From: Aestuariivirga sp.
GTDB lineage: Bacteria > Pseudomonadota > Alphaproteobacteria > Rhizobiales > Aestuariivirgaceae
DNA length: 64,000 nucleotides
Direction: 5' to 3'
NCBI RefSeq assembly: GCF_020252405.1
Contig: NZ_JADCDA010000036.1
Location: 1 to 64,000, forward strand
Below are positions 1-64,000 of this stretch, in pieces; position 1 is the stretch's first letter, and the number at the start of each line of letters is the position of its first letter. Both the position numbers and the translations under genes were made by a program. The notes below the pieces were generated by a model. It did not search any database. It was not told where the DNA came from and saw nothing but the letters and a program-made list of their open reading frames with translations.

Positions 1-54
1 CGAGGCAAGCTCCGCCTCCCACTCCAGCAACGCGCCCGACCACTCCGCGACCAT
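1..54 (-). CDS. N-terminal fragment of an unidentified protein, cut by window edge
   Basis: Only the first 18 codons are visible (MVAEWSGALLEWEAELAS), and the frame stays open to the edge. It is absent from the ORF track because it is so short. The start is supported by a strong Shine-Dalgarno sequence: the antisense strand reads GGGAGGACGACA before the ATG, giving ideal spacing. It lies downstream of gltD on the same strand, separated by a palindromic repeat. Its function cannot be guessed from this fragment. Confidence 0.5.
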   Translation of the reverse strand, partial: MVAEWSGALLEWEAELAS

Positions 55-162
55 TGTCGTCCTCCCGCCAAAAGCGGCAGGAATCACAAATCTATCGCAG
101 ACGCAACTGTAGTACTAATGGAGTCAATTGATCGCCCGCCGCTCTAGCCTCTGCTCCAACTC

Positions 163-243
163 TCATCATGCCCGGGCTTGTCCCGGGCATCTTTTTCGGC
201 CGCCACCAAAAAGGATCGCCGGGACAAGCCCGGCGATGATGTC
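163..243. repeat. Dispersed palindromic repeat, family B copy 1
   Basis: Two hairpin-forming arms, CATGCCCGGGCTTGTCCCGGGCAT and a GATCGCCGGGACAAGCCCGGCGAT arm, flank a TTTTTCGGCCGCCACCAAAAA centre. A second copy lies in the opposite orientation at about 21.9 kb. It sits just past the gltD stop and could serve as an mRNA 3' end, but that role is inferred. Confidence 0.75.
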
Positions 244-263
244 GTCCGTGAGGGAAGTCAAAC

Positions 264-1682
264 CTACCGCGGCAGGCTCGTCGATCCCATGAGGAACTGA
301 TCCACCGCATGCGCCGCCTGGCGGCCTTCGCGGATGGCCCAGACCACCAGCGACTGGCCGCGCCGCATGTCGCCGGCCGAGAACACCTTCGGGATTGAGG
401 TCTTGTAACTCATCACATTGGCCTCGACATTGCCGCGCCCGTCCAGCTTCACGTCGAGCGACTTGAGCAGTCCTTCGTGCACGGGCGAGACGAAGCCCAT
501 GGCGAGCAGCACCAGGTCCGCCTTGAGCTCGAATTCAGAGCCCGGGATTTCCTTCATGCCGGCATCGATGCGCACGCAGTGGAGCTTTTTCACGTGGCCG
601 TTCTCGCCCGAGAAGGACCTGGTGAGAACCGAGAACTCGCGGTCCGCCCCCTCCATGTGCGACGACGAGGTGCGAAGCTTCAAGGGCCAGTTCGGCCAGG
701 TGAGCAGCTTGTTCTCCTTCTCGGGCGGCTTCGGCATCACCTCGAGCTGTTCGACCGAGAGCGCACCCTGACGCACCGAGGTGCCGATGCAGTCAGACCC
801 CGTGTCGCCGCCGCCGATGACGACGACGTGCTTTCCCTCCGCGGTGATCGGGCGGTTGTCGGCCTGAGGCTCCTTGCCCACGCGGCGGTTCTGCTGCGGC
901 AGGAATTCCATGGCGAAGTGGATGCCGCTGAGGTCGCGGCCCGGCACCGGCAAATCGCGCGGCTTTTCGGAGCCGCCCGCCAGCACCACCGCATCGAAGC
1001 TGCCGATCAGCTGCCTGGCATCCTGCGTCACGCCGATATGGACGCCATAATGGAAGGTGACGCCCTCCGACTCCATCTGCGCGATGCGGCGGTCGATCAG
1101 GTGCTTCTCCATCTTGAAGTCGGGAATGCCATAGCGCAGCAGGCCGCCCGCGCGTGCGTTCTTCTCGAACACATGCACGTTGTGGCCCACGCGCGCCAGC
1201 TGTTGCGCGGCGGCAAGGCCCGCGGGACCCGAACCGATGATCGCCACCTTCTTCCCCGTCTTGTCGCGGAAGGACTCAGGCTTCAGCCAGCCATTCTCCC
1301 AGGCGCGGTCGACGATGGCGCATTCGATCGTCTTGATGGTGACCGGCGCATCCTCGAGGTTCAGCGTGCAGGACGCTTCGCAGGGCGCCGGGCACACACG
1401 ACCGGTGAATTCGGGGAAGTTGTTGGTGGAGTGCAGGTTGCGCGAGGCCTCTTCCCAGTCACCCAGATAGACAAGGTCATTCCAGTCCGGAATCTGGTTG
1501 TTGACGGGGCAGCCGTTGTGACAGAACGGAATGCCGCAGTTCATGCAGCGCGCCGCCTGGTTTTTCACGGCCTCCGCCGAAAGCGGAATGACGAACTCGT
1601 TATAGTGGCGCACCCGGTCGGCGGCCGGCGTATACTTTCGTTCCTGCCGCTCGATCTCGAGGAAACCCGTAATCTTTCCCAT
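264..1682 (-). CDS. gltD: Glutamate synthase (NADPH) small subunit
   Basis: This is the beta subunit of glutamate synthase. It oxidises NADPH and passes electrons through FAD and iron-sulfur clusters to the large subunit for glutamate formation from glutamine and 2-oxoglutarate in the cytoplasm. The N-terminal cysteine clusters [14 protein letters not shown] (around residue 46) and CPAPCEASC (around residue 97) bind the [4Fe-4S] centres. The FAD dinucleotide fold [10 protein letters not shown] is near residue 150 and the NADPH fold [11 protein letters not shown] near residue 290. Its 472 residues match the family. Its start lies one base after the gltB stop, so the two genes form one operon with gltB first. 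Confidence 0.97.
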
Positions 1683-1683
1683 C

Positions 1684-4600
1684 TTATGCGCTCCTCTTCA
1701 CGCCGATCGTCGTGCCGTCGCTGTCCTTCTGCGCCTGTTCGAGTTCCTTGAGCGCCCGGGCATATTCGACCGGCATCACCTTCACGAATTTCGGCAGATA
1801 GGCGCTCCAATTGTCCAGAATGTCACGGGCGCGCGACGAGGCCGTGTATTTCAGGTGGCGCGTCAGCAGCTCGCGCACGCGCTCGGCATCGTTGCGGTCC
1901 ATCTGCGAGGTGACATCGACGAGGCCGTGGCTGATCAGGTCGCCGGTCGCATGCAGCAGCTTCTCGGTGGCCTTCTCCTCCGCCGGAACCGGCTGCAGGT
2001 CGACCATGGAGAGGTTGCAGCGCTTGGCGAAGTCGCCCGCCTCGTCGAGCACATAGGCGACACCGCCCGACATGCCCGCCGCGAAGTTGCGGCCCGTCTC
2101 GCCGATGACGAGAACGACGCCACCCGTCATGTATTCGCAGCCGTGGTCGCCCACGCCTTCGACCACCGCGACGGCGCCGGAGTTCCGCACCGCGAAACGC
2201 TCGCCCGCAACACCGCGGAAATAGCACTCGCCGGTGATCGCGCCATAGAGCACGGTGTTGCCGACGATGATGGACTTCTCAGGCACGAAGCCGATCTTGT
2301 CCCTGGGCCTGACGATCAGCTTGCCGCCGGACAGGCCCTTGCCGACATAATCATTGGCCTCGCCGGTCAGCTCGAGCGTGACGCCCTTCGCCGCCCAGGC
2401 GCCGAAGCTCTGGCCGGCGATGCCGTCGAACGTCACCGTGATGGTGTCCTCCGGCAGCCCCGCATGGCCATAGCGCCTGGCGACCTCGCCCGAGAGCATG
2501 GCGCCCGCCGTGCGGTCATAATTGTGGATCTTCGTCTCGATCAGAACTTTCTCACCGCGCTCCAGCGCAGGCTTCGCTTCCGCGATCAGCTTGCGGTCGA
2601 GGATCTTGTCGATGCCATGGTCCTGCACTGTCACGCGCTTGGTGGCGACGGGGCCGTGGACGTCCGGCTTGGCGAAGATCTTCGAGAAGTCGAGGCCGCG
2701 CGCCTTCCAGTGCGCAATCGCCGTCTGCTGGTCGAGGAAGGCCGTCTCGCCGATGAGCTCATCGTAAGAACGAAGGCCCATGGCCGCCATCAGCGCGCGC
2801 AGCTCCTCGGCCACGAAGAAGAAGTAGTTGATGACATGCTCCGGCTGGCCCTTGAAGCGCCTGCGCAGTTCGGGGTCCTGGGTGGCCACGCCCACGGGGC
2901 AGGTGTTCAAGTGGCACTTCCGCATCATGATGCAGCCCGCGGCGATCAGCGGCGCCGTGGCGAAGCCGATCTCGTCCGCGCCCAGCAGCGCCGCGATCAG
3001 CACGTCGCGCCCGGTGCGGATGCCGCCATCTGCCTGCACCGCGATGCGGCCGCGCAGGTCATTGGCCACCAGCGTCTGCTGCGTCTCGGCCAGGCCGATC
3101 TCCCAGGGGAGGCCCGCATGCTTGATCGAGGTCAGCGGAGAGGCGCCCGTGCCGCCCTCGTAACCCGAGATCGTCACATGGTCGGCATGCGCCTTGGAAA
3201 CGCCTGCGGCCACTGTGCCCACGCCGACCTCGGACACGAGCTTGACGGAGACCTGGGCCCCCGGGTTCACATTCTTCAGGTCGAAGATCAGCTGTGCGAG
3301 GTCTTCGATCGAATAGATGTCATGGTGCGGCGGCGGCGAGATGAGGCCGACGCCGGGTGTCGAGTGGCGCACCTTGGCGATGGTCGCGTCCACCTTGTGG
3401 CCGGGCAGCTGGCCGCCCTCGCCGGGCTTCGCTCCTTGCGCCATCTTGATCTGCATCATGTCGGAGTTGACAAGATATTCCGTCGTGACCCCGAAGCGGC
3501 CGGAGGCCACCTGCTTGATGGCGGAGCGCATGGAGTCGCCATTGGGCAGCGGCTTGAAGCGGTCCGCCTCCTCGCCGCCCTCGCCGGTGTTGGACTTGCC
3601 GCCGATGCGGTTCATGGCAATGGCCAGCGTCGTATGCGCCTCGCGGCTGATCGAACCGAAGGACATGGCCCCGGTGGAGAAGCGCCTCACGATTTTCTCC
3701 GCGGGTTCGACTTCCGAGATGTCGACGGGCTTGCGGCCCATCTCCTCGGCCGTCCGTATACGGAACAGCCCGCGCATGGTTTTCAGCGTCTCGGACTGCT
3801 CGTTCACCGCCCTGGCGAAGGCAAGATACTTGTCCTGTGAATTGCCGCGCACCGCGTGCTGCAGGCTGGAAATCGTGTCGGAGTTCCACACATGCGCCTC
3901 GCCGCGGATGCGCTGGGCGTAGTCGCCGCCCACGTCAAGCGCGGCGCGGAACACCGGGTTCTCGCCAAAGGCGTTCTCATGCCGGCGGAAGGCTTCTTCC
4001 GCGATCTCCAGGAGGCCCACGCCCTCGATCTGCGTCGCCGTGCCGGTGAAATACTTCTTCACGAAGTCGGAGGAGAGGCCCACCGCGTCGAAGATCTGCG
4101 CGCCGCAATAGGACTGGTAGGTCGAGATGCCCATCTTGGACATCACCTTGAGAATGCCCTTGTCGATGGCCTTGATATAACGCTTCACCGCCTCATAGCC
4201 TGTGATCTTCTCCTCGAGCGTGGGGAGCATGTCCTCCAGCGTCTCGAAGGCGAGATAGGGGTTGATGGCTTCCGCGCCATAGCCCGCGAGCGCGCAGAAC
4301 TGATGCACCTCGCGCGCCTCGCCCGTCTCGGCCACCAGGCCAACCTGCGTGCGCAGGCCCTTGCGGATCAAATGGTGATGCGTGGCGGAGGTGGCAAGGA
4401 GCGCCGGGATCGGCACGCGCTCGGCCGAGACAGCGCGGTCGGAGAGGATGATGATGTTGTAGCCATCCTTCACCGCCCGCTCGGCCAGCGCGCAGACGGA
4501 GTCAAGCGCCGCTTCCATGTACTGGTGGCCGTTCGCCACATCGTAAGTGATGTCGATGGTGGCGGTGCGGAACGGGTTGTCGGCCACCGCACCGATGGTG

Positions 4601-6357
4601 CGGATGCGCTCAAGGTCCTCGTTGGTGAGGATCGGCTGGGCCACCTCGAGGCGCATATGCGCCGAGGTGCCCTTGAGGTCCAGGAGGTTGGGGCGCGGCC
4701 CGATGAAGGAGACGAGCGACATCACCAGCTCCTCGCGGATCGGGTCGATGGGCGGGTTCGTCACCTGCGCGAAGTTCTGCTTGAAATAGGTGTCGAGCGT
4801 CTTGGGCCGGTCGCTGAGCGCCGAGATCGGCGCGTCATTGCCCATGGAGCCCACGGCCTCCTGTCCCGTCTGGGCCATTGGGGCCATCAGCACCTTCAGG
4901 TCTTCCTGAGTGTAACCGAAGGCCTGCTGGCGGTCGAGCAACGGCACGGTCGAATGCGCGCGGCGCGTCTTTGAGGCCGGAAGGTCCTTCAGCACGATCT
5001 GCGTGCGCTTCAGCCACTCCTTATAGGGATGCGCGGTGGAGAGCTGCTTCTTCAGCTCCTCATCCGCGATGATGCGCTTCTGCTCGAGGTCGATCAGCAG
5101 CATCTTGCCCGGCTGCAGGCGCCACTTGTGGGTGATGCGCTCTTCCGCGAACTGCAGGCAGCCCATTTCGGAGGCGAGCAGGATGTGCCCGTCATCGCTC
5201 GTCATGTAGCGCGAGGGGCGCAAGCCGTTGCGGTCCAGCGTGGCGCCGATCATCCTGCCGTCGGTGAACACCATGGCGGCCGGGCCGTCCCACGGCTCCA
5301 TGAGGGCGGCGTGATATTCGTAAAAGGCGCGGCGGTCCACGTCCATCAGCGGATTGCCCGCCCAGGCCTCCGGGATCAGCATCATCATGGCATGGGGAAG
5401 CGGGTAGCCGCCCATGGTCAGGAATTCGAGCGCGTTGTCGAAGCAGGCCGTGTCCGACTGGCCTTCGTAGGAGATGGGCCAAAGCTTGGAGAGGTCCTCG
5501 CCGATGATATCGGAACGCATGTTGGCCTGGCGCGCGGCCATCCAGTTATAGTTGCCGCGCACCGTGTTGATTTCGCCGTTGTGGCAGATGAAGCGATAGG
5601 GGTGCGCCAGCGGCCAGCTGGGGAAGGTGTTGGTCGAGAAGCGCTGGTGCACCATCGCGAAGGCGCTTTCGACGCGGCTGTCCTCGAGGTCGCGGTAATA
5701 GGCGCCAAGCTCGGCACCCAGAACGAGGCCCTTGTAGACCAGCGTGCGGGCGGAGACCGAGACCGGATAATAGGTCCTGGCCTTGGATCCCAGCACTTCG
5801 AGAACGCGGTTGGAGACGACCTTGCGGCAGACGAACAGCTTTCGCTCGAAATGCGCCTCGTCGCGGATCGTCGGCCCGCGCCCGATAAAGACCTGGCGGT
5901 GGAAGGGCTCCGTACCCTTCACCGAATATCCGAGCACGGATGAATCCACCGGCACGTCGCGCCAGCCCAAAACCTTCAGGCCCTCCTCCCGCGTCGTCTC
6001 CCACCAGATGCGCTCCACGTCCTGGCGGTAGACGGGCTCGCGCGGCATGAAAAGCTGGCCCACGCCGTAATGCCCCGCCTCGGGAAGCCCGATGCCGAGG
6101 CGCCTCGCCTCCTCCGCGAAGAAGGAATGCGGGACCTGCAGCATCAGCCCCGCGCCGTCGCCCGCCTTTGGATCGGCGCCCACCGCGCCGCGATGTTCGA
6201 GGTTCTTGAGGATGGACAGGCCATCCGCGATCATGCGGTGGCTTTTGACATTGTGGATATTGGCGATGAGGCCGATGCCGCAGGCATCATGCTCGTTCTT
6301 CGGGTCGTAAAGACCATGCGCCTCCGGAAGACCTTCTGGCCGGTATTGAATGTTCAT
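1684..6357 (-). CDS. gltB: Glutamate synthase (NADPH) large subunit
   Basis: This is the alpha subunit of GOGAT. It hydrolyses glutamine in an N-terminal class II amidotransferase domain and channels ammonia to 2-oxoglutarate at an FMN site. I chose the internal start MNIQYRPEG over the longer ORF because AAGGAG stands about seven bases before it. The nucleophilic cysteine is in NEHDACGIG near residue 26, so a propeptide is probably removed. The FMN/synthase domain is recognisable from [11 protein letters not shown] and the [3Fe-4S] motif [13 protein letters not shown]. The C-terminal glycine-rich beta-helix repeats ([22 protein letters not shown]) are present. The length of about 1557 residues is normal. 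It is cotranscribed with gltD. Confidence 0.97.
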
Positions 6358-6790
6358 GGCCAACTCCTTGCCCGTCCTCATCCCATCCTCCCCCCGGTGC
6401 CTTCGCGAACCCGGAGGGTCTTCCTATTCTGCGCAGGTGTCGATCTCCTGGGGGCGGGGCCTTCAGGTGGCGCCGGACCCTTAAGGGCGATCAAACTCCT
6501 GGGCAGTTCTGCCCCGAGCGCTCGCCCTCAGTTGCTTTTGCGGAGCGTAGCGCGGGGCAGCCCTGCGGCGTCGTCGACCGGTTTGGCCGTCGCTTTCAGG
6601 GTCTTGGTGGTCGTATTCCGGAGCATCCGGGGTCCACTTGCCTTGATTAACACCGCGAAAGGACAGTGCCACTGTCCTATCTCTGTATGACAGAATGAGG
6701 GGCGTCGCGCAAGATAGGAATCAGCCAGCCGGAAAATCAGCAATAATGTTTCGCGTCAGTCCCGTTACGCCCGGCCCCGGAGAAAAGACC
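6358..6790. other. Divergent intergenic region between gltB and a GNAT gene
   Basis: This gap of over 400 bases separates the divergently transcribed gltB and acetyltransferase genes, so it should hold both promoters. Two short antisense frames (around 6481-6672 and 6528-6743) have no recognisable family and no convincing ribosome site, and I do not call them genes. The only striking element is a perfect 19-base palindrome near its middle, listed separately. Confidence 0.6.
6660..6678. promoter_or_regulatory. Perfect 9-1-9 palindrome, candidate operator
   Basis: AGGACAGTG C CACTGTCCT is a perfect inverted repeat with a one-base centre in the gltB upstream region. Its size and symmetry fit a dimeric regulator binding site. 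No regulator can be named from the sequence alone. Confidence 0.4.
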
Positions 6791-7252
6791 ATGCATATCT
6801 CAAGAGGCGATCTCGCCGATCCCCGCATCATCCGGATGCTGCGCCACCACTTCGACAAATGCCACGAGGTGACGCCGCCCGGCAGCGCCCATGTCTTCGA
6901 CGTCACCCGCCTGGCCGCCCCGGAGATCGACTTCTGGGCCGCCTGGGACGGCGAAACGCTGCTGGGCACCGGCGCCATGAAGCCGCTCGGCGAGACGCAT
7001 GGCGAAGTGAAGTCCATGCACACCGCTGCTGAAGCAAGGCGCCGCGGCGTGGCCAGCGCGCTCTTGCGGCACATCATCGAGACCTCGCGCGGCAGGGGCC
7101 TCACCCGCCTCAGCCTCGAGACCGGCTCCTTCGGCTATTTCGAACCCGCCGTCGCCCTCTACAAGGCCCACGGCTTTGAGGAGTGCCCGCCGTTTGGCGC
7201 TTACAGGCCGGACCCCAACAGCGTGTTTCTGACCCGCAAGCTGCGACACTGA
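6791..7252 (+). CDS. GNAT family N-acetyltransferase
   Basis: This 153-residue protein has the GNAT fold. The acetyl-CoA loop region is RRRGVASALLRHI (around residue 80), followed by the C-terminal strand-helix KAHGFEECPPFGAYRPDPNSVFLTRKL. The start MHISRGDLAD was chosen because GGAG lies eight bases upstream; the track ORF extends 32 codons further without support. The ending resembles PhnO/YafP-like small acetyltransferases, but the substrate is unknown. It is transcribed away from gltB and converges on a second GNAT gene of similar C-terminal pattern. Confidence 0.85.
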   Translation: MHISRGDLADPRIIRMLRHHFDKCHEVTPPGSAHVFDVTRLAAPEIDFWAAWDGETLLGTGAMKPLGETHGEVKSMHTAAEARRRGVASALLRHIIETSRGRGLTRLSLETGSFGYFEPAVALYKAHGFEECPPFGAYRPDPNSVFLTRKLRH

Positions 7253-7316
7253 CGCGTGTTCGGGTGAGGTGGAGCCACCTGATAGGAACATGCGCCGAGG
7301 CGCGGGGGCGGAGCCC

Positions 7317-7778
7317 TCATGTCAGACGCTTCTCCATGAACACGCTGTTCGGATCATCCGCCGGATAATCGCCAAACGCGCCACGGTGGACATAGCCCAG
7401 CCGCCGATAGAGCCCGAGCGACTCCGGCTGGTGGATGCCCGTCTCCAGCCGCGCCAGCCGGCGGCCGCAGGCAATCGCCTCTTCCTCGATCCGCTGCATG
7501 ATGAGCTTCGCAAGCCCCAGCCCGCGCGCGGCGGGCGTCACGTAGATGCGCTTCGCCTCGGCATAGTCCTCATGCAGCCAGCAGCCGCCGATGGCCAATA
7601 TCGCGCCGCCGCGATAGGCCGCGAAGAAGCGCATTTCGGGCTGGCGCAGGGTTTCGATGTCCAAGAGGTGGTTCGACTCGGCCGGATAGAGCGGCACGAG
7701 ATAGGCGTCGAGTTCCTCCACCATCGCCCGAACCGGCGGATGCGCCGGGTCGGCGATGGCGATGACGGCGGCGGTCAC
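7317..7778 (-). CDS. GNAT family N-acetyltransferase
   Basis: This 153-residue acetyltransferase has the acetyl-CoA motif [15 protein letters not shown] and the ending [27 protein letters not shown], close to that of the neighbouring gene. The two may be old duplicates of a widespread alphaproteobacterial subfamily. It starts with GTG, which overlaps the TGA of the upstream acyl-CoA dehydrogenase gene (GTGA), so translation is probably coupled. The substrate is not predictable. Confidence 0.85.
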
Positions 7779-8953
7779 TGGAAGGCCTGGAGGCCTGTCT
7801 GGGCGCGGCCCAAAATCAGCGCGTGGACGTCATGCGTGCCTTCATAGGTGTTCACCGTCTCGAGGTTCACCATATGGCGGATGACGTGATATTCCTCCGA
7901 TATGCCGTTGCCGCCGTGCATGTCACGCGCCATCCGCGCGATCTCCAGCGACTTGCCGCAGTTGTTGCGCTTCATCAGCGAGATGGCGGGCGGCGCCACG
8001 GCGCCGCGCTCGAGGCCGCGGCCCAAAGCGAGGCAGCCCTGCAGGCCCAGCGCTATCTCGGTCTGCATGTCGGCGAGCTTCTTCTGCACCAGCTGCGTGG
8101 CCGCCAGCGGCTTGCCGAACTGTTTGCGGTCCAGCGTGTATTGCCGCGCGCGGCGCCAGCAGTCTTCCGCCGCGCCCATGACGCCCCAGGCGATTCCGTA
8201 GCGCGCCTTGTTGAGGCAGCCGAAGGGGCCGCCGAGGCCCTTGGCATGGGGCAGCAGGTTTGCATCCGGCACTTCCACATTGTCGAGCACGATCTCGCCG
8301 GTGATCGAGGCGCGCAGCGAAATCTTGCCTTCGATGGCGGGCGTCGAGAAGCCCTTCATGCCGCGCTCCACGATGAAGCCGCGGATCACGCCGTCCTCGG
8401 TCTTGCCCCACACCACCGCCACGTCGGCGATGGGCGAATTCGAGATCCACATCTTGGCGCCGTTCAGCACATAGCCGCCGTCCACCTTCCTGGCGCGGGT
8501 CTTCATGCCGCCGGGATCGGAGCCGGCATCGGGCTCGGTGAGGCCGAAGCAGCCGACCCATTCGCCGGTGGCGAGCCTGGCGAGATATTTCTTCTTCTGT
8601 TCGTCCGAGCCATAGGCCTCGATCGGGTGCATGACGAGCGAGTTCTGCACGCTCATGGCCGAGCGGTAGCCGGAGTCCACGCGCTCCACCTCGCGCGCCA
8701 CGAGGCCGTAGGCGACATAGCCCAGGCCCGCGCCGCCGAAATCGGCCGAGGTCATCACGCCGAGGAAGCCCATCTCGCCCATCTCGTTCATGATCTCGCG
8801 GTCGAAGCGCTCCTCGCGGAAGGCGGACTTGACCCTGGGGCCGAGCTTGTCCTGCGCGAAGGCGCGGGCGGCGTCGCGGATCATGCGTTCCTCGCCGGTG
8901 AGCTGGGATTCGAGGTCGAGCGGGTCTTCCCAATTGAATTCGGCGGTGGCCAT
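7775..8953 (-). CDS. gcdH: Glutaryl-CoA dehydrogenase (acyl-CoA dehydrogenase family)
   Basis: This FAD enzyme oxidises and decarboxylates glutaryl-CoA to crotonyl-CoA in lysine and tryptophan breakdown. The 392 residues show the FAD/substrate signatures [18 protein letters not shown] and [14 protein letters not shown]. The C-terminal block [20 protein letters not shown], with the catalytic glutamate in YEGT, is the pattern typical of glutaryl-CoA dehydrogenases rather than of short-chain dehydrogenases. No other pathway gene is adjacent. The downstream GNAT gene overlaps it by four bases. Confidence 0.88.
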
Positions 8954-9042
8954 GAAAAACTCCCCTGGATCAGGTCCTAATGAGCAATGTGGCGCGGACT
9001 TGTCAATTCGGCGAAATGACCCATTGACCCATGGCTTTGCGC

Positions 9043-9594
9043 TCAGCGCACAAGCGCCGACAGGGCCTTGAACTCCGCCGTCCCGGCCCGGCCCAGAAGC
9101 TCGAACACCACCATTTCGGTATTCACCACCTGCACCCCGTGCTGGCGCATGCGCTTCAGCGCCAGGGTCTGGGAGGCCGGCGCGCGCGAGGCCATGGCAT
9201 CGGCCACCGCCAGCACGCCGAAGCCCGCGGCCGCAAGGTCCGCCGCCGTCTGCATGACGCAGACATGGGCCTCGATTCCCGCGAGGATGACGAGCGGCCG
9301 GCCTGCCTCGTGGTGCACGATCAGGTGGTCCTTCAGGCCCTGGTCGCGCCAGCAGGAGAAGGACGTCTTCTCGAAGACCGGCGCATTGCCGGCCTCCTCC
9401 GAAAGACCTGGCACGGTGCGGCCAAGGCCCCTGGGATATTGCTCGGAGACGGTGACGGGCACGCCAAGCGCCCTGGCCGCCTTGAGCAGGATGGCGCAGC
9501 GCGCCTCCGCCTCCGCACCCCCGGACATTGCGGGCAGAAGGCGCTCCTGCATGTCGACGAGGAGCAGGGTGGACTTCGCGGCTTCAACGAGCAT
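9043..9594 (-). CDS. Isochorismatase-like cysteine hydrolase
   Basis: This 183-residue protein belongs to the isochorismatase-like superfamily of small amidohydrolases. Visible hallmarks are the early aspartate in [12 protein letters not shown] and the catalytic cysteine block [14 protein letters not shown]. The sequence [19 protein letters not shown] at the end matches the YcaC-like hydrolase branch. The substrate is unknown. Its start overlaps the end of the upstream peptidase gene by eleven bases, so it is the last gene of an msrB-ptrB-hydrolase run. Confidence 0.82.
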
Positions 9595-11680
9595 CGGTCA
9601 ATCCCGCCACCTTGAGCCCGAAGGCATGGACGAAGGCCACCTCCCTCAGCCTGTCGAAACGGCCCGACGCGCCGCCGTGGCCCGCTCCCATGTTGGTCTT
9701 CAACAGAAGCAAGTTGTCGTCGGTCTTCAGTTCACGGAGCTTCGCCACCCATTTGGCGGGCTCCCAGTAGGTGACGCGCGGGTCGGTGAGGCCGCCGACC
9801 GCAAGGATGTTCGGGTAGGCCCTGGCCTCGACCCGGTCATAGGGAGAATAGGCCATGATGTTTTCATAGGCCTCCTTCGACTCGATGGGGTTTCCCCACT
9901 CGGGCCATTCGGGAGGCGTCAGCGGCAGCGTGTCGTCCAGCATGGTGGTGAGCACATCGACGAAGGGAACTTCCGCGATGATGCCGCGGAACAGCTCGGG
10001 CGCCATGTTGGCCACGGCCCCCATCAGCATGCCGCCGGCGGAGCCGCCCTGCGCCACGATGTTTCCTTTCCGCGTGAAGCCTTCGCGCGCGAGGAACTCG
10101 GCGCAGGAGATGAAGTCGCGGAAAGTGTTCTGCTTCATATCCATCTTGCCGGTCTTGTACCAGCGGCGGCCCTTCTCCTGCCCGCCGCGAATATGCGCGG
10201 TGGCATGGATGAAGCCGCGGTCCACCAGCGACAGGATGTTGGTGTTGAAGCCCGCCGGCAGCGAGATGCCATAGGAGCCATATCCATAAAGCCAGAGGGG
10301 AGCGGAGCCGTCGAGCTTCGTGCCCTTGCGGTAAAGCAGGGTGACGGGGATCGTCTCGCCGTCATGGGCGGGGGCCATCAGGCGGCGGGTGACGTATTGC
10401 GACGGGTCATGGCCGCTCGGCACCTCTTGCGTCTTCCGCAGCACGCGGGTTCTCGTCTTCATGTCATAGTCAAAGACCTGTGCCGGCGTGGTGGGGGATG
10501 AATAGATGAAGCGCAGCGTGCCGGTGTCGAACTCGCGCATCTCGCCGAAGCCAAGCGAATAGGCCTCCTCGTCGAAGGCGATGGCGTGTTCCTCGCCCGT
10601 CTCCATGTTGCGCACGACGATGCGCGGCAAGGCGTTCTCGCGCTCCATGCGCACGAGCCAGTCCTTCAGCACGATATAGGAGACGATGAAGACGCCGGGC
10701 CGGTGGGGGATCAGGTCCCGCCAGTTCTCCCTGCGCGGATCCGACACGGGCGCGGTGACGAGCTTGTAGTCCTCGGCACCGCCCTCATTGGTGCGGATGA
10801 TGAACTGGTCGGCCCGGTGCTCGATGTCATATTCGATGCCTTCGGCGCGCGGCGCCACGAGGCGCGGCTTTTCATCGGGCTTCTTGGCGTCGATCAGCCA
10901 GATCTCGGAGGTGTCATGGTCGTGGATATCGATGGTGATCCACTGTTCCGAACTGGTCATGCCCACGCCGGTGAACTTGCCGGCGTCCTTCTCCTCGTGG
11001 ACCAGCGCATCGGCCGATTGCTCCGTACCCAGAATATGACGGAAGGTTTTCAGCGGTCGGTGGTTGTCGTCCTGGAGCGTATAGAAGAAGCTCCCGCCGT
11101 CGGCGGCCCAGGTGGCTTCGCCCGTGGTGTTCTCCAGCACGTCCTTGTGCCCGGCGCCGGTTGCCGCATCGCGCAGGCGGAGCTCGTAGAACTCCGAGCC
11201 ATTGCCGTCGAAGGACCAGGCGATGAGGTTCTGGCCGGGCGACAGGTCGATGCCGCCGAAGCGGAAGTAGCCGCGGTCCTTCGCCAGCGCGTTGCCGTCG
11301 AGGAGGATCTGCTCCGGTCCGTCCTTGCCGCGCGGCTTGCGGCAATAGAGCGGGTGCTGGCCGCCCGTGACGTAGCGCGAATAATACTCCCACGCGCCAT
11401 CGGGGGCAGGCGCCGAGGAGTCGTCCTCCCTGATGCGGCCCTTGAGTTCGGCGAACAGCGTTTCCTGCAGCGCCTTCGTGCCGGCCATGACGGCCTCGTG
11501 ATAGGCGTTCTCGCCCTCGAGGAAGGCGCGGATTTCGGCGGGCAGCAGGGAGGGGTCGTGCATCACCTCCTGCCAGTTCGGGGCCTTCAGCCAGTGATAG
11601 TCGTCGCGCTTCTCATGGCCGTGCCAGGTTTCGGCGCGCGGGCGCTTTTGCGCCCGCGGCGGCTTCGGGATATCGGCCAT
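9584..11680 (-). CDS. ptrB: Oligopeptidase B (prolyl oligopeptidase family S9A)
   Basis: This cytoplasmic serine peptidase cleaves short peptides after basic residues. It has the expected N-terminal beta-propeller (roughly residues 70-410) and a C-terminal alpha/beta-hydrolase domain. The nucleophile serine is in AQGGSAGGMLMG and the catalytic histidine in MGAGHGGASGRFDRL. The start MADIPKPPRAQKRP was chosen over the track start because it follows the msrB stop by two bases; the 17 extra codons would overlap msrB. The length of 698 residues is normal for the family. Confidence 0.92.
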   Translation of the reverse strand: MADIPKPPRAQKRPRAETWHGHEKRDDYHWLKAPNWQEVMHDPSLLPAEIRAFLEGENAYHEAVMAGTKALQETLFAELKGRIREDDSSAPAPDGAWEYYSRYVTGGQHPLYCRKPRGKDGPEQILLDGNALAKDRGYFRFGGIDLSPGQNLIAWSFDGNGSEFYELRLRDAATGAGHKDVLENTTGEATWAADGGSFFYTLQDDNHRPLKTFRHILGTEQSADALVHEEKDAGKFTGVGMTSSEQWITIDIHDHDTSEIWLIDAKKPDEKPRLVAPRAEGIEYDIEHRADQFIIRTNEGGAEDYKLVTAPVSDPRRENWRDLIPHRPGVFIVSYIVLKDWLVRMERENALPRIVVRNMETGEEHAIAFDEEAYSLGFGEMREFDTGTLRFIYSSPTTPAQVFDYDMKTRTRVLRKTQEVPSGHDPSQYVTRRLMAPAHDGETIPVTLLYRKGTKLDGSAPLWLYGYGSYGISLPAGFNTNILSLVDRGFIHATAHIRGGQEKGRRWYKTGKMDMKQNTFRDFISCAEFLAREGFTRKGNIVAQGGSAGGMLMGAVANMAPELFRGIIAEVPFVDVLTTMLDDTLPLTPPEWPEWGNPIESKEAYENIMAYSPYDRVEARAYPNILAVGGLTDPRVTYWEPAKWVAKLRELKTDDNLLLLKTNMGAGHGGASGRFDRLREVAFVHAFGLKVAGLTDAR

Positions 11681-11682
11681 GT

Positions 11683-12084
11683 TCAGGCTTTCCCTTCCGG
11701 CTCGAAATTCATGGCGACACCGTTCATGCAATAGCGCAGGCCCGTGGGCTGCGGCCCGTCAGGGAAGACATGGCCCAGGTGCCCGCCGCAATTGGCGCAA
11801 TGCACTTCCGTCCGGCGCATGAACCAGGACCGGTCCTCGGAGGCGCCAACCGCATCCTCCGCGATCGGCGCGAAGAAACTGGGCCAGCCGGTGCCCGACT
11901 CATATTTGGCGCTGGAGGCGAACAGCGGCTTTCCGCAACCGGCGCAGTGGAACACGCCCTTGCGCTTTTCCGAATTGAGAGGGCTGGTGCCGGCCCTTTC
12001 CGTGCCGTGCTCGCGAAGCACACGGTAGGCCTCGGGCGACAGGGACTGCCGCCAGTCGGCTTCGGATTTTTCGAATTTGCTCAT
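11683..12084 (-). CDS. msrB: Peptide-methionine (R)-S-oxide reductase
   Basis: The enzyme repairs oxidised methionine (R-sulfoxide) in proteins. The 133-residue form starts at MSKFEKSEADWR; the longer track ORF has no supporting features. Two zinc CxxC pairs are visible (HCAGCGKPLF and HCANCGGHLGHVF), and the catalytic cysteine is in GLRYCMNGVAMNF. It is first in a tight cluster with ptrB and the cysteine hydrolase, suggesting a shared protein-quality role. Confidence 0.95.
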   Translation of the reverse strand: MSKFEKSEADWRQSLSPEAYRVLREHGTERAGTSPLNSEKRKGVFHCAGCGKPLFASSAKYESGTGWPSFFAPIAEDAVGASEDRSWFMRRTEVHCANCGGHLGHVFPDGPQPTGLRYCMNGVAMNFEPEGKA

Positions 12085-12132
12085 TTGTGTCTCTCTTTCC
12101 AACCCCAATGTGGAGGATTGGCGCCGAAATGT

Positions 12133-12193
12133 GAAGCGCCGCCGGGCGCTTCGCAATCTGGTGAAGGATTGCGTTAAGCACGGCGCGCCGTGC
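12133..12193. other. Two inverted repeats in the msrB/DUF2336 divergent gap
   Basis: GAAGCGCC-GCCG-GGCGCTTC can form a hairpin, and 26 bases further GCACGGCGCGCCGTGC is a perfect 16-base palindrome. They lie between divergent genes, so they could be operator or leader elements. GC-rich sequence makes chance palindromes more likely, so the regulatory reading is weak. Confidence 0.3.
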
Positions 12194-12273
12194 CCGCCCC
12201 GGCTACGACCCGGACACTCCGGCTTTAATCAAATCCTCAACCATCCCTGCGCCTGCTGCGGGAAGAGGACAAG

Positions 12274-13500
12274 ATGCAGCCACACGAGCCCATGCCTGCC
12301 GGAGAACTGCTTCCGCACCGCGGCACGGCGCAGTCCTTCCGGCTGCTCGCGGCCAGGCTGCGCCGCACCGCGCAGCCGGAGCCGGCACCCGTTCCGGCGC
12401 GGCAAGCGGCTGCGCCTCGCCCCGTTCCGGCGCTGCTTGCCATTGCGCCGCCCGCCGCCGCAGCACCCGAAACGGGCGAGGCGGCCACCGCATTGCTCGA
12501 CATCATGTGGGGCGCAACGGACCTTTCGCCGCAGGAGCGCGCTATGGCGGGGGATACGCTGCTGCTGCTGCTGCCGCGCCTCTCCGCCGCCGACGTCGCC
12601 ATGCTGGCGGAGCGCATCGCGGCGATGGACCGGCCCCCGCCGCTGCTCGTCTCCCGCCTGCTTGGCGATCCGCGTCTCGAAGTCGGCGGCGTGGTTCTGG
12701 AGCGCGCGCAAAACCTTGCCCCGGAGGACCTGGTGGAGGCCGGCCGCGACGCCGATTCGGACCGCCTTCGGCTGCTCGCGCGGCGGCGCAGCGTTCCGCG
12801 CGCGGTGGCCGCCCGCCTGGTGCAGGCGGGCGACCTGTTGAGCCTGTTGGCGCTGCTGCGCAACCCGGACGCCGAACTGTCGTTCGAGTCCTTCTTCCAT
12901 CTGTCGCAGATGGCGGGCCAGCACCCGGCCCTGCAGGCGCCGCTGGCGCTGCGCGCGGACCTGCCGCTGGCGGTGGCGCTCGACCTGCTGTGGCGGCTGC
13001 CGCCGGAGCTGCGCCGGGTGATCATGTCGCGCTTTCTGTCGGATTCCGCCGCGCTCTCGCGCCTGCTGGCGATCGCGCTGGCGGCGGGCGCGGGCGGAGC
13101 GGCGGGCATTCCGGCGCAGGCCGACGTCGATGCGGCGCTCGAACCGTTTTTCGCCGGCCGGCCTGGCGATGCGGCCGTCCCCCTCTCCACCCTCACGGGG
13201 GTGGCGGCGGAAACGGCCGGGCGCATCCTCGCGGATGAAGAGGGCGAGGCGCTGGTGGTGCTGCTGAAGGCGCTTGGCCTCGGCCGCGCGCATTGCGACG
13301 GCGTGCTCGACCGGCTGCGGCAGTCCGGCGGTCCGCTGCGCCAGGACCGTCCGCCCGAAGAGCTGAAGGCGGTGTTCGACTCGCTGTCCTCCACCAAGGC
13401 GCGCGTGCTTCTGGTCTATTGGGACTGGTTCGTCCGCAAGGCCGGGCCCTATGCGGCGGTGAGCGGGCCGGGCCTTGTTGAAGCCGCGCCGCTCGCCTAA
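12274..13500 (+). CDS. DUF2336 domain-containing protein
   Basis: This 408-residue alanine/leucine-rich protein matches the alphaproteobacterial DUF2336 family, best seen in the ending FDSLSSTKARVLLVYWDWF. The body looks like stacked helical repeats with repeated LLRNPDAELSFESF-type units. No enzyme motif or signal peptide is visible. GAGGAC stands five bases before the ATG. It is followed 34 bases later by a MucR-type regulator. DUF2336 proteins have been linked to cell-cycle or signalling contexts, but its role here is unknown. Confidence 0.75.
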   Translation: MQPHEPMPAGELLPHRGTAQSFRLLAARLRRTAQPEPAPVPARQAAAPRPVPALLAIAPPAAAAPETGEAATALLDIMWGATDLSPQERAMAGDTLLLLLPRLSAADVAMLAERIAAMDRPPPLLVSRLLGDPRLEVGGVVLERAQNLAPEDLVEAGRDADSDRLRLLARRRSVPRAVAARLVQAGDLLSLLALLRNPDAELSFESFFHLSQMAGQHPALQAPLALRADLPLAVALDLLWRLPPELRRVIMSRFLSDSAALSRLLAIALAAGAGGAAGIPAQADVDAALEPFFAGRPGDAAVPLSTLTGVAAETAGRILADEEGEALVVLLKALGLGRAHCDGVLDRLRQSGGPLRQDRPPEELKAVFDSLSSTKARVLLVYWDWFVRKAGPYAAVSGPGLVEAAPLA

Positions 13501-13534
13501 ACAGAGGCGGCTCTTCAAGGGAAACCCGCCGCGG

Positions 13535-13942
13535 ATGGACACCAAGCCCACGCTCATCGAACTCGCCTCGCAGATCGTGGCGGCCTATGTCGGTCGAAAC
13601 ACGGTCGAGCAGGCGGACCTGCCGAAGCTCATAACCGAGGTTCACAAGGCGCTGGAACAGGCGGCGGGACCGCCGCCGCGAAGGCAGGACGCCAGTGAAG
13701 CAAGGCCCCCGGTGAGCGTGAAGAAGTCCATCACGCCGGACTATCTCGTCTGCCTCGAGGACGGCAAGAAGTTCAAATCGCTGAAGCGCCATTTGCGGAC
13801 CCATTTCAACCTCACGCCCGAGCAGTACCGCGAGAAGTGGAACCTGCCCGCGGATTATCCCATGGTGGCCCCGAACTACGCCACCTCCCGCTCCAGGCTC
13901 GCCAAGACCATGGGGCTCGGCCAGCGCAACAAAGCGCGCTGA
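13535..13942 (+). CDS. mucR: MucR/Ros family zinc-finger transcriptional regulator
   Basis: This 135-residue DNA-binding protein has the family's C2H2 zinc finger CLEDGKKFKSLKRHLRTH (around residues 70-87), followed by the conserved FNLTPEQYREKWNLPADYPM block. The N-terminal helix IELASQIVAAYVGRNTV drives oligomerisation in the family. MucR proteins are H-NS-like silencers controlling exopolysaccharide, motility and symbiosis or virulence genes. The start MDTKPTLIE is the one matching the family; the track ORF runs 20 codons upstream into the DUF2336 gene. Many alphaproteobacteria carry several paralogues. Confidence 0.93.
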   Translation: MDTKPTLIELASQIVAAYVGRNTVEQADLPKLITEVHKALEQAAGPPPRRQDASEARPPVSVKKSITPDYLVCLEDGKKFKSLKRHLRTHFNLTPEQYREKWNLPADYPMVAPNYATSRSRLAKTMGLGQRNKAR

Positions 13943-14051
13943 GCCGCAAGCCCTGAGATTTCATTCTGGCCGACTCTTGCGGATCGGCCATTCACGATTC
14001 ATAAATGAGTCGTTCGGGCGGGGCATCGATTCGCAAGGGGCGGCGGCGGCA

Positions 14052-14549
14052 ATGGGTTCGGTCAACATCGCGTTCAGGGCACAGCTGGTGGTGCCCGAAC
14101 AGCGCCAGCTTTATGACTACTGGCTGTCACGCGCCGGGCCGGGAACGCTTCCCACAAGGGCCGACATCAATCCCGCCGACATTCCGCGGCTGCTGCCTTA
14201 TATCAGCCTGATCGAGGTCGGCCCCTCGCTTGAAACCTCGCGCGTGCGTCTGGCGGGCACCAGGCTGCGCGATGTGTTCGACCGCGAGATCACCGGCCTG
14301 CACATCGACGATCTCGACCTCGGACCCAAGCGCGACTACTGGATGACGGCCTACCGCCACACGGCGGTCGATGGCAAGCCCACCCAGGGCATCGTGCGCG
14401 GGCCCCGGGTGAACAAGGAGCACCTGGTGCAATACTGGGTGCGCCTGCCTCTGGCCGCGCCCTGCGGCGCGGGCATCCGCATGATACTCGGCATCGATTA
14501 TTTCCTCTCCGGCCTCGAGGACGAGCAGCGCCAGGCCGGCACAGGCTGA
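14052..14549 (+). CDS. PAS domain-containing protein (PAS_5 family)
   Basis: This protein of about 165 residues matches the alphaproteobacterial PAS_5 family. Typical blocks are LYDYWLSRAGPGTLPTRADINP and IPRLLPYISLIEV, then RVRLAGTRLRDVFDREITG and the C-terminal FFLSG. It has no output domain, so it probably acts as a stand-alone sensor or adaptor, or as a flagellar/cell-cycle linked protein. The start MGSVNIAFRA was taken as the most family-like; an upstream start would add 25 unusual residues. Confidence 0.75.
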   Translation: MGSVNIAFRAQLVVPEQRQLYDYWLSRAGPGTLPTRADINPADIPRLLPYISLIEVGPSLETSRVRLAGTRLRDVFDREITGLHIDDLDLGPKRDYWMTAYRHTAVDGKPTQGIVRGPRVNKEHLVQYWVRLPLAAPCGAGIRMILGIDYFLSGLEDEQRQAGTG

Positions 14550-14671
14550 TCCCCGCCCCGTCCGCCGGCCGCGTGCGTGGGAATTCAAGCACATAGGAAA
14601 TCAATCAAAACGGGTATTGATTCCTGTTTTGTTCTCCACCATATTGAAGGCCTTGTGAGGAGGAAGCCGCC

Positions 14672-15223
14672 ATGCGTGAGACCCGTGAGACCCGTGAGAC
14701 CCGTGAAACCCGTGAGACATCCGCCGCCGCCCCGCTGTTCAACGATGCCGAAAGCCCGCTTACCTGGCTGCGCGCGCGCCGCGGCAAGGACGGCAAGCCG
14801 CTGATTTCGGAGGCGCAGTTCCTCGCGGGCGAGCGGCTGCGCGCCGATTTCGAGCGCGCCCTTCTGGCGCGGCGCACCACGCTGAACTGGGACCTCGCCG
14901 GTGCGGGAAGCCGTTGCGGCAATGTTGCCGCCGATATGAGCGACGAGGCCATGGCCGCCCGCCGGCGCTATCACGCCGCAATCGACAGCGTGGGCCCCGA
15001 GCTGGCCTCGATCCTCGCGCAGGTGTGCTGCCTTTCGGCCGGCATCGAGCAGGCGGAGCGCGTGCTGCGGCTTCCCGCCCGCAGCGGCCGCGCCGTGCTG
15101 GGCCTCGCCCTCAACGCGCTCGCCCGCCACTATGGCCTGGCCGGGGCGGTGCGGCGCGACGGCATCGCCGGATGGGGGCTCGACGGTTACAAGCCGTCGC
15201 TCAACGGCGGACGTCAGCCGTGA
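14672..15223 (+). CDS. DUF6456 domain-containing protein with RET repeat N-terminus
   Basis: The 183-residue product matches a small Rhizobiales family (DUF6456): SPLTWLRARRGKDGKPLIS, FLAGERLRADFERA and ARRTTLNWDL are the conserved blocks. A GGAGG site precedes the ATG. The first 16 codons are a perfect-to-near-perfect RET tripeptide repeat encoded by a tandem 9-mer, absent from the conserved core, so the length of this N-terminus may vary between strains. Its stop overlaps the convergent sufE-like gene by ten bases. The function is not known; family members are often described as helix-turn-helix-like. Confidence 0.75.
   Translation: MRETRETRETRETRETSAAAPLFNDAESPLTWLRARRGKDGKPLISEAQFLAGERLRADFERALLARRTTLNWDLAGAGSRCGNVAADMSDEAMAARRRYHAAIDSVGPELASILAQVCCLSAGIEQAERVLRLPARSGRAVLGLALNALARHYGLAGAVRRDGIAGWGLDGYKPSLNGGRQP
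14675..14719 (+). repeat. Five tandem copies of a 9-bp unit
   Basis: The unit CGTGAGACC occurs three times exactly, then as CGTGAAACC and CGTGAGACA. It begins right after the start codon and encodes the RET repeat. Copy number is a multiple of three bases, so slippage would change length without shifting frame. Confidence 0.95.
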
Positions 15224-15660
15224 AGGGCGGCCTGCGCATCGGCCTTGATGCGCCCGATCATCGAGGCGAATCCGTTGGAGCGCTGCTGGGTGAGGTGGCC
15301 CGAAAGGCCCAGCTTGCCCAGGATCTCGCCTGCATCGGTGGCAAGAATGTCCCGCGCGGTCTTGCCCGAATAGATCATGAAGGCGATTGCGATGAGGCCC
15401 TTGACGATCAGCGCATCGCTGTCGCCCCGGAAGGCCAGGACGGGATCGTCCCCGGCGCCACTGACGGCGGTGGCGATCCACACCTGGCTGGCGCAGCCCT
15501 TGACCTTGTTTTCCGCGGTGCGGTCGGCGCCGGGCAGCGGGGCAAGCTCGCGGCCAAGCTCGATCACATGGCGATAGCGGTCCTCCCAGTCGTCCATGAC
15601 GTCGAAGTCGGCCAGAAGGTCATCGATGGCAGTCAAGGCTTGGGGCTTTCCCGGTTGCAT
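15214..15660 (-). CDS. sufE: SufE family sulfur-transfer protein
   Basis: SufE accepts persulfide sulfur from the cysteine desulfurase SufS for Fe-S cluster assembly. The 148-residue product has the acceptor cysteine in NKVKGCASQVWI (around residue 54) and the family block DALIVKGLIAIAFMIYSGKT. The C-terminal stretch GHLTQQRSNGFASMIGRI is also typical. The start MQPGKPQAL was chosen because upstream residues in the long ORF do not resemble the family. No suf operon is adjacent. It converges on the DUF6456 gene. Confidence 0.92.
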   Translation of the reverse strand: MQPGKPQALTAIDDLLADFDVMDDWEDRYRHVIELGRELAPLPGADRTAENKVKGCASQVWIATAVSGAGDDPVLAFRGDSDALIVKGLIAIAFMIYSGKTARDILATDAGEILGKLGLSGHLTQQRSNGFASMIGRIKADAQAALHG

Positions 15661-15692
15661 GGCGACTGAGATAGGCCGCGGAAGGCGGAAGC

Positions 15693-16109
15693 TCAACCTT
15701 CTTGCGCGGGCCCCCGCCATGGCGGCACGAGATCGTCGAGGCCCAGCGTCGACCGGCCACCGGAAGCATTGCCGGACGGCGGCGGAAAATCGCCCTCGAC
15801 GGTGATCGCGGCGGATGGACCCGAGAGCCGCGGGCCACCCTTGCCGCCATCCCAGGCCCAGCCCCACAGCAACGAGGCGGAGTAGAGCAGCTTGCCCTGC
15901 AGCTTGGATCCCAGATAGCCGGCCACCGCGCAGACATCCGGCTGGCGGCTGCAGAAGGACCAGGCATCGGAGGCCGCGGAACCGGCGGACGACAGCATAT
16001 CGATGGTGGAGGGCTGATCGGGATCGGGCCCTTTTGCCAGCTCTTCCGGCGGCGAGGGCAGCAGCAGCCCCGCCGCCCCCAGCAAGACGATCGTTCGGAC
16101 AACCCGCAT
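15693..16109 (-). CDS. DUF5330 domain-containing exported protein
   Basis: This 138-residue protein is related to the Rhizobiales DUF5330 family. An N-terminal hydrophobic segment (VRTIVLLGAAGLLLP) is a signal or anchor. The core motif DAWSFCSRQPDVCAVAGYLGSKLQGKLLYSA has two cysteines that may form a disulfide in the periplasm. It lies 32 bases upstream of the sufE-like gene on the same strand and diverges from a peptidoglycan-binding gene. Its role is unknown; a cell-envelope function is inferred from the location and neighbour. Confidence 0.7.
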   Translation of the reverse strand: MRVVRTIVLLGAAGLLLPSPPEELAKGPDPDQPSTIDMLSSAGSAASDAWSFCSRQPDVCAVAGYLGSKLQGKLLYSASLLWGWAWDGGKGGPRLSGPSAAITVEGDFPPPSGNASGGRSTLGLDDLVPPWRGPAQEG

Positions 16110-16154
16110 CCCCGGCCCGTTCTCCCGTTTTCCTGCTGATTTATAACCGGAGTG

Positions 16155-16184
16155 TTGACGGCGGTTGAAGGGACTGGGCTTATA
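16155..16184 (+). promoter_or_regulatory. Candidate sigma70 promoter for the peptidoglycan-binding gene
   Basis: TTGACG, an 18-base spacer and CTTATA form a reasonable housekeeping promoter in the divergent gap, pointing toward the peptidoglycan-binding gene about 115 bases downstream. Confidence 0.4.
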
Positions 16185-16300
16185 TTGCGTTAAAACGTGT
16201 TCCGCGACGCCCCCGCCGGAAAGGCCGCGTTAACCTCGCCGGGTGCAAGTTCTGAGCTTACGGGAACAAACAGGATCAAAAGTGAAGCCAGGCCGGCGTC

Positions 16301-16972
16301 ATGCGTGAGATGATGGAAAAGCAGGGCCGCGGATTGAGGATCGTGCCCCTCGCCGCCTGGAGCCTGTCCGCCGTCATGTCTGCCGCAATCGCCGGCAATG
16401 CCCTGTTCGGGCAGAATGCCGCGGGCCGCGCCGCGCAGGCTTCCATCGATCCCGCCGCGGATGCGGCTGGCGACATCGCGCCCCCGGGCGGACGCACCAT
16501 TCAGCTGAAGTTCGACCCCGTGGTCGAGGCTGTGCAGCGCGAGCTGCTGTGGGCGGGTTATTACAAGGGCTCCGTCGATGGCGTGAATGGCCGCAAAACG
16601 CGGCAGGCGATCGCTGCCTATCAGCGGGCGATGGGCCTCACGGCTGACGGCCAGCCCTCGGGCGGCCTGGCCGAGCACATCCGCTTCACCCGCGAGGTGT
16701 CCGAGGCCTCGCTGTTCACCGGCACGGTGGCGGCCGCGCCAGATGCCGAGCAGCGCGCCGCCATCCGCCGCGTGCAGACCGGACTTGCCGACCTTGGTTA
16801 CAGCCCCGGCGAAATCAACGGCGGGCTGACGCGCGAAACACGCGATGCGATCATCGCCTTCCAGCGCGACCACAAGCTCGGCGAAACCGGCGAGGTGAGC
16901 GGCGAACTCATCGCCGAACTCGACAAGCTGAGTGGCGAGGCCGAGGCCGGTTCCGGCGCGGCGGCGCCGTAA
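16301..16972 (+). CDS. Membrane-anchored protein with two peptidoglycan-binding domains
   Basis: The 223-residue product has an N-terminal hydrophobic segment (around residues 14-34, LAAWSLSAVMSAAIAGNAL), then two PG_binding_1 domains. The first (about 70-120) contains VQRELLWAGYYKGSVDGVNGRKTRQAIAAYQ, and the second (about 150-205) contains VQTGLADLGYSPGEINGGLTRETRDAIIAFQ. Such proteins bind cell-wall peptidoglycan in the periplasm; no catalytic domain is present. The DUF1491 gene follows with almost no spacing. Confidence 0.88.
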   Translation: MREMMEKQGRGLRIVPLAAWSLSAVMSAAIAGNALFGQNAAGRAAQASIDPAADAAGDIAPPGGRTIQLKFDPVVEAVQRELLWAGYYKGSVDGVNGRKTRQAIAAYQRAMGLTADGQPSGGLAEHIRFTREVSEASLFTGTVAAAPDAEQRAAIRRVQTGLADLGYSPGEINGGLTRETRDAIIAFQRDHKLGETGEVSGELIAELDKLSGEAEAGSGAAAP

Positions 16973-16976
16973 CGCG

Positions 16977-17312
16977 TTGCGGCTCAAATCCGCGATCTGG
17001 GTGTCCGCCTTCCTGCGCCGCTGCATGGTGCAGGGGATCTTCGGCGCGGTGGTGAAGAAGGGCGCCGAGGAAGCGGGCGCTGTGCATGTCATTGTCAATC
17101 ATCTCGACGGCACATGCCACATGCTGGGGCCCGCCCCGGGCGGGGCCTGTGACGAAACCGGCGAGCGGCGCTGGATCGCGGAGATCGCGCCGCCGCAGTC
17201 GGCGGCAGACGCCATGGCGCTGCTCCAACGCCGCATGCGCTTCGATCCCGACCTGTGGATCGTCGAGGTGGAGGACACCAAGGGCACGGCGGGACTCGAC
17301 ACAGGCGCTTAA
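16977..17312 (+). CDS. DUF1491 family protein
   Basis: The sequence RLKSAIWVSAFLRRCMVQG is the characteristic opening of the DUF1491 family, followed by GAVHVIVNHLDGTCHMLGP and FDPDLWIVEVED. The best start is a TTG directly before the conserved RLKSAIW; the track start (a GTG 15 codons earlier) lies inside the upstream gene and encodes a non-conserved arginine-rich stretch. About 111 residues. The function is unknown. Four bases separate this start from the upstream stop, so it is likely translationally coupled. Confidence 0.78.
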   Translation: MRLKSAIWVSAFLRRCMVQGIFGAVVKKGAEEAGAVHVIVNHLDGTCHMLGPAPGGACDETGERRWIAEIAPPQSAADAMALLQRRMRFDPDLWIVEVEDTKGTAGLDTGA

Positions 17313-17378
17313 GGGCTTGTTAACCATGTTGCGCAAGTTTGGGCGCATGGAGTCGTCCGCAACGCGAAGGTTCACGAA

Positions 17379-17582
17379 ATGCCAGCCCGTCGAACAGCCG
17401 CCATCATCGATTTCCCGCTTGACCGGGCGCGCCCGCCGCGCGGCGGCGCGGCGGGCGCGAGCGCGGAGGTGCTGATCTTCACCGGCGTGCGCGTCGAGCG
17501 CATGTACGACCTCGCCGAACGCCTGCCACAGGCGCGCTCGGGCCATGTGTCCAATGCGCGGATGGACGTCGATTTCTGGTGA
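17379..17582 (+). CDS. Small conserved-looking hypothetical protein
   Basis: This is a 67-residue product with an arginine-rich centre and a tyrosine/aspartate-rich end (VLIFTGVRVERM...MDVDFW). Good coding character and a clean position between DUF1491 and a repeat support a real gene. I recognise similarity in style to short Rhizobiales hypotheticals but no named family. No signal peptide or membrane segment is present. Confidence 0.55.
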   Translation: MPARRTAAIIDFPLDRARPPRGGAAGASAEVLIFTGVRVERMYDLAERLPQARSGHVSNARMDVDFW

Positions 17583-17599
17583 AAGCCTTGGGGCCCGGA

Positions 17600-17700
17600 G
17601 CACGATCCGCAAAAGTGGAACCGCTTTTGCGATAAGATCATGCTGAAGTTTTTTTATATGGCGCATGTTACGTCCAGGCGATTCCGCCTGAACGGATCAT
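17600..17700. repeat. Dispersed rhizobial-type palindromic repeat, family C copy 1
   Basis: GATCCGCAAAAGTGGAACCGCTTTTGCGATAAGATCATGCT is a diverged copy of the element that flanks the feuQ-like gene at 45.9 and 47.4 kb. The downstream part (GGCGCATG...CAGGCGATTCCGCCTGAACGGATCATG) also resembles sequence after the 45.9 kb copy, so the full element is about 100 bases. It lies between converging genes. Confidence 0.8.
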
Positions 17701-17730
17701 GGGCCATGGCCTTCGCCCCATTCTCCGCCG

Positions 17731-18300
17731 TCAGCTCTCCCCCGCCGGCCCCGCCGCGCAGCGTGACCGGGCCACCTGTCTGGCCGCGAGATCGCGCAGG
17801 CCGATTTCCGGGGTGGGATACCACACCACGGCAAGCCCGCGCGGTTCGGGCGAGGTTACGGTCCAGCCCGAGTCGGTCCCGTCGGCCGCTTCCTTCTCGG
17901 TGGACTTGAGGATCTGCTCGATGAGGCCCGGCGCCCGCGACAGGCTGACCGTGAAGCTGTTGGCGCCGGACTGGCGGTTGTTCACCGAATAGATGGCCTC
18001 CGCCTTGTCGGTGTAGATGGTGGTGATCCAGAAGCCGTCCGGCAGTTCGGCGGCGAAGGTCACGTTGCCCTTGGCCACGTCGAAGACGCAGACGCCCGTG
18101 ACGCCAAAGCGCGGCAGGCCCGGAAACAGCCTCGCCTGTTCCCCGGGCGAAAGAATGAAGAAGCTGTTCCTGCCATGCGCATCCGCCAGCTCACGCACCT
18201 CGCGCGAGAACCACCAGGCCGGCACGAAGAGCGCGAAGGCGGAGTGCGCCGCCACCCCGGCCACTGCCGCCACCAGCAGCCAGTAAAGGTGCTTTCTCAT
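17731..18300 (-). CDS. DUF1254 domain-containing membrane-anchored protein
   Basis: This 189-residue protein has an N-terminal membrane segment (YWLLVAAVAGVAAHSAFALFVP) and a periplasmic domain containing RNSFFILSPGEQARLFPGLP and FAAELPDGFWITTIYTDKAEAIYSVN, the DUF1254 pattern. In many bacteria DUF1254 and DUF1214 lie in one larger protein; here they are two short genes. The start overlaps the upstream DUF1214 gene by four bases. The function is unknown. Confidence 0.75.
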   Translation of the reverse strand: MRKHLYWLLVAAVAGVAAHSAFALFVPAWWFSREVRELADAHGRNSFFILSPGEQARLFPGLPRFGVTGVCVFDVAKGNVTFAAELPDGFWITTIYTDKAEAIYSVNNRQSGANSFTVSLSRAPGLIEQILKSTEKEAADGTDSGWTVTSPEPRGLAVVWYPTPEIGLRDLAARQVARSRCAAGPAGES

Positions 18301-18878
18301 AAGCAGGGCCCCCGCTTGATGGCGAAGGGCGGGTCCAGCGGCTTGGGCCCCGAGGGCAAGGCCGAATAGATCAGCGTGAAGTTGCGCCGGTCGGGCAGCT
18401 TCAGCCAGTTGCCGGGCTGCGGGCGGCTGGCGGCGGCGACCGTGACGCTGCCGTCGGCCTCATGCACCGCGGTGTCGCTGTCCGCCGTGGTCTGCAGCGT
18501 GGCATCTTTGGCCGCCGCGGCGCGGGGTGCGGGCACCATGCCCGCCGGCTCGACGACGCCGAGGCTCCACCAGCGCGGCAGCGGGCCAGTGGACGCGATG
18601 AGGTAACTGCAGCCGCCGGTGAGCGGGCGGCCGTCGCTGTCGGTGTCCGCCGTGGCCTCGCCCAGCTGGCTGGGGGCGGGCGGCAGGCGGCCTTCGAGCA
18701 GATAGTGCGCGCGGACGTAAAAGGCGTTGGGGCCGGCCAGCGCGGCGGCACGGCTCTGCCACGGCATGCCCGGGTCTGGGGGCTCCAAGCCCGCCCGCTG
18801 GATCAGCGCGAAGGCGCTGGCGCACCCGGCGGCGACGCCGACTGCGACATAGATGGTGGACCAGATGAACCGCAGCAT
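18297..18878 (-). CDS. DUF1214 domain-containing membrane-anchored protein
   Basis: This 193-residue partner of the downstream DUF1254 gene has an N-terminal membrane segment (FIWSTIYVAVGVAAGCASAFAL). Motifs include GPNAFYVRAHYLLEGRLPP, GCSYLIASTGPLPRWWSLGVV and the closing PGNWLKLPDRRNFTLIYSALP, typical of DUF1214. The two proteins probably interact in the cell envelope, inferred from overlapping genes and from the fused form known elsewhere. Its start is 17 bases downstream of the penicillin-binding protein stop on the same strand. Confidence 0.75.
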   Translation of the reverse strand: MLRFIWSTIYVAVGVAAGCASAFALIQRAGLEPPDPGMPWQSRAAALAGPNAFYVRAHYLLEGRLPPAPSQLGEATADTDSDGRPLTGGCSYLIASTGPLPRWWSLGVVEPAGMVPAPRAAAAKDATLQTTADSDTAVHEADGSVTVAAASRPQPGNWLKLPDRRNFTLIYSALPSGPKPLDPPFAIKRGPCL

Positions 18879-18895
18879 GCCCGATCAGATCATGC

Positions 18896-21256
18896 TCAGA
18901 AGATGCTGTCGAAGAGAGTTTTTTTCTTTTTCTTCTTTTTCTGTTTCCTGGGCTCTTCGGGCATTGCCTGGACTGGACCCTCCGCGCCGCCGCCGAAAAT
19001 CTGGTCGATGAAGCTGCTCTTCCTTTTCGGGCCGGGGGAGTCATCGACATTGGCCTTGGGCAGCACGAGAGCCTCCTGCCTCTTCGGCGCCGCCTTCGCC
19101 GCGGCGACAACGGCGGGGTGCACCGGGGGCGTGGTCTCGAACAGGTCGAACATGCCGTTCAGCACGCCATTGACATCGCCCGTGCCGGCCGCGGCCTGCT
19201 GGGTGTCGGTGTCCGCCCCCTGCGCCTGGTCGGTTTCATCGCTCACTGCCTCGGGGGCCACGGGCTGCGGCGGCCCGGCGGCGGCCAGCGCATAGGACCC
19301 GTCATAGGGCACGCCGGCAAAACCCGCCGGCGTCAGCCCGCGCTCTGCCTCCATCATGATGCGCTTCCAGACCGGCGCGGGAAGGAGGCCGCCCGTCACT
19401 TCATTCATCGGCGTGAAGTCATCGTTGCCGAGCCAGACTCCCGCCACATTGTTGCCGGTGAAGCCGATGAACCAGGCGTCGCGATAGCCCTGGTTGGTGC
19501 CGGTCTTGCCGGCGGTGGGCTCGAAGGCCAGGTCGGCGCGCTTGCCCGTGCCCTGCTTCACCACGGCGTTGAGCATGGTGTTGAGCTCCGCCACCTTGTT
19601 CTCCGGGAAGACGCGCCTGGGCGCTGCGTCCGGGTCCTTGCCGCGTTCGTAGAGCACGTCTCCGTTGGAGCGGCGGATCTCGAGAACCGTATAGGGCCGG
19701 GCCGCCAGACCGCCGGAGGCGAAGGAAAGATAGCCGGATGTGAGGTCGATGAGCGACAGCGCGCTGGTGCCCAGCACCATGGACGCCAGGGTTTCGATTC
19801 CGCCCCTGATGCCGGCAAGATGCGCCGTCTCGATGATCGCGGGCCGGTCGATGTCCAGCATCAGCTTCACCGGCACGGAATTGTAGGAATGCGCGAGGGC
19901 ATCGAGCAGCGTGGTGCGGCCGGCATATTTTCCGGTGTAGTTGCGCGGCGCCCAGTTGCCCACCGACACCGGCCCGTCGATGATGGTGTCGGACGGCTTG
20001 TAGCCCTTGAGCAGGGCCGCCATGTAGACGAAGGGCTTGAAGGAGGAACCCGACTGGCGCAGCGCATCGGTGGCGCGGCTGAACTGGCTCGCCTCATAGT
20101 CGACGCCGCCGACGATGGCGCGCACCGCGCCATCCGGCGCCATCACCACCGCCGCTCCCTGCGTCACGCGATATTGCTCGCTGTTGGCCGCCACTTCCTC
20201 CTTGACAATGTTCTGGGCCGCCGTCTGGAGGGGCAGGTTGACAGTGGTCTTCACCTCGAGCACGAAATCGCCGGTGAGGCCCTTGGCGTCGATAACCGAC
20301 ATGGTGTCGCGATAGGCCTGGTCGAGGAACCAGTTGGGGCTGTCGGAAATCTTCTGCTCGATGGGCGTTGCAGGCTCGCGCCGCGCCTCGAGGAGTTCTC
20401 CCTGCGTGATGAAGCCCGCGTCCAGCATGCGGTAGAGCACCGTGTTGGCGCGGGCGCGGGCGAGCTCCAGGTTCTGGTGGGGCGCATATTTGGTGGGCGC
20501 CTTGAACAGGCCGGCCAGCATCGCCGCCTCGGGCAGCGTGACGTCGCGCACCGACTTGCCGAAATAGAACTGGGACGCCGCCTCGATGCCGTAGTTTCCG
20601 CCGCCGAGATAGGAGCGGTCGAGATAGAGCTTGAGGATTTCCTGCTTGGTGAGCCGCGCCTCCAGCCACAGCGACAGGAAGGCCTCGTGCACCTTGCGGC
20701 GGATGGTGCGCTCCGGGCTGAGGAACAGGTTCTTCGCCACCTGCTGGGTGAGCGAGGACCCGCCCTGCACCACGTTGTTGGCGCGCGCATTCTGCACGAT
20801 GGCGCGCAGGGTGCCGATCACATCGACGCCGAAATGCTCGAAGAAGCGGGCGTCCTCGGTGGCGAGAACGGCCTTGATCATGTGCGGCGGAATGTCGGTG
20901 AGCGGGATCGCGTCGTCCTGGCGGATGCCGCGGCGGCCGATGATCTCGCCATCCGCCGTGGTGAAGGTGACGGCATATTCGCGGCCGCGGTTCCACACGT
21001 CGCCCGTGCCGGAGAAAGGGGGCAGGGCATAGGCCAGCAGCAGGAAGCAGAAAACGACGCCGAAGGTGGCGCCGTCATCCAGCAGATCGATGAAAAGACG
21101 CTTCGGGCCCCGGAGGCGGAAGCGTTCGAGAAAATTCGCATAGGCCGAATGGGCGCGCCTGACAAAATCCCAGGTCTCGAATACGGCCGTGCTGACGGCG
21201 CCGTCGGCCCGCCAGAGCCGCCCCCACAGGGATTTATGCGATGGAATATTCGACAC
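18896..21256 (-). CDS. Class A penicillin-binding protein (PBP1a-like)
   Basis: This is a bifunctional peptidoglycan polymerase. A cytoplasmic N-terminus precedes one membrane helix (around residues 60-80, FGVVFCFLLLAYAL). The GT51 glycosyltransferase domain follows, with the catalytic block TEDARFFEHFGVD and GGSSLTQQVAKNLFL near residues 130-170. The transpeptidase has the SxxK serine in SGSSFKPFVYM (about 390) and KTGTNQGYRDAWFIG (about 580). The 786 residues end in an unusual lysine-rich tail, KKQKKKKKKKTLFDSIF, encoded by a slippage-prone A-rich tract. It diverges from ycgN. Confidence 0.95.
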   Translation of the reverse strand: MSNIPSHKSLWGRLWRADGAVSTAVFETWDFVRRAHSAYANFLERFRLRGPKRLFIDLLDDGATFGVVFCFLLLAYALPPFSGTGDVWNRGREYAVTFTTADGEIIGRRGIRQDDAIPLTDIPPHMIKAVLATEDARFFEHFGVDVIGTLRAIVQNARANNVVQGGSSLTQQVAKNLFLSPERTIRRKVHEAFLSLWLEARLTKQEILKLYLDRSYLGGGNYGIEAASQFYFGKSVRDVTLPEAAMLAGLFKAPTKYAPHQNLELARARANTVLYRMLDAGFITQGELLEARREPATPIEQKISDSPNWFLDQAYRDTMSVIDAKGLTGDFVLEVKTTVNLPLQTAAQNIVKEEVAANSEQYRVTQGAAVVMAPDGAVRAIVGGVDYEASQFSRATDALRQSGSSFKPFVYMAALLKGYKPSDTIIDGPVSVGNWAPRNYTGKYAGRTTLLDALAHSYNSVPVKLMLDIDRPAIIETAHLAGIRGGIETLASMVLGTSALSLIDLTSGYLSFASGGLAARPYTVLEIRRSNGDVLYERGKDPDAAPRRVFPENKVAELNTMLNAVVKQGTGKRADLAFEPTAGKTGTNQGYRDAWFIGFTGNNVAGVWLGNDDFTPMNEVTGGLLPAPVWKRIMMEAERGLTPAGFAGVPYDGSYALAAAGPPQPVAPEAVSDETDQAQGADTDTQQAAAGTGDVNGVLNGMFDLFETTPPVHPAVVAAAKAAPKRQEALVLPKANVDDSPGPKRKSSFIDQIFGGGAEGPVQAMPEEPRKQKKKKKKKTLFDSIF

Positions 21257-21396
21257 GCCTCAACCCCATCCCGAGCTCGCCGCCGCTTAAGCTGCGATTG
21301 TGACGAAAACGCGCCAGGCCCGAACGCCGCCAACCGGCCCTCCACCATGCCCGCACAAGGTTGACTTTTCGTTTGGATTGCATGCCATTGGGCGTC

Positions 21397-21864
21397 ATGA
21401 CCGAGCCCCGCCCCTTCTGGAAGATCAAGTCCCTCGCCGAAATGAGCCGCGGGGAGTGGGAACAGCTGTGCGACGGCTGCGGCCGCTGCTGCCTGAACAA
21501 GCTGGAGGACGAGGATACGGGCCGGTTCCTCTATACCCGCGCCGCCTGCAAGCTGCTCGATCTCGCCACCTGCCGCTGCACCGACTACCCCAACCGCCAG
21601 GCCAAGGTGCCCGATTGCGTGCAGCTGACGCCGGAGAATGTGGGCTCGCTCGGCTGGCTGCCCGCCACCTGCGCCTACCGCCTGCTGGACGAGGGAAAGC
21701 CGCTGCCGTGGTGGCACCCGCTGGTCTCCGGCACGCGGGAGACGGTGACCGAGGCGGGGATCGCCGTGGCTGGCGAAGCCTATTCGGAAGAGGGGATCGC
21801 GGTCGGGGAACTGGTGGACCACCTGTGGCGGCTGCCGAAGGCAAGGAGGCGGGTGGTGGGGTAG
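21397..21864 (+). CDS. ycgN: YcgN family cysteine-cluster protein (UPF0260)
   Basis: This 155-residue protein matches UPF0260: [33 protein letters not shown] opens the conserved region, with further cysteines in [10 protein letters not shown] and [11 protein letters not shown]. The cysteine pattern suggests metal or Fe-S binding, but the biochemical role is unknown. The start MTEPRPFWK was preferred as the family start; the track ORF begins twelve codons earlier. Confidence 0.9.
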
Positions 21865-21884
21865 CCCCACGCCTTTCTCAAAGT

Positions 21885-21962
21885 CATCATCGCCGGGCGC
21901 GACCCGGCGATCCTTTTCGGGCGGCGGCAAAAGGATGCCCGGGACGGGCCCGGGCATGATGA
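21885..21962. repeat. Dispersed palindromic repeat, family B copy 2
   Basis: This copy is in the reverse orientation relative to positions 163-243: the ATCGCCGGGC...CCCGGCGAT arm comes first, then TCCTTTTCGGG, then ATGCCCGGGACGGGCCCGGGCAT. It separates the convergent ycgN and fdsD genes and could act as a bidirectional transcript end. Confidence 0.75.
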
Positions 21963-21984
21963 GTGTTTGGATGAGATTGCAGGA

Positions 21985-22212
21985 TCAGGCATTGACCGTC
22001 TTCGGTCGCCTGATCAAACCGGCGGCCTTGACGATCGTCGGGTCGAGGCCCTCGCCGCCCTTGTCGAGGTGGGCCACCAGCGCGGCGCGCATGTGGGGGT
22101 CCCAGAACTTGTTGATGTGCTCGGCGGCGTCCTTCACCGCCAGCTCGGGGCCGGAGCCGTTGAAGAAGGCGGCGATCTGGTTCGCCATCCGGAGCATGTC
22201 GTGCTGCTGCAT
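21985..22212 (-). CDS. fdsD: Formate dehydrogenase delta subunit
   Basis: This small 75-residue protein is found with soluble NAD-dependent molybdenum formate dehydrogenases. The start MQQHDMLRMANQIAAFF was chosen over the longer track ORF because it fits the family and leaves two bases after the fdhD stop. The sequence AAEHINKFWDPHMRAALVAHL is the conserved FdsD core. It is thought to help assembly or stability of the complex. It is the last gene of the operon. Confidence 0.92.
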   Translation of the reverse strand: MQQHDMLRMANQIAAFFNGSGPELAVKDAAEHINKFWDPHMRAALVAHLDKGGEGLDPTIVKAAGLIRRPKTVNA

Positions 22213-22214
22213 GT

Positions 22215-23069
22215 TCAGTCCCTCTCGAAGATCATGACGCCGCGGCTTGCGAGTGCGGCCAGTTTGAGCCGCGCCTGCCGCGCCAGCGACAGCGCAAGCG
22301 CGGTGGGCGCGGAGACGGTGGCGAGCGCGCCTATCCCCGCAAGGGCGCATTTCTGCACCAATTCGAAGCTGCAGCGGCTGGACATCAGCACGAAGCCCCG
22401 CGCGGGGTCAGCCTGCCCGCGGGCCAGCGCGCCGATCAGCTTGTCCAGCGCGGTGTGGCGGCCCACGTCCTCGCGGCTCAGGCGGATTTCTCCGTCCACG
22501 GAGCACCAGGCGGCGGCGTGCACCGTGCGGTTCACCCGGCTCATCGGCTGGTGGGCCGGCAGCTGCTCATAGGCGCGGGCCACCGCCTCTGGGCGGAGGT
22601 CCACGGCGGGAAGCGCTGAAGACGGCATGCGGACCGCGTCTCTCATGTCCTCGATGCCGCAGAGGCCGCAGCCGGTGCGGCCCTCGATGCCGCGCTTCGC
22701 CATGCGGGCGCGGTTGATCTTGTCCTCCGGCGCGCAAAGGTCGACCGCAAAGCCCTGCCCGGACGGGAGCACGAGGACGGCGGTGACATCGGAGGCCTTC
22801 GCGACGATCCCCTCGGCGATGGCGAAGCCCACCGCGAAGTCCTCGAAGTCGGCGGGCGTGCCCATCATCACGGCATAGTTCTGCGAATTGAACTGAATGG
22901 CGAGTGGCACTTCCTCCGGCACCTGCCAGACGGTTGCCTCGTCGCCCGCCAGCGTGTGGAGGATGCCGTGGGCGGGAACGGACGTGCGCGGCGCCACCCC
23001 CTCCCGCAAGGCGGAAGAGGACGCCCGCGCGGCGGGCCGGCGAGGGGACGTGAGCGGCGCGTTCATCAC
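22215..23069 (-). CDS. fdhD: Formate dehydrogenase accessory sulfurtransferase FdhD/FdsC
   Basis: FdhD/FdsC proteins bind the bis-MGD molybdenum cofactor and help transfer sulfur to it before insertion into FdsA. The 284-residue product has the paired cysteines in GRTGCGLCGIED (around residue 130), the early block DEATVWQVPEEVPLAIQFN and the C-terminal LSSRCSFELVQKCALAGI. The N-terminal 35 residues are non-conserved; a second methionine directly follows the first. The gene sits at the fdsC position of the fds operon, after a 76-base gap that contains two hairpins. Confidence 0.93.
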   Translation of the reverse strand: MMNAPLTSPRRPAARASSSALREGVAPRTSVPAHGILHTLAGDEATVWQVPEEVPLAIQFNSQNYAVMMGTPADFEDFAVGFAIAEGIVAKASDVTAVLVLPSGQGFAVDLCAPEDKINRARMAKRGIEGRTGCGLCGIEDMRDAVRMPSSALPAVDLRPEAVARAYEQLPAHQPMSRVNRTVHAAAWCSVDGEIRLSREDVGRHTALDKLIGALARGQADPARGFVLMSSRCSFELVQKCALAGIGALATVSAPTALALSLARQARLKLAALASRGVMIFERD

Positions 23070-23090
23070 TGCCCCTCACCTGATCCTTGC

Positions 23091-23127
23091 CGCGCAAGGA
23101 TCGTCCTCTCCCGCTCCGCGGGAGAGG
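23091..23127. other. Two hairpins between fdsA and fdhD
   Basis: GATCCTTG...CAAGGATC and, directly beside it, CCTCTCCCGC-TCC-GCGGGAGAGG can form stable stems in the fdsA-fdhD gap. They lack a T-tract on the coding strand, so attenuation or mRNA-end protection of the upstream structural genes is more likely than strong termination. Confidence 0.45.
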
Positions 23128-23145
23128 TTGTGGGAGGAAGCTTGC

Positions 23146-26025
23146 TCATTCTGCCGCGACCATGGGGGCAATGCGCTTGTTCTCTTCCTCGCGTTCTTCC
23201 CACTCCCTCCGCCAGCCGGAGGGCTGGTTGGAGAGGCTCACCTGAACGGCCGTCACCTTGTATTCGGGGCAGTTGGTGGCCCAGTCCGAATTCTCGGTGG
23301 TGATCACATTGGCGCCCGACACCGGGTGATGGAAGGTGGTGTAGACCACGCCCTGCGGCATGCGATCGGAAATCCGGGCGCGCAGCGTCGTGGCCCCGAC
23401 GCGGCTCGAGACCGACACCATGGCGCCGTCCTCGATGCCGCGCAGCTCGGCGTCATGCGGGTGGATGTCGAGCAGGTCTTCCGTGTGCCAGGCCACATTC
23501 GCGGTGCGCCGCGTCTGGGCGCCGACATTGTATTGCGACAGAATGCGCCCCGTGGTGAGGATCAGGGGGAAGGAGCGGCTGGTGCGCTCCTCCGTCGGAA
23601 CGAATTCGGTGACGACGAAACGTCCGGGCCCGCGCACGAAGCCGCCGATGTGCATCAGCGGCGTGCCCTCCGGCGCGCGATCGTTGCAGGGCCACTGGAT
23701 GGAACCCAGCAGGTCCAGCTTCTCGAAGGAGACGCCGGCGAAAGTGGGGGTGAGCGCGGCGATCTCGTCCATGATCTCGGAGGCGTCGTTGTAATGCATC
23801 GGATAGCCCATGGCGGTGGCGAGCTCGGCCACGGCCTGCCACTCGTGCTTGCCCTGCAGCGGCGCCTTGACCATCCGTACACGGTTGATCCGGCGCTCGG
23901 CATTGGTGAAGGTGCCGTCCTTCTCGAGGAAGGACGTGCCGGGCAGGAACACGTGGGCGAAGGCGGCGGTCTCGTTCAGGAACAGGTCCTGCACCACCAC
24001 GCACTCCATCGACTCCAGCGCGCGGTCGACGTGCCTGGTGTTCGGGTCCGACTGGGCGATATCCTCGCCCTGGACGAAAAGCCCCTTGTAGCTGCCCTCG
24101 ATGGCGGCATCGAACATGTTGGGAATGCGCAGGCCCGGTTCGCCGTCGAGCGCTGTCCGCCAGACGGTCTCGAACATCCGGCGCACCGTGTCGTCGCCGA
24201 CATGGCGGTAGCCCGAGAACTCGTGCGGGAAGGAGCCCATGTCGCAGGAGCCCTGCACATTGTTCTGCCCACGGAGCGGATTGACGCCCACCCCGTTGCG
24301 CCCGACATTGCCCGTGGCCATGGCGAGGTTGGCCATGCCCATGACCATGGTGGAGCCCTGGCTGTGCTCGGTGACGCCGAGGCCGTAATAGATCGCGCCA
24401 TTGCCGCCCGTGGCGAAGAGGCGGGCCGCGGCGCGGACTTCAGCGGCGGGAACGCCGGTGACCGGCTCCAGCGCCTCAGGCGAATTGCGCTCCTCGCGGA
24501 TGAAGGCTTCCCAGCGGGCGAACTCGGCCGCGTCGCAGCGCTCCCTGATGTAGTCCCGCTTCTCGAGACCCTCGGTCATGATCACATGCGCCAGCGCGTT
24601 GATGACCGCCACGTTCGTGCCGGGTCTCAGCTGCAGGTGATGCGCGGCCTTCACATGAGCCGTCTCGACCAGGTCAATCTTGCGCGGGTCGGCGACGATG
24701 AGTTTCGCGCCCGCCCGGATGCGCCGCTTCATGCGCGAGCCGAAGACGGGGTGCGCGTCCGTCGGGTTGGCGCCGATCAGGAGCAGCACGTCGGCCTCGT
24801 CGACCGACCTGAAGTCCTGCGTGCCGGCCGAGGTGCCGAAGGTGCGCGACAGGCCGTAGCCCGTGGGCGAGTGGCAAACGCGGGCGCAGGTGTCGACGTT
24901 GTTGTTCCTGAAGGCCGCGCGGATCATCTTCTGCACCGCGAAGACTTCCTCGTTGGTGCAGCGCGACGAGGTGATGCCGCCGATCGAGGTGCGGCCGTAT
25001 TTCTCCTGGATCGCCCTGAAGCGCGCCGCGGCATGGCCGATGGCCTCGTCCCAGGAGACTTCCCTCCACGGATCGGTGATCCGTTCACGGATCATCGGGC
25101 TGGTGATGCGGTCCTTGTGGGTGGTGTAGCCCCAGGCGAAACGGCCCTTGACGCAGGAGTGGCCCTCATTCGCCCCGCCGTCCTTGTAAGGCACCATGCG
25201 GACGACCTGGTCGCCCTTCATCTCGGCCTTGAAGGAGCAGCCCACGCCGCAATAGGCGCAGGTGGTGACGACGGAATGCTCCGGCTGGCCCATCCCGATC
25301 ACCGACTTCTCGGTGAGGGTGGCCGTCGGGCAGGCCTGCACGCAGGCGCCGCAGGAAACGCATTCGGAGTCGAGAAAGCCTTCGTCCATGCCGGCGGAGA
25401 CGTGGCTGTCGAAGCCGCGGCCGTCGATGGTGAGCGCGAAGGTGCCCTGAACCTCCTCGCAGGCCCTGACACAGCGCGAGCAGACGATGCACTTCGCCGG
25501 GTCGAAGGTGAAATAGGGGTTGGAGTCATCCTTGGGCTGCCAGCGGATGTTCCGCGAACCGTCGGCGCGATTCCTGAAGACGTGGTTGTCGCCTTCGTAA
25601 CCATAGCGCACCTCGCGCAGGCCCACGGCCCCGGCCATGTCCTGCAATTCGCAGTCGCCGTTCGCGGCGCAGGTGAGGCAGTCCAGCGGGTGGTCGGAGA
25701 TATAGAGCTCCATCACGCCCCTGCGCAGCCTGGCGAGACGATCCGTCTGTGTACGGACTTTAATGCACGGGGCGACGGGCGTGGTGCAGGAGGCGGGCGT
25801 GCCCTTGCGGCCCTCGATCTCGACAAGGCAGAGGCGGCAGGAACCGAAGGCGTCCAGCATGTCGGTGGCGCAGAGCTTCGGGACCTTGGTGCCGAGCTCC
25901 ATGGCGGCGCGCATGATCGAGGTGCCCTCGGGCACGGTGATCTGCTGGCCGTCGATCTCCAGCGTGACCATCTTCTCCGAGGCCGCTTGCGGAGTGCCGT
26001 AGTCGGTTTCCTTGATGAGGGTCAT
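23146..26025 (-). CDS. fdsA: NAD-dependent formate dehydrogenase alpha (catalytic) subunit
   Basis: This is the catalytic subunit oxidising formate to CO2 at a molybdenum bis-MGD centre. Domains in order: a ferredoxin-like [2Fe-2S] domain (CATDMLDAFGSCRLCLVEI), a His/Cys cluster site (DHPLDCLTCAANGDCELQ), two [4Fe-4S] motifs (CIVCSRCVRACEEV and CVSCGACVQACP), a further [4Fe-4S] site (CAYCGVGCSF), then the molybdopterin domains. The active-site ligand is cysteine (RVCHSPTGYG), not selenocysteine. At 959 residues it matches Cupriavidus/Rhodobacter FdsA. Electrons pass to FdsB and NAD. Confidence 0.96.
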   Translation of the reverse strand: MTLIKETDYGTPQAASEKMVTLEIDGQQITVPEGTSIMRAAMELGTKVPKLCATDMLDAFGSCRLCLVEIEGRKGTPASCTTPVAPCIKVRTQTDRLARLRRGVMELYISDHPLDCLTCAANGDCELQDMAGAVGLREVRYGYEGDNHVFRNRADGSRNIRWQPKDDSNPYFTFDPAKCIVCSRCVRACEEVQGTFALTIDGRGFDSHVSAGMDEGFLDSECVSCGACVQACPTATLTEKSVIGMGQPEHSVVTTCAYCGVGCSFKAEMKGDQVVRMVPYKDGGANEGHSCVKGRFAWGYTTHKDRITSPMIRERITDPWREVSWDEAIGHAAARFRAIQEKYGRTSIGGITSSRCTNEEVFAVQKMIRAAFRNNNVDTCARVCHSPTGYGLSRTFGTSAGTQDFRSVDEADVLLLIGANPTDAHPVFGSRMKRRIRAGAKLIVADPRKIDLVETAHVKAAHHLQLRPGTNVAVINALAHVIMTEGLEKRDYIRERCDAAEFARWEAFIREERNSPEALEPVTGVPAAEVRAAARLFATGGNGAIYYGLGVTEHSQGSTMVMGMANLAMATGNVGRNGVGVNPLRGQNNVQGSCDMGSFPHEFSGYRHVGDDTVRRMFETVWRTALDGEPGLRIPNMFDAAIEGSYKGLFVQGEDIAQSDPNTRHVDRALESMECVVVQDLFLNETAAFAHVFLPGTSFLEKDGTFTNAERRINRVRMVKAPLQGKHEWQAVAELATAMGYPMHYNDASEIMDEIAALTPTFAGVSFEKLDLLGSIQWPCNDRAPEGTPLMHIGGFVRGPGRFVVTEFVPTEERTSRSFPLILTTGRILSQYNVGAQTRRTANVAWHTEDLLDIHPHDAELRGIEDGAMVSVSSRVGATTLRARISDRMPQGVVYTTFHHPVSGANVITTENSDWATNCPEYKVTAVQVSLSNQPSGWRREWEEREEENKRIAPMVAAE

Positions 26026-26037
26026 CCGTGTGGCTCC

Positions 26038-27561
26038 TTATTCGGCGGCAAGCGCTGCCGGCTTGTCGAAATCTTCGGGGAAATGCCTGATGGCGCTCAT
26101 GACCGGCATGGGGGTCAGGCCCCCCATGGCGCAGAGCGAGCCGTCCGTCATGGTCTGGCAGAGGTCGGAGAGGAGTTCGAGGTTCGCGTCACGATCCTCG
26201 CCCGCCACGATCTTGTCGATCACCTCGACGCCGCGCGTCGAGCCGATTCGGCAGGGCGTGCATTTGCCGCAGGATTCAATCGCGCAGAATTCCATGGCGA
26301 AGCGCGCCTGGGCTGCCATGTCCACCGTCTCGTCGAACACCACGATGCCGCCGTGGCCGACCATGGCCCCCGCTGCGGCGAGGGTTTCGTAATCCATGGC
26401 CAAGTCGAGCTGCGAGGCCGGAACGTAGGCGCCGAGCGGGCCGCCGACCTGGATGGCGCGGATGGGCTTGCCCGTGAAGGTGCCGCCGCCGAAACCCTCG
26501 ACCAGCTCGCGCAGCGTGACGCCGAAGGCCTTCTCCACCAGGCCGCCCTGCCTGATATTGCCGGCAAGCTGGAAGGGCAGGGTGCCGCGCGAACGGCCCA
26601 TGCCGTAATTCATGTAGGCCGCGCCGCCCTGGGCGAGGATGAAGGGCACGGCGGCGAAGCTCAGCACGTTGTTGATGACGGTGGGCTTGCCGAACAGGCC
26701 CTCCAGCGCCGGGATCGGCGGCTTGGGGCGCACCGTGCCGCGCTTGCCCTCAAGCGATTCGAGCATGGCGGTCTCCTCGCCGCAGATATAGGAGCCCGCG
26801 CCGCGGCGGACCTCAAGATAAAAGCTTTTGTCCGTACCCTGAATATTGGCGCCGAGCCAGTTCGCGGCAATCGCGGCGCCGATCGCCTCCTTCATGATGG
26901 CGATGGCATCGGGGTATTCCGAGCGGATATAGATGAAGCCCTTCGTGGCGCCGACGGCGAGGGCGGCGATCGTCATGCCCTCGATGAGCATGAGGGGGTC
27001 GCCCTCCATCACCATGCGGTCGGCGAAGGTGCCTGAGTCGCCCTCGTCGGCGTTGCAGCAGACATATTTCTGGTCGGCCTGTGCATCGAGCACGGTCTTC
27101 CACTTGATGCCGGTGGGGAAGCCAGCACCGCCGCGGCCGCGCAAGCCTGACCCGGTGACTTCAGCGACGACGGCTGAACCTGCAAGGCCCAGCGCCTTGT
27201 TCAGGCCCTCGAAGCCGCCGTGGGCCACGTAATCCGGCACGGAGACCGGATCGGTGATGCCGCAGCGCGCAAAGGTGAGGCGCTCCTGATTCCTGAGATA
27301 GGGGTGGTCCTCGATCTTGCCGAGGCGCAGGCGGTGCGCGCCCGCGGTGGCGATGGGAAGCGAGGCCACGTCCTCGACGGTGACCGGGCCATAGGCGATG
27401 CGGCCGTCCCTGGTCTCGACCTCGACGAGGGGTTCGAGGAACAGCAGGCCGCGGGAGCCATTGCGGATCACCTGGTGGCCAGCGGCGGCAAGTGCCGCGG
27501 CCACTTCGTCGGCACCGACCGAGCGGGCGGCGGAATCACGGGGAACGAAGACCTTGCTCAT
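26038..27561 (-). CDS. fdsB: NAD-dependent formate dehydrogenase beta subunit
   Basis: This NuoF-like diaphorase subunit carries FMN, the NAD site and a [4Fe-4S] cluster. FMN/NAD binding is seen in GRGGAGFPTGIKWK and CNADEGDSGTFADRMVMEGDP, the cluster in CGKCTPCRIGSTRG. About 110 N-terminal residues form the extra domain usual in FdsB. The start MSKVFVPRD is chosen because its ATGA overlaps the fdsG stop; the track ORF has three more codons. It follows fdsG and precedes fdsA. Confidence 0.95.
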   Translation of the reverse strand: MSKVFVPRDSAARSVGADEVAAALAAAGHQVIRNGSRGLLFLEPLVEVETRDGRIAYGPVTVEDVASLPIATAGAHRLRLGKIEDHPYLRNQERLTFARCGITDPVSVPDYVAHGGFEGLNKALGLAGSAVVAEVTGSGLRGRGGAGFPTGIKWKTVLDAQADQKYVCCNADEGDSGTFADRMVMEGDPLMLIEGMTIAALAVGATKGFIYIRSEYPDAIAIMKEAIGAAIAANWLGANIQGTDKSFYLEVRRGAGSYICGEETAMLESLEGKRGTVRPKPPIPALEGLFGKPTVINNVLSFAAVPFILAQGGAAYMNYGMGRSRGTLPFQLAGNIRQGGLVEKAFGVTLRELVEGFGGGTFTGKPIRAIQVGGPLGAYVPASQLDLAMDYETLAAAGAMVGHGGIVVFDETVDMAAQARFAMEFCAIESCGKCTPCRIGSTRGVEVIDKIVAGEDRDANLELLSDLCQTMTDGSLCAMGGLTPMPVMSAIRHFPEDFDKPAALAAE

Positions 27562-28049
27562 GAGCGGCACTCCGCGGCGATCTTCTCGAACTTCCCGGCG
27601 TCCACGCGACCTATCAGCCTGTCATCCACCATCACGGCGGGGGAAAGGGCGCAATTGCCGAGGCAATAGGCGGCCTCGAGCGTGATCGCGCCATCGGCGG
27701 TGGTCTGGCCCAGCTTTACCTTCAGGAAACGCTCGATCATGGAGACGAGCTCGTTCGCCCCCATGGACTGGCAGGCTTCGGCCCGGCAGACCTTGATGAC
27801 GTGGCGACCGGCGGGCTCGCGGCGGTAATCGTGATAGAAGGTGACGACCCCGTGAACCTCGGCGCGCGACAGGTTCAGCGATTTGGCCAGCGCCGGAAGG
27901 GCGGCCTCGGGAACAAAGCCCAGCTGCTCCTGCAGATCATGCAGGATTTCCAGCAGCGCGTCAGCGCGGTTGCCGTGACGGAGGGCGATCTCCCGGGCGA
28001 CCGTCGCCTCGCGCGGGGTTTGGTCGGGCAGGGTGGTTTTTCCGGACAT
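27558..28049 (-). CDS. fdsG: NAD-dependent formate dehydrogenase gamma subunit
   Basis: This NuoE-like subunit carries a [2Fe-2S] cluster ligated by cysteines in VCRAEACQSMG and YCLGNCALSP. The start MSGKTTLPDQ has AGGTG just before it; the longer ORF adds twelve unlikely residues. About 163 residues. It is the first structural gene of the operon, with the order G-B-A-fdhD-D. The LysR gene lies about 90 bases upstream on the same strand. Confidence 0.94.
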   Translation of the reverse strand: MSGKTTLPDQTPREATVAREIALRHGNRADALLEILHDLQEQLGFVPEAALPALAKSLNLSRAEVHGVVTFYHDYRREPAGRHVIKVCRAEACQSMGANELVSMIERFLKVKLGQTTADGAITLEAAYCLGNCALSPAVMVDDRLIGRVDAGKFEKIAAECRS

Positions 28050-28140
28050 GTCACCTTTATGGCGCATGCCGTGTGTAAACTCCAATTGACGGATGCTATG
28101 GGGTCATAGGCGGGGCATATGAGCGGCTTCGCCCGCGGCC

Positions 28141-29034
28141 CTATGCCTTCAGCGTCCGGGCGGCGGCGAAGAGGGCGGCGACCAGGGGGGAGAGCGGCTC
28201 GCGCGGCAGGCCGACAAGGCCCACCTTGTGCTCAACCCTCGGATCGGTGAGCGGAATCGCCTTCACGCCGTCGATCTTGCCCAGCACGTGGATGAAGTAA
28301 TCCGGCATGATCGAGGAGAGGCCCATGGACTTGACCGAGGCCAGGAGGTTCATGATCGAATTGGTCTCAAGCCGGGGCGAGGGGTGGGCATTGGCCAGCG
28401 CGAAGGCCCGGTCGACGATGCGGCGGTTCTGCATGTTGGGCGTGAGCAGGCAGAGCGGCTCGCGGGCGGCCTCGGTCCAGGTGACCGACTCTTTGTCCGT
28501 ATACGGAGAATTCGCGCCGACGAAGAGCGAGTAATGCTCCGCGTAGAGCGGGTGCCGCATCAGGCCCTCCACCGGCTCGTTGTCGAGATAGGTGATGCCG
28601 GCGTCAATGGCGTGTTCGTGCAGGTTCCTCAGGATCTCCTCGGAGGATTGCGAGAGCACGGTGAACTCCACCGAGCGGTGCTCCCGCTCCATGGCGCGGG
28701 TGAGGAGCGAGACCTTGGGCAGGGCCGAGGGGATGACGCCGAGGACAAGGCGGCCCGCCAGCTCGCCCTTCCGCGAGCGGATGGCGCCGAGCTCCTGCGT
28801 GAGGCTCCGCCAGTTGTCGAGGATGAGATGAGCCCATTTCAGCACGCGCTCGCCTTCGGGGGTGAGCCCGATATAGCGCTGGCCGCGCTCGACGATGGGA
28901 ACGCCCAGCTCCTGCTCCAGCTGGCGGATGCGGCCCGACAGCGTGGGCTGCGTGACGTGGCAGGCCTGGGCGGCGCGAGTGAAGTGCTTTTCGCGCGCCA
29001 GGGCCGCGAGATACTGAAGCTGGCGGATATCCAT
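28141..29034 (-). CDS. LysR family transcriptional regulator, likely of the fds operon
   Basis: This 297-residue LysR-type protein has an N-terminal winged helix-turn-helix (MDIRQLQYLAALAREKHFTRAAQACHVTQ) and a C-terminal effector domain (GRLVLGVIPSALP...). It lies directly upstream of fdsG in the same orientation, an arrangement seen for FdsR-like regulators, so it probably responds to formate and controls fds; this is inferred from position. Its promoter side faces the GTA promoter region. Confidence 0.88.
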   Translation of the reverse strand: MDIRQLQYLAALAREKHFTRAAQACHVTQPTLSGRIRQLEQELGVPIVERGQRYIGLTPEGERVLKWAHLILDNWRSLTQELGAIRSRKGELAGRLVLGVIPSALPKVSLLTRAMEREHRSVEFTVLSQSSEEILRNLHEHAIDAGITYLDNEPVEGLMRHPLYAEHYSLFVGANSPYTDKESVTWTEAAREPLCLLTPNMQNRRIVDRAFALANAHPSPRLETNSIMNLLASVKSMGLSSIMPDYFIHVLGKIDGVKAIPLTDPRVEHKVGLVGLPREPLSPLVAALFAAARTLKA

Positions 29035-29104
29035 GGCACTGGATTAGCGGGGGACGGTGACGGTTCAAGGACAAAAGAAAATTCCTCGAAACTGAAAATA
29101 GTCC

Positions 29105-29133
29105 TTGACAGCGCGCGCTCATTGGGGTATAAA
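29105..29133 (+). promoter_or_regulatory. Near-consensus sigma70 promoter of the GTA cluster
   Basis: TTGACA, a 17-base spacer and TATAAA match the housekeeping consensus at eleven of twelve positions with optimal spacing. AT-rich sequence upstream (ACAAAAGAAAATT, GAAACTGAAAATA) may act as an UP element. It points at the small terminase gene whose ATG is 29 bases after the -10 box. Such a strong box is rare in this GC-rich window. Confidence 0.8.
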
Positions 29134-29161
29134 GGCGCATACTCCACAAATGGGTGAAGAG

Positions 29162-29749
29162 ATGAGCGGCGACGGTGATGAACCGGCGCCCGCCGCCGTT
29201 TGGGCGCGGGTGCGGGAGCGGTACGAGAATGGCATCGAGGCGGTGACGGCCATCGCCAGGGATGCGGGGATCACGCGGCAGGCGCTGTCCGCGCGGGCGC
29301 GGGCCGAGGGCTGGAAGATGCGCGGCTATGCGCACGCCCAGAGCAGGCGGGCGCAGGGCACAAGGGCCACGCTCGCCCGCTTCAAGGCGCTGCTGCAGCA
29401 GAGGCTGACGGAATTCGAGGCCCAGATCGGGACGCTTTCGGCGGAGGCGAACGCCGCCACGAGCGAACGCGACATCCGGGCGATGAACACGCTGGTCAGA
29501 ACACTGGAGAAGGTTCTTGAACTCGAACGCAAGGAACGCGCCCGGCGGTCCGCCCGGCGCAAGCACGACAGGCGCTTTGATGACGCGGAGCGTGAGGCGC
29601 TTGCGGACAAGCTTGAGGGACTTCAGCGCGAACTGCGAGCCGACGGACCTCGACAGCCTGAGCCGGACGCTGCCGATCCACCAGGTGAAGGGGATCAACC
29701 GCGACTGGCGGATGTGGGGGCGGCTGGGCAAGCAGCTGCCGCCGGATGA
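29162..29749 (+). CDS. GTA-type terminase small subunit-like protein (gp1)
   Basis: The product starts MSGDGDEPAPAAVW and contains a helix-turn-helix (IEAVTAIARDAGITRQALSARARAEGW, residues about 25-50) and a charged coiled-coil region (RLTEFEAQIGTLSAEAN...LEKVLELERKERA). This is the layout of small terminases and of the alphaproteobacterial GTA gp1. AGAG precedes the ATG. Its last about 57 codons overlap the beginning of terL in another frame and look like low-complexity shadow sequence. It would bind DNA and the large terminase during packaging. Confidence 0.75.
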   Translation: MSGDGDEPAPAAVWARVRERYENGIEAVTAIARDAGITRQALSARARAEGWKMRGYAHAQSRRAQGTRATLARFKALLQQRLTEFEAQIGTLSAEANAATSERDIRAMNTLVRTLEKVLELERKERARRSARRKHDRRFDDAEREALADKLEGLQRELRADGPRQPEPDAADPPGEGDQPRLADVGAAGQAAAAG

Positions 29750-30920
29750 AATCGACTGGCGCAGCTGGCTGATCCTGGGCGGACGCGGCGCGGGCAAGAC
29801 CCGCGCCGGGGCCGAATGGGTGAAGGCGCAGGCGCTGGGGGACTGGGCGAACGGCACGGCGCAGGCACGGCGCATCGCCATCGTCGGACCCACCCTCGAT
29901 CAGGCGCGCAGCGTGATGATCGAGGGAAAGTCCGGGCTGCTCTCTGTCCACATGGAAGCGGAGCGGCCTCTCTATGAGCCGTCGAAGCGGCTCCTCACCT
30001 GGCCCAACGGCGCGGTGGCGCAGGTGTTCTCGGCGGACGAGCCGGAGAGCCTGCGCGGCCCGCAGTTCGACGCGGCCTGGTGCGACGAGCTTGCCAAGTG
30101 GCGGCTGGGCGAACAGGTCTGGGACATGCTGGCCTTCGCGCTGCGCCTGGGCGAAGCCCCCCGCGTGGTGATCACCACCACGCCGCGGCCCGTGCCGCTG
30201 GTGAAAAGGTTGCTGGGCGACCCCGCCACGGCGGTGACGCACACGGCGACCTTCGACAATGCGACGAACCTGGCGAAGAGCTTCCTCGCCGGTGTGACCG
30301 AGCGTTACGGCGGCACCAGGCTCGGCCGGCAGGAGCTGAACGGAGAGCTGATCGAGGACGATCCGGATGCGCTGTTCCGCCGCGCGCTGATCGAGGGCGG
30401 CCGCGTGAAGGCGGCCCCCGAGCTGAAGCGCGTGGTGGTGGCGGTGGACCCGCCGGCGGGCCACGGGAAAAAGGCCAATGCCTGCGGGATCGTCTGCGTG
30501 GGACTGGGGATCGACGGTGTCGCCTATGTGCTGGACGACCATTCGCTGGAGCGGGCCAAGCCCATCCAGTGGGCGGAGCGGGCGGTGGCCTTGTACCATG
30601 CGCGCAAGGCAAGCCGCGTGGTGGCGGAGGTGAACCAGGGCGGCGCCATGGTGGAGGCCGTGATGCGCGAGGTGGACGGGACATTGTCCTTCCGCGCCGT
30701 GCACGCAACGCGCGGGAAACATGCCCGCGCGGAGCCGGTGGCCGCCCTGTACGAGCAGGGCCGGGTGCGGCATGCGGGGGCCTTCCCCGAACTGGAGGAC
30801 GAGATGTGCAGCGCGCTGGGCGAAGGCATGAAGAGCCCCGACCGGCTCGACGCGCTGGTCTGGGCGGTGAGCGACCTGATGCTCAGGCGGCAGGCGGAGC
30901 CGCGGGTGCGGGTGGTTTAG
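29580..30920 (+). CDS. Terminase large subunit (GTA gp2-like DNA packaging ATPase)
   Basis: This packaging motor ATPase/nuclease of about 446 residues has the Walker A motif LGGRGAGKTRAGAEW near residue 70, the ATPase block SLRGPQFDAAWCDELAKW, and nuclease-domain aspartates in VVVAVDPPAGHGKKANACG and the C-terminal SPDRLDALVWAVSDLML. The preceding DWRMWGRLGKQLPPDEIDWRSW is typical of the GTA/HK97-like subgroup. The ATG start is inside the gp1 frame. A 131-base gap with a palindromic repeat follows. Confidence 0.93.
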   Translation: MTRSVRRLRTSLRDFSANCEPTDLDSLSRTLPIHQVKGINRDWRMWGRLGKQLPPDEIDWRSWLILGGRGAGKTRAGAEWVKAQALGDWANGTAQARRIAIVGPTLDQARSVMIEGKSGLLSVHMEAERPLYEPSKRLLTWPNGAVAQVFSADEPESLRGPQFDAAWCDELAKWRLGEQVWDMLAFALRLGEAPRVVITTTPRPVPLVKRLLGDPATAVTHTATFDNATNLAKSFLAGVTERYGGTRLGRQELNGELIEDDPDALFRRALIEGGRVKAAPELKRVVVAVDPPAGHGKKANACGIVCVGLGIDGVAYVLDDHSLERAKPIQWAERAVALYHARKASRVVAEVNQGGAMVEAVMREVDGTLSFRAVHATRGKHARAEPVAALYEQGRVRHAGAFPELEDEMCSALGEGMKSPDRLDALVWAVSDLMLRRQAEPRVRVV

Positions 30921-30942
30921 GTTTCCATTTCAACCCTCGATG

Positions 30943-31030
30943 CCGTCACCCCGGCGAAGGCCGGGGTCCAGCTTTGGGCGTCGACCATGCGGAAAGAAAG
31001 CTGGATCCCGGCCTTCGCCGGGATGACGAC
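30943..31030. repeat. Long palindromic repeat, family A copy 1 (terL-portal gap)
   Basis: GTCACCCCGGCGAAGGCCGGGGTCCAGC and its near inverse GCTGGATCCCGGCCTTCGCCGGGATGAC flank a short central stretch, giving an RNA hairpin of about 88 bases. This is the same family as the copies at 32.2, 49.5 and 50.0 kb. It sits within an otherwise tightly packed head-gene operon. Confidence 0.92.
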
Positions 31031-31051
31031 CGTTGGGATTGTGAGGTGAGT

Positions 31052-32185
31052 ATGTTCGACAAAGTAAAACGTTTCTTCGCCACCGAAACCAAGCGCTCCG
31101 CCACGGCGCCCCTGATCGCGCTGCATCAGGCGGGGCGGCCGCGGTGGACGCCGCGGAATTACGCGGCGCTTGCGCAGGAGGGGTTCGCATCGAATGCCAT
31201 CGGCTATCGCTGCGTGCGCATGATCGCGGAGGCGGCGGGCTCGCTGCCCTGGCTGCTCTATGAAGGTGACCGCGAGATCGGCGCGCATCCGCTGCTCGAC
31301 CTGCTGAGGCGCCCCAACCCCGGCCAGCCGGGGCGGGAGTTCGGCGAGCAGCTCCATGGCTTCCTGCTGGTGGCGGGCAATGCCTATGTGGAGAAGGTGG
31401 AGATCGACGGGCTGCCGCGCGAGCTGCATGCGCTGCGGCCGGACAGGATGAGGGCGGTGGCGTCCGACAACGGCTGGGCGGAGGCCTATGATTACTCCGT
31501 CAACGGACAATCGGTGCGGCTGCCGCGCGAGAACGTGCTGCAGCTCCGGCTGTTCAACCCGCTGAACGACCATTACGGCATGTCGCCGCTCGAAGCCGCG
31601 CAGCCGGCGGTCGACACGCACAATGCGGCCTCCGGCTGGAACAAGGCGATGCTCGACAATTCGGCCCGGCCTTCCGGCGCGCTGGTTTACGCCTCGGGCG
31701 ACGGGCATCTGACGGTGGAGCAGTTCGAGCGGCTGAAGAAGGAGCTGGAGGAGAGCTACCAGGGCGCCTCCAACGCCGGAAGGCCGATGGTTCTGGAAGG
31801 CGGCCTCGACTGGAAGGAGATGGGCTATTCGCCCAAGGACATGGAATTCAGCGCGGCAAAGGATGGCGCGGCGCGGGAGATCGCGCTGGCATTCGGAGTG
31901 CCTCCGATGCTGCTCGGCATTCCGGGCGACAATACCTTCGCCAATTTCATGGAGGCGAACCGCAGCTTCTGGCGGCAGACCGTGCTGCCCATGGCGAGCC
32001 GCGTGGCCGAGGCGATGACGGGGTTTCTGTGTTCGGGCTCCCTCCGGCTCACCCATGATCTGGATCAGGTCGAGGCGCTGGCCGCCGACCGCGAGGCGCT
32101 GTGGGCGAGAGTCGGGAAGGCGGAGTTCCTGACGGATGACGAGAAGAGGGCGGCCGTGGGCTATGGGGCGGTGAAAAGCACGTAG
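31052..32185 (+). CDS. HK97-type portal protein (GTA gp3-like)
   Basis: The portal ring anchors the packaging motor and tail. The start MFDKVKRFFATETKRS was chosen; the track ORF runs 324 codons upstream through terL as a shadow. The 377 residues show family blocks NAIGYRCVRMIAEAAGSLPWLLY, HPLLDLLRRPNPGQ, YVEKVEIDGLPRELHALRP and FGVPPMLLGIPGDNTFANFMEANRSFW. The length fits GTA portals. It is isolated on both sides by family A repeats. Confidence 0.94.
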   Translation: MFDKVKRFFATETKRSATAPLIALHQAGRPRWTPRNYAALAQEGFASNAIGYRCVRMIAEAAGSLPWLLYEGDREIGAHPLLDLLRRPNPGQPGREFGEQLHGFLLVAGNAYVEKVEIDGLPRELHALRPDRMRAVASDNGWAEAYDYSVNGQSVRLPRENVLQLRLFNPLNDHYGMSPLEAAQPAVDTHNAASGWNKAMLDNSARPSGALVYASGDGHLTVEQFERLKKELEESYQGASNAGRPMVLEGGLDWKEMGYSPKDMEFSAAKDGAAREIALAFGVPPMLLGIPGDNTFANFMEANRSFWRQTVLPMASRVAEAMTGFLCSGSLRLTHDLDQVEALAADREALWARVGKAEFLTDDEKRAAVGYGAVKST

Positions 32186-32206
32186 AACAAACAACCCCCT
32201 TCAGTC

Positions 32207-32410
32207 CGTCATCCCGGCGAAAGCCGGGACCCAGCTTTCCGCTGGGTTGATGCCCAAAGCGGGGCCCCGGCTTTCGCCGGGGTGACGGCATGAGGGGAGT
32301 GCGTGCCCGACGCCCGAAGCGGGGTTCCGGCTTTCGCCGGGGTGACGGCATGAGGGGAGTGCGTGCCCGACGCCCGAAGCGGGGTTCCGGCTTTCGCCGG
32401 GGTGACGGCA
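32207..32410. repeat. Family A palindromic repeat with an exact 60-bp tandem duplication
   Basis: A full element (GTCATCCCGGCGAAAGCCGG...CGGCTTTCGCCGGGGTGAC) is followed by two 60-base units that are identical at every position (starting GGTGACGGCATGAGGGGAGT), and the next ten bases begin a third. They produce the repeated peptide MRGVRARRPKRGSGF in the ORF track, which is an artefact and not part of the protease. Confidence 0.97.
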
Positions 32411-32430
32411 AGAAAACTGAAGTTGGAGAG

Positions 32431-32931
32431 ATGAGGACAATGCAGACCCGCCGGGAAATGAGCCCGATGGGGCAGCCGCTTTGCGCCTGCTCGGGATCGG
32501 GGGTGTTCAGTGGCTACGCGAGCCTGTTCGGGGCGCGCGATCAGTCGGGCGATGTGGTGATGCCCGGCGCCTTCGCGGCCTCGCTCAGCAAGCGCGGCGC
32601 CTCCGACGTGCGCATGCTGTTCCAGCATGACGCGGCCGAGCCCGTGGGGACCTGGATCGACCTGCACGAGACGCCGAAGGGCCTGCATGTGACGGGCCGC
32701 CTCGACAGGAATGTGCAGCGGGCGCGGGAATTGCTCTCGCTGCTCGAAACGCGGGGCCTTGACGGCCTGTCGATCGGCTTCCGCACGGTGCGGGCGCGGC
32801 GCGACAGGGCGTCGGCCTCCCGGCTGCTCACCGAAATCGACCTCTGGGAGATCTCGCTGGTGACTTTCCCGATGCTCCCCGGAGCGCGGGTGACCGGCAT
32901 GAAGTGTGTTGCAAACAGAAAGGGTAAGTGA
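32431..32931 (+). CDS. Prohead maturation protease, HK97 family (GTA gp4-like)
   Basis: This serine protease processes the capsid protein and its scaffold segment. The start MRTMQTRREM has GGAG six bases upstream; the earlier start in the track lies in repeat DNA. The fold is recognisable from GVFSGYASLFGARDQSGDVVMPGAF, the catalytic histidine in MLFQHDAAEPVGTW and the serine in LDGLSIGFRT. It is about 166 residues long, and the capsid gene begins at the next base. Confidence 0.92.
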   Translation: MRTMQTRREMSPMGQPLCACSGSGVFSGYASLFGARDQSGDVVMPGAFAASLSKRGASDVRMLFQHDAAEPVGTWIDLHETPKGLHVTGRLDRNVQRARELLSLLETRGLDGLSIGFRTVRARRDRASASRLLTEIDLWEISLVTFPMLPGARVTGMKCVANRKGK

Positions 32932-34152
32932 ATGGAGACGGGACTTGAGACCAAGGTCGCCTTCGGCGACATGATGCAGGCCTTCGAGGCCTTCAAGGAC
33001 GCGAATGACGAGCGCCTCGACCAGATCGAGAAGCGCATGGCGGCGGATGTGGTGACCTCCGAGAAGGTGGACCGCATCAACCGCGCGGTGGACGACGCCA
33101 GGGCCAGGCTCGACGAGCTGACGCTGAAGTCGCGCCGCCCGCAGCTTGCGGGCGAGACGGCGGACGCACAGCCCGTGGCGCGCGAGCACAAGGCGGCCTT
33201 CGACACCTATGTGAGGAAGGGCGAGGCCCACGGTCTTGCGGCGCTGGAGGCCAAGGCCATGTCGGTGGGCTCCGGCCCCGATGGCGGCTTCCTGGTGCCG
33301 CCGGAGGTCGAGGCCGAGATCGGGCGCAGGCTCTATGCGATCTCGCCGCTGCGCTCCATCAGCTCCATCCGCCAGATTTCGGCGGCGCTCTACAAGAAGC
33401 CGTTCTCGACGAATGGACTGGCGAACGGCTGGGTGGGCGAGACGCAGACCAGGCCGGAGACGGGCTCGATCACGCTGGCCGAGCTGCAGTTTCCGGCGAT
33501 GGAGCTCTATGCCATGCCGTCGGCCACGCAGACGCTGCTCGACGACGCCATCGTCAACATCGACCAGTGGCTGGCCGAGGAAGTGCAGCTGGTGTTCGCC
33601 GAGCAGGAGGGCATCGCCTTCGTCAACGGCGATGGCGTGAACAAGCCCAGGGGCTTCCTCGGCTACACCAAGGTGGCGGATGCGACCTGGACCTGGGGCA
33701 ATGTCGGCTATCTCGCCACCGGCGTGGCGGGGGGCTTCCCGGCCACCAACCCGTCCGACCGGCTGATCGACCTGATCTATGCGCTGAAGATCGGCTATCG
33801 CCAGAATGCGAGCTGGGTGATGAACCGCCGCACCCAGAGTGCGATCCGCAAGTTCCGCGACGTGAACGGAAATTACCTGTGGGAGCCCGCCGCACGGCCC
33901 GACGGCAAGGCGACGCTGATGAACTTCCCCATCACCGAATGCGAGCCGATGCCCGATGTGACAACCGACAGCTTCGCGCTGGGCTTCGGCGATTTCGCCT
34001 CCGGTTACCTGGTCGTCGACCGCGTGGGCGTGCGGGTGCTGCGCGATCCCTACTCCGCCAAGCCCTATGTGCTGTTCTACACCACGAAGCGCGTGGGCGG
34101 TGGCATCCAGAACTTCGAGGCGGTCAAGCTGATGAAGTTCGGCCTCACGTGA
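32932..34152 (+). CDS. Major capsid protein, HK97 fold (GTA gp5-like)
   Basis: This 406-residue precursor forms the head. The first about 110 residues are a charged coiled-coil scaffold (MMQAFEAFKDANDERLDQIEKRM) expected to be removed by the protease. The mature part begins near SVGSGPDGGFLVPPEVEAEI and contains SWVMNRRTQSAIRKFRDVNGNYLW and the closing GGGIQNFEAVKLMKF, standard for GTA/HK97 capsids. Its TGA overlaps the ATG of the next gene. Confidence 0.95.
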   Translation: METGLETKVAFGDMMQAFEAFKDANDERLDQIEKRMAADVVTSEKVDRINRAVDDARARLDELTLKSRRPQLAGETADAQPVAREHKAAFDTYVRKGEAHGLAALEAKAMSVGSGPDGGFLVPPEVEAEIGRRLYAISPLRSISSIRQISAALYKKPFSTNGLANGWVGETQTRPETGSITLAELQFPAMELYAMPSATQTLLDDAIVNIDQWLAEEVQLVFAEQEGIAFVNGDGVNKPRGFLGYTKVADATWTWGNVGYLATGVAGGFPATNPSDRLIDLIYALKIGYRQNASWVMNRRTQSAIRKFRDVNGNYLWEPAARPDGKATLMNFPITECEPMPDVTTDSFALGFGDFASGYLVVDRVGVRVLRDPYSAKPYVLFYTTKRVGGGIQNFEAVKLMKFGLT

Positions 34153-34718
34153 TGGGCCAGGTGCTTGTGCAGGCCCCGGCGAGCGAGCCCGTCTCGCTCG
34201 CCGAGGCCAAGGCGCAGCTGCGCGTGGTCAATGCCGACGACGACCAGCTGATCGCCTCGCTCGTCACCGCCGCCAGGCGCGTGGTGGAGGCGCGGACCGG
34301 CCTCAGCCTCATCGCGCAGGACTGGCTGTGTTTCCGCGATCAGTGGCCCGGGGATGGTGCGATCGAGCTTCCCGTAGCACCCCTGCGGGCGGTGGAGGAG
34401 ATCGCGGTCTTCGGCGAGGACGATGCCAAGGCGGTGATCGACCCGGCGCATTACTTCGCGGATGCCGCGTCGCGGCCGCCCCGCGTGCTGCTGCGCGGCT
34501 CGCGCGAATGGCCGCGTCCGGGGCGGGCGGCGAACGGCATCGCCATCCGCGCCGAGGCGGGTTTCGGCACATCCCCCCAGGATGTGCCGCAGCCGCTGCG
34601 CCAGGCCATCCTGCTGCTCGTCGCGCATTTCTATGCGCAGCGCGGCGAGGAGGCGGGGAGCGGCGTGCCGCTGACGCTCAACGCGCTGCTCGAGCCTTAC
34701 CGCATGGTGCGGCTGTGA
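34152..34718 (+). CDS. Head-tail connector/adaptor (GTA gp6-like)
   Basis: The 188-residue product begins MGQVLVQAPASEPVSLAEAKAQLRVVNADDDQLIASLVTAARRVVEARTG, the typical gp6/phiE125 gp8 adaptor opening, and ends in VPQPLRQAILLLVAHFYAQRG. It sits under the portal and links it to the tail. It shares bases with the genes on both sides (TGATG and GTGA overlaps). In the Rhodobacter GTA a gp7 head-closure gene follows; here the next gene is already the gp8 type. Confidence 0.88.
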   Translation: MGQVLVQAPASEPVSLAEAKAQLRVVNADDDQLIASLVTAARRVVEARTGLSLIAQDWLCFRDQWPGDGAIELPVAPLRAVEEIAVFGEDDAKAVIDPAHYFADAASRPPRVLLRGSREWPRPGRAANGIAIRAEAGFGTSPQDVPQPLRQAILLLVAHFYAQRGEEAGSGVPLTLNALLEPYRMVRL

Positions 34719-35113
34719 GCGCGGGGCTGGCCCTGCAGGAGGCGATGCGCGCCCGGCTCATCGCCGATGGCGCGGTGACGGCGGCCCTGGGCGGCGCTTA
34801 CGTCTTTGACGAGGCGCCGCGCGGCGCGCCGCCGGCTTACGTGGAGTTCACCTCCCTCGACACGCGGGACTGGAGCACCTTCGGCGAGGGCGGCTTCGAG
34901 CATTTCGTGTCGCTGGCGGTGCGCTCCAACAGCCGCGGGCGGACCCAGGCGCAGGAAGTCTCGGCGGCTGTCGAGGCTGCCCTCGATGGCGCGGAACTCA
35001 CGCTGCCGGGCCACCGGCTGGTGAACCTGCGGCTGATGTTCTGGAGCGTGGCGAAGACCGGGCAGTATTTCGGCGCGTCGCTGCGCTTCCGCGCGGCGAC
35101 GGAACCTCTTTAG
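34715..35113 (+). CDS. DUF3168 tail terminator protein (GTA gp8-like)
   Basis: The 132-residue product, starting with GTG overlapping the previous stop, shows the DUF3168 pattern: ALQEAMRARLIADGAVTAALGG, PPAYVEFTSLDTRDWST, and HFVSLAVRSNSRGRTQAQEVSAAVEAAL. Tail terminators cap the tail tube on the head side. The track ORF merges it with out-of-frame upstream sequence. Confidence 0.88.
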   Translation: MSAGLALQEAMRARLIADGAVTAALGGAYVFDEAPRGAPPAYVEFTSLDTRDWSTFGEGGFEHFVSLAVRSNSRGRTQAQEVSAAVEAALDGAELTLPGHRLVNLRLMFWSVAKTGQYFGASLRFRAATEPL

Positions 35114-35122
35114 GAGAGAGAC

Positions 35123-35536
35123 ATGGGTGCTCAGAAAGGGCGTGACCTGCTGCTCAAACTCGATGCGGCGGGAATGGGAAGCTTTGCCGCGGTGGCGGGC
35201 TTGCGCAGCAATCAGATCAGCTTCAACGCTGGGACGGTGGATGCGACGAGCCAGGAATCCGCCAGCCAGTGGCGCGAGCTGCTCGGCGGCGCCGGGATCA
35301 AGTCGGCGTCGATCCGCGGTTCCGGCATCTTCAAGGATGCGGCCTCGGATGCGGCGATCCGGTCGCTGTTCTTTGCCGGAACCATCCGCAACTGGCAGGT
35401 GGCGGTGCCGGATTTCGGCACGCTGACCGGGCCGTTCCAGATCGCCAGCCTCGAATTCGGCGGCCGGCACGACGGCGAGGTGAGTTTCGATCTCGCGCTC
35501 GAGTCGGCGGGCGAAATCACCTTCGCGGGCGTCTGA
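35123..35536 (+). CDS. Major tail tube protein (GTA gp9-like)
   Basis: This 137-residue tube subunit of the TP901-1/GTA family has MGAQKGRDLLLKLDAAG at the N-terminus, LRSNQISFNAGTVDATSQES and RELLGGAGIKSASIRGSGIF in the centre, and a closing block ESAGEITFAGV. AGGAGAG lies eight bases before the ATG. It is expected to stack as hexamers. Confidence 0.92.
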   Translation: MGAQKGRDLLLKLDAAGMGSFAAVAGLRSNQISFNAGTVDATSQESASQWRELLGGAGIKSASIRGSGIFKDAASDAAIRSLFFAGTIRNWQVAVPDFGTLTGPFQIASLEFGGRHDGEVSFDLALESAGEITFAGV

Positions 35537-35537
35537 C

Positions 35538-35852
35538 ATGGCCAATGCACACCGGGGCGAGATCGAGGCCGAACTCTCCCACACGCGCTACGTCCTGTGC
35601 CTCACGCTGGGCGCGCTGGCCGAGCTCGAATATGCCTATGGCGGGGAGGACCTGATCGCCATCGCGCAACGCTTCGAGGCGGGCAAGATCTCCGCCACCG
35701 ATGCGATCCGCGTGATCGGCGCGGGGCTTCGCGGCGGCGGCAACGCCATCAGCGACGAGGAGGTGGCGGCGATGACGGCGGAGGGCGGCGCACAGGGCTT
35801 CCTGTCCATCGTCGTGCGTCTGCTGCGCGCCACCTTCGCGGGCGAGCCATGA
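35538..35852 (+). CDS. GTA gp10 family tail assembly chaperone-like protein
   Basis: This 104-residue protein matches the GTA-specific gp10 family: ANAHRGEIEAEL, LCLTLGALAELEYAYGGEDL, FEAGKISATDAIRVIGAGLRGGG. It resembles phage tail assembly chaperones that bind the tape measure. The next gene overlaps by four bases (ATGA). Confidence 0.88.
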   Translation: MANAHRGEIEAELSHTRYVLCLTLGALAELEYAYGGEDLIAIAQRFEAGKISATDAIRVIGAGLRGGGNAISDEEVAAMTAEGGAQGFLSIVVRLLRATFAGEP

Positions 35853-36028
35853 AATTCCCGTGGGAGAAGATGATGGCGACGGGGCTCGGCACGCTGCGCC
35901 TCAGCCCGCGCGACTTCTGGGCCGCGACGCCGCGCGAAATCGCGGCGGCCTTTCCGAAACGCCAGCCCGGCGCGCTGCCGCGCGACGTGCTGGAACGCCT
36001 GCTCGAACAATTTCCGGATGACACATGA
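35849..36028 (+). CDS. Small phage tail assembly chaperone (gp10.1-like)
   Basis: This is a 59-residue product, MKFPWEKMMATGLGTLRLSP with ending FPDDT. It fits the short TAC_6-type chaperone found between gp10 and the tape measure in GTAs (pattern FWAATPREIAAAF). The track shows it only as part of a longer shadow ORF; the true start is the ATG overlapping the gp10 stop. Its own stop overlaps the tape-measure start. Confidence 0.82.
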   Translation: MKFPWEKMMATGLGTLRLSPRDFWAATPREIAAAFPKRQPGALPRDVLERLLEQFPDDT

Positions 36029-36576
36029 GCAACAATTCCCTTGACCAGATGAGCGGCCAGGCAGACCAGCTGAGGGGCCAGCTGCAGGATATCGACCGGC
36101 TCGCCGAGAGCGTGGGCAGCCGCATGGTGACGGCCTTCGCCAGCGCCGCCACGCAGGGGCGCAACCTGTCCGACGTGCTGAGGGGCCTCGGACTGTCGCT
36201 CGCCCGCATGGCGCTGTCGGCGGCGCTGAAGCCCCTGGGATCGATGCTCGGCGGGCTGACCGGCGGATTGATGAAGAATGCCGCGGGCAATGCCTTTTCC
36301 GGCGGCCAGGTGATCCCCTTCGCCGAGGGCGGCATCGTCAATTCGCCCACGCTCTTTGCGATGCGCGGGGCAACCGGGCTGATGGGCGAGGCGGGGCCGG
36401 AGGCGATCATGCCGCTGGCGCGCGGGTCCGATGGCAAGCTGGGCGTGCGCGGCGGCGGCGGCGTGAATGTGACGGTCAACATCTCCACCCCCGATGCGCA
36501 GGGCTTCCACCGCTCCCAATCCCAGGTCTCCGCGCTGATCGCCCGCGCCGTGGCGCGCGGCCAGAGGAATTTGTGA
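36025..36576 (+). CDS. Short tail tape measure protein (GTA gp11-like)
   Basis: The 183-residue product has an N-terminal coiled-coil helix (MSGQADQLRGQLQDIDRLAESV), a hydrophobic central helix (LGLSLARMALSAALKPLGSML), and the phage tape-measure C-terminal signature GGQVIPFAEGGIVNSPTLFAMRG plus GLMGEAGPEAIMPLARG. Tape length sets tail length, so a protein this short predicts a very short tail as in the Rhodobacter GTA, far below a normal siphophage. Confidence 0.9.
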   Translation: MSNNSLDQMSGQADQLRGQLQDIDRLAESVGSRMVTAFASAATQGRNLSDVLRGLGLSLARMALSAALKPLGSMLGGLTGGLMKNAAGNAFSGGQVIPFAEGGIVNSPTLFAMRGATGLMGEAGPEAIMPLARGSDGKLGVRGGGGVNVTVNISTPDAQGFHRSQSQVSALIARAVARGQRNL

Positions 36577-36577
36577 C

Positions 36578-37201
36578 ATGAGCTTCGATGACGTGCGCTT
36601 CCCCACCGCCATCTCGCGCGGCAGTTCCGGAGGCCCGGAGCGCCGCACCGAGATCGTGGTGACGGGCTCGGGCGCCGAAGAGCGCAACAGCCGCTGGGCC
36701 TGCTCGCGCCGGCGCTACAACGCGGGCTTCGGGGTGAAGTCGCTCGATGACATTCACCGCGTGGTGGCCTTTTTCGAGGAGCGGCGCGGCAGGCTGCACG
36801 GCTTCCGCTGGAAGGACCCGCTCGACTTCAAGTCCTGCGCGCCCGCCGCGGCGGTGACGCCCCTGGACCAGGCGATCGGCACGGGCGACGGCGCGGCCGT
36901 CAAGTTCCAGCTGGTGAAGCGCTATGGCTCCGGCCTTCGCGACTATGTGCGCACCGTCACCAAGCCGGTGGCGGGGAGTGTGCGCGTTGCCGTGGGCGCC
37001 CAGGAGGTGACGGGCTTCAGCCTCGATGCGCTGACCGGCGTGGTGACGCTCGCAGCGGCCCCGCCCGCGGGCGCCGCGGTGACGGCGGGATTCTTCTTCG
37101 ACGTGCCGGTGCGTTTCGACACGGACGAACTGCGCATCAACCTCACGCAATTCGCCGGCGGGGATATTCCCGACATTCCCATTGTGGAGATCAGGACATG
37201 A
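36578..37201 (+). CDS. DUF2460 distal tail protein (GTA gp12-like)
   Basis: This 207-residue protein matches DUF2460: FDDVRFPTAISRGSSGGPERRTEIVVTGSG, ERNSRWACSRRRYNAGFGVKS, and FFEERRGRLHGFRWKDPLDF. It forms the ring at the distal end of the tail tube. The end DTDELRINLTQFAGGDIPDIPIVEIR is typical. It overlaps the following DUF2163 gene by four bases. Confidence 0.93.
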   Translation: MSFDDVRFPTAISRGSSGGPERRTEIVVTGSGAEERNSRWACSRRRYNAGFGVKSLDDIHRVVAFFEERRGRLHGFRWKDPLDFKSCAPAAAVTPLDQAIGTGDGAAVKFQLVKRYGSGLRDYVRTVTKPVAGSVRVAVGAQEVTGFSLDALTGVVTLAAAPPAGAAVTAGFFFDVPVRFDTDELRINLTQFAGGDIPDIPIVEIRT

Positions 37202-38079
37202 GAACGCTTCCCGGCGGCCTGGCCCAGCATCTTGCCGGCGGCGCCACCACGCTCTGCCATTGCTGGCGGGTGGCGCTCAGGGGCGGCGAGGTGCTGGGCT
37301 TCACCGACCATGACCGCGATCTTGTCATCGACGGCACGCTCTATGAGGCGGAGGCCGGCTTCACGGCGAGCGAGATCGAATCCTCGCTGGGATTGTCGGT
37401 GGACAACCTCGAGGCTTCGGGCGCTCTCTCCTCCGCGCGCCTGAGCGAGGCGCGGCTGAAGGCGGGGGACTTCGACAATGCCGCGGTGGAGCTGTGGCGC
37501 GTCAACTGGCAGGACGTGGGCCAGCGGGTGCTGCTGAAGAAGGGCCATGTGGGCGAGGTGACGCGTGGACGCGGCTTCTTCACCGCCGAGCTGCGCGGCC
37601 TGTCGCATGTGCTGAACGAGCCGCGCGGGCGGCTTTACCAATATGGCTGCGACGCGGTGCTGGGCGATCAGCGCTGCGGGGTCGATCTCGGCAACCCGGA
37701 TTTCGCCGCCGCGGTTCAGGTCAATGCCTGCCGCGAACGGCGGATTCTCGAGGTGAGCGGGGCGTCGGGCTTCGCCGCGGGCTTCTTCGCCCATGGCACG
37801 CTCGCCTTCGCCACCGGGGCCAATGCCGGGCGCGGCGGCGCCATCAAATTCCACCGCGTGGCCGGCGCGCTGGTGAGCATCGAGCTGTGGCAGCCGCTGC
37901 TGTTCGACGCCGCGGCGGGCGACCAGCTTGTTCTGCGGGCGGGCTGCGACAAGCAGTTTTCCACCTGCCGCGCGAAGTTCAACAACGCGGCCAATTTCCG
38001 CGGCTTCCCGCACATGCCGGGCGACGACTTCGTGCTGGGTTACGCCGTGAAAAAGAAAACGACGAAAGGAAGGGGCTGA
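37198..38079 (+). CDS. DUF2163 tail hub protein (GTA gp13-like)
   Basis: The 293-residue product matches the BR0599/DUF2163 family: LCHCWRVALRGGEVLGFTDHDRDL at the start, YQYGCDAVLGDQRCGVDL in the middle and GCDKQFSTCRAKFNNAANFRGFPHMPGDD near the end. Cysteines in these motifs bind an iron-sulfur cluster in related hub proteins. It overlaps both neighbours. Confidence 0.93.
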   Translation: MRTLPGGLAQHLAGGATTLCHCWRVALRGGEVLGFTDHDRDLVIDGTLYEAEAGFTASEIESSLGLSVDNLEASGALSSARLSEARLKAGDFDNAAVELWRVNWQDVGQRVLLKKGHVGEVTRGRGFFTAELRGLSHVLNEPRGRLYQYGCDAVLGDQRCGVDLGNPDFAAAVQVNACRERRILEVSGASGFAAGFFAHGTLAFATGANAGRGGAIKFHRVAGALVSIELWQPLLFDAAAGDQLVLRAGCDKQFSTCRAKFNNAANFRGFPHMPGDDFVLGYAVKKKTTKGRG

Positions 38080-38510
38080 TGCTGGCGCAGGACAGGATCG
38101 TTGCCGCGGCGCGCGGCTGGATCGGCACGCCCTATCTGCACCAGGCAAGCCTGAAGGGCGTGGGAGCGGATTGTCTGGGTCTGGTGCGTGGCGTGTGGCG
38201 GGAGGTGGTGGGCGGTGAGCCGGAAACGCCGCCTCCCTACCAGCCCGGCTGGGCCGAAATGGGCGGCGGCGAAGCCATGGCGGAGGCGGCGCGGCGGCAT
38301 CTGACGGAGATCGCCTGCACGGACTATCGCCCCGGCGACGTGCTGCTGTTCCGCTGGCGGGCGCAGCTGCCGGCCAAGCATTGCGGCATCGCGGCGCCCG
38401 GCGGCCTCATGGTGCATGCGCAGGAGGGCGCCGCCGTGGCGGAGGTGGCGCTGTCGGCCTGGTGGCTGCGCCGCCTGGCCTTCGCCTTTCGCTTTCCGGA
38501 AGGTGCGTGA
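38079..38510 (+). CDS. NlpC/P60 tail peptidase (GTA gp14-like)
   Basis: This 143-residue cell-wall peptidase has the catalytic cysteine in VGADCLGLVRGVW (around residue 30) and histidine in LPAKHCGIAAPGG (about 95). GTA gp14 proteins help the particle penetrate peptidoglycan during DNA entry. The start is the ATG overlapping the DUF2163 stop; the track ORF carries an upstream shadow. Confidence 0.92.
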   Translation: MLAQDRIVAAARGWIGTPYLHQASLKGVGADCLGLVRGVWREVVGGEPETPPPYQPGWAEMGGGEAMAEAARRHLTEIACTDYRPGDVLLFRWRAQLPAKHCGIAAPGGLMVHAQEGAAVAEVALSAWWLRRLAFAFRFPEGA

Positions 38511-41500
38511 TGGCGACCGTGGTTCTGCAGGCCGTGGGAACGGGCCTTGGCACGCTGCTGGGTGGCCCCGTGGGCGGCGTGATCGGCCGCGCGCTGGGCG
38601 CGGTGGCCGGGAGCTTCATCGACGAAAAGCTGTTCGGCGGCGACCGCACCGCCAAGGGCCCGCGGCTGGCGGACCTGCGCGTCATGGCCTCCACCGAGGG
38701 CGCGCCCATTGCGCGGCTGTGGGGGCGCATGCGGGTGGCGGGGCAAGTGATCTGGGCCACCGACTTCATCGAGAAAACGACGAGCGAGGGCGGCAAGGGC
38801 GGCGGGGGCGGGGGCGGCGGCGGCGGCGGCAAGGTGAAGACCTACAGCTATTCCGCCAGTTTTGCGGTTGCCCTGTGCGAGGGCGAGATCGACCGCATCG
38901 GCCGCGTCTGGGCGGATGGCCGGCCCTTCGACCTCAGCGGCGTGACGGCGCGCGTCCACACCGGCAGCGAAACCCAGGAGGCCGACAGCCTGATCGCCGC
39001 CATCCAGGGCCAGGGCATGGCGCCGGCCTATCGCGGGCTTGCCTATGTGGTGTTCGAGCAGCTGCCGCTGGAGGAGTTCGGCAACCGCCTGCCGCAGCTC
39101 TCCTTCGAGGTGCTGAAGGGGGTGGGCGGCATGGAAAGCCATGTCAGGGCGGTGAGCATCATCCCCGGCTCCACCGAGTTCGGCTATGACACCGAGATCG
39201 TGACGCGCCGGGCGGATGAGGGCGTGACGGCGCCCGAGAACGCCCATGCCTCCGCCGTGGACAGCGACTTCAGCGTGTCGCTGGATCAGCTGGAGGCAAG
39301 CTGCCGCAAGGCCGCCGCCGCCTCGCTGGTGGTGGCGTGGTTCGGCAACGACCTGCGCTGCGGGACGTGCCGCGTCCGGCCCGGGGTGGAAACCGCGGAC
39401 AAGCAGACCTCCCCCACCCTATGGAGCGTCAGCGGCATCGCGCGCGGCGCGGCGCATGTGGTGAGCCGGCGCGACGGCGGACCCGCCTTTGGCGGAACGC
39501 CTTCCGACGCCTCGGTGCTCCGCGCCATTGCGGAACTGAAGGCGCGGCGGCTGAAGGTGATGTTCCATCCCTTCCTGCTGATGGACATCGCACCCGGCAA
39601 TGCGCTGCCCGACCCTTATGGCGGGGCCGGACAGGCGGCCTACCCGTGGCGCGGGCGCATCACCGGCGCGCTGGCGCCGGGGCGCGCGGGATCGCCCGAC
39701 AAGACGCCTGCCGCGGCGGCCGAGGTCGCCGCCTTTGTGGGGCAGGCGCAGCCGCAGCATTTCACCGCGGCAGGCGCCGGCGTGACCTATTCCGGGCCGC
39801 CCGAATGGAGCTTCCGACGCATGATCCTGCATTATGCGAAGCTCTGCGCACTGGCGGGCGGGGTTGACGCGTTCCTGATCGGCAGCGAGCTGGCGGGACT
39901 GACCACGCTGCGGCGCGAGGCCAACGGCTTTCCCTTCGTTGCCGCCCTGATGCAGCTGGCGCAGGAGGTGAAGGCAATCCTGCCCGCCGCCCAGGTGTCC
40001 TATGGCGCGGACTGGAGCGAATGGTCCGGCCACCAGCCGGCCGACGGGACGGGGGACGTGTTCTTCCATCTCGATCCCTTCTGGTCGCTGCCGCAGGTGG
40101 GATTCATCGGCCTCGACAATTACCTGCCGATTGCCGACTGGCGCGACGGCGAGCGCCACCTTGACCGGCTGGCGGGGTGGACCTCGGTCTATGACACCGG
40201 CTACCTCAAGGCCAATATCGCCGGCGGCGAATATTTCGACTGGTATTACGCGAACGACGCCGACCGTGCGCTGCAGCAGCGCACGCCGATCAGCGACGTC
40301 GCCTGCGCCAAGCCCTGGGTGTTCCGCCGCAAGGACCTGAAGGGCTGGTGGATGAACCGCCATTACGACCGCCCGGGCGGCGTCGAAAGCGCGGTCCCCA
40401 CCGGCTGGACGCCGCAGTCGAAGCCCATCTGGTTCACCGAGGCGGGCTGCGCCGCGGTGGACAAGGGATCGAACGAGCCCAATGCCTTCATCGACGCCAA
40501 GTCGGCCGAGTCGCGCCTGCCGCCCTTCTCGAGCGGCGCGCGCGATGACCTGATGCAGGCCCGGCACGTGACGGCGCTTGATGAATTCTGGTCCGAGCCG
40601 GCCAACAATCCCGCCTCCGCGGTGGATGGACGGCGCATGGTGAATGCGGCGCGCATATTCCTCTGGGCCTGGGATGCGCGGCCCTTCCCGCAGTTTCCGG
40701 CGCGCGACGATGTGTGGGCCGATGCGCTGAACTACGAGCGCGGCCATTGGCTGAACGGGCGCGCCGGCATCGTGCCGCTGGGCCGCCTCGCCGCCGACGT
40801 GATGCAGAGCTACGGCCTTGACGATGTCGACGTTTCCGCCGTCGAGGGCCTGGTCGCGGGCTTCGCGATCGACCGCGTGATGTCGTGCCGCGACGCGCTG
40901 GAAGGGCTGATGCGGGCCATGGGCCTCGACGCGGTGGAAAGCGGCGGGACCCTGCGCGTCTTCATGCGGAAATCCGCCGCGATCACGGCGCTGACGCCCG
41001 ACGGGCTGGCGGAGGCGAAGCCGGAGGCCCCGCTCTACCGCATCACCAGGGCGCAGGAAACCGAGCTGCCGGCGGCGGTCAAGCTGTCCTACCTCGAAGC
41101 GGGCCTCGATTACCGCCTCGCCGTGGCGGAGGCGAAGCAGACGGGGGGCGCGGCGCGGCGCGACAGCCTCATCGAACTGCCCGCCGCGGTGACCCAGGCC
41201 GAGGCGCAAAAGCGGGCCCAGGTCGTGCTGCAGGAGGCCTGGGCGGGCCGCGAGACGGTGGAGCTCGCCCTGCCGCCCTCGCATCTCGCGCTGGAGCCGG
41301 GCGATGTCATTGCGCTCGGCCTCGATGACGGCAGCTACCTGCTGCGCATCGAGGAGATTGCCGAGGCCACGTCGCGGAAGATCCGTGGACGGAGCTTCGA
41401 CCGCGCCGTGCAGGAACCCGCCGATGCGCCGGACCGCGGCCAGTCCGGCGAGACGGCGGTGATTTACGGGCCGCCCGCCGTGCAGGCGATGGACCTCGCC

Positions 41501-42400
41501 CTGGCGGACGACAGCGTGCAGGCGCACGCGCCATGGATCGCGGCGGCGGCCACGCCGTGGCCGGGCGAATTGTCGCTCTACCGCCGGACCGGCAAGGCCA
41601 GCCTCAGTTTCAACCGCGTCATCGGCAGCGCCGCCAGCATGGGCCTGCTGCTGACGCCGCTTGCCGCGGGACCCCTGGGCTGCCTCGACCGCGGGCCGGG
41701 GGCCATTGTGCGGCTGAGCTCGGGCGCGGTGTTCTCGGCGGGCCTCGACGAGCTTCTGCAGGGGGCCAATCTTGCCGCTGTCGGTTCAATGGCCACGGGC
41801 TGGGAGATCGTCCAGTTCGGAGCCGCCGAGCTGGTCGGGGTGCAGAGCTGGCGCTTGTCGCTGCTGCTGCGCGGGCAGTTCGGCTCCGAACCCGAGATGC
41901 GGGCGCTGCGCCCGGCGGGCGAGCGCTTCGTGCTGCTGGATGCGGCCGTGGTGCAGCCGGTCCTGAGCCTGGCCCAGGCGGGGCTGGAGCAGACCTGGCA
42001 GGCGGGCCCGTCCGGGGGCGGCCTCGCCCAGGCGCAGGCCAGCGTCACGCTGCGCAGCGCGCTGCTCGGCCTGCGACCGCTCGCCCCGGTGCGGCTGAAG
42101 GCGGCGCGGCAGGGCGACGGCGTGCTGTTTAGCTGGATCCGGCGCAGCCGCATCGGCGGCGACAGCTGGGAGGCGAGCGAGATTCCGCTCGCCGAGGAGC
42201 GCGAGGCCTATCAAATCGACGTGCTCGCGGGGGCCGCGGTGCGGCGCAGCGTGACGGCGGGCGAGAGCCAATGGCTCTATCGCGCCGCCGACATCGCCGT
42301 CGACTTCGGGCCTGGGGCCAGCAGTTTCACGCTGCGCGTGGCGCAGCTTTCATCGACATTCGGCGCCGGCGCCGCTGTGCAGGAGACCTTCCATGTCTGA
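38510..42400 (+). CDS. GTA hub/host-specificity protein with TIM-barrel domain (gp15-like)
   Basis: This 1296-residue protein is the largest of the cluster. It opens with glycine-rich helix sequence (GLGTLLGGPVGGVIGRALG), then IARLWGRMRVAGQVIWATDF, a pure glycine run (GGKGGGGGGGGGGGK, about residue 100), a TIM-barrel GTA domain (about 420-720, including DWSEWSGHQPADGTGDVFFHL and KPIWFTEAGCAAVDKG), and the phage tail domain with VKLSYLEAGLDYRLA. The start is the ATG overlapping gp14. It probably forms the tail tip and binds recipients. Confidence 0.95.
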   Translation: MATVVLQAVGTGLGTLLGGPVGGVIGRALGAVAGSFIDEKLFGGDRTAKGPRLADLRVMASTEGAPIARLWGRMRVAGQVIWATDFIEKTTSEGGKGGGGGGGGGGGKVKTYSYSASFAVALCEGEIDRIGRVWADGRPFDLSGVTARVHTGSETQEADSLIAAIQGQGMAPAYRGLAYVVFEQLPLEEFGNRLPQLSFEVLKGVGGMESHVRAVSIIPGSTEFGYDTEIVTRRADEGVTAPENAHASAVDSDFSVSLDQLEASCRKAAAASLVVAWFGNDLRCGTCRVRPGVETADKQTSPTLWSVSGIARGAAHVVSRRDGGPAFGGTPSDASVLRAIAELKARRLKVMFHPFLLMDIAPGNALPDPYGGAGQAAYPWRGRITGALAPGRAGSPDKTPAAAAEVAAFVGQAQPQHFTAAGAGVTYSGPPEWSFRRMILHYAKLCALAGGVDAFLIGSELAGLTTLRREANGFPFVAALMQLAQEVKAILPAAQVSYGADWSEWSGHQPADGTGDVFFHLDPFWSLPQVGFIGLDNYLPIADWRDGERHLDRLAGWTSVYDTGYLKANIAGGEYFDWYYANDADRALQQRTPISDVACAKPWVFRRKDLKGWWMNRHYDRPGGVESAVPTGWTPQSKPIWFTEAGCAAVDKGSNEPNAFIDAKSAESRLPPFSSGARDDLMQARHVTALDEFWSEPANNPASAVDGRRMVNAARIFLWAWDARPFPQFPARDDVWADALNYERGHWLNGRAGIVPLGRLAADVMQSYGLDDVDVSAVEGLVAGFAIDRVMSCRDALEGLMRAMGLDAVESGGTLRVFMRKSAAITALTPDGLAEAKPEAPLYRITRAQETELPAAVKLSYLEAGLDYRLAVAEAKQTGGAARRDSLIELPAAVTQAEAQKRAQVVLQEAWAGRETVELALPPSHLALEPGDVIALGLDDGSYLLRIEEIAEATSRKIRGRSFDRAVQEPADAPDRGQSGETAVIYGPPAVQAMDLALADDSVQAHAPWIAAAATPWPGELSLYRRTGKASLSFNRVIGSAASMGLLLTPLAAGPLGCLDRGPGAIVRLSSGAVFSAGLDELLQGANLAAVGSMATGWEIVQFGAAELVGVQSWRLSLLLRGQFGSEPEMRALRPAGERFVLLDAAVVQPVLSLAQAGLEQTWQAGPSGGGLAQAQASVTLRSALLGLRPLAPVRLKAARQGDGVLFSWIRRSRIGGDSWEASEIPLAEEREAYQIDVLAGAAVRRSVTAGESQWLYRAADIAVDFGPGASSFTLRVAQLSSTFGAGAAVQETFHV

Positions 42401-43559
42401 TACGCCATTGCTTTCGCTCCCGCTGCTTGCCGCCGCGCAGGCGCAGAAGCACGTGACGCACAACGAGGCGCTGCTGCGGCTCGATGCGCTGATCCATCTC
42501 TCCATCATCTCGCGCAGCCTGGCGGCGCCCCCTGCCGCGCCCGCCGATGGCGACCGCTATCTCGTCGCCGCCGCGGCCACCGGCGCCTGGGCCGGGCAGC
42601 AGGGCCTGGTGGCGCTCGCCCAGGCCGGCGGCTGGGCGTTCCTCAACCCGCGCAAGGGCTGGCGCCTGTGGGTGGAGGCCGAGGCGCGTTTGCTTGTCTT
42701 CGACGGCGCGCAGTGGCGCGAGCCTGTCACCATCACCGAACTCGCCAACCTGCTGCGGCTCGGCGTCAATGCGGCGGCCGACGACGTCAACCGGCTGGCG
42801 GTCGCCTCGCCCGCCTCGCTGTTCAGCCACGCGGGCAATGACCACCGCCTGAAGCTCAACAAGAATGCCGCAGGCGACACCGCCTCGCTCATCTATCAGA
42901 CCGGCTGGTCCGGCCGCGCCGAAATGGGACTGAGCGGAAGCGACGATTTCCGCATCAATGTGAGCAGCGACGGCGCGGCGTGGAAGCCTGCCCTGGTGAT
43001 CGACCGCGCCAGCGGCGCGGTGAGCCTGCCCAACACGCCCCAGACCCAGCCCGCCGTGCTCTATGGCCAGTCGCTCGCCAGCCAGGGCCCGGGCTTTGCC
43101 GCCGACACCTATCTCGCGGGCTCCGCCATCGCCATTCCGCCCGGCCGGCTGAAGCCGGGCACGCGCTATGTGCTGACCTTCGACGCGAGCAAGACGGCGG
43201 CTGGCCTGGTCACGCCGGTCATCACGCTGCGCTTCGGATCAGGCGCCGCCGTGGCTGACCTGGCGCTGGCCGCCATGAATTTTCCGCCGCAGACCGCCGC
43301 CGCGGATGACGGACGGTTCACCCTCGAAGCCACCTTCCGCGCGACCGGAGCGGCCGCCGCGATACAGGCCGTCTCATCGCTTGCCCATACGGGCGCGTCC
43401 GGCGGGCTTTCCAACACTCCGGGTCCGGTGCGGTGCGCGGGCCCGGTCAGTTTCGACAGCGCAATCGCGAACGCAACCATCGGCGTTTCGGTGAATGCCG
43501 GAACGGGTGCGGCGTGGACCGTCGCCCTCGTTCAGGCCCGGCTGGAGAACCTCGCATGA
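42393..43559 (+). CDS. DUF2793 domain-containing putative fibre or spike protein
   Basis: The 388-residue product starts with the DUF2793 domain: LSLPLLAAAQAQKHVTHNEALLRLDALIHL, GDRYLVAAAATGAWAGQQGLVALAQAGGWAFLNP. The C-terminal half is a beta-rich region (GAAWKPALVIDRASGAVSLPNTP, GSAIAIPPGRLKPGTRYVLTF) of adhesin type. DUF2793 proteins occur in alphaproteobacterial phages and GTAs, where they are candidates for receptor-binding fibres or head spikes. It overlaps gp15 by eight bases. Confidence 0.82.
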   Translation: MSDTPLLSLPLLAAAQAQKHVTHNEALLRLDALIHLSIISRSLAAPPAAPADGDRYLVAAAATGAWAGQQGLVALAQAGGWAFLNPRKGWRLWVEAEARLLVFDGAQWREPVTITELANLLRLGVNAAADDVNRLAVASPASLFSHAGNDHRLKLNKNAAGDTASLIYQTGWSGRAEMGLSGSDDFRINVSSDGAAWKPALVIDRASGAVSLPNTPQTQPAVLYGQSLASQGPGFAADTYLAGSAIAIPPGRLKPGTRYVLTFDASKTAAGLVTPVITLRFGSGAAVADLALAAMNFPPQTAAADDGRFTLEATFRATGAAAAIQAVSSLAHTGASGGLSNTPGPVRCAGPVSFDSAIANATIGVSVNAGTGAAWTVALVQARLENLA

Positions 43560-43774
43560 CCACCATCGAGCGTGACGTGGGCGCGCTGGAGGCGCGCATG
43601 CAGACGGTGGAGCAGGAAATCCATGCCATGCGCCAGGACGTGCGCGAGATCCGCGACGCGCTCGTCACGGCGCGCGGCGGCTGGAAGACGCTGGGCCTGG
43701 TGATCGGCTTCTCGATCACCTTCGGCGCGCTGCTGTCGCGCGTGGCGCATGCGCTGCTGACCGGCAAAATCTAA
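43556..43774 (+). CDS. Small coiled-coil, single-pass membrane protein
   Basis: The 72-residue product has a coiled-coil N-terminal half (IERDVGALEARMQTVEQEIHAMRQDVREIRDAL) and one hydrophobic segment (LGLVIGFSITFGALLSRVAHALL). The layout resembles XhlA-type or holin-accessory proteins placed before phage lysis genes. It overlaps the DUF2793 gene stop and precedes a lysozyme and a holin, which supports a lysis role by context only. Confidence 0.72.
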   Translation: MTTIERDVGALEARMQTVEQEIHAMRQDVREIRDALVTARGGWKTLGLVIGFSITFGALLSRVAHALLTGKI

Positions 43775-43775
43775 A

Positions 43776-43818
43776 GCATTTTGAGGTCAAGCGGACACCG
43801 GTTGACCGTCGAAAATGC
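43776..43818. repeat. Dispersed palindrome, family D, before lysozyme gene
   Basis: GCATTTTGAGGTCAA and TTGACCGTCGAAAATGC are imperfect inverted arms around GCGGACACCGG. The sequence resembles a dispersed intergenic element of Rhizobiales; only one copy is in this window. It lies in the only gap of the 3' half of the GTA cluster. Confidence 0.6.
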
Positions 43819-43850
43819 GAACAAACAAAGAGACAGAACAGGAGACGGCA

Positions 43851-44519
43851 ATGCAGGTGACAGACGAGGGACTGGCGCTGATCAGGCGCTTCGAGGGTTT
43901 CAGGGCCAATGCCTATCGCTGCCCGGCCGGAGTGTGGACCATCGGCTATGGCCATACATCCCAGGCGGGGCCGCCGGCGGTGAAGCCCGGCATGCAGCTC
44001 GGCGAGGAAGAGGCGGACCGTATCCTCAAGGACGATGTGCGGCGTTTCGCCGACGAGGTGGGCGCGCTGCTGGCGCGCGAGGTGAGCGGCGCGCAGTTCT
44101 CCGCGCTTGTGAGCTTTGCCTATAATGTGGGCATTCCGGCCTTCCGCTCGTCCTCGGTTCTCAGGGCTGTGAATGCCGGTCGCTTCCATGACGTGCCGGC
44201 GCGGCTGCGGCTGTGGGTGAAGGGCGGCGGCCGCGTGCTGCCCGGCCTCGAACGGCGGCGCGCGGCGGAGGCCGAACTCTTCATGTCCGAGACCGCGCCC
44301 CAGGCAGGGCGCGGCGCGACGGGTGCGCCCAAGAGCGTGGAGACCGGGCGGCAGCTGCGCCATGCGGGCGCCGTGGTGGGCGGAACGGCGGTGGCGGTGA
44401 GCGCGGCACATGCGCTTCCCGTGTGGGTGAGTGTGGCGGTGCTCGTGGTGCTCGTGCTGGCGGCGGGGGCCTATGCCTCCTGGCGCTGGCGCAGGCCGGC
44501 GGCCGGGAAGGTGGCGTAA
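43851..44519 (+). CDS. GH24 lysozyme (endolysin) with C-terminal membrane segment
   Basis: The 222-residue product is a T4-type muramidase: the catalytic glutamate is in ALIRRFEGFRANAY, with GVWTIGYGHTSQAG, FSALVSFAYNVGIPAF and GRVLPGLERRRAAEAELF following. The start MQVTDEG has AGGAG before it; the track adds twelve codons. The last 60 residues carry a linker and one strong membrane helix (LPVWVSVAVLVVLVLAAGAYASW) then basic residues, unlike most soluble endolysins. The stop overlaps the holin ATG by one base. Confidence 0.92.
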   Translation: MQVTDEGLALIRRFEGFRANAYRCPAGVWTIGYGHTSQAGPPAVKPGMQLGEEEADRILKDDVRRFADEVGALLAREVSGAQFSALVSFAYNVGIPAFRSSSVLRAVNAGRFHDVPARLRLWVKGGGRVLPGLERRRAAEAELFMSETAPQAGRGATGAPKSVETGRQLRHAGAVVGGTAVAVSAAHALPVWVSVAVLVVLVLAAGAYASWRWRRPAAGKVA

Positions 44520-44995
44520 TGGTCCCGGCCGCCATGGTTGCGCAGCTGGCGCTGGGCCTCGTGCAGGGGCCGCTCGCCAAAATCCTCGACGCCTATGTGG
44601 CGGACGTCGAGCTGAAGCGCAAGCTTGCCGCCGAAATCGAGCGCCAGACGCTCGGCTATTTTCAGCGCACCGCGGAACTGGGCGCTGACGTGGTGATGGC
44701 CGAGACCACTTCGAACTCCTGGCTGAGCCGCAGCTGGCGGCCCTTGCTGATGCTGCTGCTGATGGGCTTTCTGCTGCTGATGGGCTTTCTGCTGCCGCTG
44801 GCGGACCTGATCGCCGGTCACCGCGTTGCCTTCGAGCCGCGGTGGCAGTCGTTGCCGGAAGGCTTCTGGCAATTCCTCACCGTGGGGGCGGGCGGCTATA
44901 TCGGCGGACGCTCAATCGAGAAGGTGGCGGCCGCGGTAACCCCGGCCAAACGCGCGGGATTTCCATTCACGCGCGGTTCAGATAGGAAGGGATAG
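44519..44995 (+). CDS. Holin of the three-membrane-segment type
   Basis: The 158-residue product has the Holin_3TMs family layout: an N-terminal amphipathic region (LVQGPLAKILDAYVADVELKRKLAAEIE), the conserved SNSWLSRSWRPLLMLLLMG, then membrane segments and the ending FWQFLTVGAGGYIGGRSIEKV. The membrane segment contains an exact tandem peptide LLMGFLLLMGFLL, encoded by a duplicated 18-base unit. The start overlaps the lysozyme stop. The next gene begins one base after its stop. Confidence 0.85.
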   Translation: MVPAAMVAQLALGLVQGPLAKILDAYVADVELKRKLAAEIERQTLGYFQRTAELGADVVMAETTSNSWLSRSWRPLLMLLLMGFLLLMGFLLPLADLIAGHRVAFEPRWQSLPEGFWQFLTVGAGGYIGGRSIEKVAAAVTPAKRAGFPFTRGSDRKG

Positions 44996-44996
44996 A

Positions 44997-45248
44997 ATGC
45001 CTGTCATGAACAAGACCCGCGCCAGGACTCTCGCCGCCGCTCTTCTGGCCACCGCCCTCTGGGTGCCGCCGACGCTGGCCCAGCAGGTGGCGCCGTCGGA
45101 CGCCGTGAAGCTGGCGCTGCAGGCTGTGCCGGGCGCCGAGGCTTTGGGCGTGAAGCTTGAGGGCGATCACTATGTCGTGCGCCTGAAGCAGGATGACGCG
45201 GTGATCCAGGTGCTGGTTGACGCCGCGACCGGTCAGGTGTCGCAATAG
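44997..45248 (+). CDS. feuN: PepSY-domain periplasmic protein, FeuN-like
   Basis: The 83-residue product has a signal peptide (ARTLAAALLATALWVPPTLAQQ) and one PepSY-like domain (SDAVKLALQAVPGAEALGVKLE...IQVLVDAATGQV). Its length and position just upstream of an OmpR-type regulator and kinase match FeuN of Sinorhizobium, a periplasmic inhibitor of the FeuQ kinase. AGGAAGGG lies before the start, inside the 3' end of the holin gene. A start nine bases later is possible. The name is by context and size. Confidence 0.65.
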   Translation: MPVMNKTRARTLAAALLATALWVPPTLAQQVAPSDAVKLALQAVPGAEALGVKLEGDHYVVRLKQDDAVIQVLVDAATGQVSQ

Positions 45249-45257
45249 GGACCGCGG

Positions 45258-45929
45258 ATGCGCCTTCTCGTCGTCGAGGATGATCCGGACCTCCGCCGCC
45301 AGCTGACCTCCGCGCTGGCGGATGCGGGCTACGCGGTCGATGCCGCGAAGGACGGCGAGGAAGGGCACTTCCTCGGCGACACCGAGCCTTATGACGCGGT
45401 GGTGCTCGATCTGGGCCTTCCCGTGATCGACGGCGTGAGCGTGCTCGAAAAATGGCGGCGCGCCGGGCGCAAGATGCCGGTGCTGATCCTGACGGCGCGC
45501 GACCGCTGGTCCGACAAGGTGGCGGGCTTCGACGCGGGGGCGGACGATTATGTCGCCAAGCCCTTCCACATGGAGGAGGTGCTGGCGCGCATCCGCGCGC
45601 TGCTGCGCCGCGCGGCGGGGCATGCCTCGGGCGAGCTCAGCGCCGGGCCGGTGGTGCTTGACACGAAAAGCGCCAGGGTGAGTGTCGGCGGCATGCCGGT
45701 GAAGCTCACCTCGCTGGAGTTCCGGCTGCTCTCCTACCTGATGCACCACAAGGGCAAGGTGGTGTCGCGCACCGAGCTCGTCGAGCATCTCTATGACCAG
45801 GACTTCGACCGCGACTCCAACACGGTGGAAGTCTTTGTAGGGCGGCTCAGGAAGAAGCTGGGGGCCGGCGTGCTGCACACCATCCGCGGCATGGGCTACA
45901 CGGTCACCGAGCCGGACGATGCGCCTTAG
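45258..45929 (+). CDS. feuP: OmpR-family response regulator, FeuP-like
   Basis: The 223-residue regulator has a receiver domain (LLVVEDDPDLRRQL; phosphoryl aspartate in AVVLDLGLPVIDG; lysine in DYVAKPF) and a winged-helix DNA-binding domain (KLTSLEFRLLSYLMHHKGKVVSRTELVEHLYD, VEVFVGRLRKKLG). With the upstream PepSY gene and downstream kinase it resembles FeuP, which activates cyclic-glucan export genes in rhizobia and was first linked to iron uptake. Its stop touches a 43-base repeat. Confidence 0.8.
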   Translation: MRLLVVEDDPDLRRQLTSALADAGYAVDAAKDGEEGHFLGDTEPYDAVVLDLGLPVIDGVSVLEKWRRAGRKMPVLILTARDRWSDKVAGFDAGADDYVAKPFHMEEVLARIRALLRRAAGHASGELSAGPVVLDTKSARVSVGGMPVKLTSLEFRLLSYLMHHKGKVVSRTELVEHLYDQDFDRDSNTVEVFVGRLRKKLGAGVLHTIRGMGYTVTEPDDAP

Positions 45930-45931
45930 AT

Positions 45932-45974
45932 CATGATCCGCAAAAGTGGAACCGGTTTTGCGGTAAGATCATGC
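45932..45974 (+). repeat. 43-bp inverted repeat, left copy (family C)
   Basis: CATGATCCGCAAAAGTGGAACCGG...TAAGATCATGC is identical, in reverse complement, to positions 47404-47446. It contains the ATG used by the downstream kinase ORF. A diverged copy lies at 17.6 kb. Confidence 0.97.
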
Positions 45975-47398
45975 TCAGGCGTTTGATCCGGCGCATGGTC
46001 TTTTGGTTCAGGCGGTTCCGCCCGAACCGAACATGCGCCAGCTCGCTGTCGGGCCGGCTCATTGTCTCGTCAGCGCTGGTGAGCGTGGTGCTGCTCGCCG
46101 CCACGGGCCTGCTGCTGGCGCGCCTGTTCACCGCCGCACTCGAACGCAATTTCGACCAGCGGCTGCACGCCGTGCTTGACGGGCTTCTGGCCAACATCGA
46201 GGTGACGGCGGAGGGTTCGCCGCGGCTTTCCAGCGCCATCGTCGACCCGCGCTTCGGCCTGCCGCTGTCGGGCTGGTACTGGCAGGTGACGCCGGTGGAC
46301 GCGCCGCCGGGCGTGACCGATCTGGCCTCGAATTCGCTGCTCGAACGGCGTTTGACCGTACCGCCTGATCTTGCCCGCGAGGATGGCGCTCAGGCCTTCT
46401 ATCTTGCCGACACGCGTGGCGTCACCCTGCGGGCCATCGGGCAGGCGTTCACGCTGCCGGGCAGCACGGGGGAATTCTCGGTGCTGGTGGCCGGGAACTA
46501 CGACGAGCTGTCGGCCGAGGTGCGCAGCTTCAACCGCGCGCTGGTGGCGAGCCTGGTGCTGCTGGCGCTGGGGCTGGCGCTCGCCGTCTTCGTGCAGGTG
46601 CGCTTCGGCTTGCGGCCGCTGCGGGCGATGCAGGCCGACCTGCTGGCGATCCGCCAGGGCGGAGCCACCGCGCTGAAAGGCGAATATCCCGCCGAGATCC
46701 GGCCCGTTGCCGAGGAACTGAACCTTCTCATCCAGTCCAATGCCGAGATCGTGGAGCGGGCGCGCACCCAGGTGGGCAACCTCGCCCATGCGCTGAAGAC
46801 GCCGCTCAGTGTGCTGACCAATGAGGCGGCGGGGCAGGCAACGCCGCTCGCCGCCAAGGTGACGGAGCAGACAGGCCTGATGCGCGGCCAGGTGAACCTC
46901 TATCTTGACCGCGCCCGGCGCGCCGCCCGCGCCCAGGGCCTGGGGGCCGTGACGGAGGTGAAGCCGGTGCTTGACGCGCTGGCCCGCACGCTGGCGCGCA
47001 TCAACCGCGACAAGGGCGTGAGCGTCACGGTCGACTGTCCCGATGGCCTCAGATTCCGCGGCGAGCGGCAGGACCTCGAGGAGATGGTGGGCAATCTGCT
47101 CGACAATGCCTGCAAGTGGGCGGCGAAGCGGGTGACCGTGTCGGCGCGGCCGCAGGGGGCGCAGGCGGGCCGCAGCCTGCTCGCCATCGCCGTCGAGGAC
47201 GATGGACCGGGCCTGCCGCCCGGCCAGCGCGCCGCGGCGCTGCAGCGCGGGCAGCGCCTGGACGAGACCAAGCCGGGCTCCGGACTTGGCCTTGCAATCG
47301 TCCGGGAGACGGCTGGCATGTATCATGGCGCAGTCGCGCTGGAGGACGCCGGGCTGGGCGGCCTGCGGGCCGTGCTGGCGCTGCCCTCCGCATCCTGA
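45971..47398 (+). CDS. feuQ: Sensor histidine kinase, FeuQ-like
   Basis: The 475-residue ORF has a basic N-terminus, membrane segment 1 (LIVSSALVSVVLLAATGLLLA), a periplasmic domain of about 110 residues, segment 2 (ALVASLVLLALGLALAVFVQV), a HAMP region, the phospho-accepting histidine in NLAHALKTPLSVLTNEA and ATP-binding boxes (NLLDNACKWA, VEDDGPGLPP, GSGLGLAIVRETAG). The first 20 residues are encoded by the family C repeat; a second in-frame ATG (MVFWFRRF) is also inside the repeat-derived region, so the true start is uncertain. Confidence 0.8.
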   Translation: MLRRLIRRMVFWFRRFRPNRTCASSLSGRLIVSSALVSVVLLAATGLLLARLFTAALERNFDQRLHAVLDGLLANIEVTAEGSPRLSSAIVDPRFGLPLSGWYWQVTPVDAPPGVTDLASNSLLERRLTVPPDLAREDGAQAFYLADTRGVTLRAIGQAFTLPGSTGEFSVLVAGNYDELSAEVRSFNRALVASLVLLALGLALAVFVQVRFGLRPLRAMQADLLAIRQGGATALKGEYPAEIRPVAEELNLLIQSNAEIVERARTQVGNLAHALKTPLSVLTNEAAGQATPLAAKVTEQTGLMRGQVNLYLDRARRAARAQGLGAVTEVKPVLDALARTLARINRDKGVSVTVDCPDGLRFRGERQDLEEMVGNLLDNACKWAAKRVTVSARPQGAQAGRSLLAIAVEDDGPGLPPGQRAAALQRGQRLDETKPGSGLGLAIVRETAGMYHGAVALEDAGLGGLRAVLALPSAS

Positions 47399-47403
47399 CT
47401 TGC

Positions 47404-47446
47404 GCATGATCTTACCGCAAAACCGGTTCCACTTTTGCGGATCATG
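47404..47446 (-). repeat. 43-bp inverted repeat, right copy (family C)
   Basis: GCATGATCTTACCGC...TTTTGCGGATCATG is the exact inverse of the left copy, starting six bases after the kinase stop and ending two bases before the stop of the convergent regulator gene. It can act as a terminator-like hairpin or as a recombination partner. Confidence 0.97.
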
Positions 47447-47448
47447 CT

Positions 47449-48438
47449 TTAGACGGAACCGGCCCCCCCGATGACTGGAATGCCGCGCTCGCGATAGGGC
47501 GTGCGGCCATAGAAGGCGCGATAGCATTTGGAGAAGTGCGAGGGCGATGAGAAGCCGCAGGCCAGCGCCACGTTGATCACCGACATATCCGTCTGCAGCA
47601 GCAGCGAGCGCGCCTTCTTGAGGCGGAGTTCGAGGTAGTGGCGCTTCGGGCTGCGGTCGAGGTAGCGGCGAAACAGGCGTTCCAGCTGGCGCGTCGACAG
47701 GCCCGCCTGCTTCGCCAGGACCGAGGGCGAGAGCGGTTCCTCGAGGTTATCCTCCATCTTCTCGATGATGCCGACGAGCTTGGGGTGGCGTGCCCCGATG
47801 CGGGCGGGCAGCGACATGCGCTGGTGTTCGCTGTGATGGCGGATCGGCGAATGCAGGATGCCTTCCGCAACCGCCGAGGCGAGCTCCGGCCCATGCTGGC
47901 TGGCGATCAGCGTGAGCATCATGTCGAGCGCCGTGGTGCCGCCGGCGGAGGTGAAGCGGTCACGATCGATCTCGAACAGGCCGCCGGTGGCGTCGAGCTC
48001 CGGGAAGGCCTCGGTGAAGCCGGGCATGTTCTCCCAGTGGATGGTGCATTTATAGCCGTCGAGCAGGCCCGCCTCGGCGAGAATGTGGGCGCCGGTGCAG
48101 ACCGCGCCGATGCTGACACCCTTGCGCGCCACCTTGCGCAGCCAGGCCACCAGCCGCTTGTCGGTGTGGCGCTGCACATTGAGGCCGGCGCAGATGAGGA
48201 TGGCCGCATCATCGGGGATCGACGCGAGGTCGCCATCCACCATGGCAAGGATACCGTTGGAGGCGGCAACGGGCTGGCCGTCCAGCGAATGCATGGTCCA
48301 TTTGTAGAGGGCTTTTTCCGAGATGCGGTTGGCGATCCGCAAGGGCTCAATCGCCGATGTCACCGGCATCATGGTGAATTCCGGCGCCACGACGACGGCC
48401 ATGTGCTGGGGCAATTGCCTGGGGGGATCGCCGAACAT
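47449..48438 (-). CDS. GlxA family transcriptional regulator (DJ-1/PfpI plus AraC)
   Basis: The about 329-residue protein joins an N-terminal DJ-1/PfpI-like domain (MAVVVAPEFTMMPVTSAIEPLRIANR; GAVCTGAHILAEAGLLDG) to a C-terminal AraC helix-turn-helix (LSTRQLERLFRRYLDRSPKRHY; DMSVINVALACGFSSPSHFSKCYRAFYG). This architecture is that of regulators such as GbdR and SouR for betaine/sarcosine use, and sox genes lie nearby. The start MFGDPPRQL is tentative; MSFSTCG 29 codons upstream is an alternative. The track ORF extends far into the divergent gene. Confidence 0.85.
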   Translation of the reverse strand: MFGDPPRQLPQHMAVVVAPEFTMMPVTSAIEPLRIANRISEKALYKWTMHSLDGQPVAASNGILAMVDGDLASIPDDAAILICAGLNVQRHTDKRLVAWLRKVARKGVSIGAVCTGAHILAEAGLLDGYKCTIHWENMPGFTEAFPELDATGGLFEIDRDRFTSAGGTTALDMMLTLIASQHGPELASAVAEGILHSPIRHHSEHQRMSLPARIGARHPKLVGIIEKMEDNLEEPLSPSVLAKQAGLSTRQLERLFRRYLDRSPKRHYLELRLKKARSLLLQTDMSVINVALACGFSSPSHFSKCYRAFYGRTPYRERGIPVIGGAGSV

Positions 48439-48630
48439 GCGGGGTGCGCACTCCTGTTTGAACCCCTTCTTGCGCAAAGTTTGAGCCTTGTCCACCAGCG
48501 TCATGCCGCAGGTGGAAAACGACATGGGTGAGATGGCCCGGTCGCATTCGTTATGGCGGGGTCGCAAACATCCGGGCGCTGCGGTTTCGGCTGGCGCAAT
48601 TTGCGGATATCTCAACGGAGCCCGTTTCCC

Positions 48631-49500
48631 ATGAATGCCCCGATCGCCAATACCGGATCCTCCACTGCGTCCTTCCTGCGCCTCTCCTCGATCGAGATCA
48701 CGCCGAAGCAGGTGGAGAAGCTCCCCCTGCTGAAGGAAAAGCTGGTTCCGGGGGCCCGCGTCTTCGTGGCGCTCATCGATGCGGGCGACGTCGCGGCCCA
48801 GATCGAGGCGGCGAGGCAGCTCAAGGCCGCGGGCTTCCAGCCCGTGCCGCATGTGCCGGCGCGGTTCGTCACGGACGAAGCAGACCTCCGCACCCGCATC
48901 AAGGCTTTCGCCGGGGCCGGCTCTGACACCATGCTGGTGCTGGGCGGCGGCGCGCCCGAGCCCATCGGCCAGTATGACGCGGCGATCCAGCTGATGCGGA
49001 CGGGCGTGTTCGAGGCCAATGGCGTCAGGTCGCTGGGCATCGCCGGCCACCCGGAAGGCAACCCCGACATCGCCAGGGCGCATGGCGAGGCCGCGCTGAT
49101 GAACGCGCTGAAGGAAAAGCAGGCCTATCTCAGGGCCAATGGCCTTCAAGGCTTCATCGCCACGCAGTTCCTGTTCGAGGTGGGCCCGGTGACGGAATGG
49201 GCGAAGACGCTGCGCGCCGAAGGCATCGATCTTCCCATCCATGTGGGCATTCCCGGCCCGGCGACCATCAAGACGCTGGTGAAATACGCCGCCATGTGCG
49301 GCGTGGGCAACTCCGCCCGCTTCATCCGCAAGCAGGCCCTGAACATCGCCAGGCTGCTGAGCGTCAGCACGCCGGACGATTTCGTGGCCGGGCTTGCGCA
49401 GGTGCATTACGGCCAGCCGGAGCTGGGCATCGCCGGCCCGCACCTCTATCCGTTCGGCGGGTTCGACAAGCTGTTCGACTGGATGAAAACGGTGACGTAA
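48631..49500 (+). CDS. Methylenetetrahydrofolate reductase-like protein
   Basis: The 289-residue product has the MTHFR fold: RLSSIEITPKQVEKLPLL, VPGARVFVALIDAGDV, LGIAGHPEGNPDI and FIATQFLFEVGPVTEWAKTL, with PIHVGIPGPATIKTLVKYAAMCGVG near the end. Proteins of this type are encoded beside sarcosine and dimethylglycine-oxidising systems and handle the methylene-THF those enzymes make. CGGAG lies upstream of the chosen ATG. It diverges from the GlxA-type regulator. Confidence 0.87.
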   Translation: MNAPIANTGSSTASFLRLSSIEITPKQVEKLPLLKEKLVPGARVFVALIDAGDVAAQIEAARQLKAAGFQPVPHVPARFVTDEADLRTRIKAFAGAGSDTMLVLGGGAPEPIGQYDAAIQLMRTGVFEANGVRSLGIAGHPEGNPDIARAHGEAALMNALKEKQAYLRANGLQGFIATQFLFEVGPVTEWAKTLRAEGIDLPIHVGIPGPATIKTLVKYAAMCGVGNSARFIRKQALNIARLLSVSTPDDFVAGLAQVHYGQPELGIAGPHLYPFGGFDKLFDWMKTVT

Positions 49501-49525
49501 CGCACTTCGAAGCACCTTCACCTTG

Positions 49526-49612
49526 TCGTCACCCAGGCAAAAGCCGGGGCCCAGCTTTGGGCGGCGGAGATTGTGGAAAGCTGGGTCCCGGCTTTCGCCG
49601 GGATGACGGCAA
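49526..49612. repeat. Family A palindromic repeat, copy left of GIY-YIG gene
   Basis: AAAGCCGGGGCCCAGCTTTG...AAAGCTGGGTCCCGGCTTTCGCCGGGATGAC. Over 71 bases it matches the copy at 50.0 kb with one mismatch, in the same orientation. Confidence 0.95.
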
Positions 49613-49620
49613 GGCGGGGG

Positions 49621-49935
49621 CTAGTCTTCAACTAAGGTCGCAAGGGCATCGATCTCATCGTGAAGGTCGCGCCAGCCGGGATTCATTTTCTCGATCAGTT
49701 CTATCTTCCAGTTACGTTTCCACTCCTTGATCCGTTTCTCGCGGAGAATCGCCGACTCCATTGTTTGTCGATGCTCGTACCAGACCAAAGTGTGGACTTT
49801 GTACTCCGATGTAAAACCGGGGGTCGTTCCGTTCTTGTGGGCGCAGACACGATCATAAAGTCCACTCGTCACTCCGACATAGAGTGTGCCGCGATAGCGG
49901 CTCGCCATGATGTAGACGGCTGGATATTTCTCCAT
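49621..49935 (-). CDS. Small GIY-YIG nuclease family protein (COG2827-like)
   Basis: The 104-residue product is a minimal GIY-YIG domain: AVYIMASRYRGTLYVGVTSGLYDRVCAHKNG holds the two tyrosines and the arginine, and MESAILREKRIKEWKRNWK contains the metal-binding glutamate. It has no DNA-recognition domain. Its base composition is visibly lower in GC than every neighbour, a sign of transfer. It is framed by two nearly identical repeat copies. The family's cellular role is unsettled. Confidence 0.92.
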   Translation of the reverse strand: MEKYPAVYIMASRYRGTLYVGVTSGLYDRVCAHKNGTTPGFTSEYKVHTLVWYEHRQTMESAILREKRIKEWKRNWKIELIEKMNPGWRDLHDEIDALATLVED

Positions 49936-50031
49936 GCTGCATGGTAGCGCGCTTGTTCGGGTTGAGAAAAGCTGTGTCGAAGGGAAACATCGATTGCGCT
50001 GACCAAGTGGAGTTGGACGCCACCACCGTCT

Positions 50032-50119
50032 GTCACCCCGGCGAAAGCCGGGGCCCAGCTTTGCGCGGCGGAGATTGTGGAAAGCTGGGTCCCGGCTTTC
50101 GCCGGGATGACGGCTAAGG
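50032..50119. repeat. Family A palindromic repeat, copy right of GIY-YIG gene
   Basis: CACCCCGGCGAAAGCCGGGG and CCCGGCTTTCGCCGGGATGAC are the inverted arms. The core differs from the left copy by one base in 71. It ends 17 bases from the soxG stop codon. Confidence 0.95.
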
Positions 50120-50136
50120 GGGTAAAATGCGGCCTC

Positions 50137-50739
50137 TTACCCCGGAACCTCCTGCGCGCCGAACAGCTTCAGCTTTGCAGGCGCCCTGGCCGTGGCGCAG
50201 AGGAAGTTCCAGGCGTGGTGCGCGTAGGAGCGGAAGACGTAGATGTCGAAGACGTTGTCCTCCACCACGTCCAGCAGTGCCGCGATTTCGGCGTAGCGCA
50301 TGCGGCGGCAGCAGCCCGGCATATATTCCTTGTCGAGCAGGTCGAGCGCGGCGCCCTTCATGAGCACCTCGCGGCAGCCTTCGCCTTCCAGGCGGATGAT
50401 GGCGCGCATGTCGGAAACGTCCACGGCCAGCGCGTGAATGCCCGTGAGCGCCTCCCGCAGGCTGGCGAGCAGCTCATGCGCGCGCGCCCGTGTGCCGAGG
50501 ATCAGCCACTGGTCAACCGACAGCCACAGAACCCTGATGTCGCCCCATGAGGCGGAGGTGCGGGGTTTGGTGGGAAGATCGACGCCGAGCACGCCCCTCG
50601 CGGCGGCCATGAAGGCCGCATCCGTGCCGAGGCCGCGCAGGTCGATCATGCCGCGTCCGGCGATCTCGCGGATCGAGACCGAGAGGCCGTGGGGCTCGGC
50701 AAGGCCGGCGAGCGGCGATTGATACGAGAGCTCAGACAT
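50137..50739 (-). CDS. soxG: Sarcosine oxidase gamma subunit
   Basis: The 200-residue protein matches SoxG: SPLAGLAEPHGLSVSIREIAGRGMIDLRG, VLWLSVDQWLILG, and VFRSYAHHAWNFLC near the end. It is a structural subunit of the heterotetrameric enzyme, related to the aminomethyltransferase fold. It is last of the soxBDAG operon, overlapping soxA by eight bases. Confidence 0.93.
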   Translation of the reverse strand: MSELSYQSPLAGLAEPHGLSVSIREIAGRGMIDLRGLGTDAAFMAAARGVLGVDLPTKPRTSASWGDIRVLWLSVDQWLILGTRARAHELLASLREALTGIHALAVDVSDMRAIIRLEGEGCREVLMKGAALDLLDKEYMPGCCRRMRYAEIAALLDVVEDNVFDIYVFRSYAHHAWNFLCATARAPAKLKLFGAQEVPG

Positions 50740-53700
50740 TCAGCTTGGCCCCTTCCTTGTCATAGAAGACCGTGTCGGCGATCCTGGCGCGCACCACCTT
50801 GCCGCCCGGAAGCGGGAAGGAGATGGTTTCGCCCATGCGGGCGCGGCCATTCTCGATCAAGGCCATGGCGATGGAGCGGCCCAGCGTCGGCGAGCGGTAA
50901 GAGGAGGTGACGTGGCCGATCATCTCCATCGGCGGCTTGTCCTTCACATGGCGCACGGCATAGGCGCCATCGGGGAGCACGTCGTCCGGGTCCTCGGTGA
51001 GGAGGCCGACGAGCTGCTTGCGGTTCGGAGCCTTGAGGTATTCCTGATCGAGCGAGCGCTTGCCGAGGAAGTCCGCCTTCTTTTTGGACACGAGACCGTC
51101 GAGGCCGACGTCGATGGGCGTCGTGGTGCCGTCGGTTTCGTCGCCCACCACGATATAGCCCTTCTCGGCACGGAGCACATGGAGCGCTTCGGTGCCATAG
51201 GGCTCAAGCCCGAACTCCCCGCCCGCCGCCACGATCTCCTTCCACAGGCCGAGGCCGTGGTTGGCGGGTGTCGCCACCTCATAGGAGAGCTCGCCCGAGA
51301 AGGAGATGCGGTAGACGCGCACCGGATAGGGGCCCAGCCTGCCTTCGACAAACGACATGTGCGGCAGGGCGGCATTGGAGATGTCGAAACTGGGCTCCAG
51401 CTTCCGCAGCACCTCGCGGGCCATGGGGCCGGCGATGGCGAACTGCGACCAGTTTTCGGTCACGTTGGTGACGAACACCCTGTAGTGGGTCCACTCCGTC
51501 TGCAGCCATTCTTCGAGCCAGGCGGAGATGCGGTCCGCGCCGCCCGACGTGGTGTGCATGAGGAAGTGGTCGTCACCCAGGCGCACCGTCACGCCGTCAT
51601 CGGTGAGGAAGCCCAGCTCGTTCATCATCAGGCCGTAGCGGCACTTGCCGGTCTTCAGCGTGGAGAACATGTTCGTATACATGCGGTCGAGGAATTCAGC
51701 CGCATCGGGACCCTTGATCTCGATCTTGCCGAGGGTGGAGGCGTCGAGCAGGCCCACCTTGTTGCGCACGGCGAGGATTTCGCGGTCGATCGACTGGTGG
51801 TTGGTCTCGCCGTCGCGCGGATAAGTATAGGCGCGCCGCCACTGGCCCACCGGTTCCCACACCGCGCCATGGTCCACATGCCACTGGTGGACGGCGGTGC
51901 GGCGGATGGGCAGGAACAGGTCCCTGGTCAGCACGCCCGCGATGGAGCCGAAGGAGAAGGGCGTATAGGGCGGGCGGAAGGTGGTGATGCCCACTTCGGG
52001 GATCGTCTTGCCGCTGGCTTCGGCGATGACGCCGAGGCCGTTGATGTTCGACGTCTTGCCCTGGTCGGTGGCCATGCCGAAGGTGGTGTAGCGCTTGGTG
52101 TGCTCCACCGATTCATAGCCTTCGCGCTGGGCAAGCTCGAGGTCGGCCGCCGTCACGTCGTTCTGGAAGTCGATGAAGTGCTTGTTGCCTTCATTGTATT
52201 TGCCGGTGGCGGGCGCGAACCAGATCGGCTCCAGCGGGCGCTCCTCGGCCTGCACGGCGGTGGGGACGGGGTGGACGTTGCCGGAACCCGCAAGCCTCGA
52301 GCCCGCGCGATAAGCCTCCTCGAGGATCTGATGCAGCGCGAAGTGGCCGTTGGCGGCGCCCACGGCGGTGACCTTGTCATGGTGCTCCCCGGGGCGGAAG
52401 GCCTGCAGCTTCTCGTCGAAGCGGATCTTGCCGCCATTGTGGCACCAGAGATGCAAAGCCGGGTTCCAGCCGCCCGACATCGCGACGAAATCCGCCTCGG
52501 CCCCGGTTTCCCTGATCACCCGGCCCTGACCCTTGCGGTAAGTCGCGATCTTGACGCCGGTGATGCCGAGGCCGCCCCAGCCGGTGCTGACGGCGGAAAT
52601 GACGGAACCGGCATCGACCGGAATGCCCATCTCGCGCGCCTTGTTGGGCAAAGCCCCTTCGGCACGGCCGCGCGAGTCGACGACGCGCACGCCGACGCCT
52701 GAATGCTTCAGCACGATTGCCGTCTGGTAGGCATCGTCATCGTTGGTGAAGACCACGCCGTTGGAGCCCGGCGCCACGCCATAGCGTTCCACAAGCCCAC
52801 GCGCGGCGGACGCCAGCATGACCCCCGGCCGGTCGTTGTTGGCGAAGGCGACAGGCCGCTCGATCGAACCCGTGGCGAGGATCACCTGGCGCGCGCGCAC
52901 CTTCCACAGGCGGTGGCGCGGCACGCCGGATGAGAGCAGCGCCGGATCATGGTCCGCCACGCGCTCGAACAGCATGACGAAGTTGTGGTGCCAGTGGCCG
53001 ACCGCCGTGGCGCGGTTCAGCACATGCACGTTCGCGGCGGCATGGAGCCTGGCGCCGGTGGCGGCGGCCCAGTCGGGCAGTGCCTGGCCATCGACCTGGC
53101 CGCCCGAGATGTCGGCAAGGCCGCCCAGCCGCGGGTTTTCGTCCGCGAGGATGACCCTCGCGCCATTGGCCGCGGCAGCCTCAGCCGCGGCAAGACCGGC
53201 GACGCCGCCGCCGATCACCAGCACGTCGCAGTGGACGTGGACCTGCTCGTAAGCGTCGGGGTCGCGGCCTTCCGGCGCTTTGCCCAAGCCCGCGGCGCGG
53301 CGGATGAAGGGCTCGTAGACGTGCTTCCAGAACGACCGCGGCCACATGAATGTCTTGTAGTAGAAGCCTCCGGGGAAGAAGCGCGACAGCCGGTTGTTGA
53401 TCGCGCCCACGTCCCAGGTGAGCGATGGCCAGCGGTTCTGGGAGACAGCCGCCAGGCCATTGAAGATTTCGACCTGTGTCGCACGCAGGTTCGGCTCGTG
53501 ACGCGCGCCGAGGCCCACGCCCACGAGCGCGTTCATTTCCTCGGAGCCCAGGCCCACAAGCCCGCGCGGGCGGTGGTACTTGAAGCTGCGGCCGAAGACG
53601 CGCTGGCCGGAGGCCATGACGGCGGAGGCGACGGTGTCGCCCGCAAAGCCGCTGACGGTCCCGCCGTCGAAGGTGAAGGAGACCTTTTTCGCGCGGTCGA

Positions 53701-53740
53701 TGAGGCGCCCGCCGGCCGAGAGACGATATGGCTTGCTCAT
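50732..53740 (-). CDS. soxA: Sarcosine oxidase alpha subunit
   Basis: The large subunit (about 1002 residues) binds NAD and tetrahydrofolate and traps formaldehyde from sarcosine as 5,10-methylene-THF. It has an N-terminal ferredoxin-like part (VSFTFDGGTVSGFAGDTVASAVMASG), an NAD/FAD fold (VLVIGGGVAGLAAAEAAAANG, around residue 170) and a C-terminal glycine-cleavage T-like domain (LDASTLGKIEIKGPDAAEFLDRMY onward). The start MSKPYRLSAGG overlaps the soxD stop; the track ORF is longer but unsupported. Confidence 0.95.
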   Translation of the reverse strand: MSKPYRLSAGGRLIDRAKKVSFTFDGGTVSGFAGDTVASAVMASGQRVFGRSFKYHRPRGLVGLGSEEMNALVGVGLGARHEPNLRATQVEIFNGLAAVSQNRWPSLTWDVGAINNRLSRFFPGGFYYKTFMWPRSFWKHVYEPFIRRAAGLGKAPEGRDPDAYEQVHVHCDVLVIGGGVAGLAAAEAAAANGARVILADENPRLGGLADISGGQVDGQALPDWAAATGARLHAAANVHVLNRATAVGHWHHNFVMLFERVADHDPALLSSGVPRHRLWKVRARQVILATGSIERPVAFANNDRPGVMLASAARGLVERYGVAPGSNGVVFTNDDDAYQTAIVLKHSGVGVRVVDSRGRAEGALPNKAREMGIPVDAGSVISAVSTGWGGLGITGVKIATYRKGQGRVIRETGAEADFVAMSGGWNPALHLWCHNGGKIRFDEKLQAFRPGEHHDKVTAVGAANGHFALHQILEEAYRAGSRLAGSGNVHPVPTAVQAEERPLEPIWFAPATGKYNEGNKHFIDFQNDVTAADLELAQREGYESVEHTKRYTTFGMATDQGKTSNINGLGVIAEASGKTIPEVGITTFRPPYTPFSFGSIAGVLTRDLFLPIRRTAVHQWHVDHGAVWEPVGQWRRAYTYPRDGETNHQSIDREILAVRNKVGLLDASTLGKIEIKGPDAAEFLDRMYTNMFSTLKTGKCRYGLMMNELGFLTDDGVTVRLGDDHFLMHTTSGGADRISAWLEEWLQTEWTHYRVFVTNVTENWSQFAIAGPMAREVLRKLEPSFDISNAALPHMSFVEGRLGPYPVRVYRISFSGELSYEVATPANHGLGLWKEIVAAGGEFGLEPYGTEALHVLRAEKGYIVVGDETDGTTTPIDVGLDGLVSKKKADFLGKRSLDQEYLKAPNRKQLVGLLTEDPDDVLPDGAYAVRHVKDKPPMEMIGHVTSSYRSPTLGRSIAMALIENGRARMGETISFPLPGGKVVRARIADTVFYDKEGAKLNV

Positions 53741-54102
53741 GCACCGGTCTCCCGAGATCTCTCCGCCCCGAGGCGCTTCGCGAAATACTCCGCCCACTGA
53801 CCTTTGGCCTGGGCGATGACGTCCATCGGCGGCAGTTCCGTGATGCCGTAGAAGGCCTTGAACTCCATGGTCACCGTGTCGCGCGCGGCGTGGAACCACT
53901 TTCCGCAGCCGCGGTCGCAGCGCCAGCGCTCGAAATGCAGGCCCCTGGGGTTGATGCGGATGAACAGGTAGTCGCGCTGCTCCGCGTCGGTGACATGCGC
54001 CGGATCGCAGGTTGCGGGGCGGCGGACATGCGCCTGGCCGCCGGCGTGGAAATCCGTCTCGTCACCTTCGGCGCCGCAAACGGGGCATTTGACGACCAGC
54101 AT
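53737..54102 (-). CDS. soxD: Sarcosine oxidase delta subunit
   Basis: The 121-residue product has two cysteine pairs, VKCPVCGAEGDETDF at the start and RCDRGCGKWFHAARDT in the middle, which form the zinc site of SoxD. The block FIRINPRGLHFERW is also typical. It lies between soxB and soxA, eleven bases after soxB. Confidence 0.95.
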   Translation of the reverse strand: MLVVKCPVCGAEGDETDFHAGGQAHVRRPATCDPAHVTDAEQRDYLFIRINPRGLHFERWRCDRGCGKWFHAARDTVTMEFKAFYGITELPPMDVIAQAKGQWAEYFAKRLGAERSRETGA

Positions 54103-54113
54103 CGGGGATACTC

Positions 54114-55367
54114 CTAATGGGCGACCGCGGCGGCGACGGATTCGTCGATCAGGCGGCCCTCCTCAAAGCGGTTGAGGCCGAAGGGTTCGGCGATGGGGTG
54201 GGGGCGGTCATTGGCGATGGTGTCGGCGAAGACCCAGCCGGACCCCGGAATGGCCTTGAAGCCGCCCGTGCCCCAGCCGCAGTTGACGTAGAGCCCCTCG
54301 ACCGGCGTCCTGGAGATGATCGGCGAGCGGTCGCCCGTCATGTCGACGATGCCGCCCCACATGCGCAGCATGCGCAGGCGCGAGATGATGGGGAAGGTTT
54401 CGACGAGCGCGGCCACCGTGTGCTCAAGCGCCGGGAAGGAGCCGCGCTGCGAGTAGTTGTTGTAAGGGTCGGTGCCGCCGCCGATCACAAGCTCGCCCTT
54501 GTCGGACTGGCTCATGTAGCCGTGCACGGTGTTGGCCATCACCACGCAGTCGATGACCGGCTTGATCGGCTCGGAGACCAGCGCCTGCAGGCACTGGCTT
54601 TCGATCGGCATGCGCACGCCCGCCATGTCCATGATGGTGGAGACATGCCCGGCGGTGACGACGCCGATCTTCCTGGTCCTGATGACGCCCCTGGTGGTCT
54701 CGAGGCCTGCGGCTTGCGAACCCTCGCGCTGGATGCCGGTCACTTCGCAGTTCTGGATGATGTCGACGCCCATGGCGTCCGCCCCGCGGGCATAGCCCCA
54801 GGCCACCGCGTCATGCCGGCCGGTGCCGCCGCGCGGCTGATAATAGGCGCCGAGAATGGGGTAGCGGCAATTGGGATCGTCATTGATGATGGGCACGATC
54901 TCCTTCACCTCCTGCGGCGTCACCATGCGGCAGTCCAGCCCGGCGAGGCGGTTGGCATGGGCGGTGCGCTGGAAAGCGCGGAACTCGTGCTGCGTCTGGC
55001 ACAGCATCAGCACGCCGCGCGGGCTGAACATGACGTTGTAGTTCAGCTCCTGCGACAGGTCCTCGTAGAGGGACCGGGCGAGCTCATAGATGGCGATCGA
55101 GGGGTCCTGGAGGTAGTTGGACCGGATGATGGTGGTGTTGCGCCCGGTGTTGCCGCCGCCCAGCCAGCCCTTCTCGACCACCGCGATGTTGGTCATCTTG
55201 TGGTTCTTGGCGAGGTAATAGGCGGTCGCCAGGCCATGGCCGCCGGCCCCCACGATGACGGCGTCATATTCCTTTTTCGGGGCGGGTGAGCGCCAGGCCC
55301 TTTCCCAATCCTTGTGATAGTTCATCGCGTTGCGCGCGAGCGAAAAGACGGAGTAGCGCGGCTTCAT
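54114..55367 (-). CDS. soxB: Sarcosine oxidase beta subunit
   Basis: The catalytic flavin subunit (417 residues) oxidises sarcosine to glycine. The FAD fold is DAVIVGAGGHGLATAYYLAKNH (around residue 34); family blocks GGGNTGRNTTIIRSNYL and MLRMWGGIVDMTGDRSPIIS, and the end CGWGTGGFKAIPGSG, are all present. The start MKPRYSVFSLARNAM is the family start; the track adds 76 upstream codons. It heads the minus-strand operon and diverges from the ccm genes. Confidence 0.95.
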   Translation of the reverse strand: MKPRYSVFSLARNAMNYHKDWERAWRSPAPKKEYDAVIVGAGGHGLATAYYLAKNHKMTNIAVVEKGWLGGGNTGRNTTIIRSNYLQDPSIAIYELARSLYEDLSQELNYNVMFSPRGVLMLCQTQHEFRAFQRTAHANRLAGLDCRMVTPQEVKEIVPIINDDPNCRYPILGAYYQPRGGTGRHDAVAWGYARGADAMGVDIIQNCEVTGIQREGSQAAGLETTRGVIRTRKIGVVTAGHVSTIMDMAGVRMPIESQCLQALVSEPIKPVIDCVVMANTVHGYMSQSDKGELVIGGGTDPYNNYSQRGSFPALEHTVAALVETFPIISRLRMLRMWGGIVDMTGDRSPIISRTPVEGLYVNCGWGTGGFKAIPGSGWVFADTIANDRPHPIAEPFGLNRFEEGRLIDESVAAAVAH

Positions 55368-55527
55368 GGTGAATCCCTTGCAACTGGGGCGGTTTCTAAC
55401 GCAACCCAAAGGGCAGCACCAAGGTTTTTCCGACGCCAGGGTGCTGCCGTGCGACAATGCGACCGGCAATTGCCCATGACGGATGAATTGCATTAATGGG
55501 GTCCAAGGGAATATCTCATGGACCACC

Positions 55528-56622
55528 ATGATCTGGATCGTCTTTGCCGCCATGACCGCGGCCGTCATCGGCGCGCTGCTGTGGCCGGCGGTCACGTCCA
55601 GGCCTGCGGAAACGCGGGCCGAGCGCGCGGCCTATGACCGCGCGGTGTTCCGGGACCAGCTGGCCGAGCTCGAGCGCGACGTCGCGCGCGGCGTCATCGG
55701 CCAGGCCGAGGCCGATGCGGCGCGCAACGAGATTTCCCGCCGGCTGATTGCGGCGGCGGGCGAGGTGCGGGCGAAGACGGCACCGGGCTTTGCCTCCGCC
55801 GCCATTGCCGCAACCCTGATCGTGCCGGCGGTGGCGCTGCCGCTCTACCTTATGGCCGGCAACCCGCTGCTCCCCGACGTGCCCCATGCCTGGCGCATGG
55901 AAAATGCCGAGAACAACGGTGACATGCCTGCGCTGATCCAAAAGGTGGAGCAGCACCTCGAGAAGGAACCGGACGACCTGCAGGGCTGGCAGATCCTGGC
56001 GCCCCTCTACCGCCGGGACCAGCGCTGGGACGATGCGGCGGAGGCCTATCGCAACATCCTGCGCCTGCAGCCCCCCGATGCCGCGAACATTTCGGACTAT
56101 GCCGAAGCCCGGGTGATGGCGAACCAGGGCATGGTGGCGGCTCCGGCGCAGGCGCTGTTCAGGCAGGCCCTGAAGCTGGACCCCACATTCCCCAAGGCGC
56201 GGTTCTACGATGCCCTCGCGCTCAAGCAGCAGGGCAAGGCCGATGAAGCCAGGGCCGCCTTCGAGGCCTTCCTGAAGGATACCCCGGCCGATGCGCCGTG
56301 GCGGCCCATGCTCCTGGCCGAGATGCAGGACATGAGTGCCAAGCCGCCGGCGCTTGACCAGCAGACCATGGCCGACGCCTCCCAGATGAGCGGCGCGGAC
56401 CAGCAGGCGATGATCCGCGGCATGGTCGACGGGCTCGAACAGAAACTCGCCGCAAATCCGGATAATCTTGAAGGCTGGCTGCGGCTGATCCGCGCCCGGG
56501 CCGTGCTGGGCGAGGCCGGCAAGGCCAAGGCCGCGTATGATAGGGCCAAGGGCCAGTTCGCATCGAACCCGGACGCGCTGTCGCAGATCGACGGGCTGGC
56601 GAAGGAGATGAACGTAGAATGA
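55528..56622 (+). CDS. ccmI: Cytochrome c maturation protein CcmI (CycH)
   Basis: The 364-residue membrane protein presents apocytochrome c to the haem lyase. It has an N-terminal helix pair ([40 protein letters not shown]) and a periplasmic TPR region ([32 protein letters not shown]). The start MIWIVF matches family members. It is first of the ccmI-E-F-H set, equivalent to cycHJKL of rhizobia, and overlaps ccmE by four bases. Confidence 0.93.
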
Positions 56623-57077
56623 CGCGCAAACAGAAGCGCCTGTCCCTCATTCTCGGCGGCCTGGCCGTTCTGGGTCTCGCCGCGGGGCTGGTGCTCTATG
56701 CGCTCTCCGGCGCCATCACCTTCTTCCACACGCCAAGCGATTTGGCCGACACCCATGTGCAGGTGGGCCAGCGCATCCGGCTCGGCGGCATGGTGGAGCA
56801 GGGCAGCGTCACGAAAGGCCCCGGCACGGTGACGAGCTTCGCCGTCACCGATACGCTCAAGACCGTGACGGTGAGCTATGACGGCATCCTGCCCGACCTG
56901 TTCCGCGAGGGGCAGGGCGTGGTGACGGAAGGCAAGATGCAGCCCGATGGCAGCTTCGTGGCCGACACGGTGCTGGCCAAGCATGACGAGAACTACATGC
57001 CGCGGGAACTCGCCGAAAGCCTGAAGGCCAAGGGCGTGACGCTGGGCAAGATCGCGGATGAGGGAACACCGCAATGA
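56619..57077 (+). CDS. ccmE: Cytochrome c haem chaperone CcmE (CycJ)
   Basis: The 152-residue membrane-anchored chaperone holds haem covalently at the histidine in [11 protein letters not shown] (about residue 123). It begins [29 protein letters not shown], a single membrane helix. It receives haem from CcmABCD, which are not in the window, and delivers it to CcmF. Confidence 0.96.
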
Positions 57078-59059
57078 ACTCCATTGCCGAAATCGGACAT
57101 TTCGCGCTGATCCTTGCCGTCGGCGTGGCGCTTTACCAGTTCGCGGTGCCGCTGATGGGCGCCCAGCGCGGCGACGTGGCGGCGATGCGGGCGGGGATTT
57201 CCGCGGCCCTCCTGCAGTTCGTCCTCATCGCCATCTCCTTTGCGGCGCTGACGCATGCCTATGTGATCTCCGATTTCTCGGTGCTGAACGTCGTCGAGAA
57301 TTCGCACTCGGCGAAACCGCTGCTCTACAGGATCAGCGGGGTTTGGGGGAACCACGAGGGCTCCATGCTGCTGTGGGTGCTGATCCTTGCGCTCTATGGC
57401 GCGGCGGTGGCCGTGTTCGGCGGCAACCTGCCGCTTGAACTGCGCGCCCGCGTGCTGGCGATCCAGGGCTCGGTCGGGTTCGCCTTCCTGCTGTTCATCG
57501 TGCTGGCGTCGAACCCCTTCATCCGGGTCGATCCGCCGCCGATCGAGGGGAACGGCCTGAACCCGATCCTCCAGGACCCCGCTCTCGCCTTCCATCCGCC
57601 CTTCCTCTATGCGGGCTATGTGGGCCTTTCGATCGCCTTCGCCTTTGCGGTCGCGGCGCTCATCGAGGGCCGTGTGGACGCCGCCTGGGCGCGCTGGGTG
57701 AGGCCGTGGACGCTGGTCGCCTGGATGTTCCTCACTGTGGGCATCGCCATGGGCTCGTGGTGGGCCTATTACGAGCTGGGCTGGGGCGGCTGGTGGTTCT
57801 GGGACCCGGTGGAGAACGCCAGTTTCATGCCGTGGCTGGTGGCCACCGCCCTCATCCACTCCGCCATCGTGGTCGAGAAGCGCAACGCGCTGAAGATCTG
57901 GACCGTGCTGCTCTCGATCCTTGCCTTCTCTCTCTCGCTCATGGGCGCCTTCCTCGTGCGCTCGGGCGTGCTCACCTCGGTGCACGCCTTCGCGGTTGAC
58001 CCGCAGCGCGGCGCCTTCATCCTGATGATCCTGTGCGTGTTCATCGGCGGGTCCCTCTCGCTCTTCGCGTGGCGCGCGCCGCAGCTCAAGGCGGGTGGGT
58101 TGTTTGCCCCCGTGAGCCGCGAAGGGAGCCTGGTCGTCAACAACCTGCTGCTCTGCGTCGCCTGCCTCGCGGTCTTCGTGGGCACCCTCTATCCGCTGGC
58201 GCTGGAAACCCTCACGGGCGAGAAGATCTCGGTGGGCGCACCCTACTTCGATCTCACCTTCGGCCCCATCATCCTGCCTCTGCTGCTGCTCGTGCCCTTC
58301 GGCGCCTTCCTCGGCTGGAAGCGCGGCGACGTGGGGCTTGCCCTGAAGCGGCTGTGGCTGGCGCTGGCGCTCGCCCTGCTGGTGGGGGTCATCGTCCTCG
58401 CGCTCAACGTGAGGGGCCCGTGGCTCGCTCCCGTCGGCATGGCCATCGCCGCCTGGCTGGTGTTCGGCGCCATCGCCGATGTTGCCGCCAAGACCGGCCT
58501 GTTCAAGGCGCCGCTGGCAACCAGCTGGCAGCGCCTTGCGGGCCTGCCGCGCTCCGCCCTCGGCACCGCGGTGGCCCATGCCGGCCTTGGCATCCTTGTT
58601 GCCGGCGTCATCGCCATCTCGCTGTGGCGGATCGAGGTGATCGTGGCGCTCAAGCCGGGCGAGACGGCGGCCGTGGGCAAATATGCCGTGACCTTCCAGG
58701 GCGAGGGTCCGCTCACCGGCCCCAACTACACGGGCCGCACCGGCGCCTTCCTGCTGAAGCAGGGCGACCGCGAGCTCGCCACGCTGCATTCCGAGAAGCG
58801 CATCTTCAAGCCCTCGGGCATGCCCACCACGGAGGTGGGCCTGTATCAGACCTGGCACGGCGACGTTTACGTTGTGATGGGCGACGAGACGACGGGCGGG
58901 GCGCGCGCCATGCGCATGTACTATAACCCCCTGGTCAACTTCATCTGGTTCGGCGCGGCGGTGATGTTCCTCGGCGGCCTGCTGTCGATCTCCGACCGGC
59001 GCTACCGCGTTGGCGCGCCGAGGCGCGCCGCCGGCATGCAGGCGGCGCCCGCCGAATGA
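57074..59059 (+). CDS. ccmF: Cytochrome c haem lyase CcmF (CycK)
   Basis: The 661-residue multi-pass membrane protein attaches haem to apocytochrome c in the periplasm. Signatures are [40 protein letters not shown] (the WWD haem-handling motif) and many hydrophobic helices. It overlaps ccmE and ccmH by four bases each. Confidence 0.96.
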
Positions 59060-59502
59060 GGAAGCTTGCCGCCATGCTGGTCTTCCTTGCGGCCGTTTCG
59101 CCTTGCCTGGCGCTCACGCCCGACGAGCAGCTGAAGGACCCCGGGCTCGAAAAGCGCGCGCGGGCGGTTTCCGCCCAGCTTCGCTGCCTCGTTTGCCAGA
59201 ACCAGTCGATCGACGATTCGGAAGCGCCCCTCGCCAGGGACCTGCGCACCCTGGTTCGCGAGCAGATCACGGCGGGCAAGACCGACGCGCAGGTGCTGGA
59301 TTACATCGTCGATCGTTATGGACAGTTCGTGCTGCTGAAGCCGCGCCTCGAGCCCGAGACGCTGATTCTCTGGGGCACGCCTTTCGCCGTGCTGCTGATC
59401 GCCGGAGCGGCCATGATCGTGCGCCGCGGCCGCGGCGAAGCGGCTCCGGAAAGGCCGCTTACGGATGACGAGAAGCGCGCCCTCGAACGCGCCCTGCAAT
59501 AG
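59056..59502 (+). CDS. ccmH: Cytochrome c maturation protein CcmH (CycL)
   Basis: The 148-residue thioreductase/holdase reduces apocytochrome cysteines. It has a signal peptide ([19 protein letters not shown]), the CxxC in LRCLVCQNQSIDDSEAPLA (near residue 44) and a C-terminal membrane helix (LWGTPFAVLLIAGAAMIV). It is last in the operon; a 113-base gap precedes degP. Confidence 0.95.
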   Translation: MRKLAAMLVFLAAVSPCLALTPDEQLKDPGLEKRARAVSAQLRCLVCQNQSIDDSEAPLARDLRTLVREQITAGKTDAQVLDYIVDRYGQFVLLKPRLEPETLILWGTPFAVLLIAGAAMIVRRGRGEAAPERPLTDDEKRALERALQ

Positions 59503-59615
59503 CCCTGGCCTCGCCGCAACACTTACCGAAGTTTCACCAGCCGGACAGGTCACCGTAAGGGGTGGCCACCTAGCTTTGTCCCATCGAAACAACCCAAGTC
59601 TATGGAGACCAGGAA

Positions 59616-61106
59616 ATGTCCATGTCCATGAAGAACAAGACGCTCGGCGCCTTCGCTGCCGGCCTGATGGCCGCCACGGCCCTCGTCGGCGCCGTGTCGG
59701 TTCTTCCCTCCACCCAGGCGGTTGCGCAGAACCAGCTGCACGCCGCCGCCATCGACCCGTCCAGGGGCTTCGGGGAGCTCGTCGACCGCGTCATGCCGGC
59801 CGTCGTCAGCGTGCAGGTGAAGTATGCCACCGTCGCCGCCACCGACGAGGACCAGGCCAAGGGCGGCAGGAAGATGCCGAACGGCATGGAAGACTTCTTC
59901 AAGCAGTTCCCGCAGTTCCGCAACATGCCGGGCATGGGCCAGGGCGATGAGGAATCCCGTCCCAACGGCGGCATGGCGATGGGCTCCGGCTTCATCATCT
60001 CGGCTGACGGCTATGCGGTGACCAACAACCACGTCGTCAAGGACGCCGACCAAGTGTCGGTGACCATGAAGGACGGCACTGAATACAAGGCCGAGGTGAT
60101 CGGCACCGATCCCAAGACCGACCTCGCGCTGATCAAGATCGACGCCAAGGACAAGACGTTCGACTACGTCGCCTTCACCAAGGACGAGCCGCGCGTCGGC
60201 GACTGGGTGATGGCCGTCGGCAACCCCTTCGGCCTCGGCGGCACGGTGACGACCGGCATCGTCTCGGCGCTGGGCCGCGACATCGGCTCTGGCCCTTACG
60301 ACAACTTCATGCAGATCGACGCCGCCATCAACCGCGGCAACTCCGGCGGCCCGGCCTTCAACCTCGAGGGCGAGGTCGTGGGCATCAACACCGCGATCTT
60401 CTCTCCTTCGGGCGGTTCCGTCGGCATCGGCTTCGCCATCCCGGCGTCGACCGCGCAGAACGTGATCGAGAGCCTGAAGGCGAACGGCAAGGTCACCCGC
60501 GGCTGGCTGGGCGTCCAGATCCAGCCGGTGACGGAAGACATCGCCGAGAGCCTGGGCCTGAAAGACGCCAAGGGCGCCATCGTCGCCGACGTTACGGAAG
60601 ACTCGCCCGCGCTGGCCGCCGGCGTGAAGCAGGGTGACACCATCCTGAAGATCGGCGGCAAGGATGTGAGCGACTCGCGTGATCTGTCGCGCCAGGTCGC
60701 CGGCATCAAGCCGGGCGACTCGGTGCCGCTCACCGTCATCCGCGACGGCAAGACCATCGACCTCGAGGTGAAGATCGGCACCATGCCCGACGACAGGAAG
60801 ATGGCCTCCAAGAACGCCTCCAAGGACGAGGGCGACAAGTCCGTGCCGCTTGCCAATCTCGGCCTCAAGGTCGCGCCCGCCGAGGATGGCCCCGGCGTCA
60901 CCGTGACGGATGTCGCCAAGGGCAGCGCCGCGGCCGACATGGGCCTCAAGGCCGGCGACACCATCCTTGAGGTGGCCGGACAGGAAGTGCACGCGCCTTC
61001 CGACGTGCGCGCCGCGCTGAAGGCCAACGACAAGAAGAAGGTCCTCATCCTGGTGAAGACCGACGAGGGCCAGCGCTTCATCGCGCTGCCCACCGCCAGG
61101 GGTTAA
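59616..61106 (+). CDS. degP: DegP/HtrA family periplasmic serine protease
   Basis: The 496-residue Do-like protease has a signal peptide (AAGLMAATALVGAVSVLPSTQAVAQ), a trypsin-type domain with histidine in TNNHVVKDADQVSV, aspartate in KTDLALIKID and serine in NRGNSGGPAFN, then two PDZ domains (about 290-370 and 400-490). Of three clustered ATGs, the second or third has better spacing from AGGA. Position after cycL and before a two-component pair is the usual rhizobial order. Confidence 0.94.
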   Translation: MSMSMKNKTLGAFAAGLMAATALVGAVSVLPSTQAVAQNQLHAAAIDPSRGFGELVDRVMPAVVSVQVKYATVAATDEDQAKGGRKMPNGMEDFFKQFPQFRNMPGMGQGDEESRPNGGMAMGSGFIISADGYAVTNNHVVKDADQVSVTMKDGTEYKAEVIGTDPKTDLALIKIDAKDKTFDYVAFTKDEPRVGDWVMAVGNPFGLGGTVTTGIVSALGRDIGSGPYDNFMQIDAAINRGNSGGPAFNLEGEVVGINTAIFSPSGGSVGIGFAIPASTAQNVIESLKANGKVTRGWLGVQIQPVTEDIAESLGLKDAKGAIVADVTEDSPALAAGVKQGDTILKIGGKDVSDSRDLSRQVAGIKPGDSVPLTVIRDGKTIDLEVKIGTMPDDRKMASKNASKDEGDKSVPLANLGLKVAPAEDGPGVTVTDVAKGSAAADMGLKAGDTILEVAGQEVHAPSDVRAALKANDKKKVLILVKTDEGQRFIALPTARG

Positions 61107-61179
61107 CCCCCCGGCGGTCACGGTAGAGGGCACGCGGACAACGCCCCACCCCCCGCTCCGCGTCTCGCGTGCCTTTCCC

Positions 61180-61232
61180 GCGCGGAGGAGGCTGGTCCAA
61201 CCCCCGGACCTCCTCCTCCGCGCCCCCCTTTT
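61180..61232 (+). terminator. Strong intrinsic terminator after degP
   Basis: GCGCGGAGGAGG and CCTCCTCCGCGC form a 12-pair stem extended by GGTCC/GGACC with a short loop, followed by a C run and TTTT. It lies only about ten bases before the start of the next gene's leader, so read-through would feed the regulator gene. Confidence 0.75.
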
Positions 61233-61247
61233 CACCGGAGATGGAAC

Positions 61248-61979
61248 ATGCAAGTAAGTGACCGCGATTCCCACGTCTGGACAGCAAACCCCGCCCCAAC
61301 CGCCATGCGCATCCTTGTCATCGAAGACGACCGCGAAGCCGCCAGCTGGCTGGTGAAGGGCCTGGCCGAGGCCGGCCACATCGCCGACCACGCCGCCGAC
61401 GGCGAGGAGGGCCTTGGCCTCGCGCTTGAAGCCGTGCACGACGTTTTGATCGTCGACCGCATGCTGCCGAGGATCGACGGCCTCACCATCGTCCGCAAGC
61501 TGCGCGAACACAACATCCAGACCCCGGTGCTGATCCTCTCCGCCCTGGCCGATGTGGACGAGCGGGTGAAGGGCCTGCGCGCCGGTGGCGACGACTATCT
61601 CGGCAAGCCCTATGCCTTCGCCGAGCTGATTGCCCGCGTCGAGAATCTGGGCCATCGCGCGAGGGAAACCACGCAGACGACGAAGCTCAGGGCCGCCGAC
61701 CTCGAGATCGACCTGCTCACCCGCACGGTGACGCGCGCCGGCAAGCCCATTCTGCTGCAGCCAAGGGAATTCAAGCTGCTCGAATATCTGGTGCGCAACG
61801 CCGGCCACATCGTCACCCGCACCATGCTGCTGGAGAATGTGTGGGACTATCACTTCGATCCGCAGACCAACGTCATCGACGTGCACATCTCAAGGCTGCG
61901 CGCCAAGATCGACAAGGGCCATGACGAGCCCATCGTGCAGACGGTGCGCGGTGCGGGCTACATGATCCGCGACAAGTGA
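61248..61979 (+). CDS. OmpR-family response regulator
   Basis: The receiver domain (RILVIEDDREAASWLVKGLAE; phosphorylation aspartate in DVLIVDRMLPRIDG; lysine in DDYLGKPYAF) is followed by a winged-helix domain (QPREFKLLEYLVRNAGHIVTRTMLLENVWDYHF). A usable GGAG site precedes the 243-residue form, giving 19 extra residues before MRILVIED; the shorter start lacks such a site. It pairs with the next kinase. Its family resembles copper/envelope response regulators, but the signal is unknown. Confidence 0.9.
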   Translation: MQVSDRDSHVWTANPAPTAMRILVIEDDREAASWLVKGLAEAGHIADHAADGEEGLGLALEAVHDVLIVDRMLPRIDGLTIVRKLREHNIQTPVLILSALADVDERVKGLRAGGDDYLGKPYAFAELIARVENLGHRARETTQTTKLRAADLEIDLLTRTVTRAGKPILLQPREFKLLEYLVRNAGHIVTRTMLLENVWDYHFDPQTNVIDVHISRLRAKIDKGHDEPIVQTVRGAGYMIRDK

Positions 61980-61992
61980 CGCCGGAGCGCGC

Positions 61993-63372
61993 GTGAACGG
62001 GCGGGCGAAGCTCCTCCGCACCTCCACCTTCCGCCTGGCGGCGCTCTATCTCATTCTGTTCGCGGCCTCGGTCGGGGCGCTGCTCGGCTATGTCTATCTC
62101 AATACCGCGGTGCTGCTGCAGGAGCAGACGGACTACACCATCCAGGCCGAGGTGCAGGCGCTCTCCGACCAGTATCAGCTGAGGGGCCTGGGCGGCATTC
62201 TCGACACGGTGCGGCGCCGCAGCGCGGATGAAAAGGGTTCGGTCTATCTGCTCGCCGCACCCACCGGCCTGCGCATTGCCGGCAACCTCGACGACCTGCC
62301 CACCGTGCCCAGGAACGGCGCCCGCTGGATCGAGTTTCCCCTGCAGGTGCAGAAGGGCGCGGTGCGCGAGAACCACGTGGCGCGCGCCTTCTACACGGAC
62401 CTGCCGGGCGGCTTCAAGCTGATCGTCGGGCGCGATGTGGAATCGCTCCGGCAATTCGCCAACATCATCCGGCAATCCATTTTCTATGCGCTGGCCATCG
62501 CGCTGGTTCTGGGGCTCGGCGGCGGCCTCCTCATGAGCCGCAACTTCCTGCGCCGCGTGGACGCCATCACCGATGCGAGCCGCTCCATCATGGCCGGCAA
62601 CATGTCCGGCCGCATGCCCGTCTCGGGTTCGAACGACGAGCTTGACCGGCTGGCGCTGGCGCTCAACGAGATGCTCGACCGGATCGAAAGCCTGATGGGC
62701 GCCATGAAGGAAGTCTCCTCCAACGTGGCGCATGATCTGAAAACCCCCCTGACGCGCATCAAGGCCCGCGTCGAGGCCGCGCTGCGCTCCGGCAGCGAGG
62801 CCGAATACCGCGCGGCCCTCGAGAACACGGTCGATGACTCGGACCGCCTGCTTGACACCTTCAACGCGCTCCTCTCCATCGCCCGCGCCGAGGCCGGCCA
62901 GGCGCGGAGCGGCCTCGTGCCCGTCGACGTGAGCGAATTGATCGCCGACGTCGCCGAGCTTTACGAACCCATGGCGGAACAGGAGGGCGGCACGCTCACC
63001 GCCAGCGCCGCGCCGGGCCTGCAGGTGCTGGGCGACCGCCAGCTTCTGGCGCAGGCCCTGTCCAACCTGCTCGACAACGCGCTGAAATACGGCGCGCGCG
63101 ACGGCGGAACCCCGCGCATCGCGCTGACCGGCGCGGCCGGGGACGGCAAGGTGGTGATCGCGGTGGCCGACCACGGCGAAGGCATCCCCGAAGCGGACCG
63201 CACCCGCGTCACCGAACGCTTCGTCCGCCTCGACCGGAGCCGCACCAAACCCGGCAACGGCCTGGGCCTCAGCCTCGTCTCCGGCGTCATGAAACTCCAC
63301 AAGGGCACGCTGCTGCTGGAGGATAACGCCCCGGGGTTGAGGGCAAAGCTGGTGCTGCCGGCGGGGCGGTGA
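61993..63372 (+). CDS. Sensor histidine kinase
   Basis: The 459-residue kinase starts with GTG. Two membrane helices (LAALYLILFAASVGALLGYVY and IFYALAIALVLGLGGGLLMS) frame a periplasmic domain, then HAMP, the phospho-histidine in SNVAHDLKTPLTRIKARVE and ATP-binding boxes (NLLDNALKYG, VADHGEGIP, GNGLGLSLVSGVMKLH). It pairs with the response regulator thirteen bases upstream; the signal is probably envelope related because degP is adjacent. Confidence 0.92.
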   Translation: MNGRAKLLRTSTFRLAALYLILFAASVGALLGYVYLNTAVLLQEQTDYTIQAEVQALSDQYQLRGLGGILDTVRRRSADEKGSVYLLAAPTGLRIAGNLDDLPTVPRNGARWIEFPLQVQKGAVRENHVARAFYTDLPGGFKLIVGRDVESLRQFANIIRQSIFYALAIALVLGLGGGLLMSRNFLRRVDAITDASRSIMAGNMSGRMPVSGSNDELDRLALALNEMLDRIESLMGAMKEVSSNVAHDLKTPLTRIKARVEAALRSGSEAEYRAALENTVDDSDRLLDTFNALLSIARAEAGQARSGLVPVDVSELIADVAELYEPMAEQEGGTLTASAAPGLQVLGDRQLLAQALSNLLDNALKYGARDGGTPRIALTGAAGDGKVVIAVADHGEGIPEADRTRVTERFVRLDRSRTKPGNGLGLSLVSGVMKLHKGTLLLEDNAPGLRAKLVLPAGR

Positions 63373-63428
63373 ATGTATTGATGGTTTTCTTGCCGTTGAC
63401 GGCGCGCGTTCATTCGGATCGCCGGGGG

Positions 63429-63599
63429 CCAGCGCGCCGAACCGGAGGCGGGGGGCAGGGTCGCCGTCGCATCATCAAGCCGCACCCAAAGGCGGCGCTC
63501 CTCCGCATCGAGCCCCAATTTGCCGGCGTCGCTCTGCGACATGCCGAACAACGTGCGCATGATCCAATGCATGAATCCGCGCAGTTCACCCCCCCCGCG
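63429..63599 (-). pseudogene. Relic of an AAA-family (RepA-like) ATPase gene
   Basis: On the minus strand the frame reads FMHWIMRTLFGMSQSDAGKLGLDAEERRLWVRLDDATATLPP and ends in ASGSARW, after which similarity stops. The pattern, in which a met-ser run, a GLDAEERR step and a LDDA.A.L.P block lead to ARW, resembles the C-terminal region of rhizobial RepA-like AAA ATPases as I recall them. No intact gene surrounds it, so I read it as a decayed fragment of a mobile element. Confidence 0.4.
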
Positions 63600-63676
63600 T
63601 CGTGGCCAGGCCCGGCTTCTTGATCGATGTCCGAATTTCCGCCATGCTCTGCGGATAATCATGATGAGCCCGCATC

Positions 63677-64000
63677 TTGGTAAACGATACGCCATTTTCG
63701 TCGATCTCCAGCGCCACCACGGCTGCGGAATGGCTTGACAGGTGCGATAAGCACGAGGAGTGGGTTTCCGGCGGAAGCCCGATGGTGATGATTTCCTATT
63801 CGCACGGCGACCGTGTGTGGGTGGATCATGCGCAGAACTTCATCGGCGATGTCTTCCGCCATGGCGATCTGCTGTGCAGCGAAACCGGCGAACCTTACAA
63901 ATTGTGGGATTTTGCCGGCAAGGGCACCGGCACCAGGCTTGGCCAGCATTTCCCGACCGAGGTGGCGCAGAAGATGTGGGAATGCCGGGCGGCGATCATC
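63677..64000 (+). CDS. Unidentified open frame running off the window end
   Basis: An open frame (108 codons visible) reads LVNDTPFSSISSATTAAEWLDRCDKHEEWV and then MVMISYSHGDRVWVDHAQNF and FPTEVAQKMWECRAAII. It is missing from the ORF track because it has no stop or early ATG; a TTG is the first candidate start, and an internal ATG lies 34 codons later. The residue mix looks coding and it has tryptophan/histidine-rich segments. I recognise no family. The C-terminus lies outside. Confidence 0.4.
   Translation, partial: MVNDTPFSSISSATTAAEWLDRCDKHEEWVSGGSPMVMISYSHGDRVWVDHAQNFIGDVFRHGDLLCSETGEPYKLWDFAGKGTGTRLGQHFPTEVAQKMWECRAAII

Follow-up and report, generated by a model that had tools for sequence, protein, structure and literature searches.

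A gene for a small GIY-YIG nuclease, enclosed by palindromic repeats, was identified in the window, i.e. the whole 64,000-nt stretch of DNA that was analysed here. We consider it probable that this locus is an autonomous mobile element with the nuclease as its sole enzyme, and that REP dimers without a gene derive from it as a non-autonomous form; that the DNA is cut, where it is cut and how it is joined are inferred. As the combination of gene and hairpins is found again in many bacteria, the nuclease is a strong candidate for the enzyme, so far missing, that mobilises a widespread class of bacterial palindromic repeats.

The nuclease gene and the family A elements of the window

The nuclease gene, the putative mobility gene of the unit, is located on the minus strand (49621-49935) and is the only gene inside the arms. 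It is enclosed by a left family A element (49528-49607, arms 49528-49558 and 49577-49607), lying downstream of the gene, and by a right one (50032-50111, arms 50032-50062 and 50081-50111), lying upstream, both of which are CGTC-tagged REP dimers. The locus sits between convergent genes, namely a gene resembling methylenetetrahydrofolate reductase (48553-49500, plus strand) and soxG (50137-50739, minus strand). An earlier note on this DNA had described a lower-GC, 104-residue nuclease between two family A copies, which is borne out by the PF01541 match of the 104-aa protein (E=2e-12) and by a GC content of 0.52 for the gene as compared to 0.67 for the window (0.66-0.67 in the surroundings). Likewise, both copies do have the same orientation and are 504 nt apart. 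Their single difference in 71 bases holds for 49540-49610 against 50044-50114, and three mismatches (49535, 49539, 49560) are found over the full 80 nt. One point has to be amended: direct dimers do flank the gene, but the essential layout consists of inverted arms that enclose it, with the tags mostly pointing outward. The two direct dimers of the window are a doubled version of this inverted-arm layout.

In detail, the family A arm reads CGTCATCCCGGC-GAAA-GCCGGGAC-CCA. Each element of about 80 nt consists of two inverted arms and forms a near-perfect long hairpin when folded as single-stranded DNA, with energies of -31 and -41 kcal/mol (z -6.6 and -8.7) for the two elements. The window contains 10 occurrences of the 21-nt arm core, where 0 are expected from shuffled sequence, and the 2.87-Mb genome contains 72, compared to 0 for the reversed pattern. 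This genome carries one copy of the unit of the window's type. As the earlier note had claimed, family A is also present in the GTA cluster. A gene-less dimer precedes the portal domain (30945-31027), and a gene-less cluster is located between the portal and the major capsid gene (32208-32406), consisting of a dimer (32208-32286) and two further arms (+) at 32326 and 32386. The GTA-like cluster itself spans 28000-46000 and includes portal, major head, glycoside hydrolase and tail protein genes, with the family A dimers lying between its genes.

Regarding the protein, its fold with the catalytic Tyr, Arg and Glu places it in the GIY-YIG superfamily. The predicted active site residues Y19, G21, R29, H33, E66 and K70 are invariant in 24 relatives, and Y8 and N85 are conserved in at least 90%. 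The AlphaFold model has a pLDDT of 93.7, and the nearest folds are UPF0213 BH0048, Slx1 and the UvrC N-terminal domain. Because of the invariant active site and the proximity of this confident model to these three folds, an enzyme acting on branched or hairpin DNA is plausible but unproven.

Palindromic arms across the relatives of the nuclease

Relatives were drawn from the genus and the order, from GTDB contigs, from 299 Pseudomonadota genomes and from plasmid records. Each gene was given a flank score, namely that of the best inverted repeat formed between its upstream and downstream 300-350 nt, with a cut-off of 14 that was picked after the data had been seen. Palindromic inverted arms were found on both sides of 85 out of 112 (76%) non-duplicate relatives with available flanks. 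In the controls, flanking inverted repeats were detected for 2/214 shifted positions in the same loci, for 1/14 annotated neighbour genes, for none of 30 uvrC genes and for none of 17 more distant YhbQ-type genes (gammaproteobacterial and others), and shuffled flanks never scored above 12. Compared with the uvrC and YhbQ-type genes together (0/47), the difference is highly significant (Fisher p=2e-21), so that the association proposed in the earlier note extends to other genomes. About a quarter of the family genes have no clear arms; some of these are decayed and some are near contig ends.

The palindromes are highly diverse in sequence, and most of them start with GTCA or GTCG at the outer end (66/85, for the upstream arm as aligned). 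Examples are GTCACCCCAGCGAAAGCTGGGG and GTCATTCCCGCGAAGGCGGGAATCC, a dRS3-like repeat in N. gonorrhoeae, TGTCATTCTGAGTGAAACGAAGAATCTC in Planktothrix and TTGTCATCCCGAGGAACGAGGGATC in Spirosoma. With a strict hairpin detector, an outward-facing arm was found upstream in 62/85 and downstream in 60/85 cases, and one outward arm on each side was the commonest layout. In the case of Rhizobium sp. CIAT894 (L151), long arms of about 98 nt surround the GIY-YIG gene and an IS4-family transposase adjoins.

Within the genus and order, 61 of 75 nuclease genes are flanked. Between these genomes, arm similarity correlates with protein similarity (Spearman 0.63, reached in 0/2000 permutations). When arms were swapped among paralogues within a genome, using the 18 genomes with at least two flanked paralogues, the null value was 0.19 (sd 0.10) and 0/5000 swaps were as high as observed. 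A weaker correlation is found phylum-wide (r=0.38, 0/2000). Two genomes, G001 and G018, even carry three nucleases each, every one with its own arm type. It is the nuclease lineage, not the genome, that the palindrome follows. Since arm similarity tracks the nuclease lineage, the arms are part of the unit. It should be added that gene and arms are inherited together, which alone would give rise to part of this correlation.

To describe arm abundance, two arm types (GGC and CAGC) were counted in 61 genomes. The median count of GGC arms was 52 in genomes with a GGC-armed nuclease and 1 in those without (p=2e-5), and that of CAGC arms was 14 with and 0 without a CAGC-armed nuclease (p=4e-10). In genus g32 of the same order, arm counts of 258, 129, 69, 37, 25, 28, 0 and 0 go along with 6, 7, 2, 2, 1, 0, 1 (weak) and 0 nuclease genes, respectively (rho 0.84). 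These abundance tests were not corrected for phylogeny, and three genomes (G008, G017, G332) have arms without a detected nuclease.

Dispersed copies, unoccupied sites and competing explanations

Several copies with the same ends and unrelated flanks in one genome, as expected of a mobile element, were observed in G230 (four) and G114 (several). In the case of G230, which belongs to the same order, four full dispersed copies are 84-91% identical; a fifth copy is truncated and shares 79-86% identity with these four. Similarity starts at CTTCGTCAT and stops at ATGACGAAG, which are the arm ends, and the flanks beyond are mostly unrelated; most of these copies have a unit length of 496-517 nt. Further similar copies are the paralogous units of G005 (84% identical) and units on two contigs of one MAG (90% over 612 nt) and on two contigs of another (98% over 164 nt). 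A target duplication, as in DDE insertion sequences, was sought at 9 copies and not found, the longest common flank words being 0-4 nt without a consistent size. Two units of G230 (L304 and L305) have in common about 130 nt of upstream sequence that resembles another repeat (CCCACTCCGTCTCGGC..CCACCTCTCCCC), possibly a nested insertion. As to carriage by phages, no match was found in 50,697 phage records.

Unoccupied sites in close relatives were identified as well. Among the relatives compared, only Azospirillum lipoferum has an interrupted sufB-sufC operon: in strain 4B the unit lies between the two genes, which are 617 nt apart, whereas the gap is 87-129 nt without the unit in A. oryzae, A. 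ramasamyi and strain B510 (94-95% identical). At the Sphingobium fnrL locus, TomMM7A carries the unit; unoccupied sites were found in TomTYG64, TomTYG72 and TomTYG74, with only a solo palindrome in TomTYG64 and TomTYG74. The locus of the window itself lacks family A elements in G029 and G030 and holds one gene-less dimer in G035, so that the empty sites with a single repeat copy that the earlier note suggested looking for do exist, both here and in Sphingobium. The same note would have been refuted by the gene occurring at this locus without repeats; palindromes are present wherever a nuclease occupies the orthologous locus (G001, G006, G011, G018, G019). The gene has the opposite orientation in G001 and G019, and in G006 a different nuclease (about 50% identical) is accompanied by different palindromes. 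Because the gene DNA of G001 is 71% identical to that of the window and the flanks are 87-88% identical, sequence comparison suggests independent insertions at this locus; the inverted gene and the different nuclease are likewise consistent with insertion having happened repeatedly. Exact insertion points could not be resolved from the unoccupied sites of Azospirillum, Sphingobium and Sinorhizobium, where the intergenic sequence is too diverged.

These sites bear directly on the main rival explanation, which is homing. Here, REP dimers would spread by other means, and the nuclease would cut the spacer of its cognate gene-less dimer, whereupon its gene is copied in via arm recombination. Thus, the enzyme would move only its own gene, whereas an autonomous element would move REPs. 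The GIY-YIG fold is an established homing-endonuclease fold (I-TevI type), selfish spread is plausible in both cases, the gene is placed between two arms as though put into a dimer loop, and there are orthologous sites with a dimer (G035) or a solo palindrome (Sphingobium) and no gene; arms that match the nuclease are accounted for equally. On the other hand, the unit has neither an intron nor a conserved coding target, the enclosing palindromes are themselves high-copy, and the rise of arm copy number with nuclease number stays unexplained unless REP-rich genomes merely keep the gene. Furthermore, the unoccupied sites of G029, G030 and A. oryzae have no family A repeat at all, and the window gene is flanked by two whole dimers rather than two half-dimers. 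Homing is regarded as possible but unlikely.

A host function is considerably less probable still. In this case the nuclease would process REP hairpins or cruciforms in a Slx1-like or SbcCD-like clean-up, nearby arms would be regulatory and some other enzyme would move the REPs. The nearest folds would fit such a role, as would the annotation of E. coli YhbQ as ‘DNA damage response nuclease’, and YhbQ/UPF0213 (E. coli b3155, BH0048) is the nearest solved fold with an equal size. However, the YhbQ-type genes are precisely those without arms in the controls described above, and the window's nuclease is only about 34-45% identical to YhbQ-like genes. A YhbQ/UPF0213 orthologue group would be a conserved gene without flanking repeats, and the nuclease family is armed and patchy (89/299 Pseudomonadota genomes); its genes are frequently present in several copies and frequently interrupted by stop codons, which fits a mobile and not a housekeeping gene. 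Finally, although REPs do cluster in intergenic gaps and this locus lies in one between convergent genes, hardly any credence is left for REPs merely piling up beside any small, weakly selected intergenic gene, or for a gene carried along by REP-REP recombination, as almost no flanking arms turn up in the shifted-position, neighbour, uvrC and YhbQ-type controls taken from these loci and genomes, the arm type goes with the nuclease lineage and not with the genome, a match that is lost on swapping arms among paralogues, and copies end sharply at the arms, so that passive hitchhiking was rejected.

Returning to the autonomous element, its complete form would be the full arm-gene-arm unit of about 0.4-0.6 kb, and gene-less REP dimers would relate to it as REPINs do to RAYTs. 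The arms may extrude as hairpins or cruciforms while the DNA is single-stranded. The cognate nuclease would then recognise its own palindrome and cut next to the GTCA tag, after which the freed or nicked unit could be copied to a new site by the replication or repair machinery of the host, without an obvious target duplication. GIY-YIG enzymes hydrolyse DNA and, to our knowledge, are not known to rejoin it; for this reason a host joining pathway must be assumed. No cleavage, excision or transposition was observed, and that the enzyme cuts the arms is an inference. The proposal of the earlier note that a small nuclease mobilises or amplifies such palindromes is consequently supported as far as association, matched arms, abundance, dispersed copies and unoccupied sites are concerned, but cutting of the palindrome has not been shown.

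Known repeat systems and a possible second enzyme-repeat pairing

Family A fulfils the description of CGTC-tagged REPs (a CGTC or TGTC/CCTC tag, a stem of 8-9 bp, a loop of 4-5 nt, a CCA tail and head-to-head dimers), as it has a CGTC tag, an 8-bp stem, a GAAA loop, a CCA tail and head-to-head dimers (PMC3733652). CGTC REPs are spread over several phyla and include Neisseria dRS3 and Rickettsia RPE-4/RPE-6 (Di Nocera et al. 2013, PMC3733652). They are not associated with transposase genes and apparently have no dedicated transposase, and what mobilises them was asked in that same study (PMC3733652). Here, in contrast to that absence, such repeats enclose the gene of a nuclease. A 2025 paper on RepRanger mentions neither transposases nor nucleases (PMC12306157).

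The REP/REPIN and RAYT (TnpA_REP) system is similar in that short tagged palindromes form dimers as the non-autonomous form, the enzyme gene lies between the same palindromes, the palindrome type is specific to the enzyme lineage and no obvious target duplication is seen. It differs in its enzyme, an HUH tyrosine (Y1) transposase as opposed to a GIY-YIG nuclease, and in its tag (GTAG as opposed to (C)GTCA), so that neither defining feature is present here, and the units described here are often multi-copy per genome. With insertion sequences and MITEs that depend on DDE transposases, the unit has in common terminal inverted repeats, one ORF, dispersed copies and gene-deleted derivatives; unlike them, it has no transposase domain of any known class, besides lacking a target duplication. 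The earlier note knew of no description of a GIY-YIG nuclease paired with palindromic repeats, and our literature search likewise found no report, with preprints and many subscription journals outside the search, and an earlier description remains possible.

A different palindrome class was found around the alphaproteobacterial YhbQ-like genes (L182-L199, L230-L238), which had been intended as a negative control: 13/18 are flanked, and so are 8/9 of the nearest YhbQ-like genes. This control was replaced by the more distant YhbQ-type genes and uvrC. The palindromes read CTGAGCTTGTCGAAGG in some genomes and CTCAGGATGAGG..CCTTCGAGGC in others, and a type CCTGAGCTTGTCGAAGG occurs as well. These results point to a second small GIY-YIG subfamily, YhbQ-like and alphaproteobacterial, as a second enzyme-repeat pairing.

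We lean slightly towards the more general view that GIY-YIG nucleases form a class of enzymes that mobilise palindromic repeats in bacteria. In this view, at least two subfamilies of the enzyme would be matched to two superfamilies of repeats, a GTCA-tagged one (CGTC REPs; Neisseria, Aeromonas, Cyanobacteria, Bacteroidota) and one of the CTGAG..CGAAGG type (alphaproteobacteria). If this is true, such enzymes would account for much of the dispersed bacterial palindromic DNA that has no known transposase. CGTC REPs would gain a specific, testable enzyme, and enzyme-palindrome pairs could be predicted one by one. Hydrolytic GIY-YIG cleavage would be a candidate mobility chemistry added to those known for bacterial elements, and a role would be found for many small genes that bear no annotation beyond ‘GIY-YIG nuclease family protein’ or ‘excinuclease ABC subunit C’.

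The genome of the window has a second GIY-YIG gene (contig C35, locus L002), whose arms resemble the family B palindromes of the window. These are inverted repeats at 158-241 and, as a second copy, at 21885-21967, and their layout is like that of the arms around this second gene. Another dispersed repeat of the window, GATCCGCAAAAGTGGAACCG..TTTTGCG..AAGATCATGC, is located at 17598-17653, 45929-45984 and 47398-47448 in direct and inverted copies and is also found in L004.
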